64,000 bases of DNA, taken from NCBI GenBank assembly GCA_947034895.1, contig OX344762.1, forward strand, positions 33,274,760 through 33,338,759, written 5' to 3'. Numbering within the stretch: position 1 is the stretch's first letter; each line of letters starts with the position of its first letter. The translations under genes were made by a program, and so were the position numbers. The stretch is from Rhytidiadelphus loreus. Its lineage: Eukaryota; Streptophyta; Bryopsida; Hypnales; Hylocomiaceae. This document shows positions 1 to 64,000 of this stretch, in pieces. The notes under the pieces were generated by a model, which was not told the origin of the DNA, searched no databases, and saw nothing but the letters and a program-made list of their open reading frames with translations.

Positions 1-213
1 TCTTTGAAATAAGATCTTAGATTTGATTTTCCCAAGATCTATTAGCTAAATGGAGGGGATTCTAGAGGTTTCCACCATTAAACAAAGAATATTTTGAAAA
101 ATACATTAGGGTAGTTTAGGAAAATATCTAGGTAGGAAGTAAGAGATTTTTCATTGACAATTTACCAGGGAGGGGCCGGGAATGAGTATAAAAGGCCCTT
201 CCTCGAGGTTGTC
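1..213 (+). repeat. LTR-like dispersed repeat fragment (U3-like part, empty TTAA site)
   Basis: This stretch is closely similar to the reverse complement of two blocks at 31262-31164 and 30239-30100, separated there by a 924-bp insert. It carries a TATA box (TATAAAAG at 187-194) followed by GGCCCTTCCTCGAGGTTGT, as expected near the start site of an LTR. Similarity stops near 213. The TTAA at 78-81 is the uninterrupted version of the site that holds an insertion in the other copy. LTR identity is an inference: no paired LTR, primer binding site or polyprotein was found. Confidence 0.6.
187..194 (+). promoter_or_regulatory. TATA box in LTR-like repeat
   Basis: TATAAAAG is kept in both copies of the repeat (here, and on the minus strand at 30123-30130) with the same downstream GGCCCTTCCTCGAGG block. 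Conservation of box and context suggests a promoter of the repeat; no transcript evidence is available. Confidence 0.4.
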
Positions 214-1539
214 TATGGTTGTAATGTAGATTTTACCTATTCAACAAAGTCCACAAACAAAGGATCTAAGGGTCAATTCTCTTAGGAAAGGTCAATAAAT
301 CTAGTGTTTTGTGACTAAGGTCAATCGTTTTGTATTGTAGATACTTATCTATGTCGTTTCATGTTTTGTTTTCCAAAAGAAACTCACAAAATGCACCTAA
401 TGTCAATTTTTCACAGTCCAAATACCAATGCTATTTTATAGACACAAATGTATGGCGTCACATAATTAAAAGACGTCAATGTATGGCGTCCTGTCTAGTG
501 TGTGACTCATGTCAATTCTCAAGTCAATTTGTGATGGGTAGGTCAATTTATCTTTATGCATGCTCTAGCCACTTAATAATAATAATATGTAAACATATTC
601 ATAATTACACAATTTTTATTATATTAAAGAAATTTCTTTTTCAATTCCCTTAATTTAATACATATCAAATTATAATTTATTTTATCACTAAAAGAATTAA
701 TATTGTTATCACAAAATATTCATATATTTAACACTTGAAAAAGAATTGGTTCTTTCTTGATTAAGTTGTGTTTTTGTCTTCAAGCTTTTCCCTTTAGCTT
801 TAGTTTTTCAAGGGGCAATTTTATCTTTCTTTGTATCACTTGGTTAGTCAAATAGGCACACGACAAAAACACAACCAAAACTCATGTTAATAGACCTAAG
901 ACTATGACAAGTCTAATTGTAGTGAGTCAGTCAACTTGCCACCAACTTCCAACCATTGTCTGTCTACTTGACTCGCATTATAAACCTTTGCAATTAGACT
1001 TGGTTTGCAATCAACTAGACAAATCTCAACCACTAAATATGTTGTATAGAGATTTGATACCACTTCAGTCTACCAGTTGGAGAATTCTAACCACCAAGCT
1101 TAATTTGCATAACAATTAATTTAATCAATTTGCTTTACTGACTTCTTGAAACGCTATATTCACTATTTTGGGAGTTTTCCAGAGAATTGAGAGTTTAATT
1201 CTAAGGCATTGGAATGTCACAAAGCAAATTAAACGTCAGCAAACACATAGAAATCAATCAATGCCAATGAAAACTATCTTCCCATACAAGATTTAGAAAA
1301 AATATACTCAAAATTATGCGCATTGCATCTCTATTAGTAAGGAAACTCATATCATTTACACATATTTGCTTTCCTATGTGTGCAATACATACTCGTCTAT
1401 GCAATTACAAGTGTAGTATCCAAGTAATGACTAGTTAATAGCAACCCCATTGTTCCACCTAAGTAACCAGTGAATTAGAACTCACTGAGAGAAGCCTTAA
1501 CATCATGTAACAGAAATGTACATATATGAAGCACAACTA
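214..1539. other. Non-genic, GTCAATT-rich AT-rich DNA
   Basis: No convincing gene. The word GTCAATT or its complement, and variants such as CAATTAGAC, recurs from about 245 to 560 and 905 to 1260. The two short open frames (330-653, 904-1119) have no recognisable domain and biased composition, so I do not call them. The 3' end of the minus-strand unit and its untranslated region probably extend into 1300-1539. Confidence 0.5.
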
Positions 1540-3572
1540 TCAACTACATGACGTACTCTTCATCTTCTCAAGGGCCCTCAAAATTTCAGGCCCACGACTG
1601 TACCCCCCTCGGACACCTGCACCTTCCTGACACATGTGCTCCCTTCTTTGTGCTAATAGTGACCTCCGCTCCCAAGAGTCCCACGTAGGAGTGGAGGACT
1701 GAGTACTGCATGACCTCTCCGCTTTTCTCTTTAATTTTGCTGATTGAGACAATGCACGGCAACGTGGAAGTAGAGGTCGAATGAGAGCGGGTTTAATTTT
1801 TTTTCCGGACGAGAGCGGGTCACTTGGCATATGGGCTTTCACTTCTGGTGCCGACATCAAACAGTTTGCATCTCCGTAGAGCTTCCTTTGCGTCCCTTTC
1901 TCTGAAATAGTTGGCGAAGCCGACGAATCCCTCGCTGCCCTAGAGCGCACAGGAGATGGCGAGCACGAAATTGGCAAGCGCGGCTTCTTGTCAGGGGGGC
2001 TGTTTACCACACCGTCTTCGACGTGCTTGACAGAGAAGTCCATGGTGGAATTCACAATCGGCGCCGAGCAAAGGAAATTCCCCGTACTAAGTATGACGTA
2101 TTGTCTATAGTCGAAAATGGAGTCCTCGGACGCTTGACACGGAAGAATCTCAATAATCCTGGAACTGGTAGACCCGTTTCTCATCTGACAGAGAACAAAA
2201 ACAGAATTAGCCATAGAATCGTCAACGCATTATAAGTACACATGGTTCTGCACAAACTTTAGATACATGAATGAGCCGTTGAATTTCACATAAAACATTA
2301 CCCTGACTACATTTTAGCGCGGACGGCGCTAAAATGCAACAGACAAATACGCCAAAACAAGCGTTTTACATCCGATACAATTTCCGTGGACTCCAGAAAC
2401 ACGTCTACCTGCATACCTCAAAAACCACGTCTAACTAACACTAGTTGACCCACGGAGGACCTCCATGAGGTTTTCATACTCTCGATGACCTCGTTCTTCG
2501 CACAGCATCCGTCTCCCAATCCTCCATTTCTTATTCTCTCTGAAGGACTTCAGACCATTGCTACGGTTGACGTGCAATTGTTGGAACCAAGGAAGAAGGA
2601 CCGTCAGAAGGAACGTGTCTTTGTCACCGTTTCCTCGGTTACTCCAAGAATCCGCTAAAATCACATTCTCAGGCTTGTTCATGATGTGTTTGCGCGGACT
2701 GTCGTCCACAATCACTGTATTCTGAGAAGTGAAATTCCCGTGGAAGCCTGAGAAAAGGAAATCTAGGTTCTTAAGGAACAAGTCCTTATTCGTTCCCGGT
2801 TCCTTGTAAGAGGTCAGCCTTCCGGCTCTATCCCTGCACTTAATAGTCTTGCAGGAGTCTTGCCCCAGAACGAGGAAGGGCCACCTTCCTTCTCGAAAGA
2901 GGTACACACAGATCTCATCGGTCGTGGTTTTTTTCATGGAGCTCCATATAGTGATTTTAGCTATCCTCCCTATCTCCTTCAAGAACTCAAGGCAATTTGG
3001 ACGGACATATACTGCTTTTGATACAACAATTGCATCGACCGTGGCAGAGTGCGGCTCTAACTCGTTTTGAAAATTATGCCTGTTTGAACTATTTGACTTC
3101 CAGTCCTCGCTGTGGCATAAAATGCCATTGAGGTCTAGGACGACGTTCATCCACTTCTCTGCCACCCCAGACCTCAATGGACGATGGATGCCCTCGGAAG
3201 TGCCCTCACGAACTACTGTAGAATCGGAGCCCTGCTAACAAACGTAGGAACATAGAGCAGTTACAATCGTGCAATTGGCTTTGTTCGGACATCATGTGAA
3301 ATCAAGTCACAGTCGGAGGAAAAAAATAGAAAAATAAAAGTCTAATCACGCCGGAAGAAAACAAGGGATTATACCTTCTCCACTGTCGAACTTGAAGGTT
3401 GATCATCATTTTCACAACCGGTATTCACAGGATCAAGCGGTGACGTATCGTCATCGAGTTCTAGGAATTCAGCTGACGTGATAGGATTATCATCCTCAAT
3501 TTCAAAATGAGTCGTCGTCACCAGTTCATTTTGTGTAGAAGGGAAGACACAGACCTCAGGACAACTTTCCAT
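1540..3572 (-). CDS. FCP1/NIF-type HAD-like protein, probable pseudophosphatase (three exons)
   Basis: Modelled as complement(join(1540..2184, 2440..3231, 3375..3572)), 544 aa, with all introns in phase 0. Donors are GTATAA and GTTAGT; both acceptors end in CAG. From about residue 96 the middle exon carries VVLDLNGILC, the nucleophile motif of the FCP1/NLI-interacting-factor branch of the HAD superfamily, then ITIWSSM and later VDDSP. In active FCP1 phosphatases motif I is DxDxT/V. Here the second Asp is Asn, so catalysis is doubtful; I recall plant relatives with a similar DLNG motif. The first exon is acidic and Ser/Thr-rich. The last exon holds basic nuclear-signal-like PDKKPRLP and KLKRKAERS. 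The start is uncertain: the frame runs upstream of ATG 3572 to an AG acceptor at 3585-3584 whose phase matches the preceding ParB-like gene, so both may be one 1821-aa protein. Confidence 0.65.
2313..2333. repeat. 21-bp palindrome, copy 1 (intronic)
   Basis: It has 8-bp arms TTTAGCGC and GCGCTAAA around a 5-base centre, and pairing extends outward to 11 bp (2310-2336). It lies inside the 255-nt intron 2439-2185 of the HAD-like gene. It belongs to the 20-copy family described under findings. Confidence 0.9.
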
Positions 3573-3772
3573 ATTCACAGGGCCTGCAATTCACGATTTG
3601 GAAAAGTTTCTCTGTGAGAAATATATTACATTTTCAAAGATAACTGTCTCTTACAATACAAAACTGAGTCCATAAAAGTCCAAATCGTAACTAAGGCCTC
3701 TACAATAATCGTCCGATAAACATCGAGAACTACTCCTATTTACAAAATTTGAGATCAATCTCTACCAAACAG

Positions 3773-3793
3773 TTTAGCGTTTGTCGCGCTAAA
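3773..3793. repeat. 21-bp palindrome, copy 2 (between stop and next exon)
   Basis: Arms TTTAGCG and CGCTAAA. It lies just beyond the TAA at 3824-3822, inside the proposed 252-nt intron 3835-3584 if the two minus-strand genes are fused, otherwise in the short gap between them. Confidence 0.85.
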
Positions 3794-3821
3794 TCTACAC
3801 AAAGCAATGCTCACTAAGTGT

Positions 3822-6800
3822 TTATTGGGCAGAACCTGTAGGTTGATCTTCGGTGGGCAGGGCATCACTTCCAGGCTCCACCTTGGAAGCATCACTGGAC
3901 AGGTTCTTCCCAATGTCTGTCTCTGACGACAAAATTGGTGCAGCCTTCGGGGAAGAGGGGTGATCAACAAGATCATCATCAAACGGCAACGGTGCTGGAG
4001 ACTCCGGTGCACTACTTGGAAGTGGTGGAGACACCGGCACAGGTAGCGATGGACTCGAGGCATTGCTGACGTTAGAGCCAGACGGCAGACCTTGCAGCTC
4101 CAACACTGGAGTCTGGGCAGGAGGAGGCAACGCTGCGATCGGCTCAACCCCGACCTTCTTGATCAAGATCTGCAACATTTCTCTATTTTGCTGGGCTAGC
4201 TCTTGGTTGGTTTGAGACTCCAACCGCATCCACTCTTGATTACGCTTGTGCATTTCAAGGTTTTCAGCCCTCTCCTTCATCTGTTCCGCCCTCAACTGTG
4301 CCAGTGCAAGCTCATTTTGCTGTTGCGTCAACTGAGTTTGTTGTTGCAGATTAGCCAACGAAACTGCATTTTGCGCTGAGATCTCAGCCAACTGTTGCGC
4401 GATACTTGACATTGAATTGTGCTTCTTCTTTTTATTTGGCCGCCCAGACGGAGTAGCAATCCTCGGCGTCCCAGGCAATGGAGGTAATATAGAGCTCGCC
4501 GAAGAACCAGGTATATCTGTTGATGGTCGACTTGTAGGAGTTGCCATCTCATCTATCCCCTGAGGTTCATCTTCGTCAACGTCTTCCTCCTCTTCATCGG
4601 ATTCCGAATCAGATGGTACATTATCATTGCGCGGAACCTCCCTCCGCAGCAGATCACTCATATCGGATGCCTGAGACGACCTCAGTTTCTTCTTCGCGGA
4701 GGAGGGTGTAGTACTTGGACTAGCTGCAGCAGCAGCCCTGGGGTACCCACTATCAAGAAAGTCCGCTATATCTAGCGTCATTGCCTTCCTACAAATGTCC
4801 TCCCACCATGATGATTGAGTACCCATTCCAGTGGCGAAGACGTTCACATTACTCATCTGCCAAGACAAAATCACAACATTATTTCGATTACCGAGACAAA
4901 TCAGTCGCTTTAGCGCTGACCGCGCTAAATCGACAGCCGGTACCCGTACACAGAACATGAGTAATACGATAATAACATTAATGTCAGTTAACATTGACAT
5001 GGCTTTTTAGAGCGACTCGCGCTAAAGTACAGACAAATTGCTTACCACGGCCGCGCACGTAAGCTTTCCCCCAGTATAAGCAGAATAGATTGATATGCCA
5101 GACTTGCAGAAGGCCTTCACGAGCCACAAATAAAATTCCATTCTCAACTCGGTGTTGTATATCCGATACTCAAGTTCACTGTATGCGCGCGCTTTCATGT
5201 ATCGTGCTATTTCCGGACACTCGAATTCCTCTGGAATTTCCACGGTGTTCTCGTTCTCGGGATCCTGCAGGAAGATCAAGAACACTTTCTTTGGTGTCTT
5301 CGCTGCAGGAAGATCTCCGAGGCGATCGTTCTTCCCAGCGGAGTAAACAGAGTACGAAATTGTATACGACTCCAAAACCTCGTCGGATTCAATAAATTTA
5401 AGGACCTGCGCTTGTTCCTTCTCGTCACCACAAATGAAAAGCCAAGATGGAATGTCTTCTAGTGCAGGTTTCCTTTTCGCCTCCATTGACGCGAGTACTT
5501 CGATGAAGTACGGTTTCTCCACCGTAGAGCTCTCCTTCTTTTCAATTCCTGGCAAGCACCTGAAGTCAATCACCCCCAACGCAAGATAGTTTCTCGTCTC
5601 CGCAGTCCATACCTTCTTTGGCCATTCCTTGGTACTGTTCTCGACGTACTCATAGGGACGGTAGTGACCAGTTGCTGTCGGTCTCTCAAATTTGGATTTG
5701 TGCAGAAGAAACATCTTGAAGAAATCGTAGGCGTCTTGAGACAGCTCAGTGATCGGCTTGTTTCTTGAGGATTTGTTCTTCGCTTTGCCAAAGTAGGCTT
5801 CTCCTGGTCTGTCGAGGAGTACATCCATTGTGGCGCTGGAGAAGAATCGTTCCATTTTGAAGGCCTTCCAGTTCTCGTTGATGATCTCGTTACAAGCATT
5901 CATGAGCCCAAGTTGCGGTTTGATTTCATGAAGCTCCTTGATCACGAGGTTCTTCCGCTTACGACGTTCAACCCACTCTTTCGTGTTGAAGCAGTCATCC
6001 AGGACAGATGAGATGCTCTTGACTGTGACCTTGGGGTAAGCGTGATTGCGTTTTCCACCCGACTGATTAAGCAGATGATTTGCTAGTTTAGCAATTTCGT
6101 CGTAGCTCAAATTGCCGAGGTGCTTAAAGAATTCACGATTCAACATACAACTCTCGGGATTCCAGCCCGGCTTTTCATTAAACATCATCTCCGTGTAGGG
6201 GTTGACGAGCTCTCCGTGCGCAGCAGCGGTGATCACCTCACTCCAAAGTTTATACACCTCATCGGGCGCCGTGATGAGTCTCAGTTCGTTTGTGAGCTTT
6301 AGCTTCTCCTCCTTAGACTTCGTCTTTGAAATCTTCAAATTCTTTATGACGTCAATCATGGAGAACCTCACATACATTGCCTTCTCGAACACCTGAATCA
6401 TTTTGAAGTGAATAGATTCAGAAACGAAAGCACTTGATCATATATCAAGATAATGTTCACGACAATGATCATACGTGAGTATTGCTATTTAGTGCGCCTC
6501 GCGCTAAAACGCACCTGGAAAGCTTCTCTCTTGTTCCGGTTCTCGACGGTCCTTCTCATGGCCGTAAGAGATCCAATAGTCTTTGTCTGCGTTGGATTTG
6601 CAGGCCTGCCCATATCCTCCCATACTTTTCTCGCTCCTAAGATGTTGGTCGCCCATGATGGTTGTACCGCCACAAAATGATTTGTGCGGTTGTAATAGGC
6701 TGAGATGGCTCGCAACTTCTCAGCGTCCTGTGACCACACAACGAAGCAGTTCCATTTACGGAAATGCTCCCTCTCATCCACGTCCATGTTGTTCTCATCA

Positions 6801-7966
6801 TTGAACATGTATTTGCTGGCTTCAACACTATGTTGTCCGTTAATGATGTAAAATATTCCATCTTCAATGTCCTCCCACCTTGTTGGCTTGTAGCTGAAGC
6901 CGACGGGCATAACGCATAGTGTTTGCTTGGTACTCTTGTCAAGTATGTTGAGTAGCCAATTGACCATGTCTTCAACAATGCGGTTCTCCTTGGAACGGAT
7001 GTTATATGTTGCAAGTGCCTCAATGAGCTGGGAAATGTCGATCTCTTTCTTCTCATCGACAGCGAACACATAAGCGTCGTCACAGGTGCTCCAAAATTCC
7101 TTGTATACCTGGCTGACGTGCTCGTAGTCAGGTTTTTTCTCAGTTGTCTGAGAGTGTGGCACTTTCTCCATTTCGTCCGCGTAGCTGCCTTCCTCGACTT
7201 CGGATGTTTCAGATTCCTTTGCTAGCTTGGACCTCTTAGGCTTCGGCGTAGCCGGCTGTTTCCCCTTTTGCGATTGCACCTTGGACGCTGGCGTCGCAGG
7301 CTTTCTGTGGCCTCGACTGGCACCGGGCTCTTGCTTAACCTTCAGCTTTGATGTCTGGCTGACTCCGGTATTCATGATCTCCTTCGATACAGATTGAGGT
7401 CTGTTATTTTCTTGTTGCATCTCCATCTTCCCCTTGAGCATGTGAAAATCGTTGAAGAGCATCCGAATTTTACTGCATAGTTTTTTCCACGACAGCGGAG
7501 TACCATTGGCATTTTTCCACTCATTGTTGTCTAGCTTCTTTTCCAGCTCTTTGATCTCTTTGCGGTAGGGAGTTGGTTCGAGACTCGAGAGGAACGGGCT
7601 AAGATGGAAGGGAATGAGGACGGAGTTAATACAAATAGCGAAATGATATTGATCCTGCAGGCATGATCCAGGAATGATTGTCATACATTTGACTTTGATC
7701 ATGGGATGCGTGTCAGCTTCTACATCCTTAATTTTCTCGTGGAAAGAGAGTTGTAGGTGACACTGTGCATTTCTGAACTTGTATGAGAAGCAGATTTGAT
7801 TTATGAAAGGAATCATGAAGAAGCTCCATGATTCTACTCTCTCAGGTTCTTTGAACTCCCAATATTCTCCTTCGATGAGGTTGTCGTCTGCACTTTTATT
7901 GTCCTCGAGAAGCTGGACTTCACACTTTTTGAAGTACATTTCCAGAGCCTCGATCTGGTTCTCCAT
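3822..7966 (-). CDS. ParB/sulfiredoxin-like protein with possible degenerate DNA-methyltransferase-like region (three exons)
   Basis: Modelled as complement(join(3822..4856, 5046..6392, 6515..7966)), 1277 aa. Introns are 122 and 189 nt, phase 0, with CAG|GTGCGT and GTG|GTAAGC donors and CAG acceptors. Residues about 290-400 (FAVDEKKEIDIS through to YIINGQHSVEASKYM, with N376 G377 Q378 H379) match the ParB/Srx fold signature around its G-Q/E-H/R motif. In bacteria this fold binds or cuts DNA or nucleotides and is often fused to N4/N6-adenine or cytosine methyltransferases. Exon 2 ends in FYLWLVKAF through YTGGKLTCAA (about 923-932), which resembles the FxGxGTT..AA S-adenosylmethionine motif of beta-class enzymes. 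The expected DPPY is not visible, so activity is unlikely. Exon 3 has an acidic run (about 1016-1031), basic RPNKKKKH, a Gln-rich coiled coil and a Pro/Ser-rich tail. ATG 7966 follows a CAG acceptor by one base, implying a 5' UTR intron. Confidence 0.7.
4909..4929. repeat. 21-bp palindrome, copy 3 (intronic)
   Basis: TTTAGCGC and GCGCTAAA arms. It lies inside the 189-nt intron 5045-4857 of the ParB-like gene and is the second palindrome in that intron. Confidence 0.9.
5006..5026. repeat. 21-bp palindrome, copy 4 (intronic)
   Basis: Arms match the family except at one position of the left arm (TTTAGAGCGA). It lies in the same intron as the copy at 4909-4929, near its 5' splice site on the minus strand. 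Confidence 0.9.
6488..6508. repeat. 21-bp palindrome, copy 5 (next to a splice donor)
   Basis: It lies in the 122-nt intron 6514-6393, beginning only about 5 nt after the GT at 6514-6513, so an RNA hairpin here would sit against the 5' splice site. Confidence 0.9.
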
Positions 7967-8001
7967 TCTGAAATATCAAGACAGACAAGTTCGGTAAGTT
8001 G

Positions 8002-8022
8002 TTTAGCGCGAACCGCGCTAAA
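8002..8022. repeat. 21-bp palindrome, copy 6 (upstream of the ParB-like start codon)
   Basis: Arms TTTAGCGCG and CGCGCTAAA around a 3-base centre. It lies 36 bp upstream of ATG 7966, probably within a 5' UTR intron, and 201 bp from the first unit of the neighbouring array. Confidence 0.9.
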
Positions 8023-8202
8023 GTGTGTCGGGAACGGTATATTAATTCACTCAGGAGACAGACATTGTATGTTTTGAGTTCAAAGTCTATGGTCTGGAAG
8101 GGTCTTGGCCGATGTGTGGGCAGCTTTTATGGGTTGAGAGGATTTAGTTGAAATGCTGGGGTTTCTATCATGGTTTATCTTCTTGAACGAGGAGGAGTCG
8201 TG

Positions 8203-8640
8203 TTTAGCGCGAGTCGCGCTAAACCAACACATAGGAGTTGGGTATATATGTTGGTCGTATTTTGTTATATGGAGTATGAAATGTCATTTAGCGCGACTCG
8301 TGCTAAACAGACACAGAGGAGGTCGAGGTGGACTTCAACGGACGTAGTGTTCTCTTCGGATAGTTTGAGTCATTTAGCGCGAGCCGCGCTAAATAGACCC
8401 ATTGGAGGTAACGTTATATGTGGATTTCTGTGTTTTTTGCGGGTATTATGTGCCGTTTAGCGCGAGCTGCGCTAAACTGACACATGGGAATTGCGATCTT
8501 ATGGCGGGCGTGTTCTTCGCTTCGGGGAGTTTGTGTCATTTAGCGCGACTCGCGCTAAACAGACACACGGGAGTTTAATTTTGTGTCGGACGTGCCTTCT
8601 CGTCGGCTTGTATGCATCATTAAGCGCGAGCCGCGCTAAA
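8203..8640. repeat. Tandem array of six palindromes with a period of about 83 bp
   Basis: Palindromes start at 8203, 8287, 8373, 8456, 8539 and 8620, with steps of 84, 86, 83, 83 and 81. Each is followed by a similar but diverging spacer (for example GACACATGGGA-like text, then TTTGTGTCAT before the next copy). The array lies upstream of the minus-strand ParB-like gene, most likely inside its 5' UTR intron or promoter. The copy at 8539-8559 is a perfect 10+1+10 palindrome. Confidence 0.9.
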
Positions 8641-9150
8641 ATATGCAATTGTTTTCAGGTAGCATGCTTGCCATTTATATTAGGGTTTACTGATTTCTGG
8701 ATGAACTGCTAAAATTTCTACAAATGCAGGTTTAGGTGGGACTTCAATCTATGATTTTAGGGTTTCCCTTGGACTGATTCAAACAAAATTGGGCATAATT
8801 CAAATGATATTGGGCATAATTCAAACGAATTCATGAAATTGAATTTAATGCGCTTGAATGACAAACACGACTGAATCTCAAACCCTGAGCTCTTGAATCA
8901 GAAATGTAAGTGAATAAAAAACCGTAAATCAAAACTCAAGATTACAATGCACTGGACAACCCGAAACCCGAAACTCACATACGTATCACAAAAACCCGAA
9001 ATTCAAATACGTATCACGAGATCACCAATAACTTTCATATGAACAAGAAAAGCAACGAAACAATGAGGAGTGAAATGCTGTACTTCACGAGTTTCCAAAT
9101 TCCTGTGACGAGTTCCTCAAAGTCCAGAAACGTCCTCCAATACCTGCCAC
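8641..9150. other. Non-coding upstream region of the ParB-like unit
   Basis: AT-rich sequence with short direct repeats (ATTGGGCATAATTCAAA-type units near 8790-8830 and AAACCCGAAA-type units near 8960-9005). No gene is seen. It lies in the interval between the two divergent units and may be part of the 5' UTR or promoter of the minus-strand unit. Confidence 0.4.
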
Positions 9151-10380
9151 CTTCACGAGCAAGCCCTGGAGCTCTGATTCTGAAATAAGATAAACATATC
9201 CACACAAACTTTGAAATAAGAAAAACATATCCGAACTAAAGCATAAACAGTACATGATCTAAAAAGCCGTAAGAACACAAAGGGAGGGACTCGGTGATCC
9301 AAAAAACACAAGCTCGACGTGTTGCCAAAACCCATAAACCCGACGTGCTCAGGAAATTAAGGGCACGTGAACATGAAACACCAGATCCCGACGTGCACAG
9401 AACACTAAATACCCTAAACCCGACGTGCACAGCAAACTTGTGAACAGAACACTAATACCCTAAACCCGGTTGCACAGCAAACTTGTGAACCCGAACACTA
9501 ATACCCTAAACAACGATTTCTGTTTTGGCTGAACACACAATTTGAGCTGAACACACATGAGCTGAATACACACCCGTTGAACACACAGTTTGGCTGAACA
9601 CAGAATTTGAACGATTTTTGTTTTGGCTGAGCGTCCGCTGCACCGAAAAGAGAATAGCCCAACGTGCACAGACACTCAATTTGAGCAATTCCTAGTTGGC
9701 TGAGTGTGCGCTACACTAGAAGAAAAAAACCCGACGTGCACAGCAAAATTGAACACACACTTTCATGAAGTAACAAAACACACAAGACTGCCACTTTGCG
9801 AAGTACTTGGAATAAGAAACAAATCAGCCAAATGTTGGCTGAACGCCCAAGCTCCGCAACGACCAGAAAAGCAACTTCACGTTCAATCCTGCGCCGATTT
9901 CTTCGCCGAGTTCCTCGATGGCCGCGACTTCACAAACCTCCGCCACGACCAGAAATCGCAGCGCACGCTCAGCTTCAAACTGCCAAGACCAGAAATCGCT
10001 AAACCCAACACACTCAGGCCAGGAATCGCAAAAAACGCCAAACCTCCGCCAAAAAATCGAAGCGCATGGTGAGCCAAACCTGAAATCGCTCAGGCAAACC
10101 CAACAACCACTCAGCTCAGCCAAGAATCGCTAAACCTAACAATTGGTAAACGAAACCCAGGAATCGCTCAGTCTAACCCAGAAATCGCTAAGAAATCGCA
10201 GGCAGACTCAACAGGCGAAACCCTAACGCGCACTCCCCTAACGCACAATCGAAGAGCGCAGTCTTACCCGCCCGATTTTGCGCAGTTGGTACCTGCCCAT
10301 TCTTTTTTGGTAGTACCCGCCCGGTTTAGGCGATGTTGATACCCGCCCGATGTACCTATGTGATACCCTCTTGACGCTTT
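9151..10380. promoter_or_regulatory. Repeat-rich, relatively GC-rich region, candidate promoter/5' region
   Basis: Three layered motifs recur: CCCGACGTGCACAG with ACACTAATACCCTAAAC units (about 9310-9510, again near 9660 and 9730); GAAATCGCT/GAATCGCT (about 9945-10200); and ACCCGCCCG with GGTACC or GATACC (about 10266-10352). Several overlapping frames stay open, but composition and repeats explain them and no domain is seen. Because it precedes the minus-strand unit and differs in composition from its AT-rich surroundings, I suggest a promoter or first non-coding exon; this is inference. Confidence 0.35.
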
Positions 10381-13300
10381 TATCCGCGTATGACACACAA
10401 TGTGCACTTTCAATCGAACCCTCCTTTATACGTAGGCTTTATTTAACCCCTTAACAAATAGATCCTTTTTCAAATTTTAACACTTTTTTCTTTATACCTT
10501 TGTACAGTAACACCATTTACTAAATTTTCATGAAATTAGGCATAAAAGAAGGTTCTCTTCTCAAGATTCAAATATTACATTGCATGAATGAGGAGGCACT
10601 TGGATGAAACAACACCTGTAAGACCTATGTTCATCGTCCAGAACATAAACGTAAAAGGTTAATGTATGCTGTAACCGTTGATTGTGGACCACTTTGCCTT
10701 GTAACGCTATCCTGGACACTAAATGTCCAGTGCATAATAGTTGTAATTCTTCAGTATAAAATCGAAATGCAATATTCATCCTCGAAAATGTGTAAATTCA
10801 TCTTGTACAATATTCATCTTGTACAGTATTTTCACTTTTATCCTAAACCCTTTTCTATTTACTAAAACAATTCATTCCACAATATTGATTTCTTTAAAAA
10901 CACCTTCAATTTCTTTCTAAATTTAAGCAATCTACGCATGTATTTTTGCCGTATGAGGTATAAAAATTTCATGTTTCCAATTAAAAAGATTTTCATTGGA
11001 AACATTTCATTTTTATGTAATTATATTATTTCTACAATTGATATTATCTAGATTACTCTAAGACGATAGGTAGTCGAACCCTATAGCTAATATTTATAAT
11101 TTATGAATATCCATTAGTATAGAAGTACTAAATTTTCTACTCTAGAGACCACACCTGAGCCCCAGAATATGGGAATTTAATTTTAATTTAAACCCAATGA
11201 ACCCCCAAATTACTCTATTGGCCCACTTCGACACTTTGTAACCAAGCATGATTTAGTGTCTTTCCAGAAAGAACACATTGAAAAATTATAAAGTAAAAGA
11301 AAAAGATAAGGAACGTTAGAATTTGTTGTACTTTTCATTGCATGATGTTCTCAGAAATTGGTGAAAAAAGAATCCAAATTAGGTACATTTTTAAGAAAAT
11401 TAGGGAATGCAAAGGCAAGATCAAATGTTACTCCATAATTTTTCGAAATCAATTCACACCTCCACATAAACAAAATTTCATTCCACACTATTTTTATTGT
11501 GAATTCTAAATGGTTTCTTTTTATCTATTGTACATGAACTACAAAGTGTCCATTGAAAATTATAAACCAATGAAATTGACTATTTCCAAATAAATAAGAC
11601 GTTGTTCTTTAGAAATTAGAATGAATCGATTATAAAAATTATAAAAAACTACGACTTCTAAGAATCATATATTACATTGTTCAAAAACGGCCTCCAGATA
11701 TACAAGAATGAAAATACTTTAAAATATAATCTTGTAACATATAAATTATGGTAGTAGCTTCTTGAAATAGAAATTCCACAATTTAGCTATCTTTAGCATG
11801 TATTTTCAAAATTGCAAATGAATTTTTTGTTAATTTCTTTTGGTGCTAAATGAAATTCACAAACTTCTCACAATTGCATTGGATGTAAGAAAACTATAAT
11901 TGAAATCAAAGCCCGAATAATTCAAAGTAAGAGTGATTTCATTTTTTAACCAAAAAATCATAAAACATGAATGTGAGGTTCGAGTAAAACAAATTACTAG
12001 GTGTTAGAGGGAAAAAAAAAAAAAAAAAAGTTTTCATATTTTGATTTAAAGTATATAGTTCATTATTGTAACAAATAACTCAAATTCAAAATCATACGTA
12101 AGTTAAATTTACTTGTTTCCTTTCAGTACTCATTAAAAATAATTAGTCACCATAAATAGACATTATCATTATCTCATAATTGTCATTCATGATTCTACTA
12201 GATATTGTAAGTGTGCCACAAGGTACAATGATTATTTTGTGACTTATGATTGGCATAATTAGTAGTGCTCTCCTTGTCTCTTTCAAGGCTCCAAGTTTTC
12301 CAAACTTGGACTATTTAAAATGTACACGCTCTTTCAATCTTTCTTTAGGACATTTGACATTTCATGCACCCAAAATACGATGGATTGTACCAAATTTGGT
12401 ATATATAATGTATAAAACAAATACCATGCACTGAATGTATTCTATCCATGATTATTTTCTAAGTAACTAAACTTAGAACTTCAACATTTTCAATCCTAAA
12501 CCTTTAAAGAAATGTTTTTTTATAGTTCGGCAAATTATACGTAAATTACTAAATGTTACCCTAAAAAAATCAAACTTCATCTATGGATCTTTGTACGCCA
12601 AGGAACTTTTCTTTTCAGACATACGCCATGTGCACTAGTTAACAAATACAAAATGTTAGCTCAAAAGTCATGAGATAAATTAAGTAAATGGAATGAAAAA
12701 AATATGTAGAAGTTCTAAACAAGTTGAACGATTACAATTCATGGAAATCATGCATTTACGTTACTTTTATGCATTTTCGTAGACAAAAGACATTTTCATT
12801 TCTTGAGCCATGTATTTATAGTTTATACTTGCCCTAATTAAAATCCATAAGGTGTATATATATATACAATTATATATATGTTCTCTTTTAATTTATTTTA
12901 TTTTATTTAAACTTTACGATTTCTAAAGAACAAGACATGGCATATGGAAGTATAATTTTTTGGGAGATAGAAAATTGCATACAAGTAGCATAAAATTAGT
13001 TGTCTCACCAAATTTTAATTTTCTTGTACTTTACAACTTCTACCTATTTTTTATTATTTTCTTCTATTCAATTTCTCTTCTATTTTTTTGTCTTTCATTT
13101 CTGACACTAGAATAGTTATACATGGCTTAATAAACGTAGTACAATTCCTTTAGCGTAGGGAAAGGACCACTCCTGTTAATTATCCATTTTTTATGTTTAC
13201 AAAAAAGAATGACTCATGCCCTGTATTTCATATTAAATCCTCAGGACACTGTATTTCCCATAAAATACAATAATTATAAAAAGATGCAAAATGCTTTAAA

Positions 13301-14179
13301 GAAGTTACTAATACTTGTAGGATGTTGCATTCATGACCTGTCTACATAATTTCTTGGTCAATTATATTTTATATTTGTCATGCCATAGCATTTCATTTCA
13401 CGTTCGCAATCATTCAAATTTATTATTATTTATATATTTTTTTGAATCCTTGAGTGTCTGAATAATTGCAACTTGCACAACATGTTTCCCATTTACTTTT
13501 ACATGAATTTCATGAGATTCCATTTCTTTGGACACTAAAGTATAGTATAAAGTTCATGTCCCGATTCTGAAGTCCAATTAGTACATCTTCAAATAGATCA
13601 TTAATTACATATTTTCTTGAATCCTGAATTTACATGGTCTTCCAAACTTCTATTTTTTTTTTCTTACATTCTTTTAAATTTTTTATTTATTTATTTCTTC
13701 AAAATTCTAAACTACAGTACATAGCTTTTTCAAAACAATGCAAGTTCTATTGCGTACTAGGAAGTTGCCTACAAGTAGTAAAAATGAGTGTTTCTCCTGA
13801 ATGTACAAGTTCAGAGTATTTGCAACTTCTACATATGTTTTATTTTTATGTTATTAGTTTATTGCTTGGGTTTAGAGCTTTAAAATTTTTGAACTACAAT
13901 ACACGTCATGTTAAAGAATAAGTACTACACGTGTGCCTTTGAAGTACAACGAACAATTACTCCCAATTTATTTCACACTCGTTATATTTGACTTCTCAAC
14001 AAAATTCCAATAATAATCTTATTGATTTCACCTCCAAAGAACTTTAGAAATGCATGCAAAAATTTGCTCTTCCACATACTGGCGATTTTATTTCCTACAC
14101 ATGAAGCTCGGAAGTACAATGAACCATCACTTGTAGCTCTCATTAGAATGTGATAAATCCGACCTCTTTTTCAATAATG
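10381..14179. other. AT-rich spacer between the divergent units
   Basis: About 3.8 kb of AT-rich DNA with homopolymers (for example the poly-A at 12011-12029) and no recognisable gene, RNA or paired terminal repeats. It separates the GC-richer left and right arms of the divergent module. Confidence 0.5.
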
Positions 14180-14189
14180 TCATGCATTA

Positions 14190-14250
14190 TTACCTAAACC
14201 CTAAACCCTAAATCCTAAACCCTAACTGTGACCCTAAACTCCCCTAAACC
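14190..14250 (+). repeat. Short interstitial telomere-like run
   Basis: Several CCCTAAA heptamers, some imperfect (CCTAAAC, TCCTAAA), occur here. This is the Arabidopsis-type plant telomere unit. The run is too short for a telomere and is better read as an interstitial relic or a telo-box promoter motif. Confidence 0.6.
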
Positions 14251-15337
14251 TAAAGCTTGAATATCACTACAGTAAAGTGGAATTTCAGTACTATAAAAAA
14301 TAATTTTCAAGAGTCATATTTAGCACTATAAAATATGCCTTCCCTATAAAAGGAATAGGAATTCCCCTAATTGTAGACACTATGTAGTCGAATAAAAACT
14401 GGACTTTTGGAAGATCGGAATGTCATTTCATCAAAGCAAGAATCCTCTTAATAGAAACAGAATTATTTACCCTATGCTATTTAAGTATTCTAGAAACGAA
14501 GCGCGTAATAGGCGAATAAACAGGATGAGGCTAAAAATGAAAATTCTGCCTGGCGTTCGTGACAGTTTTCGAATTGCAAGACGACACGTCAGTGGACGAA
14601 AGTCAACAAGCATTAATATAAGGAATCCTGAAAAAGCACATCACCCCATTAAATCAGTTAGGACTATCGTTTTTTCTAGGATTAGTTGGTGCTTCATAGT
14701 ATAAACCTACGCAAGGAATCCCGGGGTTTCTGAAATTAGACAGAGGTCTTTCAAAATCATGGAATGGGTTGCCGCAATTTTCTTCCCGCCAAGAATTCAA
14801 GTGTGCGTCGTCAACCAAGATGCAGTCATCTCCTTCCATCTTTCTCTTCAACCGAGTCGATTTCTGTGCGCACTGCTCTCATTGTGTGCGTCTTGTACTT
14901 GCATTGTTAGTTTTTTTGCAGAGTTCAAGAGTTCCTTTTGGGATCGCAGGTGTTTAGGTCCGCTTCCTCTTTCAGGAGGTACTTCATCGCATGTAGTTGC
15001 TGTTACTCTACGTGTACCCTTTCAATCAGTGTTGGAACTTGAAGCGGGAACTTGGAGGAAGTCAAGTCCATTTATTTCATTAGCTTCACAGGTGCAATTG
15101 TTAGCGTCTATATTCACTTATGAAATATGCATATCATGTCGCACCTTTACGAATGTGCTAGATTCCCATCACGTGACGTTGTTACAGAAATTGTGATGAC
15201 CACTATACGATACTTCCTGGTATTCTTTCCTTAATTTTCGGAATTTCTAAAAATAGTAATATCATTCCTGAGAAGTAAAAGAGTTCCGTAAAACACGGGA
15301 TTGATGAGAAAATTATTATAAATTATGATGATGTCAC
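14251..15337 (+). promoter_or_regulatory. Candidate promoter and 5' untranslated region of the DUF7869 gene
   Basis: TATAAAAGGA near 14346 is a plausible TATA box. Downstream lie pyrimidine-rich stretches (14829-14850). Open frames at 14420-14704 and 14759-15196 show no domain. A CAG acceptor at 15917-15919, six bases before ATG 15925, implies a 5' UTR intron whose donor should lie in or upstream of this interval; GCAG|GTGTTTAG near 14950 is one candidate. Confidence 0.3.
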
Positions 15338-15792
15338 TTTAGCGCGACTAGCGCTAAAGTGCATGTCTCCTAAATGTGAATTGTTCAATTGCAGTTTAGT
15401 GCTAGTCGCGCTACAAAGCATGTCTCCTAAATGTGAATCGTTCATTTGCAGTTTAGCGCTAGTCAAGCTACAGTGCATGTCTCATCTATGTGAATCGTTC
15501 AATTGCAGTTTAGCGCTAGTCGCGCTAAAGTGTATGTCTCCTAAATGTGAATCGTTCAATTGCAGTTTAGAACTAGTCGCGCTAAAGTGCATGTCTCCTA
15601 AATGTGAATCGTTCAATTACAGTTTAGCGCTAGTCGCACTGAACTGTATGTCTCATCTATGTGAATCGTTCGCCTGCAGTTTAGCGCTAGTTACGCTGAA
15701 ATGCATGTCTCTTTTATTTGATTCACCCGTTTGAAGCAAAGCACTATTTGTCTTTAGAGAATGAACTACACTTTAGCGCTAGTCGCGCTAAA
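15338..15792. repeat. Palindrome array with an exact 57-bp period, plus one outlier
   Basis: Palindromes start at 15338, 15395, 15452, 15509, 15566, 15623 and 15680, every step exactly 57, then at 15772 (step 92). The spacer reads GTGCATGTCTCCTAAATG then TGAATCGTTCAATTGCAG with few changes. Because 57 is 19 codons, a frame stays open across the array (15363-15734) and would give a degenerate 19-residue repeat. The first and last copies have the best-preserved arms; several inner copies have arm mutations. The array ends about 130 bp before ATG 15925. Confidence 0.95.
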
Positions 15793-15924
15793 ATGCATAT
15801 GTGTCTATTGTGTCCTTCATTGTATCTATTATCTGACAAATGTTGCATAACTAATGTGACGTTTTTGGATTATGTTCTTTAGTAGCCAAAGGACTTCATT
15901 TTTTGATTGTATTGTGCAGGTGCC

Positions 15925-18723
15925 ATGGATTCTGCATTGAACCCAGATATTGACATGGACATCTCGGACGATGAGATACAAGTGATTCAGGAAATAAATG
16001 TTGGCATTCCTGAGTGTAAAGGGATTCCGCGTCAGATGTGGAATAAGAAGTGTGTTAAGCTGTATAATGCTGAGGGCTTATTTGTTGGTGAAGGTATCTG
16101 CTACAGCGTGAGCTCTGATCTAGTTCTTGGTGCTAGTGGTCCGCTTGGTGATACTCATGTTTCCGTGCATATTTCAAAGTCCCATTCTGAAGTGGACCTT
16201 CCTGAGGAATTGTTTTACTCGTTGGTAGCTTGGCCAATTGAATTGGTTCATTATCGTGGAGCAAGTCTTCACGATCATGAAACTAGGGACAATTTCAACC
16301 GTCTGCAAGCATCTCTTCTAAACCCGCCCTCTGCATCATCTACAAGACCATATGCTAGTGCCATCAGAAACCCGCCTCGGGAAACTGGTATCAAAACAAA
16401 AGAGCTCCTATCGCAGGAGTCAATTAACTTGGTGTCCAGCAAAGTGTGTTGCAGCAAGAATTGTGTCCAACCCTTTCCTAGGGAGAAAATTAGAGCTTTC
16501 CGAGAACGCATGTATCAAAATTCAACTTTCAAGCACAGAGCTTTCATGAAAACTGATGTGCACAGACAGATTCATGAAGGTTCACGGCGAAGGAAGATGG
16601 TGACAATTGAAGAGATAAATGTGTGTTTACGCGCATGGATGCATATTGCGGGTGTTGCTGAGTCTACATTCTATCGATACTTGAAATACATGAAGGATGA
16701 TCGCGAAGCAAGGGATCACGGCAATACTGGATTGTTGAAGCCTAGAGAACATACTCAACAAGCCACGGCTTCCTTGAAGTGCATCCTAGACAAGGAGGCT
16801 GATCACATGCCTCATCGTACCCGAACTTTGAAGGAAGGTGATAAGGTTGTGTCCAAGATTCTTCCGGCATCATTCCTATGGAAGGACCAGTTGCAGAAGC
16901 TCAATGAAACCAATGCGGCTTTTGGTTTGAAGGAGATTTCAACTTCAACCTTGAGCAAGATAAGGTCCACAAAGTTTTCAGAGTTTGATGTGAAGAAGCC
17001 GGGGGATAATTTTGCTCGGTGTGCTACTTGTGACAAATATAATGAGCTCATCAAGGGTGCTATCAATGGCTCTCAAACGGCTATGAAGTGGTCAAGGAGG
17101 TTGAATAAGCATCTCACTGTCGCTCGAGCACACATGGATGTGTATTACATAAACCGAGACTTGTCGTTCAATTCTCCGCATGAGTGTCTTACCATCATAC
17201 ACGACAAGATGGATCATGCAAAAACCGCTTGTCCTGTCTTCTCTCACAAGAGTAAAGAACTTGATGGCCTCATGAAGCTACCTGTATCTGTGACCGGCAT
17301 GATTGCGCATGGTCATGCGGATGTGCGCTACGCGCATTATGGCTTGGATGTTTTCTCGCATGACTCCAACTATACCATTGGTTCAATGGCAAAGTTGTTG
17401 CGAGATTTAGAGTTAGTACCGAAGTCGTCTTCTAGAGAGTTGTTCAAAAATGCAAAGTCTACTAATTTGTTTAAGGCTGTACTAGAGGGTGCAGACATGT
17501 GCCATGCGTCGTTACCTCCGTTGCCAAATACCTTAGCTCCAGCTACGCGACTACCACCCATTTTAAATGTGCAAATGGACAATGCTACTGGAGACAATAA
17601 GAATAGATTTGTCTTCTGTTTTTGGTCTCTTCTTGTAGCAAACAAGATCTTCCGGGAAGTTTATGTGAACTTCATGATCGTGGGTCATACTCACGATGAC
17701 ATTGATGCTTTATTTGGAAGATGGAGCATGGATTTGAAGAAAGAGAATTTCCCAACAGTGCCAGCGCTAATGAAGTCCTTCATGGATGTGGATTCCGTCC
17801 CCACTATCCCTCACCTTATTGAGGAAGTACCCGATTTCAAGGGGTTTATAGCAGGATCATTTGTAGATGGAGATGACATTCTTGTTAGGCACACAAGGCC
17901 ACATCAATTGAAGTTCTACCTAGATTCAACAGGGTGCCCTGTCATGAAGTACAAACTTTTCTGCACTGATGCTGATTGGTTAGGTGAAGGAGGAGGAGGC
18001 ATTAAGTTGTGGAAAGAAGATGCTGAAGGGCAAAGTTTGTGGCCACGCGGTTCACCATTGCCTGTTCCGTTGAAGCCTATGAAAGGCTTGGAAGACTTCG
18101 TCAAAGGTGTGTCGGGGTTTGTAAAGTATTGGGAGAATTTATGCAATGCAGACGTCACTGGGGATTACCGAAGACGTTACGAACATTTGGTGAACTATTG
18201 GCGTGGCGTGAAGGTAGCGTTGATGGAACCGTTACCTACCTTTCATGTTTTGAAGGACGGTTTTTGGCCAACTACACGTGTTCAAGCAAGTCGAGTAGAT
18301 GAATTAGACGATGATGGTGAGGATCGTGAAGAGTTTGGGGAGGATGACCCGTACGTCGGGCCATTGAGTGGTCGCCCGAATCCATCTTTTCGAGTGGTTC
18401 GAGATTTATTTGAAGGCTATTTTGCTGCAGTTCGGCCCGTTGATGGTGACTCGCACCCAATTTGGATTGCAAGGGCATTGTCTGATCCAAACTCCAATCC
18501 AGAGTATCCAAATTGTGTCCTTCTTCAATACTTCCGTCCAACATCAAGAAATAAGAATGTTCAAGATTTCTACACTGGATGGGACAGCAAAAGAGGTTTA
18601 CGTTGGAGGGTTGATGAAACTGAACTTCCGGTTTGGCAACACATGGATGCTCTTATGACAACGTGGAAGTCGAGGATCCAGAAAGACACTGTGGAGTGTA
18701 TGATCAAGATCCCTGCTATATAA
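15925..18723 (+). CDS. DUF7869-type protein, transposase-like (intronless)
   Basis: 932 aa from ATG 15925 to TAA 18721-18723. Hallmarks of the DUF7869 family are present: a CxxC module (CATCDKYNELI, about 366-376) followed by HLTVARAHMDVYY, then QMDNATGDNKNRF (Asp about 552), then GHTHDDIDALFGRW (587-600). Asp with NKN and the HTHxDID block look like catalytic positions of an RNase H-fold DDE enzyme; that function is inferred, not established. The N-terminal third has a helix-rich region (STFYRYLKYMK, then RDHGNTGLLKP) that may bind DNA. The C-terminal part has an acidic loop near residues 793-813. I chose ATG 15925 because the frame upstream crosses a CAG acceptor at 15917-15919. The long, uninterrupted, low-decay frame suggests recent function. 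The gene diverges from the ParB-like unit and shares its upstream palindromes. Confidence 0.8.
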   Translation: MDSALNPDIDMDISDDEIQVIQEINVGIPECKGIPRQMWNKKCVKLYNAEGLFVGEGICYSVSSDLVLGASGPLGDTHVSVHISKSHSEVDLPEELFYSLVAWPIELVHYRGASLHDHETRDNFNRLQASLLNPPSASSTRPYASAIRNPPRETGIKTKELLSQESINLVSSKVCCSKNCVQPFPREKIRAFRERMYQNSTFKHRAFMKTDVHRQIHEGSRRRKMVTIEEINVCLRAWMHIAGVAESTFYRYLKYMKDDREARDHGNTGLLKPREHTQQATASLKCILDKEADHMPHRTRTLKEGDKVVSKILPASFLWKDQLQKLNETNAAFGLKEISTSTLSKIRSTKFSEFDVKKPGDNFARCATCDKYNELIKGAINGSQTAMKWSRRLNKHLTVARAHMDVYYINRDLSFNSPHECLTIIHDKMDHAKTACPVFSHKSKELDGLMKLPVSVTGMIAHGHADVRYAHYGLDVFSHDSNYTIGSMAKLLRDLELVPKSSSRELFKNAKSTNLFKAVLEGADMCHASLPPLPNTLAPATRLPPILNVQMDNATGDNKNRFVFCFWSLLVANKIFREVYVNFMIVGHTHDDIDALFGRWSMDLKKENFPTVPALMKSFMDVDSVPTIPHLIEEVPDFKGFIAGSFVDGDDILVRHTRPHQLKFYLDSTGCPVMKYKLFCTDADWLGEGGGGIKLWKEDAEGQSLWPRGSPLPVPLKPMKGLEDFVKGVSGFVKYWENLCNADVTGDYRRRYEHLVNYWRGVKVALMEPLPTFHVLKDGFWPTTRVQASRVDELDDDGEDREEFGEDDPYVGPLSGRPNPSFRVVRDLFEGYFAAVRPVDGDSHPIWIARALSDPNSNPEYPNCVLLQYFRPTSRNKNVQDFYTGWDSKRGLRWRVDETELPVWQHMDALMTTWKSRIQKDTVECMIKIPAI

Positions 18724-19095
18724 ATTGAAGTCATCAACGAAAGCTTGATTTCTTATAATTGAGAAGCAATATCCACATATGTGTATATGTGGCATGTTCA
18801 GTTTTGGATTGAACATCCTTATATTGTGTGTAATGGATGGAATTTGTTTATTGCAGTAGATTGCATAGGTTTAAGTTTTGTTTTGTTTGATTTATAATTT
18901 GGTATTGCTTGTATGTTTTAGAATATATGTTTAATTTATATAAATAAGACTATTCAATTTCAATTTTAATGTATTTTTTTTATGTACTTCTGAGTTTAAT
19001 ATCTTACATGTTTTTCCCATTGTTTTATTTTATTTTGAATAGCATTTATGATATAAAAATCTATGACCAGTTAAAGTGAAAGTGTGAGGCCATTG
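18724..19095. other. 3' flank of the DUF7869 gene
   Basis: T-rich, AT-rich DNA typical of a plant 3' UTR and downstream flank. A short inverted repeat CCACATATGTG...CATATGTGG lies at about 18772-18793. No gene is seen. Confidence 0.4.
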
Positions 19096-19099
19096 AAAA

Positions 19100-19335
19100 A
19101 AATGGGTAGTGGGTATAACCACTTTGTTTTTGTTAATCGTGTTAAGCACTTGTCACATTTCGGATAGGGGGCCAGTTGATTGTTACAACATTTCTGCCTG
19201 TCGGATTCACTAGCAGTACTAAGTCATGCATGTCTCTCAGTCGTTCATACGAGTTCAACGGGAATCGAACCCGGACCGCCTGAATGAGATAATCAACCCC
19301 TTACAACCAACCACAGAGCTCATGACTTGGTGTTC
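19100..19335 (-). mobile_element. tRNA-derived SINE (probable)
   Basis: On the minus strand the sequence GAGCTCTGTGGTTGG and, about 40 nt on, GGGTTCGATTCCCGTTGAAC resemble A- and B-box parts of a tRNA-type RNA polymerase III promoter; the B box GGTTCGATTCC is perfect. A tRNA-unrelated tail follows toward 19100, ending near a T-run on the minus strand. It does not fold as a complete tRNA and has no anticodon arm I can identify. The exact 3' end and target duplication were not resolved. Confidence 0.6.
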
Positions 19336-21335
19336 TATATTGCATGATCTTATGTATTTTAATAAAAACATTAGTCACTCACAAATCTAAGTTATGTTCA
19401 TGAAGGACTTTGTATGTCACTTCACTCTCATTTAATGGAAATTGCACTTAAAAAACTAGTAATTCTATTAGTTATCAACACAAATTATTTTCTGAAAATT
19501 CATTTGTATTGGTATCAAAATTGACAATATTATTTTGAGAGGGTCCAAAACTCCCAAAATTTTGAATATAACGTTTTGACTGTAATTTGTTCAGGCTAGT
19601 CTAATGGCCGTAAGTGAAATTCAACATATCCTATGTCAATTAGACCTTAATTAGACTAACATGAACAAGTATTTCCAAGGTGATTTGACAATAAAAGTTA
19701 AAAATAATCTGTCAAGTTTCTTACACCAACGTACTTGACTTAGGATTATGCAATACAATCAAGTAGACTTCCACCATATTAATGTTTGAAAATTAAGTTC
19801 ACAGTCCTTAAAGTGTAATTCATTTGTTCTGAGCGAAACAATATATATAAGGTAACACTTAACTTTAGGTGTTGGCGACAATGTTTAGTCAGTTTGTCTT
19901 TCTTCAGTTACCTGGCTCTTCCGATTGTACAGGATGCTAGTTAATTGACTCATCTTTCCACTTAAACTAATCACTCACAATGTGTCTGTACCATCTGCTT
20001 GCTGTTGATTTGCCCTAGTTCTCACACCATACTGCGGAATGAATTGCTTTGTACAACCGCCCGATTTGACTCAACGTCGCTTACTCAAAAGAATTGATTG
20101 TTTATCTTCCAGCAACTTGCAATTGAATCATCCACCAAACAACTCGGTGTTTGCAGATTTGATTCTTTACTTGCATCACCAAGATACTCCACGACACATA
20201 AGGGTAGCCATTTGAAATTATTGAAAAAGGTCAATTGGACTAAGCACTGATAATCTCAAAATGAATTACTCATAGGCAAGTCGACTAATACATGATTGAA
20301 CAATTCATGATACACAAAGTTCATGGAAATTACTTAAATCCAATTGACATAGTTCTTAACCACGACCATTCCACGGAGGTCATTGTTTACACGCGCTTCA
20401 ACATTTATACAACCACAAACAAATTGACGCATTGGCAATTTCCATCATAACCAATTGACCAATTCTTGTAGGCAAGATTCCCACCGTAACTCACAACACT
20501 TCTTCGTCAATTCAGTCCAAGCTTGCAAGATTAACCAACTCAACAGTACTTGCAAATGGACAATTAAATCTCAATCACTCTGACTCCTCACACAACCAAA
20601 TGGACCGCACTCACAAACAACAATTTTAATTGTAGCATACAATCAATTAGACAATGACTTCAAGATATAAACACATGCTTCCATACTTAGTTGAATAGCT
20701 AGAAATTTCACACAGACAAGGTCATCCCATGTACTACAGCAGCACTCTTAGTCAATTAGATTAATAATTTCGCACATACAGATTTTGACCACAATAATTC
20801 AATCTCAATCAACTTGATACAAACCGAGTTTACAACCTCCTGCTATCACAGCACAAGTCCACACAATTACAAGCCGTAACTTACAGTTGAATGGACTAAG
20901 CAACCATGCAACTGGAAACCGGTCACACACACCTAAGTACTTACAGACTATTAGACCAAAATCAATTACACAATAAGTTCACTGTCTTGAGTATAAACAA
21001 TTAGACCATTTTCAAGTTTAAAGCCAAAAATTATATTATAAGCAAGAGCGCAAAGTCTCACAGTGAGGCATATAGCTTGTATGCACTGAAGAAAAATCTA
21101 ATAGACCTTTGGACATATAGTCCCAAAAATTAGAAGATAACTTTTTACAAGAGCTACACCTATTCAATTTGACTTTACAAAATTTTGTTAATTTGTCCCT
21201 TTCCAAATCTAAGCAAATCCACCTATTCAGTTCTAATTGAAGATTTACAAGTCTAATTGATTCGCTAATGGAAAAACAACAATTTGACCACCCTTTTTAC
21301 ACTTGAAAAATCAAATTGACAAAAAGTTTAACAAG
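19336..21335. other. Non-genic region dense in CAATTGAC/CAATTAGAC words
   Basis: No gene is found. Short words of the type AATTGAC, CAATTAGAC and GACCAATT recur every few tens of bases from about 19600 to 21330, with the same vocabulary as 245-1260. This looks like the internal part of a degraded dispersed repeat rather than unique DNA. Confidence 0.5.
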
Positions 21336-21339
21336 TGAA

Positions 21340-21560
21340 TAGCACTACAGTGGCCCTTGCTCTCATTCTCTTGTTTCATTTCTTATTGTTGCTCTTGTTG
21401 TGCTACTGACACATTGTCGAAGCACTTTTTAAAGCCAAGAATTGGCTATTTTATTTGAGTTCTTTTGCACTTTGAAGGTTTGGAGGACCTCTTCAAAGAT
21501 TGACTTGTTTTCTTGCTTGAATTTGGAGGCTTAAAGCCTCCAAACTTGGATTTTTAAAAG
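21340..21560 (+). repeat. LTR-like dispersed repeat fragment (downstream part)
   Basis: It matches the reverse complement of about 30090-29885 along its length (CTCTCATTCTCTTGTTTCAT, then GAATTGGCTATTTTATTTGA, then GAATTTGGA). In that copy this segment follows the TATA-containing block, so together they look like U3-R-U5. The upstream TATA part is absent here. Confidence 0.55.
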
Positions 21561-22910
21561 AGTGGTGGAAGAAGAAATCTCCAAACTCTAATTACCTTAA
21601 GATTTACAACCTGCAAATAATTGTTGTAGTACTTGAAACAATTGTAGTACTGATATACTTAAAGCAGCGGAGCTTTGACTTTGCCAAAAGTATGTTAGAC
21701 TAAGGTTAGCTCAATTATTCGTTGTATAATGGAAATTAGAGGTTAATTATTAATGTTCGGTTAAACACTTTCATAAATACCTCCTTTAGCAATTAAAGTA
21801 CAGCTTTCTTTGAGATTTTGAAGAATTAATTCTAATGTTTGATTAAACATTGTCATGTGTATTTCCTTTAGGATTTAACTTCTTGATATAAACTTAATTT
21901 GATCATTAGAGCTCATTTAAACCTAGGGTTGCTCCCGCACAACAAAGCTTTGACTTTTCAAAGTTAAAATTTGTCATTGAAAACTTAGGGTTGCTCCCGC
22001 ATGGCGAAGCTCTGACCCAAGAATCCTTGAAAAACTATTTAAGGGGCCAAAAGTCCAAATATTTCTTGCCATTTTGTTATGTTCCGTGAGGAAATAGAAG
22101 TTATTGGTTGAGAGTGTTTGGTGCTTGAGAGTTCATTACCATTAAGTTCTTCAAATTGCTTTCATTAGAGCAGTACTTAGAATTTAGATTAGTCATTGTG
22201 TTGAAAGTTATTCCCCTAAATCCCCCAAAATCCATCTTTGAATTTATTTAGAAGTAGAATAGTTGTTAGAATCTTAGTCTTGTCTTCAAAAATCCATAAA
22301 AATTAATTAATTAATCTATTGTTAGAACAAGCGTTGTTTGACATAATTATTTTAGTTTGTTTGTTTTTTAGTTTTGTGTATGTATTCTTTTATTAAAGAA
22401 ATCAGGATTCAGTATAAGGAAGCTCAAGGCCTCGTCCAGCATCAATAAATCATTATAACAAGCACCAGTGGTTGGAGAGCAGATGGGTAGCAAGAACCCA
22501 AGTAGACGGGTATCGCGGGAGCCGAGAAGATGGGTATCACGAAAGTCTGGGCAAGGAGCCAACTGGTCGAGGCAATTGAGCAACAACAGAAATAAAAGGA
22601 GGCTGGAGTGTACAGACCTTGTAAATAGTACAAATCTCAACAAACTCAACTTTAAAAAAAAGATAACACAAAACCAAGGCCAAGCCATTGCTCGCCATGC
22701 TCCATTTTGAGTTTTCAGGTAAGACACAATCTCTCCATAATTGCTGCAAGTTCTCGTACTCTCCATAGCTATCTTAAAAACACAAAACACAAATGAGAGG
22801 CAATTGAAAGAAGAGATGAATAAGAAGGAAGTTGAAGAAGGAATGCAAAATTAAAATACTATTAAGGTATGGAATAATACTATTCATTGGAAGTATTTAG
22901 TTTAGATATT
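21561..22910. other. Non-genic AT-rich DNA with weak similarity to LTR-like repeat flanks
   Basis: Two segments share an AGGGTTGCTCCCGCA block (about 21922-21936 and 21986-22000), a short direct repeat. The part near 22215-22310 shares wording with the reverse complement of 29760-29890, so the dispersed repeat may extend here. An open frame on the minus strand at 22368-22790 has no recognisable domain and is not called. Confidence 0.4.
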
Positions 22911-22913
22911 AAA

Positions 22914-23291
22914 CACCATATTCATTAAAATGAGAGTTTTCCAGCGAAATGAGAGTTTTCCAATGTAATTTAAAGGAAAAACAACCTGAAATTAAAAAAA
23001 ATTAAGTCAATTTGATGAAAGGTTTTATGTCAATTTACCTTGATTCAAGTTGAATTGACATAAAACCTTTCAAAATTGACCTAAAATTTAAAAGGTTTTG
23101 TATCAATTCATCTCGATTCGAGCTAAATTGACATAAAACCTTTCAGAATCAACCTAAAATTAAAAGGTTTTGTGTCTATTCAGCTCGATTTGAGTTGAAA
23201 ACTCTCATTTTAATGAAAATTGGTGATTTAGGTCAAGATCGGAAAGGTTATTTTGAGAGGTTCCAATTCTCCCATTTTAATGAATATGGTG
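22914..23291. mobile_element. MITE-like element with inverted ends and internal tandem units
   Basis: The ends CACCATATTCATTAAAATG (22914) and CATTTTAATGAATATGGTG (to 23291) are inverted repeats. Inside are about three diverged units of some 70 bp carrying AAAGGTTTTRTGTCAATT and the inverse AATTGACATAAAACCTTTC, so the whole can fold back on itself. There is no coding capacity. A target duplication is not clear. Confidence 0.7.
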
Positions 23292-26200
23292 TTATTATTC
23301 TTTTTCACTATTCATTGTTTGGTTGTTGTCATTAATTAGGATTCCATTTGTATTAGTTGGCCAATTGTTGGTTTAGTGTTTTGTTTTATTAGGCCTAATA
23401 AGCCAAATAAAAAGAAACAAAAACCAAACAAATATCTTTGGAATATTAAAAGGAAAAAATAATAAACAATTGACAAGGGAATAATACTACTATTCATTGG
23501 AAATTGAGTAATTTGACAAAATAAAGAATTTGCAATAATTCCAATACAACCAAGGTATTATTTCATTTGGTAAAACTAACAAAAATTGGAGTTTTTAGAA
23601 TAGGTTTTAGAACAAAAATTAAGCAAGAGGTTATTTACAATTGCGTCATTACTGAAGGGTGATGGAGGACTATGAGGAGACCATCTTGTTTTGCGACGAT
23701 GAATCTATCGACATATTCAACCCAAAGGTATTTTAACTTGAACTCAATTACTTGATTTTTTGCTTGCCATTAAAAGTTAAAATAGGAATTAAAATTAACA
23801 TTTAGAATAGGAATTGCTAGTTAGAATGTTAAAGTTGCTAAAATCAATTACATTTAAAATTTACTTAAAATTGTGGAAGTAGTGAATGGATGAATTTTGA
23901 GTTGAGTTGGAAGAAAAAACATTAATTCATCCAAAAGAATCTTGAAAAGAATCTAATTTGAATTTAGTAATCTAGGAAATATTAGAAAATTTGAAAAAAT
24001 TAAAACTTAAATTTCTCAAATAATCCATAAAAACTTGGTGTAAAAGGTTCTCATCTAAACTAAGGGGAATTTTCAATCATTTATAAGTTTTTACCTAGAA
24101 GTCCAATAATTTTGTTTTTTACCTTAATAGAAGGGTAATCTCTTACTCTCCTCACAAAAATAATAAAATCCCTTAAAATTACTAAATTTAGAATAATAAC
24201 TTAGAATTAAGTTTGATAAACGAACAATTAGAAATATTCTAAAAGAACAATTAAAGAATCTTTTGAGACTATAGCCCTTTAAATAATATTTTAAAGATTC
24301 CAAAACCTATTTTTACTTCAGAATTAATTAAATTTTGAAGAAGCAAAATATGGATGAAAAAAATAGGTCAAAATTAGGTTTTCTCTAACAAATTCATTAG
24401 TTGTATTAATTAAAAATTCAACCCTGAAATTTAGATTTGTTTTGAATTTATTTGCTATTTTTAGTAAACAAATGAAGTTTTTAGGATAGAATTAGGGACG
24501 AATTTCATCCTTCGATATCTTTTAGTAGGAATATCAAAATTTAGCTTGCTATACCATTTTGGAAAGGACAAAGTGCATTCTACAAATTAGCTTAGATAGA
24601 TTTTTAGTTTAGATTAGGGTTTACTTGCTTTTATTTATCCATCAAAGGTCTTGAACCTTTTAACATTTAGTGTGTTTTGAAGTATTTAAACTAGGTGACA
24701 ATCATCATAAACAAAGTGTCCATTGCTTGGAAGGCCAAAGAACACTAGGTTTACAAACCACCCCGTAAGAATTACTTATTTATGCCGCTAGAACCCATGT
24801 GCACATTTTAATTCTAGGGGTGGAGTAAAAAACACTCACACAACTCTCATACTGTATGGAATGGTTTAGATAATTTAGCAAAACTTATAAACTTTCATAT
24901 TAACATTCTTCAATGGTCATTTTATAATAACACCATTATCACATCTTCTAAAAAATCTTTAAAGTTTACATGACAAATCCTTCTACTTTTCTATAAACAT
25001 AATACAATAAATCTAAAAAAAAAAGTTTTAACTCCTTCAACTCTTGATTTGAGGAGGATTTATGTTCTCCAAATCTACAATGCTTAGTTTGTTAAATTCA
25101 TTTGTAATCGTTCTCTTAAATGATCACCAAATTAAAATTATAGCCATTGTGAATTTATATTCAATTTTGTGTACATGTCATAAATAGGTTGCTATAAAAA
25201 AAAGTTTCATATTATTATTTCTACTAAATTTTAAAACAGAAAGGACTAGAAAAAAAACTACATGTTCAAAATTGTATCAATGAAATTTAGTTTTTTTTGT
25301 TTTCACATTGCACCATTGAATTCAATTTTCTACACGGTCTTAGGTCTTCATTTGTACATGTATGGTAATAGGTTTTCCATTTTATGAACTTGAAATCTTT
25401 TCAAATATTAATTTTTAATCCACACTCTACACTCTACACTCTACACTCATATGGCAGCATTCCCCATTTACAAGGTTCAGATCCAAGACACATTTGCACT
25501 AGAATAAAATGTACTTTGTGCATGCATGTACTAGTTTTAGGGTCTTTACTATCCTCTTAAGGTCACATTATTCTATAAGATTAGGGTCTAACCTTACAAA
25601 TTTCATCAATTTTTTTTTGCATTTACAACAAACTGCTATAAAAAAAGTTTGACACCTTAAGAAGTCACCTTTGCAATAGAAAATAGAAGTGCAACAATAG
25701 GTTTTGAAGATCCAAAGTTCTTGAAAATTGTACTTCATTCACTCCATCACTCTAGTGAAGAATGTTGGATGCCATTTCCTTATAGGAAATTGGTCTTTTG
25801 TGAATATCCATGCTTACAACTAAGCCTCTACCAACACTTATTGAAATCATAGAAATATGGTCTTTAATCTGACCAAAGAATACAAAAATGAATCTATTGT
25901 TGGTGTATCACACTAATGAGAAGAAACCCACTATTTATCCTCTAGGGTGCGTGCTACTAAGGTTTAGAAATGGACATTGGATGATGGCAAGAAGACCTTT
26001 GCCAAAATAGATCTATTTCCACTCAAAAGTTCCTTGTGTTTAAGGATTTGCCTCCAATTTTACAATCAAGTTGCAAGATTAGACATTGACATCGGAAAAA
26101 AAAACTTTGTCTTTGCCTCATGTGTGGATTTCATTCTTAGTGTGCTCTTTGGTGTACTTCAAATTTTTCAAACACTAGCTATATAAAAAGTTCAAACTTA

Positions 26201-28560
26201 TGTAGTCACATAATGTACTTCAATTATACCTATTGTGTATGTACAATGGCTAGTTCCTTCTTCAAGATGAAGTGAAGTAACTGTGAAAGAATACTAAACA
26301 AGGCTAGTACAAAAGTGGAGACTTGTGTGTATGAGTGTGGGTGATTCTAACTTCACCTTTGAGCTAGAACGTTAATACACAGGTTCTATTGGCTAAATGA
26401 GAAAGTAACTTGTAGGATGAACAATAAGCACCTTCCAAGCAATGGACACTTAAATTATGCTAATATGTTAACTAAAAGTCACTTTGACTTACAATCCCTA
26501 ATTAAGATGTTAGTTTTAAAAGTTTAAAAGAGTGTTTAGAGAAAATTATTAATCAACTAAACCTATAGAATACACCTTGACTTTTCCAAAATGGTAAAGC
26601 AATTTGAATTTTGACTTTTTATGCAAAAGTTATTCAAAGATGAACTTTGACTCCTGAACTAACCTAAAAACTTCATCCATGGATTAAAAGTAGTAATTCT
26701 TATTGGAATGATTCCAAAATTTAGGATTATGGTTATGATGATGTGGCTTAACTAATTCTAAGATAAAACTAATTGTTTGACTTTACTTAAAGAATTTCAT
26801 CCAAATTTAGAAGCAAAATCCATGCATCATTTTTTTGTTTAATATTAGATATTTTGAAAATAAAATTAGATTTTGGAATCTTCAAAAGATTCTACATGTG
26901 ATTCCGAATTTAAATAATCCTTCTGGAATTCTTAAAAATTCTCTAATCTAATATGTTTTCACTTTCTATTCTAAGTTATTAATGTTTAATGTTTTCAAGG
27001 TTTATGTGAAAAAATAATAAATCACCTTCCCAACAATGTAAATTATTTGGATGAAAAGTTATTAATGGTTGAATTTATTGAATGGAATTATAACGGTTAA
27101 GTTCATCCATTAATTAGACTTTCAATCTATTACACTTACATAATTAGATTATTTTTTTGATTCCTTTGAATGAATCTTCCAAATTCATCCAAACTAATGT
27201 TCAAAGTTCACCCACTTATTTTTCTTAAGTTTTTGATTATTTTCTAAATGTGAATTATTGTTAGAAATTCCAAATAATAAACTATAATTTTCTAAATCTT
27301 TAATCTCAAGTTTAAGACTCTAACTTAAATAGTGAATTTTAGTTCAAATGTTCCAACAATTAAAAGAAATCAAAAGCAAAGCAAATTTAACTCACCTCCC
27401 TGATGAAATTCTTGATCATCTTGTCGTTGAGGATCACCAAATGGATGGTCTCGTATGGTCTGTCAATCTCCATGGTTCTAATCCATTTAACTTCCATCGT
27501 TAGTTCATAGTTGTTGTTGTAATTTTCTCTTTTTTCCTAATTTGTGAGAATTTCTTAATGTCTTGGGATAATTCCTAATTTCTTAAGAATCATTTGAATG
27601 CCAAAACAATAATAATCTACTAAATCTAATCAAATCCAAAAAAATCGTTAATATTCAAATAATTTTTAATCTTCTAATTAGTTTTGGATTATTAGTTGGC
27701 GGCTTTGTCTTTTCCTATTGTCTTTTTAGGCCTAATAAAACAAATGCTCGCTACAAACCAAATTTTCTAAATTCCCTCTGGAATCTAATTAATAACTAAA
27801 CAACTAAGAATAGAATAATCAAAGCATTTGGTTCAATAGTGAGATTCTCTATCAATTAGTTTTTTTAATATTAATTCTTATATGTGTGCAAATTCTATTC
27901 TATTCTAAATTCCTTTTGTTCTTTTTCTTCTCTAATCCTCTCTCATTTATTTTGTGAGATCTTAGTGAGTTGGGAGATGGAGCTATGGAGAGAATGTTGG
28001 AATTGAGAGTTGTGGAAAAGTGAGAGAATGTCAATCTTTCATTAAGAAACCCAAATTGTTGGTGTGGTGAGCAACGGCCAACCTTTACATCTTTTAAGAA
28101 AAATCTGAATTTTGAATTTTCATGAGATGGAATCAAGTTTTAGTTAAGGACGATATACCAAATTTTTGGTGGAAGTGTGTGGAGTCAACTCGGCCTAGCT
28201 TAGAACTCAAGTTGCCTCCTTCGGAGCCTAAGCCTTGGAGTGTAACGATACTATTTTGTGAGCATGAGCCTATGAGTGGTGAGCAGGGATTATGTGAGCA
28301 TTGAACTCAAAAATTTGTAGAAGCACTAGAAAACTTAATAATATTCCTAAAAATAGATTATATCTAGAAGTTTTAGTCAAATTTTACTATTTTTAGTAAA
28401 TTTTTGCACCCATTAATATGGACCTATTACCGCGGACCTATTACCGTGGTTATGTAGAATTTAGATGAAAATTATAATTTTCAATGTTGTTTAAAATATA
28501 TATATTATGAAAATGATGAACTTAATTGATATGAAAGATGGATGGAGATGAAAATAAATT
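23292..28560. other. AT-rich non-genic DNA
   Basis: No recognisable gene or RNA. A short (CACTCTA)n run lies at about 25421-25448, and a GGACCTATTACCG direct repeat near 28420-28447. Short open frames (25977-26186, 27900-28136, 28122-28304) are within chance expectation and show no domain. Confidence 0.5.
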
Positions 28561-28564
28561 TGTA

Positions 28565-29120
28565 TAGAATATTGATTGGTCACTATTCTATAGCAATGTA
28601 AGTCTTTATGGGGCTGATGGGAGGGTACCAATAATATTCTCTTGATGCACCTTCGTAGGACTTGTTTAGATTTTAGAAATAAAAATTGTTAATAAAAATT
28701 ATTTTTAGATCTAATGATCATTGTCATAGTAAATTTTATTTTGGTTGATCATTGTCTTATAGCATCATAGATCTTCTCATGGTCAATGGGAAGGCACGAA
28801 CACTTTTTTCTAGATTTGCAAGTCAGTGGAATTGTTAGATTTTAGAAAAGAAAGTTTGTTAGTAAGAATTCAGTATATGTGGAAAGAGCTTAGCCGCACC
28901 AAATTTCATTTTTGTTGATTACTATCTTGTAGTAGCATGGGTCCTCTTGAAGCCAATGGAGTTAACCTATACTTAATACTTCTATCTCGATCATCTAGTA
29001 ATTAGACTTATTAAGATTTTGGAAGACAATATTTGGTTGATAGGGATTATTTTTGTAAAGAGTGAGCTTAGTTACACTAAATTGTTGATTAGTTGACCAT
29101 TGTTCTCTTGGAGGACCTTC
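28565..29120 (+). repeat. Diverged tandem repeat, about four units of 170-180 bp
   Basis: Related blocks begin near 28567 (TTGGTCACTATTCTATAGCA), 28744 (TTGATCATTGTCTTATAGCA), 28914 (TTGATTACTATCTTGTAGTA) and 29093 (TTGACCATTGTTCTCTTGGA). Each of the first three is followed by an AGATTTTAGAAA-like segment. Unit length is close to nucleosomal satellite size, but copies are few and diverged. Confidence 0.6.
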
Positions 29121-29354
29121 TAGAGATCCAACTCTTGGAGTCGAGAGATACCCAAAAATAATAAAATTTGACCAAAAATTTTAAACAGAATCTCTAAAAA
29201 ATTATATGCTCACAGGCTCACGCTTACACGCTTATAAAATAGCAACCCTGCCCTAGAGTGCAAGCTGCCTCCTTCAGAGCTAAGGGCCCTAGAGTGCAAA
29301 TTGTCCCCTTTCAGCTTGGATCATGGAGTGCAAACTACTTCCGTGCTGCTACGT

Positions 29355-29745
29355 GTCATTTTGTCATTAGTCTGTGGCGCTCCCTCGTCATTAGTTCGTG
29401 GCTCCTTGCATTGTTCGTTTGTGGCTCCTCCGTAGTGAGACAGTGGCTCCCTTGTCGTCAATTTGTGGCTCCTCCGTTGTCAGTCCGTGGTCCTTGTCGT
29501 CAGTCCGTGGCTCCCTTCGTCGTTAGTCTGTGGCTCCTTCGTAGTGAGATTGTGGCTCCCTTGTTGTTAGTCCGTAGCTCCTCCATTGTCAATCCGTAGC
29601 CCTCGTCATCGTCCGTAGCTCCCTCCGTCGTTAGTTTGAAGCTCCTTTGTAGTGAGACTGTGGCTTCCTCGTCGTCAGTCCATGGCTCACTCTGTCGTCA
29701 GTCATGGCCTTCGTTGTCAGTCATTACTCCTTCATAGTGAGACCG
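29355..29745 (+). repeat. Minisatellite-like GTGGCTCC / GTCGTCAGTCC region
   Basis: Imperfect units combining GTCRTYAGTCYGTGGCTCC and GTAGTGAGAC recur about every 20-30 bp. A frame stays open through part of it (29258-29599), but its Ser/Val/Leu-rich product mirrors the repeat and is not called a gene. Confidence 0.65.
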
Positions 29746-29884
29746 GAATTTTGGTTGGAAAGAAAAATAAAATAAAAATAAAGTAAAATTGACTAAAACA
29801 ATGAACTATCAATGACTAATTTTTATGGATTTGGGGGGAATTCCTCGTAATCAACTAAAAAAGGAAAGAGACTACTTCTAATAT

Positions 29885-31262
29885 TTTTTTGGATTTTTTG
29901 GGCATAAAGCTTCCAAATTCAAGCAAGAAAAACAAGTAAACTTTGAAGGGACCCTCTAAACCTTCAAAGTGCAAAAGAACTCAAATAAAATAGCCAATTC
30001 TTGACTTAAAAAAGTGCTTTGACAAGTGTCAATAACACAACAAGACTTACAAGAGCAACAATAAGAAATGAAATAAGAGAATGAAAATGAGAGCGAGGGT
30101 ACCGACAACCTCGAGGAAGGGCCTTTTATACTCGTTCCCGGCCCCTCCACAATAGGTTGTCGGTGAACAAACTCTTACTTCCTACCTAGATATTTTTCTA
30201 AACTACTCTAATGTAATTGCAAAAACAATCTTTGTTTAACCTTTAAAAGACCAGGGCCGTTCTTCTGTCAAAAACTACTCAAAACTGCCATTTTTGCTAC
30301 ATTCATTCCAAAAAACCAAAAAAAATACTTCCTTTATAATCTAACCGTAGGATCTTGTACTTTACTAGTCTAGTATCATGTGGTAAAATTTTCATGAAGT
30401 TTGACCGTACAGATTGGAAGATATTAGCATTCAAAGTTGAAAAAAGAAAGTTTTTTGAACACTAGCCTGCAATTTCAGATGACTTTGAATGCCATTTGGG
30501 GAAAAAATTTACACCATGGACCTTGAATTTAAATTTTTTGTGTTGAAGAATTGAGTTGAAAGTCTAGAAAAGAAAAAAAAAAAAAAAAAAACGATTAATT
30601 TTCATTCTTTAAAAAATTGTTCAGTAGAAGTAGGTCGAAGATTGAAAGAAAAACTAAATTGTTAATAGCTCTAAAATGGGATTGAAACACAATAATCTCA
30701 ACGGTGAGATTGTTCTAAATAGAAAACTTAACCTTGCCAAAAAAAATTTGTTGAAAAATTGTGAAAATTGCATTCAGAATTGAATCCTATAAGTTATTTT
30801 TTCAAGAAGATGCTCAAATTGCCCGAAAAACAAGATTATTCATAACTTTTACATTACTAATCCAAATGGAATGAATCAAAGCTTCACATGTAGAAAAAAA
30901 TATGATCTATAATAAAAAAAAATTAAAAAAAAAATTTCAAATTTTTGTAGATTTATTTTTCTGCCCGGTGACGTGAAAATTATGTATAAGATGCCATAAC
31001 TTTTGCTCCCGGGCACCAATTGAAATAAAATTTATATTCCCATGAATCTTGTAAGTTTTCCTATCTTATGAGAAAGTTTCAAAAAAATTCATTGAAAATT
31101 GAGATCATAGGAACTTGCCCAAAATCCATTTTGTCCCCCCAGGGGACAATGGTCCTTTAGGGGTTAATGGTGAAAATCTCTAGAATCCCCTCCATTTAGC
31201 TAATAGATCTTGGAAAAAATCAAATCCAAGATCTTATTCCAAAGATATTTGAAATTAACCTA
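29885..31262 (-). repeat. LTR-like dispersed repeat interrupted by a TTAA element
   Basis: Read on the minus strand, 31262-31164 plus 30239-30100 match window positions 1-213, including TATAAAAG at 30130-30123. The continuation 30090-29885 matches 21340-21560. The 924-bp stretch 30240-31163 is absent from the copy at the left edge. Terminal TG/CA and a second LTR were not found, so retrotransposon identity is tentative. Confidence 0.6.
30240..31163. mobile_element. Non-autonomous piggyBac-like element, TTAA target duplication
   Basis: It is flanked by TTAA at 30236-30239 and 31164-31167. The inner ends are CCTTTAAAAGACCA on the left and, reverse-complemented, CCCCTAAAGGACCA on the right. The matching locus at 1-213 has a single TTAA (78-81) in the same context (CTTTGTTTAA / TTAATGGTG on this strand), giving an empty-site comparison. 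There is no transposase frame. piggyBac is the superfamily known for exact TTAA duplication and CCY ends; assignment rests on that. Confidence 0.75.
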
Positions 31263-31267
31263 ATTAA

Positions 31268-32414
31268 CCTAGATATTTTGCAAATTAATCTTAAGTTAAT
31301 TCCAAATTGTCTTTCTTTAGTTCAAAGTTGGCTTCTTATGCAAGCAAAGAAATCTTGAGCAAATCCAATCTTTGATTATTTGTAAAATCACCATAAATTA
31401 ATCACAATTTAGTATAAAAAAGTCAAACTAAGGGCTAACCCTTTCTATCTTTTAGGGAACAACTCAAATCAAAATCAATTGCACCACTGCGTTCAAAAGA
31501 CCCCAATTAGCCTAAGGGACCCCTTACCTTTGCTTCCTTGGCCGTTTTTAAGCACAATTTTGAGTCACAATAATTCCAAATAAAGTTAAAACTCTAACTT
31601 TGGGATTTTACGTTTTTTGATAAAACTGTCTGGCCATAGTAGTTTAAAATGTTCATAGGAGTAAGAATTGATCCTTGATTCTCTCCATTTAAACATTGTT
31701 AGCTCCTAGTACGCCGGTCAACCCGCCGCCAAGTTATAAATTTTTGTAAAATTTGATGTCGGTCTTAATTCTAGTACTTAGAAATGTCGGAATGTCTTCA
31801 AACTTGACAGGGCTCTTTATTAGCACACAAAACACTACCTTAACTTTTAGTAAGATTTTACCGCAACATTTGTAATTTCTAGGAATTTACTAATGCATTT
31901 TTAAGCGGTTGACTTCCCATGGAGTCAATGTGGAATTTTCCAATTTTATGAAATTTTTGTGAGAATATCTAGGACATTTCTTGAATTCAAGTGCAAGTTC
32001 CACTCTCACATTGCATTTGTTTAAATACAGTAAATTTGAATAATTTCCACCAAAGGGAGAAATCATTCTTGATATCGGGAGGAATCTTGGATGACCAGAT
32101 CTCAATTTGACCTTTTGGCATGCTTTGACCTAAAAAAGCATCTTTCTATATGTTCTAATCACCTCTTCTTCCATTTTGACCTAGATATGGCTTGTATTCT
32201 CAAAGTTTCCTACAATATTTAGAATAACAAACTCAACTCTTTCTTGAATTGGATTTTGACCTACTAAGACTTACTTGTAATGCTAAACTAGACTCTATTA
32301 CTTAGCTAGGTTGTTACATGCGTACTTATAGATGTTGTTTTGCATGAACAAGACATTAGGATTGACTAACTCTCATATCCTCTCTTTTCTCGAAATTACT
32401 AACTATTCGTTTAA
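31268..32414. other. AT-rich non-genic DNA
   Basis: I see no gene, RNA or bounded element. The short frame at 31890-32105 (minus) has no domain. Confidence 0.5.
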
Positions 32415-32832
32415 ACTTACCAATAACACTTAGAATTAGTGAAAACATAAAGTTTTATGTATTCTATGTTTCTAAGACCATTTCTTACCACTTTGGTAGG
32501 GACTTCTACCAAAACTCTCAATGATTTATTTTTTATGTGTTTTTGCAATAAAATGATCTAAAAACTAACTAAAAATTGCAAAAAATAGATCCAAAGTTCT
32601 AAGTACTAACTTGAGGGCTCATACTTACCAATAAGACCTAGAATCAGTGAAAATATAACATTTTATGTATCCTATGTTTCTAAGACCATTCCTTACTATT
32701 TTGGTAGGGATTTCTAGTAAAATTCTCAATAACTCTATTTTTATGTGTTTTTGTATAAAATTAACCTAAAAACTAGAAAAAAAATCCCAAAAAATAGATC
32801 TAGAGTTAAAGTGCTAACTTGAGGGCTCACAA
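32415..32832 (+). repeat. Two-copy tandem duplication, unit about 208 bp
   Basis: The unit at 32415-32622 is repeated at 32623-32832 with moderate divergence: ACTTACCAATAA, then TATGTTTCTAAGACCATT, then AACTTGAGGGCTCA in both. No coding potential. Confidence 0.8.
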
Positions 32833-32890
32833 TGAGCTTAAGCCATAAAGACCTAAGATAGTACCACAAAAATTCAGTGTTATTCTCTCA

Positions 32891-32895
<5 letters not shown>

Positions 32896-32922
<27 letters not shown>
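32896..32922 (+). repeat. (AG)n microsatellite
   Basis: A simple dinucleotide run directly left of the MITE at 32940. Confidence 0.9.
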
Positions 32923-32924
<2 letters not shown>

Positions 32925-32939
32925 AAGAGTAGTGCTTAT

Positions 32940-33100
32940 ATAGTCAATTTCGTTAAAATGGCGGTATTCCATTGTAATGGCACCACATTCCATTAAAATG
33001 GCACTGAATTTGTCAGAAAATAACACTACATTCCAGTAAAATGGCAAAATGTGTATCAAAAATGGCAAAAAAATGACGCCATTTTAACGAAATTGACTAT
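32940..33100. mobile_element. 161-bp MITE with 24-bp perfect inverted ends
   Basis: Left end 32940-32963 (begins ATAGTCAATTTCG, ends AATGGCG) is the exact reverse complement of 33077-33100. TTAT occurs immediately outside both ends (32936-32939 and 33101-33104), consistent with a 4-bp target duplication. The inside carries repeated CATTCCA..AAAATGGCA words. Perfect ends imply recent movement; the superfamily is not assigned. Confidence 0.85.
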
Positions 33101-33104
33101 TTAT

Positions 33105-36100
33105 GAGCTTGGGTGGGCAGAATATGATATTGTTGTGGATCATGGATATGCCAATGATTTACATTAGATGTGGTAGAATGTATGAAGTTACACAAGAAAA
33201 TTTGCTTAGATCTCAACAAAGATTTATATGAGTTAGACACAAGTTTATCTTCAAGTAAACAATGACATCACTCTAGAGGCTCTTATAACCTATAATTCTA
33301 CAATTCATATAGTTGTTAACTCATATATAGATTGTATTTCGTGCAATTGTAGCTTGCTATCTTCCACCATGCAAAACAACAAATAGATTCAACAAAACGT
33401 GACATGGTAATTTGTAGACATTTGATTTTCTTTGTTGCTCAGAAAACAACAAATGTAGATCCAACTATAGAAGTATATTAAACTAAGGAAATTGCCTATG
33501 TATATACCCATATCCTCAAATACTTGACTAAAAACCAATGGTAAAAATTGGATTTTGTATTGTTGACATCATAGTTCAATACATAGACACATGCTAGTTT
33601 TTTTGGCCAATGTAATGAGTGCTCATTGAGAACATAGCTTTATACTACTCATTGAGAACATAACTTTATATTGAATCTTAACTTGTAGTTGACATTTTCA
33701 CGGCCTCATGTAGTTATCAAATCTAGTTTTGTAGTATTGAATTGTAATTAACTATTGTATTAACACATTTAGATATTTAATTTTTTCAAGGTTTCATACT
33801 ATTTTTTCCTTTGTTTTTTTACAGCGCATTCAAGGATGATTGTGTGTTGTAAATTAGAGATGTTGAGAGACCAATAGCCGTCAAAGTTGATTCCAATGAA
33901 AATTTTAACCATATTGGTGAAATGATCCATGTGTTTAGTGAGTTATGAACATCTACTTTGCAAGTTTAGTATTTGGACATAGGACCCATTCAGAGAGGGA
34001 TTCTGAATTATTTTGATATTTTGAATACTAGTTATATTTTGCCAATTAATAAATTCATGTTGATATAATGAGTAGTGATTTAGGGTACAATTTATATTTT
34101 TCCCTTTATCTTAAATATTTTAGAAAGAACTCCAACAAGATTTGAGGCTAGTATCAAGTAGATGATAGTTTAGTTTAGAATAGTTATTAGCCCTTTCAAT
34201 CTCACTACTAATTTTGCATGGAAAGAAATTGAGATACATAGAAATATATAATTCCATTTGGCACTGCAATCATAATGTTGTAACATGATCGTCTCCTACA
34301 AGATATGGTGTGCTAATAAACGGCTTTGAAGGACCAAATTCACATTACTAAAATTGAAGATGGGAGCATGCACAAACATTTTTGTATCTAATTTCATAGT
34401 ACAAGTGAATTTGAAGATTGCCAACATGAATCAACTCTATACAACACTCTAGAGAGACTGGTAAATTGTCAAAAATGCCAAGGATCATAACAATAATGCC
34501 ACAACACTTATTGATGGCAAATTGTCAAAGGTTGATCTATTAGAAAATGCAAAATGTTTGAAAGGAAAAATGTGATTCCCTTTAAACATCGTAGATCCAA
34601 ATTATCTTTTGCTAAAAACATCAAATTAAGTTAGTACATTATTAAGAGATATTATGAATAATAACTTCAACATGTTAAGTATCAGAGATGTATGGAGACT
34701 TGAAAACAATCAAAATGCCATGCCAATGAAACGGAAATAAATTGTGATCTTCAAAAATGAGTACCTTCCCTAAAAATGATTCTTGGTCATATTTGCCAAT
34801 TGATGGAAAAACAAGGTTAATGCTTTCAAAAGTATCATCAACAAACAAGAAGGATTTGTTGAAGAAAAATTAACTCATTGAATTACTAATTTACTATGAC
34901 CTCAATCTATTCTAGCTTCAATAGCACTTGATCATTACTTTTGAAGCCTCTTCAATTGCTTTCTAAGTATCTTTTCTTTTAATATTCTTTGTCATCTTGA
35001 TATACATTGCCTTCTTTGGAAGAGATGAACATCATTATATTAGTTTATACTCTATATAACACAAGACAATTGATTGAAAATTCAAAACCCTCTAAAGACA
35101 CCCTATTAGTGCCACAAAGGCTTCCATCAAATTGAAGTTTAGAACTTTGTCATGGTCATGCATGCATAGAAAATTGGACAACAAATGAACATTAATCAAC
35201 TATTTCACATAATACAGACTCATTGGAACCCTATCAAGATACTATGTCAATATCAATACAACTCCTTTCAAGTTAAAATTGAAACCTTGTTCATCTCCTA
35301 CAACTACAAATTTAAACACAAAAATGAGCATGGATCAATTATTCTACACAATTTATATTCATTTTGGTCCTATGATTCCATGAAGACACATTGTTAGTGC
35401 AAAGAAAACTTTCACCAAATCAAAATGCAAACTTCAATCATATCTTTACACTAGAAAATTGGACAAGAAATAGAACATAGGTAAAGGGCTCTTTATAGTA
35501 TTTATAAGCTCACGAAAACCTCTCAAGTCACCTTATTGGTATTGACAATACTCCTACTAATTCAAATGTGGTCCTAAATCATGTATCAAGAACAAAATTC
35601 AATAAGAATATTCATGAACATGAATCAATAATTCCTCATAGTTAAGGCATATCCAAACCCTTGTAGACATTTTGTTGATACCAACAATGCTCCTACCAAA
35701 ACAAAATTTGGACCAAAACAATGTATTGGAAACAGATAATTATACAAGAAAATGAATATAGATCAATTGAGTGATATAGTTTAGACATATCCAGATCCTC
35801 TCAAGACACTTTTTTGGTACCAATATACTTCCTTGAAAATCAAAATCTAGAGTTGAATCATGTCTCAATAATTGAAAATTAGACAAGAAATGAAACATAT
35901 ATCAATTGTTCCATACAATATAGGTTCATTCAAACCTCTTCAAACACCCTTTTGGTACCAACAAGTCACAAAACTTTAAAATAGAGGCATCTCAAGGATT
36001 TTTTGAATTTCATGAAACTCTAAACTAAAGTTCAAATGTTTACATGATTATTGACGAGAGCATGGCCAATTCTCATTAAAAAAGAGGCAACAACATTTGG

Positions 36101-37533
36101 CTTTTCTTACCTCAATTAAGACATTCTATAAGCCCCAACACACACTCACTTCTTTTGCCATGACAACATTTTCTCTGGTAGATTTCAAAATCATGCCTAT
36201 ATGCAAGCAAATTACAAGCTTTTAGAATCATGAAGGGCATGGAAAACATATTGTAACCTACAATATTGTTTGTTTAATCAAGCCTTGTAGGAAATGAATA
36301 GCATCTCTCAAAATTCCACTTGAATTCCACCAAAGAAGCTATTTAACCTTGGATGATGATGGAGCTAATTTTTTTACAATAAGATGAAGCCATCCATTTA
36401 GAAAACTGTACTTCTCAACAATCTTTTTTGAGAAGTAGGTATTTGTAGGAAACACTTGTACAATAGTACTATTGGTTGCGATTTTTGATTTCTAGAGGTG
36501 GGTTTTATCAATACTAAGATTACATCTTAGTACTATTTTTTGGTTGAGTTTAGAGGGTCTAAACCATTTGTTTTTTTCTAGATTTTTTGTGGTTTAGGCA
36601 CATGTGTACTCTCCATTTATCTACAAAAATGAATGAGATTCACTTTTCATCTTTCTTCTATTCAAAGATTTTTTTGGTGGGTATTGATTAATACTTTAAA
36701 GTACTTAAAGTTACACTCAAGTACTATTTTGGTGACTCTGCAAAAACATTGTGCCCCAATTGAAAAAAAAATTATAAATGGGGCAACTATTTGCAAATTC
36801 TTTTGAAGCCATTGTTAGAAACTTCACTAAAAAGACATGTGGCAAAGAAAAGTCAAATTTATAGTCATTCATGAATCACCCAAATCCTTAGATTGCAAAC
36901 TTCTTCAAGAAAAAATCTAAAGCATTTTCAATCTATTTTTTGAAAAACTTATACAAAAAGGGTGAGGAGGTCATGAGTTGGGTTTGTCAAAATTCTAGGT
37001 TGTATATAATTCAAAAAAAAAGGAATCAAAGTATTGAAAACCTCCAACAAGTCTTTCATGAATGTTATTCTACAATCATTCTATATATGAAAAATACCAA
37101 AAATATCGTAAAACCACATTTTCTTCATATAGCTTTGGTAAAAATTTCATAGCAATTTGACTAGAATTCCAAAAGTTATATACCTAAATCCAATTGGCCC
37201 GCATTAATGTGACACAAAATAGTACAAATTCTTCTTGCAATCACCCTAGGTGAGTTTTGAAGAATGATTTTTGGTCAAGGCTCATCATTCAACAAATTTG
37301 AATTGTCGTCATTTTCCTAGATTTTTACACGTTGCTCCTTATAAGTAAGTGCTCACATGAGGCCTTTGAGGATTTGACATCTAACTAGAAGGTGATGATC
37401 TGGCATCTAGACAACCTACATTCATGGACCAGTGCTCTTATAGAAGTGTCACTACCATAGGTAAAGAAACAATGATTTACAGAGTAGAATCTATGCAACA
37501 AATATATAGAATAGGAATGTACATGGGACGCAT
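33105..37533. other. AT-rich non-genic DNA
   Basis: No gene is seen. Segments near 35130-35950 share recurring phrases (GGACAAGAAATG, CAAACCCTC.. with a following ACC(A)AC(A)A), suggesting old internal duplications. TTCTTGCAATCACCCTA at 37231-37247 is a solitary copy of the right terminus of the MITE at 37538-38262, probably a truncated relative extending to the left. Confidence 0.45.
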
Positions 37534-37537
37534 TGAT

Positions 37538-38262
37538 GGGTGATTGCAAGAAAGACCGGTCCTATGAGGCGTCACAATTGAAGTGACGGAGTCGGTTTTG
37601 GCCGTAACTTTTGGAAATTGAAGCCAATGGACTTGAAATTTTTATGGAAGATTTCTAACTCAGAAAACATGAGATATGTTATTTTTCAAAAAAATAGAAA
37701 AATAATTTTATAATTAAATATCAATTTAGCTAATTTGTCACACTTTGCGGTTTAGGGGTTTTTAGTACTGTGAAGTATCCAAAAAACATGATGTTCACTT
37801 GACTTTTTTGTGGCCTATTCCCACACTAGATGGGCATATGCCGACCAAAGGAAATTCAAAAAAACACAATTCTTTGTCCTCAATATGCATGCAAATAGGG
37901 GTCCCTAGTACATAGCACTCCTAACTTTCATGATGGTTTCAACTTCTAGTTTTTGGTGAAATGTAATCACTATCAAGTCTTTATAAATGGCCAATTTTTA
38001 GTTTTTTTATTCATGATTTTTCTAATTTTTATTAATTTATACTTAATTTTATCTACTTTCTGTGACAAATTGTCATTTTTTTTAAGTTGTACTGTTTCAG
38101 TATTATAAAGTACTCAAAAGTATTATTGGCTGTTGATTTTTCATATCAACGGCTGAGATTGCTCCATTTTATAGTACTCCTAGTACTCCTAGTATTGGGC
38201 AAAAAAAACACAGTTTTTGACCAAACGCTACCAAAATCGTTTGGTCTTTCTTGCAATCACCC
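37538..38262. mobile_element. 725-bp MITE with 20-bp perfect inverted ends
   Basis: Left end GGGTGATTGCAAGAAAGACC (37538-37557) is matched by its exact reverse complement at 38243-38262. TGAT lies outside both ends (37534-37537 and 38263-38266), suggesting a 4-bp duplication. There is no transposase. The superfamily is not assigned. Confidence 0.85.
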
Positions 38263-38266
38263 TGAT

Positions 38267-41200
38267 ATAAAGAACAACTAAACAATTTCCCCAAGTGTTG
38301 AAGTTGTTGGAGCCTTTCACCTTAGTATACCACCCTATACTAAATCAGTGACTGACGCTTCCATCAAATGCACAAGGACTCATCACCATGAATTCCTTGG
38401 ATTTATTAGAAATGCATGTGTATTCTGTTACCCGAATCTATATACATGTCAAGATCACAAATTAGCTAAAAACTACATTGTTTTCTAAAAGGATAGTATA
38501 TCAATTCTATCACATACATCATAGCCACAATTCCAAAATATATTTATGTGATTTTGCCAAGAGGCTATAACTGCACCTCCTAGAAAGCTATCTGTGACAT
38601 CTAATGTTGTTGGTAGAAACATCCATATAAAATTGAATGAGAATTGTGGTAGATTGAATATTTTTTCTTTTTTAGTAAAGTGTAAGTTGTGACATGTGGA
38701 AGAATTCTTTAGACGATAGAAGGCTAATTTTCCTCACTTTAGGTGGTTCTAATTGCTAAGTTATAGAACAATATGTTAAATAATGGCAATTTTCAATCAA
38801 GGTCAAAGAAGAGTGATACTTTTGAAATGCTCATATATGCATTTGTATTTTAGTAGATTTGTTACATGGTGTTCTTCAAAGAAAATTGGAATTCAAAAAA
38901 CTACAACTAACAATTTCACTAACAAGGGAATTGAATCCTTCTAAGACTGCCCAATTGCAGTGTTAGTGTTCTATATATACCACAAGACAAACAAAACACA
39001 TTAGAAGTACAAGTGAGATTACTAAAAAACATGAATAAGTCACATAGAACTCCCAACAGTTGATGATGCTTGCACTCCAGCTTTTCTAAGTGTGCATATG
39101 GGAGATCAAACCACCTCAAACCTTCAATGTTAAGGAAACTTTGTAGTCATGAGTCCAAAGCATGCATAATCTCATGAAAACTAAGGAAAGTTAGGAAAGG
39201 AATGTAGAAGGGGAGGATATTGAACAAACCAACCCGATATTAAACATCCATGTACTGACTTACTTTCACAACACTCTTTTAAGAATCAATGGTCTCATTG
39301 TATGGAAAATTCTCTAATGAGTAATATTTTGCCCAAACATATGGTTGACTAGAGACAAATGCTTGCCCAACTAATTACGTTGGCAAGACTCAAAGAATTT
39401 TAAGGTTGAGAAACACCTTTTGTCCTCCACCAATCCCCAAGACCAAGCAATTGCCTATTTTAGCAATCTTTAAAGTACTCAGAAATCTCCACCAATCCCC
39501 AAGACCAATCAATTTTTTCAAATGCTATATTTGAGCCACTTTAAAGTACTCGGAAATCAACTTCTTCAAATGCTATAATTGAGACAGATTGCTCCTCAAG
39601 GTTCATATAGAATGGCAGTCTCAAGTAGCCTCTATGTTGGCTTTCATGGTCTTTTTAAAAAGACCTTATTGGTTGTCCAAATTTGACAATGAAAGCATCT
39701 TTGGGACAATGTAAACCTTCCCTCCATCATCCAAAGGCAAGCCTACATTCATAGTTTTGGCATAGTAGTAGAATTTTTTGAGCACTGATAAGTGTTGAGG
39801 AAAATTCTCATCAACACTCTTTGAGCAACACCCTCATGCTTCTAATATTGTGGGTAAATAATACCAAATGCATCAAACAACTCTTCATGGAGAAAACGCT
39901 TGTCCAACTCATCACACAATGATTGAGCAATTTTTGCTTCCAGAAACAAGGCAAGCACATGAAATGGAATTGATGAAAAAGCCAACATCAATAGAATTGC
40001 AAACTTGAAATTCATGCCCAAGCACTAGCGATGGACAATTCCAAGGCAGTAATATAGCAAAGACAAATACAAAATAAATGAAATTGAAACAAAGACAACC
40101 AAATGGGCACTTTGACGTTGTTACCCCAATCTACAGAAGCATAGTAGTACATAATTGACCAACAACATAAAAAATGAAGTTCAAATGGTACAAAGCTTAA
40201 GCCAAAAAAATATGGAAAGAAGTTCACACAAAAAAATATGGAATGAAGTGTAAGCATAGTGAATAAAGTGCAAGCAAAAAAAAATTGGAAGGCAGTGCAA
40301 GCATTTGCATCAAACTAAAACCATAAACACAAGATTGAAGTAGCAACAAATTGCCACTCTATGTTGTCTTGAACACGGTTGTATTCTTGTTGGGTGACAA
40401 ATTTTTTTATTCTATTTGCTTGTCAAAATAGCAAGCAAATACTAAAGTGACACCGAAATTGAAAACAAGGTAGCAAATGCCACTATCACCTGCCAAATCT
40501 TTCCACTTCAAAGGTATGTCTTCATACTTGTACTTGATCAGTTCATTGTACCTGCTGAAATCCACCATGTAGTAAGCAAAAGAAGCCTTGATGGACATCC
40601 TATTGCCTATTGGACAATTCATCTTAATAGATTTTTATTGATTGCATAAAATCATATATGAAGATACTACATGCTTGGGTCAACTTGATCAAGCAATGAA
40701 CAACATTAACCATCGGAATGAAGCAAGCTAGTGACAACAAGACTTCAACATCGGCAAGTAAGTCAAAATTAGCAACAACTGCACAATTGGCTTTTTGACA
40801 AGCAATTGATTCCATATCAATAGCCATTTTTACAAGCAATGTTTTGCACTCACCTATGATTCTTTGTGTTGAACCCCTCCTAAAAATCTAACGAGTGTCA
40901 ACAATTTGGAGCATTTATTTTCCTTAGTTTCCATGAGATCAACAAGCTTTTGGAATTCAATATGCTACTTGTATTTATGGCAGAAATAGGAGTATACATA
41001 TTGAAAAAGTCCCTCCAACAAAGAGATCAACAAATAGTTAGACAAAGTTTTGACCACCAAGTTGATCCTCTTACTAGCACAAGAAGCACCAAGTACAAAA
41101 GGTGCTCACGAATTTGGATTGTCACGCCTATTTTCAGTCCTTAAAATGTATTGATACTATTTTGAAGCTATCTCTTCACAAGTTAGGCCCCCCTCCTCAT

Positions 41201-44161
41201 TAAAGAGTACATTATGACATTGTTTAAGTGGTCTGCAGTGCCACTATTAGAGACACAAGAAAGGTGCAATAGATGTGGGACTCTTTTCAAAAAGTTCATA
41301 TATAGCATAAACATGCATGCCCAACCATGATGTGTTATCAATGGTGATGACTTCGTCCGTGTGCCAATGGAGATTACTCTTGCAGACTAGACAATAGCCT
41401 TTATGGCCGATAAAACACAACTATGCAGATGCTCATTTATTTCCCACCAAGTGGACTCAGACTAGTGCTTTTTCAATAAATTTTTAACTTTAAGGTGCCT
41501 AAGCAAATGTTGTTCTTTCTTGTAATCACACATCAAATGGCCACGACAAAGAACTTGAAAAAGAATGGAGAATTGTATTCCCTTTCATTTCAGCTTGTCC
41601 TTCAAACCAATGATGACGTGCTTTGCTATAGTTCCCACTTGCCATCGTCTTACCTAGAGCTTGTAGAACTTTAAAAGCTTACAATTTGTCTTCAAAAAAG
41701 TATCCCTCTTCTTCAAGTGAGGAAAGGGGACACCCTCTTCTTTGCACGTTCTCTTACCTTCATGTTTCTTGAGGTTGTCTCCTTTGGGTACCACGACCTT
41801 CCTTCATCTGGTAATTGTGGAGCAACCTTGACACACAATACTATTGAGGTCGCCTTTTGCATCAAATTTGCCTTCAGTCCAAGTGTATTTGCAAGCCACA
41901 CCTCTTGCCACCTCCTAGTGATAATGCTCAGGGTTCTCTTTTGATGCTTCTACAACACACACAAAGCACCAATCGTAGCATCCCTTGTCTTTTTTCCCTT
42001 TTGTATCACAGACTCAAGTAAAACCATACTAGTAGCTTTAGGTGTGCAATCACAATGCAATTCTAGCAAAATGGAGTCTCTAACACATGAGTGACCTCCA
42101 CTGGGCTCAAAGCATTGATCATAGCACCAAATTTTTCCACACCATGGCTATTCTAGCTAAACTAGAAGGTTCTCATACAAAAAAATTCTAGCAATTTTAA
42201 TTAAGGCACCATTGCACGCCTGAATGATGGTTTGCTTTGCTTACCCAAAAATGTTGTCTCAACTACAATGTCAGTCCATTGTACTGCGTCAAACAACTTC
42301 AACTTTTTAATATAATAAAGTATGGTTTTACAAAATGTGGTTTTAGTTGCCTACACTTATAATGTATCAAGAAAAAATAATTCATCACAATCAAAGAATT
42401 TTAAGAATTTTTAATGAATTTTTTAGTTGAAAAAATAAGTTTTGTCCCAAGCACCTAGAATCCTCAAAAACAAGCATTTGGAATATCAAATAATTTTATT
42501 TTAATATCATTTTTGGATGTGACTTACATTAAATGGTCCAATACATAAAATATTTAATTTTATTAATAAAAATATGATAAATTGTGCACTATGATGCCTG
42601 CAAATCCCAAAATTCAGCGATTTTTCTCACCTCTAAGAAAAGATTAAAAAAATTCAATATTATTAAAAAAACTCAATAGGAATATACATCTTGATCCTAT
42701 TGAGGTGCATGACTTTTTTTATTTTATTTTACAGCCTTCTTGCTTCATCAAAATGAACAAAGTAAACAAATTTTGGAGGTTTAAAACAAAAATAACCTAA
42801 TTAGTGTGTCTAGAAAGTGATACCCAAAGCAAACCATTACCCGCCTATAAACCCACCCTTGGTAAATACACAAGCACAACTAGGTTCTTGTTTTGTTTGT
42901 GTTTATTTGTACTAAGTGGGTGCCTAAGCATTGTTGACTAAGACTTCTAAGCAATGGATCTTTTCTAAGTTCCTACATGTACAGAACTTGCAAAAGAAAA
43001 CCAAAGAAACTTAATTGAATTACAAGAACACGTGAACAACCAACTTAATTGGGCTGCAATGATTTTCTAAGAAAAGTGGTGACAAACTAAAATTAGCAAT
43101 TACGAGTTGTAAAAAATTTTGTGCAAATTTCAAAAACATAAAATTCAAAGTGATCCAATCTTTCTAGCAAAAGATATGACTGGATGAAGTTTAGCCCTTG
43201 GAAGGGCTATGTAAACTTCATCTATCTTCTTTTCTTAGATCCCAATTTTTGACTTGAAATTTGAGCTACCTACTTAGGTTAAAATCTTCTTACTAATTTA
43301 TAATTTTTGCATTGGATGGATACTTTCTCATGATTTTCATCCAACTTCCTTCTATAACTTCATCCTTCTATAACTTTTAAAGTTTTAAGTCTTTTGAAAA
43401 GTTCAAACTATGGTTAGACTCCTCTAGACTTTTTCTAATGATTTCTAATTCTAAATTCCTACTTGGATTAATTTTCTAAGTCCTTAAACTAATTCCTCTT
43501 AATTCTATGTCTTAGTACTACTTTTGACAATTTACTATTTTTAAATATTTACTATTTTTTACTAGTAGGTGCTAACTTCAGATTTTTCAGATGCTAAGGA
43601 ATTTACAAATTGGACTTTCCTAGTGAAAGTTATGCATAGATGAAGTTTGACCACTAATCGGTACTTCAAACTTCATTTGCTATTTTCTATGACTCTACAA
43701 TTTGAAACTAACTTTGGGATTCACTTTTGACTTCTAGGGGTTTACTTACTTACTAAATTTCCATTCTTGTTCCTTTTGGATGAACTTTGCTAAATTTCAT
43801 CCATTCTACCTCCTAAAGTTCATCCACCTATAATTTCTTTTTTTTTATTTCCGATTTCTACGTATTTTATATTTTTTGAAACCTCTAATCTTCTTCTATA
43901 GGATTCTAAGTTCAAAATTGATCCTAAATATAGTCTTAATGGCCTAATTTAATCTTAGACCTCCACTCTAATTAACATTTATTAATTAAGACAAGTTTAA
44001 GTGGAAAATAGAGGTATTAGCAACCTACCTCGGAATGTGCTTAATTATACGAGTATTGAAGTACATTCTTATAGTCCTCTGCTTGTGCAATCTTGTCTTG
44101 GTTTGAATTTTTGTGTTCATTACTAATTTTTATAAGTTTTAATACAAAGCAAAAAATTCAC
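38267..44161. other. AT-rich non-genic DNA
   Basis: I find no convincing gene over almost 6 kb. Open frames under 85 codons (for example 40012-40257, 41717-41944) carry no recognisable domain and lack supporting exons. Short duplicated phrases (CACCAATCCCCAAGACCAA near 39428 and 39490) show local duplication. Confidence 0.5.
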
Positions 44162-44163
44162 TA

Positions 44164-46715
44164 CACTAAAATTAATAAATAGTGTTGGCTACACTAATTG
44201 TCAACAATAACACTAATTGTGATTTGCAAGGTTAGTGTTAGAACATTATCTATCCATTCTAACACTATTTTAGCTCTATAGTAAAATTTGGTCATTTCAA
44301 CATTTTTACAAGAGTGCATTTAGTATTAGATGGGAACAAAGTATAGAAGTTGGAATGGTGGGAAAAAAGCGGTGTATGAAATGCTGAAATAGACAATGAA
44401 ATGCTAAAATAAACAATGAAATGTTGAAATAAATAATGAAATGCTGAATTGTTGAATTAGACAATGAAATGTTGAAATGCTGAAAAATTTTATAGTGTAT
44501 ATATAACTTGCTAAATATAGCAACAATAAAAAATACAACATAATAATCCTAGCTATAAGCCAATAATTAAAGGAAAAAAATAGTAAAATATCAAAAAAAA
44601 TAAATTAACTAACCTATTGAAATTGGGTACTTTTTGCCCTTGGAAGTGTTGCAAATGTTTTGCAATTATCTCTTGGAGATGTGGAAACAATTGTCCTACA
44701 CTTCAAGATCCATCAAGTCCTAATGCCAAGCGACAACGAATCATTGCTTTTCTAGCATAGGACATGTTGTCTTTATCCCTCACACTATCCACCTCTTGAT
44801 TAACATCTTCTACACTATCAATAGCCAATTGTAGAAGAAAAAAACGTTTCCCAAGATTTGTCAACTTCTCTAACCATTGTCCATTTGCCCACAGTGCATT
44901 TTGCCTAGCATTTTGTTGTATCAACTCAATTTTTTTGGCTTCCCACCATCTTGTTCATGCATGTTTGATTTTTGAAATGAGGAATGTATCTATTGGTTGG
45001 CAAAGGTGAGTAGAACATGGAAGTAGAAATTTGAAAATTGTGTTTTTGACAGCTAGGATAACAACCAATCTAGGAGTCACAGTATGGCCGCTACAATTAT
45101 CAAGCCATATGATCTTCATGCGTTGATGAAGATCGGTTTGATATGCACGAGGTTCCAAAAAGTATTTGGAGAAGATAGTTTGGTCCATCCAACCTTTAGG
45201 GCCCGTTCTATAAGAAATCCTAGGAGTATTATCAATCAAAACCCATATAGGATAGCTCCTATTTTCATTTGAGAAAATGAAAATAAGAGCTTCTATTGCA
45301 ACACAACGGCCACGTGAAATGCGAACCACCATGGTCATGGACTACCCACCCGAGACAACTTTAGCGTATTTGACAGTTGTATCTCCCCTAAATTCTAAAG
45401 TTTAGCCATTGTCAAGATTGACAACAAAATGCGTTTCATCCAGGTTTTCCATGAGATTTTCATCGAATTCCCTGGATGAAAATTCCCTTTGCAAGACTCC
45501 CAAATGGTACACGGTTTGCATTTCAGTTTGAAGCTCTTTTTTAGGGCTACAAGTCAAACGACCACATTGGGATAGAAGGACTATATTGTAGTTATCTATG
45601 AGCTGATTAACCCAGTTTGCTGTGATTTTGTTGACCAACAAAATATTGTCTTTGAGATCAACAGAATAGTTTGTGAAAATGGACTCAAGAGCTATAAAAA
45701 TGGAAAGGGCCAATTCACAAAGTAGGTGAGAAGAAAATTTAACACCTGATTTGCAGAGGTGGTTGAATTCTTCAAGTAATATAAGGTACAAATATTGCAC
45801 CCATTCGCTTCTTTTTTTGCCTCGACCTGGTCTAACTTTTGGAGATTGGTGACTCTTTTTGCCCAATTGGCTTTGGCTACAAGAGAATGGAGTTATTTGG
45901 CTTGCAACATCTTCATAGAATTAGTGACGTTGCTACCATTAGTGGACGGCTTTCATGAAGTTGGCAGGGCGTTGGCCACAGAAGTGTTTCAGAAATGCTT
46001 GAATGACCCGAGGACCCAAGTCAACCAAGCCATGAGCAGCGACGTCCTCGACCATTCAAGAAGTGATAGATCGGCAAGTGGCAAGGCTGGAAACTTGTTG
46101 AAGACAGTGTGGAGGGATATTAGAAGGAATTGCAACAAGTGGAACATGGTCCATAGTCGGATACAAAAAAAGTAAAAATGTGGTTGTAAAAAAAAAGTGT
46201 TGACTAAAAAAAAATATTTTTTAAAGGAAATAGAAGAGAGAAAGACAAATCCAATGGTGTCATCCAAAATGCAATCTCATACCTTGATAAAAAAAGATAT
46301 AGGCATTGGAAGTTTGAAATCAAGCGGTAGGAACCGGGAGCGTTTGAAATCGAGGTGGGAAACCATGGAGTATAAACCTCCACCCTTCTTCCTGCCCCCA
46401 ATCTCTCCAAGGTGGTCACCGGACAAGGGAAGAGCGGGGCAAGGAAGCAAGCCAAAAAGAGAGTTCTCAAGGAAAGGGAGGCAAAAATAGAGTTTCCTAG
46501 GGAGGGCCAAAAATTGATGGTGCCACAGCGGGAGGCAAAAACTGAGGTTTCCATGGAAGGAAGGCAAAAAACAGAGTTCTCCAAGGAAGGACCAGAGTTT
46601 GATGGCGGGAAATAAGTGCTCCAACACTATTTACACATAAGTTGGAAAATAGTGGTGGGATAAAAAACAGAGAACAACACTAATTATCACCCAACATTAT
46701 TTACCAATTTTAGTG
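44164..46715 (-). mobile_element. pogo/Tc1-mariner-type DNA transposon, 2.55 kb, defective
   Basis: The ends CACTAAAATTAATAAATAGTGTTGG (here split as CACTAAAATT, then TAAATAGTGTTGG) and its inverted, slightly changed partner at 46691-46715 are bounded by TA at 44162-44163 and 46716-46717, the classic TA duplication of this superfamily. The minus-strand transposase relic inside fits. A subterminal motif AACACTAATT also recurs near both ends. Confidence 0.85.
44703..45866 (-). pseudogene. pogo/CENP-B-type DDE transposase with three in-frame stops
   Basis: One reading frame runs for 388 codons, interrupted only by three nonsense codons (around 45400, 45340 and 44955), with no frameshift. Catalytic-domain landmarks are LDETHFVV (first Asp), IIWLDNCSGH (second Asp) and the LPCSTHLCQPIDTF block that follows in DDE_1 transposases. 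The upstream part is Lys/Arg- and Leu-rich and should hold the DNA-binding helix-turn-helix; the frame stays open upstream of 45866, so the true start is uncertain. Lying inside inverted ends with TA duplication, it is the element's own transposase, now inactive by itself. Confidence 0.8.
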
Positions 46716-46717
46716 TA

Positions 46718-47534
46718 ATTCTACTTCATCTTAAATCCCCATCTTTCCTATTTCACCTTTTCTTTTCTTTTCCACTTCCTTCTTTTCTTTCAATACTATT
46801 CTAATTCAATTATTTGTATTATAATAGTTGACTTTGAATGGAATAAATAATTGATTCAAACTTCAAAATATTAATTGACTTTTGGAAATTCCTATATCCT
46901 ATCTCATGTCCCATATCCAAGTCAGTTTTTGTCTAAATCTAAACTCTAATAGTTTGAATGACTTTTCTAGGATTTCTACTTAATCCTTATCACTTCCAAA
47001 TTGCCCTTCAACTTCCAAACTGCTTCATTATTCTATCACTTGCAACTATCCACCTCTTCTCTCTTAAAAGTCTCTACTTTCTTCTAATGTTTGATTTTTG
47101 GCAATGTGAAGAGTTTTTTGCAATATTTGATTCTACTCTAAACTCCTTCTAATTCCTCCTTGCTAATATGTATTTGAATGGGTTTTCTTTGCATTGATTG
47201 AAACTCTTTTAAAAACCAATCCACTTAGACTGAGAAGTTAAACTAGTAGCATCAATTCCTCCCAAATTTTTTGAATTAGATTTTGAACCAAGACTTTTGA
47301 ATCAAGATCGTAGCATTCAATTTAGGAGTCTGATATAGGCCACAAACTACCATAGCCCACAAACCTTAATTGATCAACTAACATGGAACTTCAACCTCAA
47401 GTTTGGGACCTTGCTCTTGGGTTTTGAGACTTCACTCTTAAGGCTTGTTGTATTGACTTTGGGACTTATTATTCTTCTTGAATTCAATTTGAGATGGTTG
47501 TTTGGGTTTTTTCAAACACTAGGTGTTGGCTAAC
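46718..47534. other. AT-rich non-genic DNA
   Basis: No gene, RNA or paired inverted repeats were recognised here. Confidence 0.5.
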
Positions 47535-47537
47535 TTG

Positions 47538-48550
47538 CACTATAAGAAAACTGTGTCTAAGTAAACGGATTTTGTTGGACATCCAATGTAACAACTCATG
47601 TTTTTATATCAACAATGATGTCTAATGTAACATCTTCATGTTGTATTGGACGTCATTGTTGACATAAAAACACGGGTTGTTACAGGGATACTTTTGAGGG
47701 CTAACTAACTTGGAAATTAAATAATGGATCTTCCAAAAAAATTGGATTTAGCTTTGGAAATTCAACTTAGGGAACTAAATTTGGGATCTACTTTGACACT
47801 AAACTTTAGGCTCTTGCTAATTTGACACAGAAGGTTCAAAGCTTTGTTGTCTAAAACATTAATACAATTATTAGGGACTTGGAAAGCCAAAGTTTCACTA
47901 AAACTTTGGAATTTTAACAAAAACTTAAGGATCTCTCTATGTAAAGGAAAGTCAAAATTTCACTGTGGTTTTGGGAAACAAAGAAAATACTATCAACAAG
48001 TGAGTGATTAAAGCAACCAAAGTATAGACACTAGAAGGATCCCATGTTTTCTTGTGTCAAAGTCGACGGATTTTGTTAGACATTCCTTGTAACAACCTCT
48101 GTTTTTATGTCAATAATGATGTCCGCTATAACATAAAGATGTTATAGTGGACATGATCATTAACATAAGAACAACAATTGTTACATTGGATGTCTAACAA
48201 AATCCATCAACTTTGACATGGGTTCCTTCTAGTGAGACATGTTAGCGCACAATCACATATACAACAAAGTTAGTAGACAAAAACCTTCTTACAACACACT
48301 AGAGGCCCTCTAAGTAGCATCACCAAGGTACGGAGGGGGGTAACTCTAGGATTAGTACAAATTCTACAAAAACAATTCAAATACAATAAGTTAGTACAAA
48401 GACCAACAAATACACATGTTTTTATGTTGACATTTATGTTATATTGAATGTATTGTTGACATAAAAACATGGATTTGTTGCATTGGACGTCACCTAAAAT
48501 CTGTCTTAAAAATTACAAAACGTTACCTAAAATGCGGATTTCTTATAGTG
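47538..48550. mobile_element. Non-autonomous CACTA-like element (boundaries tentative)
   Basis: Left end CACTATAAGAAA (47538) and right end TTTCTTATAGTG (to 48550) are inverted and match the typical CACTA/EnSpm terminus. Subterminal blocks GTAACAAC..TGTTTTTATRTC and their inverses (GACATAAAAACA..GTTGTTAC) recur at 47590-47690 and 48420-48480. Flanking triplets TTG and ACA do not match, so these ends may come from two different insertions. A smaller CACTA foldback is nested inside. Confidence 0.55.
48029..48234. mobile_element. 206-bp CACTA foldback MITE with 3-bp target duplication
   Basis: Ends CACTAGAAGGATCCCATG (48029) and CATGGGTTCCTTCTAGTG (to 48234) are inverted. AGA lies just outside each end (48026-48028 and 48235-48237), the 3-bp duplication expected of CACTA elements. 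Nearly the whole element is one long inverted repeat: GACGGATTTTGTTAGACAT faces ATGTCTAACAAAATCCATC. Confidence 0.85.
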
Positions 48551-51500
48551 ACATGTCATTTGATTAGGGACCACATATGTAAGGAAAGGAAGGATCTCCT
48601 TTAAGTTCGTACATTCACAACAACAAATTGCAGACATTCTCAAGACATTTAGCAAAGTTTACTTCCAAGAACTGAGAGGACACCTACACATGATGACATC
48701 AAACAAGTTTTGAAGAGACGGCCAATGAAGAACAATTCATGAAACCCAACCACGTTTGACCAGAAAGAAACAAAACTTTTGAGTTAGCTCAATAGTTTAG
48801 GAGTTCTTGAAGTAGCGAATTGAGGGGGGATGTAGGATTCTTTGTACGTACAATCCGCCCTTTTGACAGATATGCCACTAAGGAAAATACAGTAGTATGT
48901 TGTTCATCATTAGCTTGTAGGTACGTAGATTGTTAGCATTAGTTACTTGTTGGTTCTTTCCCTTGTCCTCTTGCAGGGATATATGTAGCCCATGTTCTTT
49001 TCGTTAATTTCACATGTGTAGTGAAAGTTCAATATCAAATCTTTTTTGTGAATTGCATCAAAATATACATACAATCATGAAATAGACTAGCAATCCAATT
49101 GCTATGAAAGTGGATTTGACCTTAAAAGACCATATAATCAATTTTTGGTAATTAAGAGTATATATTTGAGATTGGTGAAGAATTTAGTTGGAACTATGAA
49201 GAACATCTTCATGTAAGGGAATTAGGCATTCAATGGGATAAGTTTAGCATGATTTGGATATGTAACCTAGGAGCTAAGGGACTTTAAATGATTCCAACAA
49301 AAAAATATATACACCATTATGATAAATGATATGATACCTAGGTGCAAAAATATTCTACTAAGAACTTGCATACAGAGTACATGGATAGAGTAAATAATCG
49401 GTTACCTAGAAAGAATGCTAGATGGTATCCTCACATGCTTAAATAATTCAAGAGTATATAGTGAACAACAACATGACGTACACATGTCTTGAAAGAAGTA
49501 TAATTGATCACCAAAGTAAATGCAAGTAGGCTTTTAATAGTGTATCTTGTATTCTAAACTAATTCTTGTGCTATACATATAATTATCTTATCCACTTTTC
49601 CAAATTTATTATAGTTTAGCAAATATTCTTCATAACAATATATTATGTGAGTCCAAATCCGTCATATTTTCACCACTTTGCAAGGACTCTAAGCTTCAAT
49701 TCTTGTCCAATCATTTCAAAACTTCATCCATAGGAAGCCCCTTCAATCATCTTTCTACACCAATACACCTTCCCATAAGAGATGCTCAAATACATTCACA
49801 ATTATCACTGATGTAGAGGTACATTGAAATTGGCAATTATAATCTTGCATATTCATGTGCAAAAATATATTATAACGTTTGATCTTGACAATGGATCTTC
49901 CTCATATAAATGTCAAAGGCAAGCAATCATTTTTTCTATCCATTTGTATAGTTGGATTTCCATATACAACTCTACTGCACTCTCTACAAGCCAAACACTT
50001 TTTGTGACTACAATTCTTGCCAATTTTTGTAAATTATGTTGAAGTCTTCAAAGGGAGAATGAAATTTTATATTCTTATATTCAAATTATGTAGAATCCTC
50101 AATGTAAGGCAAATTACTATGTTGTTGCAATAACTTTTTATTTGATCCCTTCAAGGATTGAAGAAATATGGGAAAAAAATTACAAAGAAATGAAGATTTT
50201 TTTTTTTTTGCTAAGGTATGATTTTTTCATGATTTTTTGAAGCAGCATGCCTTACAGCCAAGAATTGCCACTAAGACATGTCCACAACCAATAAAAGATG
50301 TATTATAGAACTAATCTTACTAACCAAAAATGGCTACAATTTTTTCATTAAATGGTTAAGGTGTCAAGGCACCAAAATGACTACTCCCTTTGTCCCACTA
50401 AAACCCTCCAAATCAAGCACAATTCTTGTCCCACTAAAAAGCTCCGCTTATTGATTTCAACTTTTGAGTAAGCATTGGCCGTGTTGAATGACCATGTGGG
50501 GGCAAGTCAAGTGACTAGGGAACATTCCTCTCGTAGTAAGCTTGACCTTGTCTGCATGAGGCTTCCTCAATGACGATGGGTTTGGTCACGACTTGAGTTT
50601 TTCTCGAAAAGACTAATCAACAAAAATTAAACAATTATGACTTTTGATGACAAAGTGTTGCAAATTTCTTAAAGGGGCGGGAATAAGTTCAGTCACTTTA
50701 GCAGTGTAGTGGAATCAAGCAACCTTTGTACGTTATTCTTTCAAATGTTATAACAACTCAGATCAATTACTTACCTGCATTGGAAAGGCCATTAAGTTGG
50801 ACATACATGGAATGCGTGTTGGTGTAATAAACGTAATTGATATCACATACGAATCTTCAGTTATACTGTCCTATCACTGGACTCAATTTCAAGGGTATTT
50901 TAAAAAGAAAATGTCAAGGGATCAGAAGACATAGGATACCTTGATTCTTCCTTGAAATAGAAAATGGGCCCAAAGTGTTAGGATCTTATTTCAAGCTGTT
51001 CATTATTAGGAGACCCTCTGAGTCCAGACCGTACACCGTTATATATAATAAGTTACACACAATGTTTCGAAATTATACAAGAATGCGACCCGCATTATCA
51101 TAGTTGGGGTTGTTTAATTTATTGTGACAACTAAGGGCAAAGAGGAATACCTGTCATACCCATAGCTAAATATGGATTGCCATCACGTGGAGATACCCGT
51201 CATGCTTTCTTGGAGCAACTGCCGGGCATGTTTAAAAAATATTTAAAAAATGTAGAAAGAGTCTAATTGACATAAATGAATTTAATCAATTCAAATTGCT
51301 AGGATCCACAGCTTGAACATGCACAGCTTGGACCAGAAATGCAAGTCATTCATCTTGTGCAGGCAGGCAATACAGTTAAGGTAGCCAACCCATTTCCAAC
51401 CACTTACGCAATTACGCATATTTGGAGTGCAGTTTTTTGTGAGTGTGGAATTTTTCCCATGTACAGAAATAGAGTTTGGAAGGATTGCATTTTTTTCAGA

Positions 51501-51849
51501 ATTTTATTACAAAAAATGTAATTACTATAAATTCTTTAGTGGAAGATTCTTGTAATGGTGATATAGACCTTTCTATTTTTGATCATAGGCTGATTGCAAT
51601 ATTGACAGCCTTGCATTCAATCATAATGCACTACAACTACTAGACAAACTGTGCCACAACTTCACAGAGAGAAAACAACTTATAAGATTGGAAATGGGGG
51701 GTGATCAGAAATGGATTGGCTACTGTAATCGTAAAGTGTATGCCATCACGGACCAAGAGCCGGAGTTTGAAGAAAACACAAGATGAAACTCCTTGAAGCA
51801 CCCAAACTTGGTATGTCGAGGTTTGTCTGATGGAGTTTGGTGTTCTTGA
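48551..51849. other. AT-rich non-genic DNA
   Basis: No gene is called. TACTCCCTTTGTCCCACTAAA at about 50381-50401 resembles the TACTCCCTCCGTCCC terminus of Stowaway MITEs, but a matching inverted right end is not convincing. Short frames (49824-50042, 51339-51521) lack domains. Confidence 0.45.
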
Positions 51850-51853
51850 TTAA

Positions 51854-52824
51854 CCCTTCATCGCCTAAAGCTTAAATGAGTTCAAAATCATCATTTCTTT
51901 TGAAGTGTTGTAGTTCAAAATGCCACTAAGTTATAGAAATCTCAACCGTACAATCTTGTAGTATACGTGTTGTAGATGCTGTGAATCAAATTTGAAGTCA
52001 TTTGACCTTGTAGATTGCAAGATTATAATGTTTTAGTGTTGAAAAAGGATGCTGAAATTTTCCTAGAAACACATTTCGAGGTGGAATTCAATTTCTAAAC
52101 CTACTCAAATGAAAAAACGTTAAACTACAAAGTGATTCCAAACTAGCATATAAGTGCATTGGTGTAAGAAAATATCATAGAATTGACTCATTGTGTTTGC
52201 AAAATGGCTTTCAAATGTCAAAAAAGTAGCAAGAAAAGTTGCAAAAAACACATCTAAGGCTGAACCTTCTTCTCCTAAAATGCTTCTCCGTCACTCATAA
52301 CTTCTTGGATTGATATGAAATTTTGACCACACAAACTAGACTAGTATGTGCAACTTTTCGAATTTTTTTTATTGGAAATTGATACTGTAAGAAGAAGATA
52401 CAAGCCGCCAAAGTTCACTGTAATCCAAAAATGTTGGGATTTTGAACTTCGAATTGCTGCCAAAAATTCAAAACAACTTGTATCAACATGAATATTTTAC
52501 CACCATAACTAGACTTCAAGGGTAACATATTCCAACAAATTTTATTGAAAAAAAACATTTGATGAAGGAGATACAAGCCCCCAAAGTTGCAGCCTTCAAG
52601 TGCAGCTTGGTGAATTCAAATTGAACCTGTGAACTTCAATTGGCTTCCAAGTAATCAATACATCTTGGATTGATCTAAAATTTTTGCCACAAAAACTAGA
52701 AGAGAGAGTGCAAATTTTCCAACAAGTTTTATTGAACTTAGACATTGTATGCAAAAGTTAGAGCATTTTGAATTGGACTTAAAACTATGTGAGGACACTT
52801 TTGGTCCCTTTAGGCAATGAAGGG
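51854..52824. mobile_element. Second piggyBac-like TTAA element, 971 bp
   Basis: It is flanked by TTAA at 51850-51853 and 52825-52828. The inner ends are CCCTTCATCGCCTAAAG and, inverted, CCCTTCATTGCCTAAAG (one mismatch in 17). Internal text such as AACCGTACAATCTTGTA, and repeated ATAACTTCTTGGATTGATATGAA phrases, matches the element at 30240-31163 (AACCGTAGGATCTTGTA), so both belong to one family. There is no transposase frame. Confidence 0.75.
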
Positions 52825-52828
52825 TTAA

Positions 52829-54030
52829 ACATTCCTATGATACCCCTTCACCTTACTATTAACTCTAAATGAGCTCTGCTTGGCCCCTGTTATTACTTTC
52901 CATGGGGAAAACCAATTGTGGGACCCCCAAAAATAAAAATAAAAATTACAGCGATTTCAAACCTGCCAGTCTCGTCTTTTCCTTCACAACTTGGGTGATG
53001 ATGATCAAATCTCCTTGTTATGTAATGATGATCTCCAAAGGCTACTACTCAGGTCACTAAGGCCCCCTTCCAAAAGGCTACATAATAACTTATTGGGAGT
53101 AGTCTTGAGAGGGATTGGAGCCTTCTTTACATCATCGGCATGGGCCTAACAAAAAACAACTATTGATTTGCATGTTTTCCAAACACAAGGACAGTCCCAC
53201 TTTTTTTCCGTTTCAATTCTCCAATGTCACTCGTGCGCGATGAAGTGGCGGGGTGCGGAACTAATCATTCTTTATCCTCAATTGGCCACCTGTGGGATCT
53301 TGTGGTAGACCTGTGTGATTCCGCTAAGGAAGCCTGCAGCCTCCGTTTGGACCCGGCCTTTGTTCGTGCCTATCTTCAACGTACGAATGCTTGCTTGCTC
53401 GCTCGCTCACTCCTGACTGTAGCCAAAAATATTCAGTTGGTGTCTCCGTAATTGGCACAAGCTGCACAGTATCCACAAAGCTCTCTTACTGGTGGACAAC
53501 CCAGATTGACAGTTTCGTTGTACATTCTCAGGAAGTTGCAAAGAATGCAACACAAAAAACCAGCAATCATTAAAATCATCGGGCTCCAATACAGTGGTAT
53601 CACATCCCGGGGGCCTCAACCACCATAAGCTTACCCAGTTTCAAACTCTCTTTCACTCTCTCACTAAACTTATCAAGCTCTTCAACCTAGTATTAACACC
53701 AGAAGATGCTCCTGACAAATGCGATATTCAAGACCTTTTTTTGGTTCGTTGGTTGGTTTTTTGAAATGTTCAAATGAACAAAATTTCATTCATTGCTGAT
53801 AATCAAGAGTTTGACAGTGTGGATAGGAGTGTGAGGCAAAGGATTCTCAATCAGCATCCTGTCGATTAATTGCAACCTGAAGTGAGTACCCCCCCCTCAG
53901 TACTTGTTTCAATATCATATACAATTTCATACACGTAAAATGTGAGAAACAACTAAGCTACAGTACAACTGAGGAGACTCTTTTTCGATCGAGGCTAGTA
54001 CAGCATCAAGAGTTTAAAAAAAAATGTATA
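52829..54030. other. Non-genic DNA
   Basis: The base composition is more balanced around 53220-53460, where a short frame (53224-53451) runs, but no domain, exon pairing or family resemblance was recognised. It could be a relic or an unrecognised short gene; I do not call it. Confidence 0.4.
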
Positions 54031-54032
54031 TT

Positions 54033-54216
54033 ATTAAACACACGATGTGGTTAGCATAGTGGATGATCTGATCCTCCCGTTCAGGCACTCGAGCATTCCT
54101 CATGCCTGGGTGGCCGAACTAAATAAGTTATTCTATTGCAAAAGTAGTAGGCTGAGCTCCCATCCAAGATATAAATTCCCGATTCACTACATATCCGGTA
54201 CATTTTTTTTTTCTCT
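54033..54216 (+). mobile_element. tRNA-derived SINE candidate
   Basis: TGGTTAGCATAGTGG at about 54040-54061 is a good A box. About 40 nt on, GGCACTCGAGCATTCC is a degenerate B box. Some 100 nt of unrelated tail follows and ends in a poly-T run (54203-54212). No complete cloverleaf can be drawn. Lower confidence than the copy near 19.2 kb because of the poor B box. Confidence 0.4.
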
Positions 54217-54684
54217 ACTCCTGTGGGACCAGGCGGGGCGGTTTGTTTGTTTATTCAAGTTGTACCATCCAAAGGTATACATCACACGGCACAACTACAC
54301 TCCATTGGCGACGTACACAAACTCCATCCATAGCTAGGCACTAGTTTATTTGGGGGGAATCCAGGGCAAGGGGGGGAGGCAAGGTTCAGATTCTCATTGC
54401 GTTGAGCACGTCTCGAATTGCAATCATAACAACTATAGTGGGTTTATGCTGGGTGTGACACATGCACAGGAGTACAGCCTCATTTTTTCGTAGCGGGAAA
54501 AAAGGCTACTATAACTTAACGTACCTTACTTCCCAATGCAAAATTTGGGATCCCACCACCACTTGACATGCATGCTGCTTTTTCCTTGAAAAGCGTAGCG
54601 CTAGCTGCACACGCATAGTTTTAGTCAGCCAGAAGAAGGGCATTCAAATCCAACATTACCAGCATAGAAAAATGGACAGAAAAT
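54217..54684. other. Non-genic DNA
   Basis: No gene recognised; a G-run interrupts the sequence at about 54369-54377. Confidence 0.4.
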
Positions 54685-54816
54685 GCTTGTTGTAAGGCTT
54701 ATTGTAATGCTTATTGTAAAGCTTATTGTAATGCTTATTGTAATGCTTATTGTAAAGCTTATTGTAAAGCTTATTGTAAAGCTTATTGTAAAGCTTATTG
54801 TAATGCTTATTTGCAA
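54685..54816 (+). repeat. 12-bp minisatellite, about 11 units
   Basis: Units of GCTTATTGTAAA or GCTTATTGTAAT start every 12 bp from 54685 to 54805. The minus strand stays open through it, giving a Thr-Ile-Ser-Phe-type repeat; this is a consequence of the period, not evidence of a gene. Confidence 0.95.
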
Positions 54817-56627
54817 TGCGTGTTAAACTGCAAGTACAGAAACAGTACAGTCCAGCAGTTGGCTGGTTGGCAAGAAGAACACAAGAGCATGGAACGGCGA
54901 GGGCTCCTCGATCACCCGCATTTCAAGTTTAGAAATGGAATGAATTCCCGCACGAATGAGTGGATATGCAAAATTGTTCCTCCTCGGGCACGCAATTCTG
55001 GAAGTCCATAACGTCATCACGTATGTCTGTCTGTCTATGGAATCAACATTGGCGTTACACCTAGCAATGAATAAATAAATATATATATATAATTAATGTC
55101 GAAATTCATCAATCAAAATCAAGTTGATAACATGATATGACTTCACACAATTTTCTTTCTTACCGCTAGCTAGCTTCCTTCCAAGCTTCCAGTAGCTGGT
55201 CAAAAGAAGAAGAAAAAACCTGGAACAAATCTCCCTTGGAGAGAAGGACGATTGTTCCTCATGGCTTCATGATGGCAGCATGGAGTTGTGCACAGACTTG
55301 CTTTCATAGAAAGAGGATGATATTATTGGTTCACTAGTTGGTTGGTTACCTTTAGATCTGATTTTGGTTAACTACATTGGCGGTATTCCACAACTGTGGC
55401 ACTTTCAGGTCGCGGGCCCTGAAACACAAATCTATGCAAAATCTGTTCTAAATTTTTTTTTGAATAGATTTGTGTCTCAATTTTTTGCGCAGGAATTGTG
55501 CCCACGTAACGAAAGTGTCCATTTTAGGCTTGTTGCTGTTTTGGGAAGGGGGTAACTGCCTGCCTCCCTCCCGGGGGCTAATGCAATTTTTTTGGCTGCA
55601 TTGGATATAAAATTGTATTATTTTTTGGGGATCCCAAAAGAAGAAGAAAGCAAGATCTGAGCGGCTGGAAAAGAATTGGGACTGAGGATAAATATTCTGG
55701 AGGCTGTAGTTGACTATATATTTCCATTTGGAAGCTGGCAGTTGTAGAGGTTATTACTAACAGCTCTAACAGTACAAGCTGAAGCAGCTAGCAAACCCTT
55801 CTCTTTCTGGCTTTTGCCCTTCCAACGGTGCCTTGTGGCGTTTTGCATTCTCATTTCTCTTCTGTCAATGCCTGCCCACAATTTTCTTGCAGCAGCCTAA
55901 CTTAACTGTAGTTCGTTGCTCCACGGCCGTTGTTCCAATTCGTTGAGCTCATGCTCATGCACAGCACAGGCTCGTTAAGTTATATCTTGTCATCTGCAAG
56001 ATCTAACGGTGAGTTGTTCTTGAGCTGGCTGCACTGTTTTTGATTTGACGAACGTTTCATAGCTAGCTTGCCTCCTTCAAGTTTGAATTTCCGAATCTGT
56101 GAGCATGCTCTGCTTGTGCTGTTTTTCTTATTGTTGGAGTCCGTAGCATTGTGTACGTAGACTACTAGAATTTGAAGGCTTTAGCAAAGTTTTTAGCAGC
56201 ATGCAACTATTGGAACGTGCTTGAGCAAACGCCTTCTGAAAAACATGTAAATTTCGGACCAAAATTCAGCAAGACATGTTCCAAAACGTTGTTCACTTTA
56301 CATTTAGTAGTGCTCAACTTTGAATGTCAATTTTGGAATCACGTTTTAATAGTGTTTTGACGTTCAAATGTTGTTACAAACTTTGCTGCGCGGGGTGAAT
56401 TCCATTAGTGTTGGTAGAGAGCTTGCTCATTCGGTCGTCGGTAAATATGGTTGCTGACTGTTGATAGTTACATCTCTTTCTCAGTTTGGTGGTCGATTCA
56501 ATTCATTCATCTCCTCGAAGGCCCGTGTTTCTGTTGTGGATTTTTGCTGGCCTACTCTATCTGGGAGCCTGCATACCACAACTGAGATTTTCTTAAAACT
56601 CGAGTCCAAGACAGAGGAGGATCTAGA
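54817..56627 (+). promoter_or_regulatory. Upstream region of LOG: candidate promoter and 5' UTR intron
   Basis: No other gene is seen. An (AT)n run lies at 55081-55091. TATATA near 55716 could be a TATA box. A strong donor ACG|GTGAGT at 56008/56009 and a pyrimidine-rich acceptor TCTTTCTCAG ending at 56484 suggest a 5' UTR intron (56009-56484) upstream of the LOG start codon. These are sequence-based guesses without transcript support. Confidence 0.35.
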
Positions 56628-59144
56628 ATGGTGGGCACTGTGGAAAAGCAGAAAGTAGGGGACCTGCATGAATCTGGGGTGTGTGCACCCCCAGCTGTCC
56701 TTGCCAAGCACTCCAAGAGGACGTTTAAGAGGATCTGTGTGTTTTGCGGCAGCAGCAGTGGCAAGAAGGATATCTTCAGCAACGTCGCCCTTAGTCTTGG
56801 CCGAGACTTGGTAACGAACTAACAAGTCTTCAGCAATTTCACAAATTCAATATTTTCACTGAAGTTTACAATTTTCAATTACAATTGCACCTGCAATTTC
56901 ACGATCTCCTCTATCTTGTTGCCCGTGCATGGAATTCCACGTAACTCAGGGCAAGCACTCTCCTGTCCATCTGCTGTTAATTACCGTATATTAATCCTCC
57001 CCCAGAAGTTTATGGAGTTTGAAATCTAAGGTGTTGATATGTTGTGTCCTATGCAGGTGACCAGGAAAGTGGACCTGGTGTACGGAGGAGGAAGCATTGG
57101 TCTCATGGGTCAAGTGGCGCACACTGTGCATTCTGGAGGAGGTCATGTAGTCGGGTATCAAATTTATAACTATAAACTGTTCAATTCTACCACCCTATTT
57201 GCCAAACTTACTGTGCATATTCGCTGTAGATAGTCACCTCGATACTTAAATAAATCTTACAATTTTCAATCGTTTCTAAAAGGGATGGAATCCAGTGGCC
57301 ACAAACGTGACTTTCATACGTATCTCATGTTGCTAAAAACACGGCTAACTGTGCTGAAATTTCAAATTTAACACTGTAGTTGTATTCCCAATTTAACACT
57401 GTAGCTATAAGCTTTTCTGGGTCGAAGTTATTTGGTAAATTTAGCCACACTTGTGAACACTGATAAACGGATTCAATCAACATTGTGTGGAACTCTAGCC
57501 TTCAGTCCGATGGTTTTCATCTGATTGGTGCATTGGTGATATTGACAGGGTGATTCCCAAGGCGTTAATGGGCAAGGAGGTATGCTTTCTAGGATTTTCT
57601 AAATTCTGATATGCTTATGTGTGACGTTTTCTCACGACGGAGAGCATCGCTTACGAAGATGGGCAGCAGCTCTTGTAAAATAAATGAATTAGTGTGCTCT
57701 GTCTGAAACTAATTGATTGCTTACCAGCTGCTTGGGTGTTGAGTAATCATTCATATCCGTGTTTGAAATTTTCCATTTTGAGCAAAGATTGTGATTTTAA
57801 CTTTGAATTTGCTATTGGTCAGATCTGTGGAATGACAGTGGGGGAGCTGATTACAGTGTCGGACATGCACCAACGAAAGGCAGAAATGGCTCGACTGGCG
57901 GATGCGTTCATAGCGCTCCCAGGTTAGTAATTCATTTTGGATGCATCTACTCTTTTAACGCCTGAATCCTTTTTCAATTTTTTTCAGTTTTGCTTATATC
58001 TTTTCTACAAATTTATTTACGTGAATCTCAATCAAATTGGGTATAAAAAGGAGATTGATTACGACAAATTCAAGTTTGACTGTGGATGAATGAGAATTTA
58101 TTTGGACAAAGCATTGAACTGTTCCATCTTCTACAATATGGACCTCAAAGCGCTTAGGAGTTCATTACTATTCGAATTGGCATCTAGAGGATCACAAGTA
58201 GTGTACACTAAGTCCTCTCTGAACTTTCTTGAGAATGGAGATTTCATTTGCTTTCTGTTGCTTGATTCCAAAGTTTTCTCAAATGCTGTGCAGGTGGCTA
58301 TGGCACCTTGGAAGAGCTCCTTGAGGTTATTACCTGGTCGCAGCTTGGAATTCATGAAAAGCCGGTGAGGCACTTTAAAAGAAAATTCAGTTTTGCTTTC
58401 AATCGAGTGCTCATAAGAGAGTGCTACTAAATTTATCACAAATTGAACGCATTCTTGCATTTTAGATCATTTGTTGAATGGAATTTATCTTGGAATGTCA
58501 GGTGGGACTGCTGAATGTGGATGGCTACTACAACTCGCTCCTGGCTCTTTTTGACAAGGCTTTAGAGGAGGGGTTCCTTGGATTATCCGCTCGGAACATT
58601 GTGGTATCAGCTCCAACGGCCAGTGAACTTCTCGACAAAATGGAGGTAAGAAGACGTTAGTAATTGACCACAAAAACCTCAGATCTATCTACAACAGTCC
58701 TAGTATTTTTTGTTTAGCTCTAAGCACCTGCGCTTCGCAACTGTTGCACCCTTGAGACACACAGTGTGACCACAGTTACAACAACCAAGGCAATCAATCA
58801 ATCCAGCCAACTCATTCCCAAGAATGAATCAAATTTTGTCGAATGGACTAAACCCAATTCCAATTGTTCAAAACTTTGTCGTCATTCTGTGCACTATTGT
58901 AATTGAATCAAATTTTGTCGAATGGACAAAACCCAATTCCAATTGTTCAAAACTTTGTCGTCATTCTGTGTACTATTGTAATTGCCGATTGAGATGTATA
59001 TCATATTCTCAACTGCGATTGATTCGTTTGTGCCTGCAGGCGTATACCCCAATTCCTGACTGGACTATTCCCAAACTCTGCTGGGAAGACGCCAAGTGCT
59101 TGGTTTATACCCCAGCAATCCCCAGCACTGTGGAACAAGGGTAG
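56628..59144 (+). CDS. LOG: Cytokinin riboside 5'-monophosphate phosphoribohydrolase (LONELY GUY)
   Basis: LOG releases active free-base cytokinin from its riboside 5'-monophosphate in one step, in the cytosol and nucleus. Model: join(56628..56810, 57057..57154, 57549..57579, 57823..57922, 58294..58364, 58502..58645, 59040..59144), 243 aa, close to the usual plant length. All six introns have GT-AG ends and phases agree across junctions. Family signatures are complete: [15 protein letters not shown] near the N-terminus, [13 protein letters not shown] (nucleotide-binding), [20 protein letters not shown] joining [23 protein letters not shown] (the PGGxGTxxE active-site motif with the conserved Arg and Glu), and [14 protein letters not shown]. 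The N-terminal 30 residues before the core are variable, as usual. Seven exons is the layout I recall for plant LOG genes. No disabling change is visible, so it is probably functional. Confidence 0.95.
58826..58983 (+). repeat. 79-bp tandem duplication inside the last LOG intron
   Basis: GAATCAAATTTTGTCGAATGG... at 58826 is repeated 79 bp on at 58905 with only a few changes. It lies wholly in intron 58646-59039 and does not touch the splice sites. Confidence 0.9.
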
Positions 59145-62100
59145 CACGCACTTGGCAGCAAGCAAACTGCCCCGTCATTCTGTACACTCTCATTGTATAG
59201 GTGGATGTAGATAGCGCTGACTCATAGTCTGTAGCTGTTCATGTTTTGTACGTAGTTAATTACAAACCATTTTTCTCAGGTTACCAAGGATACTTTTTCT
59301 GTGCCAAGAATGTTCAGTTTTCTTCTGTCAATAGCGCATTAGGAAAGGTGACGTTCCTTAAGAAGGCTCCATTTGATGGACGGAGGCTGTAGAGGAGCAG
59401 GGACTTGAAAATTTGTACACTCTTCTCACTTGTAATATAATACGTAGTGTCATTTGGCAGGTAGTTGGTGTACATGAAGAGTATGTTTGTTTGGGGTCTC
59501 ATATTGGGCTCTAGAAACTCGGTCCAAGTCGTGAGAAGGGAGACTTTATACTAACTAATTTAATTTGAGAAGGGAGGGGGAGTAGGTTGAGAGTTGTTAG
59601 AGTTGTGAAAGGGGGGTGCAATGAGTGTACTAGGTTCATGGTAGAGATGGTGTGAAGAGCATTATTTGGTTTACAGTAATTTGTGTATATTGGGAAGTGC
59701 TTGATTGGTTTCTAACTTTCATTTGTATGGTAGTATGTAAGTGGCATACTTGATGGCAATGCTATTAAGTGTTACAAGATGTAAGGATGTGTTTGTGTTT
59801 GTTTTGAATTCTTGAGGAATTAGTTATGAATTCTCAAAGTCATCAACGAGAAAGTGCTCTAGATGCATCTTCTTATGGACATCTAGATGGAACCCCAAAA
59901 AAAGACTCAAGTGTGTAACATTCACAATAGAAAGCATGCATGGCCTTTAACAGGAAGAGAATTTTCATTAAATTAGTAATTTTCTGTACAATTTCAATAA
60001 ACATAAATCTACTCATGTCCTTGTTTTCAAAGAAAATACTGCTTGTTCATTTCATCTTTGGCAATTGAAAGATCGCCAAATGCTTCGATTGGAATCGCCT
60101 TTGAGTGGCCAATTGCTGTCTCCTTCCTGAACTCTTGGTACCTCTAATCTGAGGCGAATTGCTGCAGATTTTTGCAGAATTTTTTGTTTGTTTATGCAGC
60201 ACCTCAAGAATGTTATGTACAGGTACCATGACAAATCTCTTCAATTGATTTGTGTAGCTGGCAATGTGTATGACATTGCAAAATCACATAAAGACATGAT
60301 GTTAACTGATACACAGGAATCTAACATTTCAACTGATACAAACTTCATAGCAGATTGCAATAGCTACTTCTTCATAAGTATCTGCGTAGCCAATTATGTA
60401 CCTATCCGTCTAAGACACTGGAATCGTAATCTAGAAACAATTAGGGTTTCAATTGATTTCCGGACTTGCTCCTCGCGGAGGCTTTCTTTTGTGCGGGATG
60501 TGTCTTTGTGTGTCAACTCAGGTTTCTTCGTTTTGTTCACCCACAAGAGTAGAAGCACACCAATGGCAAAGAAAAGGCAAAGTATAAATTTTATCCTCAT
60601 GTTATTAAGAAGAGTTTCAAATAGATTTCATGTGTGGATAAATATTCTCCAGAGATTGAAACTTAAGTTTAGTTCCATACAAAGGAGGAATTATTACCCT
60701 GGCAAGGTGAGCAAGGATAAAAACAGTACCCACCCTCCCACTGTGGTTTTCGCACCCGCTTTATTTCCTTCCAAAAACCATCATTTTGAAGCTAGATTAT
60801 TATCCCACAAGTGTAAATTATCACCTTCAAAGGTTTGAGATATAACCCAACTGCCAAGTCATGCACCAAATTGGACTAAGGTGAAGATTTGTCCTTTATA
60901 GTACATACAATTTAGTTCAATTTGAAATCTTAACCTCTTGCATTTTATATCTCAATCTCCTTTGGTGTGAATGTACAATGCTCTCATAAAGTTCTCACCT
61001 CCATCTTCCTAAAACAAGAAAAAGAGATGGGAAACTTTTTGTGTCAATAGGGATTGTGTCAATGACTAAAGCTCTCTCCAAATGGCAAGGATATTGTTGA
61101 TAAGACCATATCCAATGTTTGGTTGCCACCTCTACAAAAATGGACCTCATAGAGGTTATAACAGCACGTGGTGAGCTCTAAATATGCACAGGGAGATTTC
61201 CCACACAAGAATTTCATAAATTTCCCGGATGATTTTGCGCTAGGAATGAGAGGAATTAAGGAAAAGCCTGAGACCACAGGGAAAATCAATGACGCAAATT
61301 TTTTCTGCTGGCAAAACTTAATACGGAGTACAATTTAAGGGATCGTAATCCGGGAACCTGGGAAGATCATCTCTCTGCGAGTCTGCAATAAAATCTTCAT
61401 TATTCTCCACGAGTGCTCACAAGCTGAATAGAACTCTTGCAAATGCCACGGACAGCTGGCTTGCAGTTTCCCTATCAGCGATCGATTAGCAAGAGTTACG
61501 TTTCAGGTGGATCAGATTCGGGAAAACAGATCACCAAGTGTGTTCTAAATCGACGGTGGCATACTGGCAATACAATCTCTCGTCAGAGACCACGCACAAT
61601 TCAAACGAAGTGAAGTGACGTGTCTGTGAAATTCCCAAATGTGAAAGATTCAGGAGAAGGCTGCTCCCACGAATCAACCTCTCTGCACATACATCTCCTG
61701 AACTCCATATCTCCGAAAGCGCACGAGCAAGCAACTGAAATCATAGCCCGGGTACAACTTTCCGTTACAGAATCTAGGAAGCACGGAAGCTGCATCACAT
61801 AACTTCACAAGGAGGACTTCGATATATATCTATCTGGGGCTTTGAATTGATCGAGAATCAGTTGACTTCAAAACGGGGATTAAAATAACGTGGTTTTGTC
61901 AGAACTAGAATTTGAGTTCTCATCCACAAGATCAGTCCCAAGACTCCCAACGTACTGAATGATTCATTTGAATAACGGAAAGTTCAATTCCATGTGTGAA
62001 ATCGCTGCTTTTGAGCAACAGTTGTGAGATCGCTGCTTTTGAGCAGAGTCTGTCATTATTAAGTTATGTGTATATCCATTTTGTAAGAGGAGAGTCAGTC

Positions 62101-64000
62101 CCTTTTGAGGAGGGTCAGTCCTAAGACATGCAACGATATCTCTCGATTTGGGTTAAAACCACACCAAAATATTAAACTGAAAGTAGAGATCGATCGATAC
62201 ATGCAAAGTTAAGCTTAATTGAAATGAAACTGCAAGTCTATGCACGCCATCCACGCAGGTATGGATAGGAGGAGCTTTCTTCGTAAGTGAGCGCTTTTAA
62301 AAGCTCAGTGACAAGCGTAGAGCTGAGATTAGTGAAGAATTCTCTTCGATTTGGTGTATAAAGAATGTCTTTTTCTCAATTGCATTCACTTGCCTTGGTG
62401 GGGGTTTGGCCCTTCTCTTAATTTCCTCCACTTCCTTGAAACTGGGACCTAGCTAGATGAGTTCGCCGGTCTCTGCATGCATGTTGTGTTCTCGTTTCGC
62501 ACGGTAATGAGAGGCTACTGTTTTTCTTACAAAAGACAAGAGCAAGAACTGCAAGTCTACGGAAGTTGTTGCAAGAACACCTGAGGCTGACGAGAATCGA
62601 ATATTTTCCTGAAAGAAAAGCTTAGTTTCACACGAAAGAGCAGTTCGCTTATGACATGCATGATCCAACTGGACTCACATGACTGACGACGGCCTGGCCT
62701 TGATGCAAAATCTAAAATAAGATGGCACATGAAGGTGGTGCAATTCTCGAGAGCCGCCATTCGTTAATTAACTCCCCCTGCCACTTGGCGGCAAATCCCA
62801 TGCTGACCTTTTCACACAAATTCAGCTGCAAACAATAATATATATGCATTCTCTCTCGTTTTCTCTACTCCTCTTTCAAGGAAAAACAAATACGGAGTAA
62901 AATAACTTAAAAAAGAGAAAAGAAAAGAAAAGAAATGGTAGTCACTCATTATCCAGGGGCAGCACGAGGAATAATCTTTCTCATGTGGCCAATCCCGTGT
63001 CTCCCATCTTTGTGAGAAGAGAATTCTTTTTTTCCCAACTGAACTTCAGGCCTTGTCAGTGGGAATACTTCACTTTCCTAGAACTGTACCAGAGTGCGAG
63101 TGTGATAATCCTACTCTAATCATTCCCTTAAAAGAGGAGATTAGGTTTATAACTTAAGCTCGACAATGATTTCCTCGGGTCTACATAAGTTACTAGACTC
63201 AGGTTCCGATGTGGCAATAGTATTATAAAAAACGAATTGAGCCATGCCACAATGAGAACTGTCAGTGACTGACGGAGAGCATCCATTTGGATGAGTCCGT
63301 CTTTTGTTCATGTAAGTTATAATAAGTAGTGGTTTTAAAATTGGATTCTATTTGTCTCGATGTGTGAGCCGGGCTACGTCTTCCCTTTTAACATCAATTT
63401 TTTTTTTTCATGCAGGATTTTGCGGCGGCATGTCACGTAACGCCGCTTCCTCTTCTGCCGATTCAGTTAAGTACTTAACTTTAAGATAATCCTCAGTCTT
63501 TCTGAACTTTAACTAACTTAACCCAAAAGTTTGGAGGACAATTACTGGGATTAATTTCCTTGCCAGTTCACCATCACGCATGCGGGTTCAGTTCACCCTA
63601 GATTTTGGATGAGTGAGCTAAAGCTCGTTCACGTGGCAAGTTTCCTTTGGATGAAGCGTTGAAACAGATCAGATCTTCAGTTGGATCCAAAACAGGGAGA
63701 ATCATTGGACTCACATCTTTGATCTGTTCAGGGACAGGATCTCGTGAATTGAAGGAAAAAGCTGGAGTCTCCTCTTGGTGGGATATTGCTTGTAATAAGG
63801 GCAATCCACGATCGGAAGCGGATGAATGAGTGAGTGGCAAATTGAAAGCTAAGTTTACTACTTCAGAGCTAGGCCGCTAGGCCCGCTACGGTCGTAGCGT
63901 CCTCGACGCTACGAATTAATTATGGCTTAGCAACCAGGAGAAAACAATAAGAGTCCAAACATTTTGGGGTCTAGCAGTACGTCTACAGTAGGTCTTCCAA
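59145..64000. other. LOG 3' flank and non-genic DNA to the window end
   Basis: LOG 3' UTR and flank occupy the first few hundred bases. Beyond that no gene is supported. The longest open frame (60188-60838, 216 codons) has no domain and its composition follows local AT content. A short direct repeat GATCGCTGCTTTTGAGCA lies near 61985-62045. TACGGAGTA occurs twice (about 61321 and 62891) without paired ends. GC rises slightly after 61400, so an exon of an unseen neighbour cannot be excluded. Confidence 0.45.

Follow-up and report, generated by a model that had tools for sequence, protein, structure and literature searches.

The divergent gene cassette that we analysed in the moss Rhytidiadelphus loreus is, judged by its sequence features, a giant DNA transposon. 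It fills 18.4 kb (positions 1150–19575) of the 64,000-nucleotide stretch of DNA studied here, which we call the window, and carries two divergent genes, one for a predicted transposase and the other for a large protein with a predicted ParB fold. Short palindromes accompany both genes, and in a cousin element of the same genome a different palindrome of equal length fills the corresponding places, which suggests a transposon that marks and controls its own DNA. We favour, with moderate confidence, the reading that in this giant Sola-kind element the ParB-fold protein binds the palindromes of its own element and works against silencing, in the manner of VANC in VANDAL elements.

The original prediction had found no terminal inverted repeats and had therefore left mobility open. 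Such repeats are present: 29 bp at 1150–1178 on the forward strand (5'-AACGCTATATTCACTATTTTGGGAGTTTT) pair with 29 bp at 19547–19575 on the reverse strand, the 30-nt arms being 90% complementary, and a 4-bp target site duplication, TTGA, stands in both flanks (1146–1149 and 19576–19579). When window positions 900–1540 were searched against the source genome (407 Mb in 489 contigs), at least 40 left-end matches were found, the window itself among them (40 scored of 92 candidates), and 38 of the 39 others listed start within 8 bases of position 1150. The flanking DNA differs among copies wherever it was inspected. Sixteen copies were inspected, and three (C1:48.06M, C3:62.05M and C4:0.26M) were excluded from the duplication count because one or both ends were absent in the fetched DNA. 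All 13 window-family copies with both ends readable carry a 4-bp duplication, with no fixed target sequence (TTGA, TTCA, CAAA, CCTG, TATT, TGGT, AGTT, CAAT, CATT, TATA, ATAA, AGCT and ATTT). The palindrome-free, AT-rich intergenic DNA at 10000–11000, between the two genes, has at least 53 genome matches. Because of the terminal repeats, the 13 duplications, the shared left start and the nested insertion of the cousin described below, we regard past mobility of the element as established at the level of sequence, and the proposal of a mobile system is borne out. Copy number, element ends and duplications rule out ordinary single-copy host genes, the outcome that had been named as speaking against it. 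The superfamily is most likely of the Sola kind, to judge from the 4-bp duplication and DDD features. No Rfam family matches in the window at gathering scores, and of ten stretches in a viral collection that match a pattern, none encodes a DUF7869 relative.

The forward-strand gene (15925–18723) encodes a 932-aa product, a predicted transposase of the RNase-H-like DDD type, that matches the Pfam profile DUF7869 (E 1.2e-42). When P0001 was aligned with 57 of its 107 homologs, aspartate proved conserved at D430 in 58 of the 58 rows with a residue there, at D552 in 52 of 54 and at D594 in 53 of 53, the last presumably being the third catalytic aspartate. The predicted structure supports an RNase-H-like core, the fold of retroviral integrase and transposase cores. 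The Pfam assignment is to DUF7869 alone, and the likeness to Sola is one of features. We found no mention of DUF7869 in the open-licence literature searched, and its relatives in named species are proteins of the mosses Physcomitrium patens and Ceratodon purpureus. Here and below, the cited papers are drawn on as excerpts, and statements about them refer to these. DDD transposases and 4-bp duplications are features of Sola elements, which are present in P. patens (PMC10741241), and a Physcomitrella Sola1 is tabulated in PMC9033089; the window element, compared with it by description only, shares the plant group, the 4-bp duplication and the DDD transposase. These Sola1 elements could well be the source of the DUF7869 and ParB-like proteins of P. 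patens, and since Sola is named for P. patens, the transposase described here could already have a catalogue entry. The expressed moss DNA transposons named in the excerpt of PMC7466625 are two Mariner elements.

The gene on the opposite strand opens with exon A (7966–6515), which holds the start codon and the predicted ParB-fold domain, and runs through exon B (6392–5046), a domain of unproven fold, exon C (4856–3836), which is glutamine-rich, of low complexity and modelled as a long helix in an ortholog, exon D (3583–3375) and exon E (3231–2461), which contains an FCP1/SCP-like (NIF) domain. Exons A to E join in frame across GT–AG borders, and a final conserved coding exon, F (2184–1540), follows. 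This unit is likely to be a single spliced gene, because P0111, a predicted P. patens protein of 1491 aa, holds a ParB-like part and a NIF domain in one chain. Exons A–F, D included, are present in all six fetched copies, in some as pieces, and the intron GT and AG between exons A and E are kept in seven aligned rows, with the exception of the A/B acceptor in C3:62.05M. The acceptor AG of exon F is kept in 7/7 rows, and its protein identity is 93–95% in five of the six copies and 77–86%, in two pieces, in the sixth. How exon E joins F is uncertain: of the candidate donors, the one in frame is weak, and a better one sits behind a stop.

Structure prediction agrees with the domains named in the original prediction, both for the RNase-H-like transposase and for the exon A product, which is predicted to adopt a bacterial-type ParB fold (the ParB N-domain); the FCP1/HAD-like domain is recovered by a NIF profile match (E 8.1e-20; 2434–3234, reverse strand). 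Past the ParB fold the model of the protein is poor (mean pLDDT 48.9); the region that follows is mostly modelled with pLDDT under 50, and a helix-turn-helix was not identified there. The CTP-binding motif of the ParB family is GERRxxA. What we take to be this place reads NGQHSVxA, and N-G-Q-H is invariant in 19 rows at the putative nucleotide-motif position; because the GERR-type motif is replaced by NGQHS, CTP use is doubtful. The nine best solved relatives of the FCP1-like domain are CTDSPL, SCP1 and SCP2 (E 0.0066–0.029), and, as in the RNA polymerase II tail phosphatases of the FCP1/SCP group, there is a NIF domain with a DDSP motif, which is kept in the window. The catalytic motif of these phosphatases is DxDx. 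Here, unlike in those enzymes, the domain is fused to a ParB fold and motif I reads DLNG in the window, in P0111 and in the cousin; because motif I is thus D-x-N, phosphatase activity is doubtful. VANC proteins carry the Pfam domain DUF1985, and no match to it appeared in the exons of the window with a cut-off of E 1, nor, with a cut-off of E 10, in exons A and B or in P0109, P0111 and P0115, which leaves room for a distant relationship to VANC proteins.

The two genes travel together. ParB exon A has at least 89 genome matches of 53–100% identity (88 of 1101 candidates scored), and DUF7869 at least 49 (49 of 2173 candidates scored). Among the matches listed, 23 of the 49 for DUF7869 are preceded by a divergently oriented ParB exon no more than 40 kb away, 18 of them at 6.3–8.9 kb, compared with a mean of 0.34 and a maximum of 3 under random placement; 26 of the 49 lack a ParB exon within 40 kb, and three pairs within that distance are non-divergent. 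Ceratodon proteins of both kinds bear the locus tags KC19_3G000200 and KC19_3G000300, which adjoin and thus suggest neighbouring genes. The ParB-like and HAD-like unit divergent from a DUF7869 gene is a real cassette, and the independent occurrence of its domains, which was to count against it, is not what these pairs and the Ceratodon tags indicate.

Palindromes on both sides had also been predicted, and the window contains 20 sites of a 21-bp palindrome, TTTAGCGC-N5-GCGCTAAA, with up to 3 mismatches, against 0.12 expected. Seven lie upstream of the ParB start codon (8002–8640), six of them spaced 81–86 bp apart and with an 81-bp tandem repeat at 8459–8640; eight lie upstream of the DUF7869 start codon (15338–15792), seven in a tandem period of 57 bp. 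The other five fall between ParB exons: between E and F (2313–2333, 0 mismatches), in putative intron C/D (3773–3793, 1 mismatch), twice in intron B/C (4909–4929, 0 mismatches; 5006–5026, 1 mismatch) and in intron A/B (6488–6508, 1 mismatch). Exons, the stretch from 8.7 to 15.3 kb and the regions near the ends hold no such site. The ParB-side array probably sits in a 5'UTR intron, such introns being called from acceptor or splice-like sites alone. Exact sites number 370 genome-wide, against none for a reversed-pattern control; 46 of the first 50 listed have a match to ParB exon A or DUF7869 no farther than 10 kb away, and the other four (C1:2.08M) are about 10 kb from a match to the intergenic region. 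When the left half of the element was compared between the window and six copies, the arms showed 4.05% substitutions and other intron DNA 7.21% (p 3.4e-5, in a test that treats related copies as independent). Exons showed 4.81%, and the rate of change in the arms does not exceed that of coding DNA (p 0.26). Conservation does not extend to the 5-bp spacers (9.58% versus 7.21% for other intron DNA, p 0.096).

We then sampled 20 copies whose exon A is 53–83% identical to that of the window, from the 89 matches listed. Palindromes with exact 8-bp arms stand upstream in 18 of the 20, L038 and L044 being without them; under the general pattern with up to 2 substitutions, upstream sites occur in all 20, and the first coding intron, home of the window site in intron A/B, has one in 19, L063 being the exception. 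Three copies at 80–83% exon A identity share the arms of the window, and the arms of the rest differ. The changes tend to be two-sided. Among 251 sites (27 copies, 31 stretches), pair 3/19 is T:A in 155, C:G in 51, T:G in 22, C:A in 15 and other in 8, and pair 7/15 is G:C in 164, T:A in 50, G:A in 12, G:T in 10, T:C in 10 and A:C in 5. The two positions pair in 206 sites (45 unpaired) and 214 sites (37 unpaired) respectively, compared with 143 and 148 expected for independent arms; none of 1000 shuffles reached either count, the sites having been chosen by pattern and the shuffles ignoring relatedness. Pairs 1 and 10 also covary, pair 10/12 mildly (170 versus 153). There was no covariation at pair 9/13 (164 versus 166 expected) and none beyond chance at pairs 2, 4, 5, 6 and 8 in these sites, of which 2, 4 and 5 are nearly invariant. 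The type of site is mostly uniform within one copy, and on a 21-row tree of exon A the class of the seventh pair needs 2 changes, compared with a mean of 7.0 after shuffling, and no shuffle among 500 came down to 2. One of these changes is L075, where mixed sites produce a tie. This congruence is silent on which protein binds, because a single element passes on the motif along with the two proteins.

A more distant comparison comes from the cousin, a 20.9-kb element that splits copy C1:76.75M, where it is inserted inside the palindrome array; it has terminal repeats of its own and a 4-bp duplication, TTTA. Its identity to the window is 48.8% for the transposase, 23.7% for exon A, 28.1% for exon B and 33.8% for the FCP1 exon. 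Its palindrome, also of 21 bp, is TTATCYTC-N5-GARGATAA, with 39 sites at up to 3 mismatches and 35 at no more than one. Twelve precede the ParB exon and 14 precede DUF7869; two lie in intron A/B, two behind exon B, two before exon E (exons C and D were not located in the cousin) and six between exons E and F, and one weak site (2 mismatches) is behind the DUF7869 gene. The ParB half has 24 sites, compared with 0.24 in single-base shuffles. No window-type motif was found in that half of the cousin, and no cousin-type motif in window positions 1–20000. Genome-wide there are 3182 occurrences of the cousin motif and 506 of a third class, TYAGCTCGANTCGAGCTRA, with 0 for the control in each case. 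The third class adjoins both genes at C1:31.37M, an element 60% identical to the window in ParB and 76% in the transposase.

Different letters at corresponding places, changed on both arms and across the dispersed sites of an element, suggest recognition in trans by a protein. For this role we prefer the ParB-fold protein to the transposase, because sites are interspersed among its own exons and avoid the element ends, and because its divergence is the faster of the two. We envisage that a dimer of the ParB-fold protein would bind the 21-bp palindromes of its own element as double-stranded DNA, occupying the arrays 5' of both genes and the single sites between the ParB exons, along the transcribed element. 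Once bound, it might counteract host silencing (DNA methylation or closed chromatin) or keep RNA polymerase II working, and the FCP1-like domain could attach to the polymerase tail. With sites that are specific to a family, each family would release itself alone, like VANC proteins for VANDAL elements. Protein and palindrome would evolve together, and this co-evolution would explain both the faster divergence of ParB and the replacement of the palindrome at corresponding places.

Other readings of the palindromes have to be weighed against this one. They might be sites of the DUF7869 transposase, used for transposition or autoregulation, with the ParB-fold protein doing something else. The transposase is the one protein obliged to bind element DNA, it has a palindrome array of its own 5' of its start codon, and the motif is inherited together with it; however, the terminal repeats of the window are, by eye, without a half-site, no palindrome lies in the left outer 1.1 kb or after the window transposase gene, where transposase sites would be expected, and the cousin has a single weak site with 2 mismatches behind its own. 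The dispersed sites fall between the exons of the ParB gene, and it is ParB that diverges faster (24% versus 49% identity in the cousin, 60% versus 76% at C1:31.37M), as fits the part that follows the sites. We therefore consider this alternative unlikely. Still less do we expect the palindromes to act as RNA hairpins in introns and 5' leaders, in splicing control, RNA stability or small-RNA production. All 20 window sites are in introns or putative introns, counting 5'UTR introns guessed from splice-like sites; the arms would fold into an 8-bp stem closing a 5-nt loop, and two-sided changes suit hairpins and DNA palindromes alike. In a sense-strand hairpin G.U is tolerated and A.C is not, yet mismatches in pairs 2–8 of the 251 sites are about equally G.T (62) and A.C (58), and at pair 8 A.C prevails (21 versus 7), so that such a hairpin is not favoured over double-stranded DNA; the mildly covarying pair 10/12 could not pair around a single loop base, and Rfam gave no match in the window. 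That the palindromes are functionless debris of tandem repeats, in an accessory-gene transposon of ordinary type, appears most improbable. Several sites do sit in tandem repeats (57 bp and about 81 bp), which can spread any sequence, but the site outside the arrays in the first coding intron is kept in 19 of the 20 copies with exon A at 53–83% identity, the arms change more slowly than other intron DNA and no faster than coding DNA (p 0.26), both arms change together, and two different palindromes of equal length hold corresponding places.

Two further alternatives leave the palindromes to the ParB-fold protein and differ in what it does there. Bacterial parS sites are palindromic and lie in cis near the parB gene, and the moss element resembles this system in its predicted ParB fold and in palindromic sites in cis near the gene. 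In a eukaryotic parS-like version, the protein would load at the palindromes of its family, within the transcribed part of its own element, and spread as a clamp while its FCP1-like tail engaged RNA polymerase II, so that the element stayed transcribed while the host silenced its neighbours; this would be a family-specific lock and key, in which, between two families of one genome, the key was fully replaced and the places of the lock were kept. We think this rather unlikely. Unlike the bacterial system, this is a eukaryotic transposon with many 21-bp palindromes, NGQHS stands in place of GERR, and no partition partner was recognised in the element. It is also improbable that the ParB-fold protein is a modification factor that labels its element by marking the palindromes with N4-methylcytosine or N6-methyladenine. 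Exon B stands after the ParB part, where a methyltransferase domain would be, and by eye it bears a faint resemblance to a degenerate N4/N6 methyltransferase; towards its end there is a stretch rich in glycine. The catalytic motif IV of N4/N6 DNA methyltransferases is of the DPPY type. No such motif is seen: the expected place reads VIDFRCLP in the window, VIDFRILP in the cousin and IIDLRELP in P0109, and the fourth row, P0115, is without that stretch (P0109 and P0115 being proteins of P. patens and Ceratodon). No Pfam or NCBIfam methyltransferase profile matched exon B of the window or cousin, P0109 or P0115 at E up to 10, in a search whose tool filtered out most weak matches, and the model of this part is poor. 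Modification is also favoured by the accessory protein of Sola1-1_Ec32, which has ParB-like and N4mC/6mA methyltransferase domains and is encoded on the strand opposite the transposase (PMC12477816).

That algal case bears on how much of the system is new. Sola1-1_Ec32 of Ectocarpus is a 21.5-kb transposon with a ParB-methyltransferase accessory gene; similar green and red algal proteins are mentioned beside it, and the authors suggest that such proteins bind and modify their own transposon (PMC12477816). The moss elements are likewise giant (18.4 and 20.9 kb) and carry a ParB-fold accessory gene of more than 1000 aa on the strand opposite the transposase. The moss protein differs in that it ends in an FCP1-like domain and is without a recognisable catalytic methyltransferase motif, and the moss element has families of palindromic sites, whereas binding sites are unnamed for Sola1-1_Ec32 as described in the excerpt. 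Because the algal accessory gene is published, the kind of transposon is already known, and the system can be called undescribed, as the original prediction had it, for its sites and not for a ParB-type accessory gene as such. Within the literature searched, we consider new the family-specific palindromes, their replacement from one family to another, the fusion to an FCP1-like domain and a ParB-type accessory gene in a moss.

The closest parallel for the preferred reading, anti-silencing by the ParB-fold protein, is VANDAL of Arabidopsis, for which loss of methylation and anti-silencing by VANC have been demonstrated (PMC5735166; PMC10398659). The VANC21 motif, YAGTATTAY, is a non-palindromic sequence of 9 bases that is repeated within VANC21 and VANB21 introns and also ahead of VANA21 (PMC5735166). 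As described there, VANDAL and the moss element share a short family-specific motif, in tandem in non-coding DNA, in introns of the accessory gene and upstream of the transposase, and in both the motif and the protein change together between families. Unlike VANDAL, which is Mutator-like, the moss element has a 21-bp palindrome, a predicted ParB fold and another transposase. Anti-silencing, established for VANC, is for the moss element something that we infer by analogy, as is the binding of the ParB-fold protein to the palindromes.

The palindromes, present in dozens of copies at corresponding places and in two motifs, make visible a likely target for a ParB-type accessory protein, and the proposal of self-binding made for the algal proteins thereby becomes a simple question of binding. 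The system would extend ParB-type accessory proteins from algae to a moss and would provide a second candidate, beside VANC, for sequence-specific anti-silencing. Its families form a natural series of protein and site pairs from which one may learn how a ParB fold might read DNA.

Outside the element, the window carries a fragment of a DDE_1 transposase on the reverse strand (window 44958-45341; E 3.3e-8), adjoined by a frame (window 45405-45920) for which no Pfam match was obtained at E up to 1. Two tandem repeats also lie in this DNA. One, with periods of 22 bp and 109 bp, occupies window 29369-29722, and the 1-kb bin that contains it has a GC content of 42%, compared with approximately 30% in the surrounding bins; the other consists of 10.6 copies of a 12-bp unit with 94% matches (window 54685-54811).

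Within the element, the C-terminal domain of the DUF7869 product (residues 820-930; gene at window 15925-18723) bears a weak resemblance to BAH chromatin-reading domains. Upstream of this gene, an open frame of 151 aa on the forward strand (window 15279-15734) traverses the 57-bp palindrome array, the period of which is a multiple of 3; this frame is probably not a gene.

In another copy of the window family, the corresponding array has itself received an insertion. The cousin transposon, which has its own palindrome and occupies C1:76,769,628-76,790,482 of the same genome, lies inside the 57-bp array, where it interrupts one of the array palindromes at TTTA. The cousin motif, TTATCYTC-N5-GARGATAA, has 3182 exact sites in this genome and its reversed-pattern control none, whereas the window motif has 370; the cousin family is therefore probably much larger than the window family.
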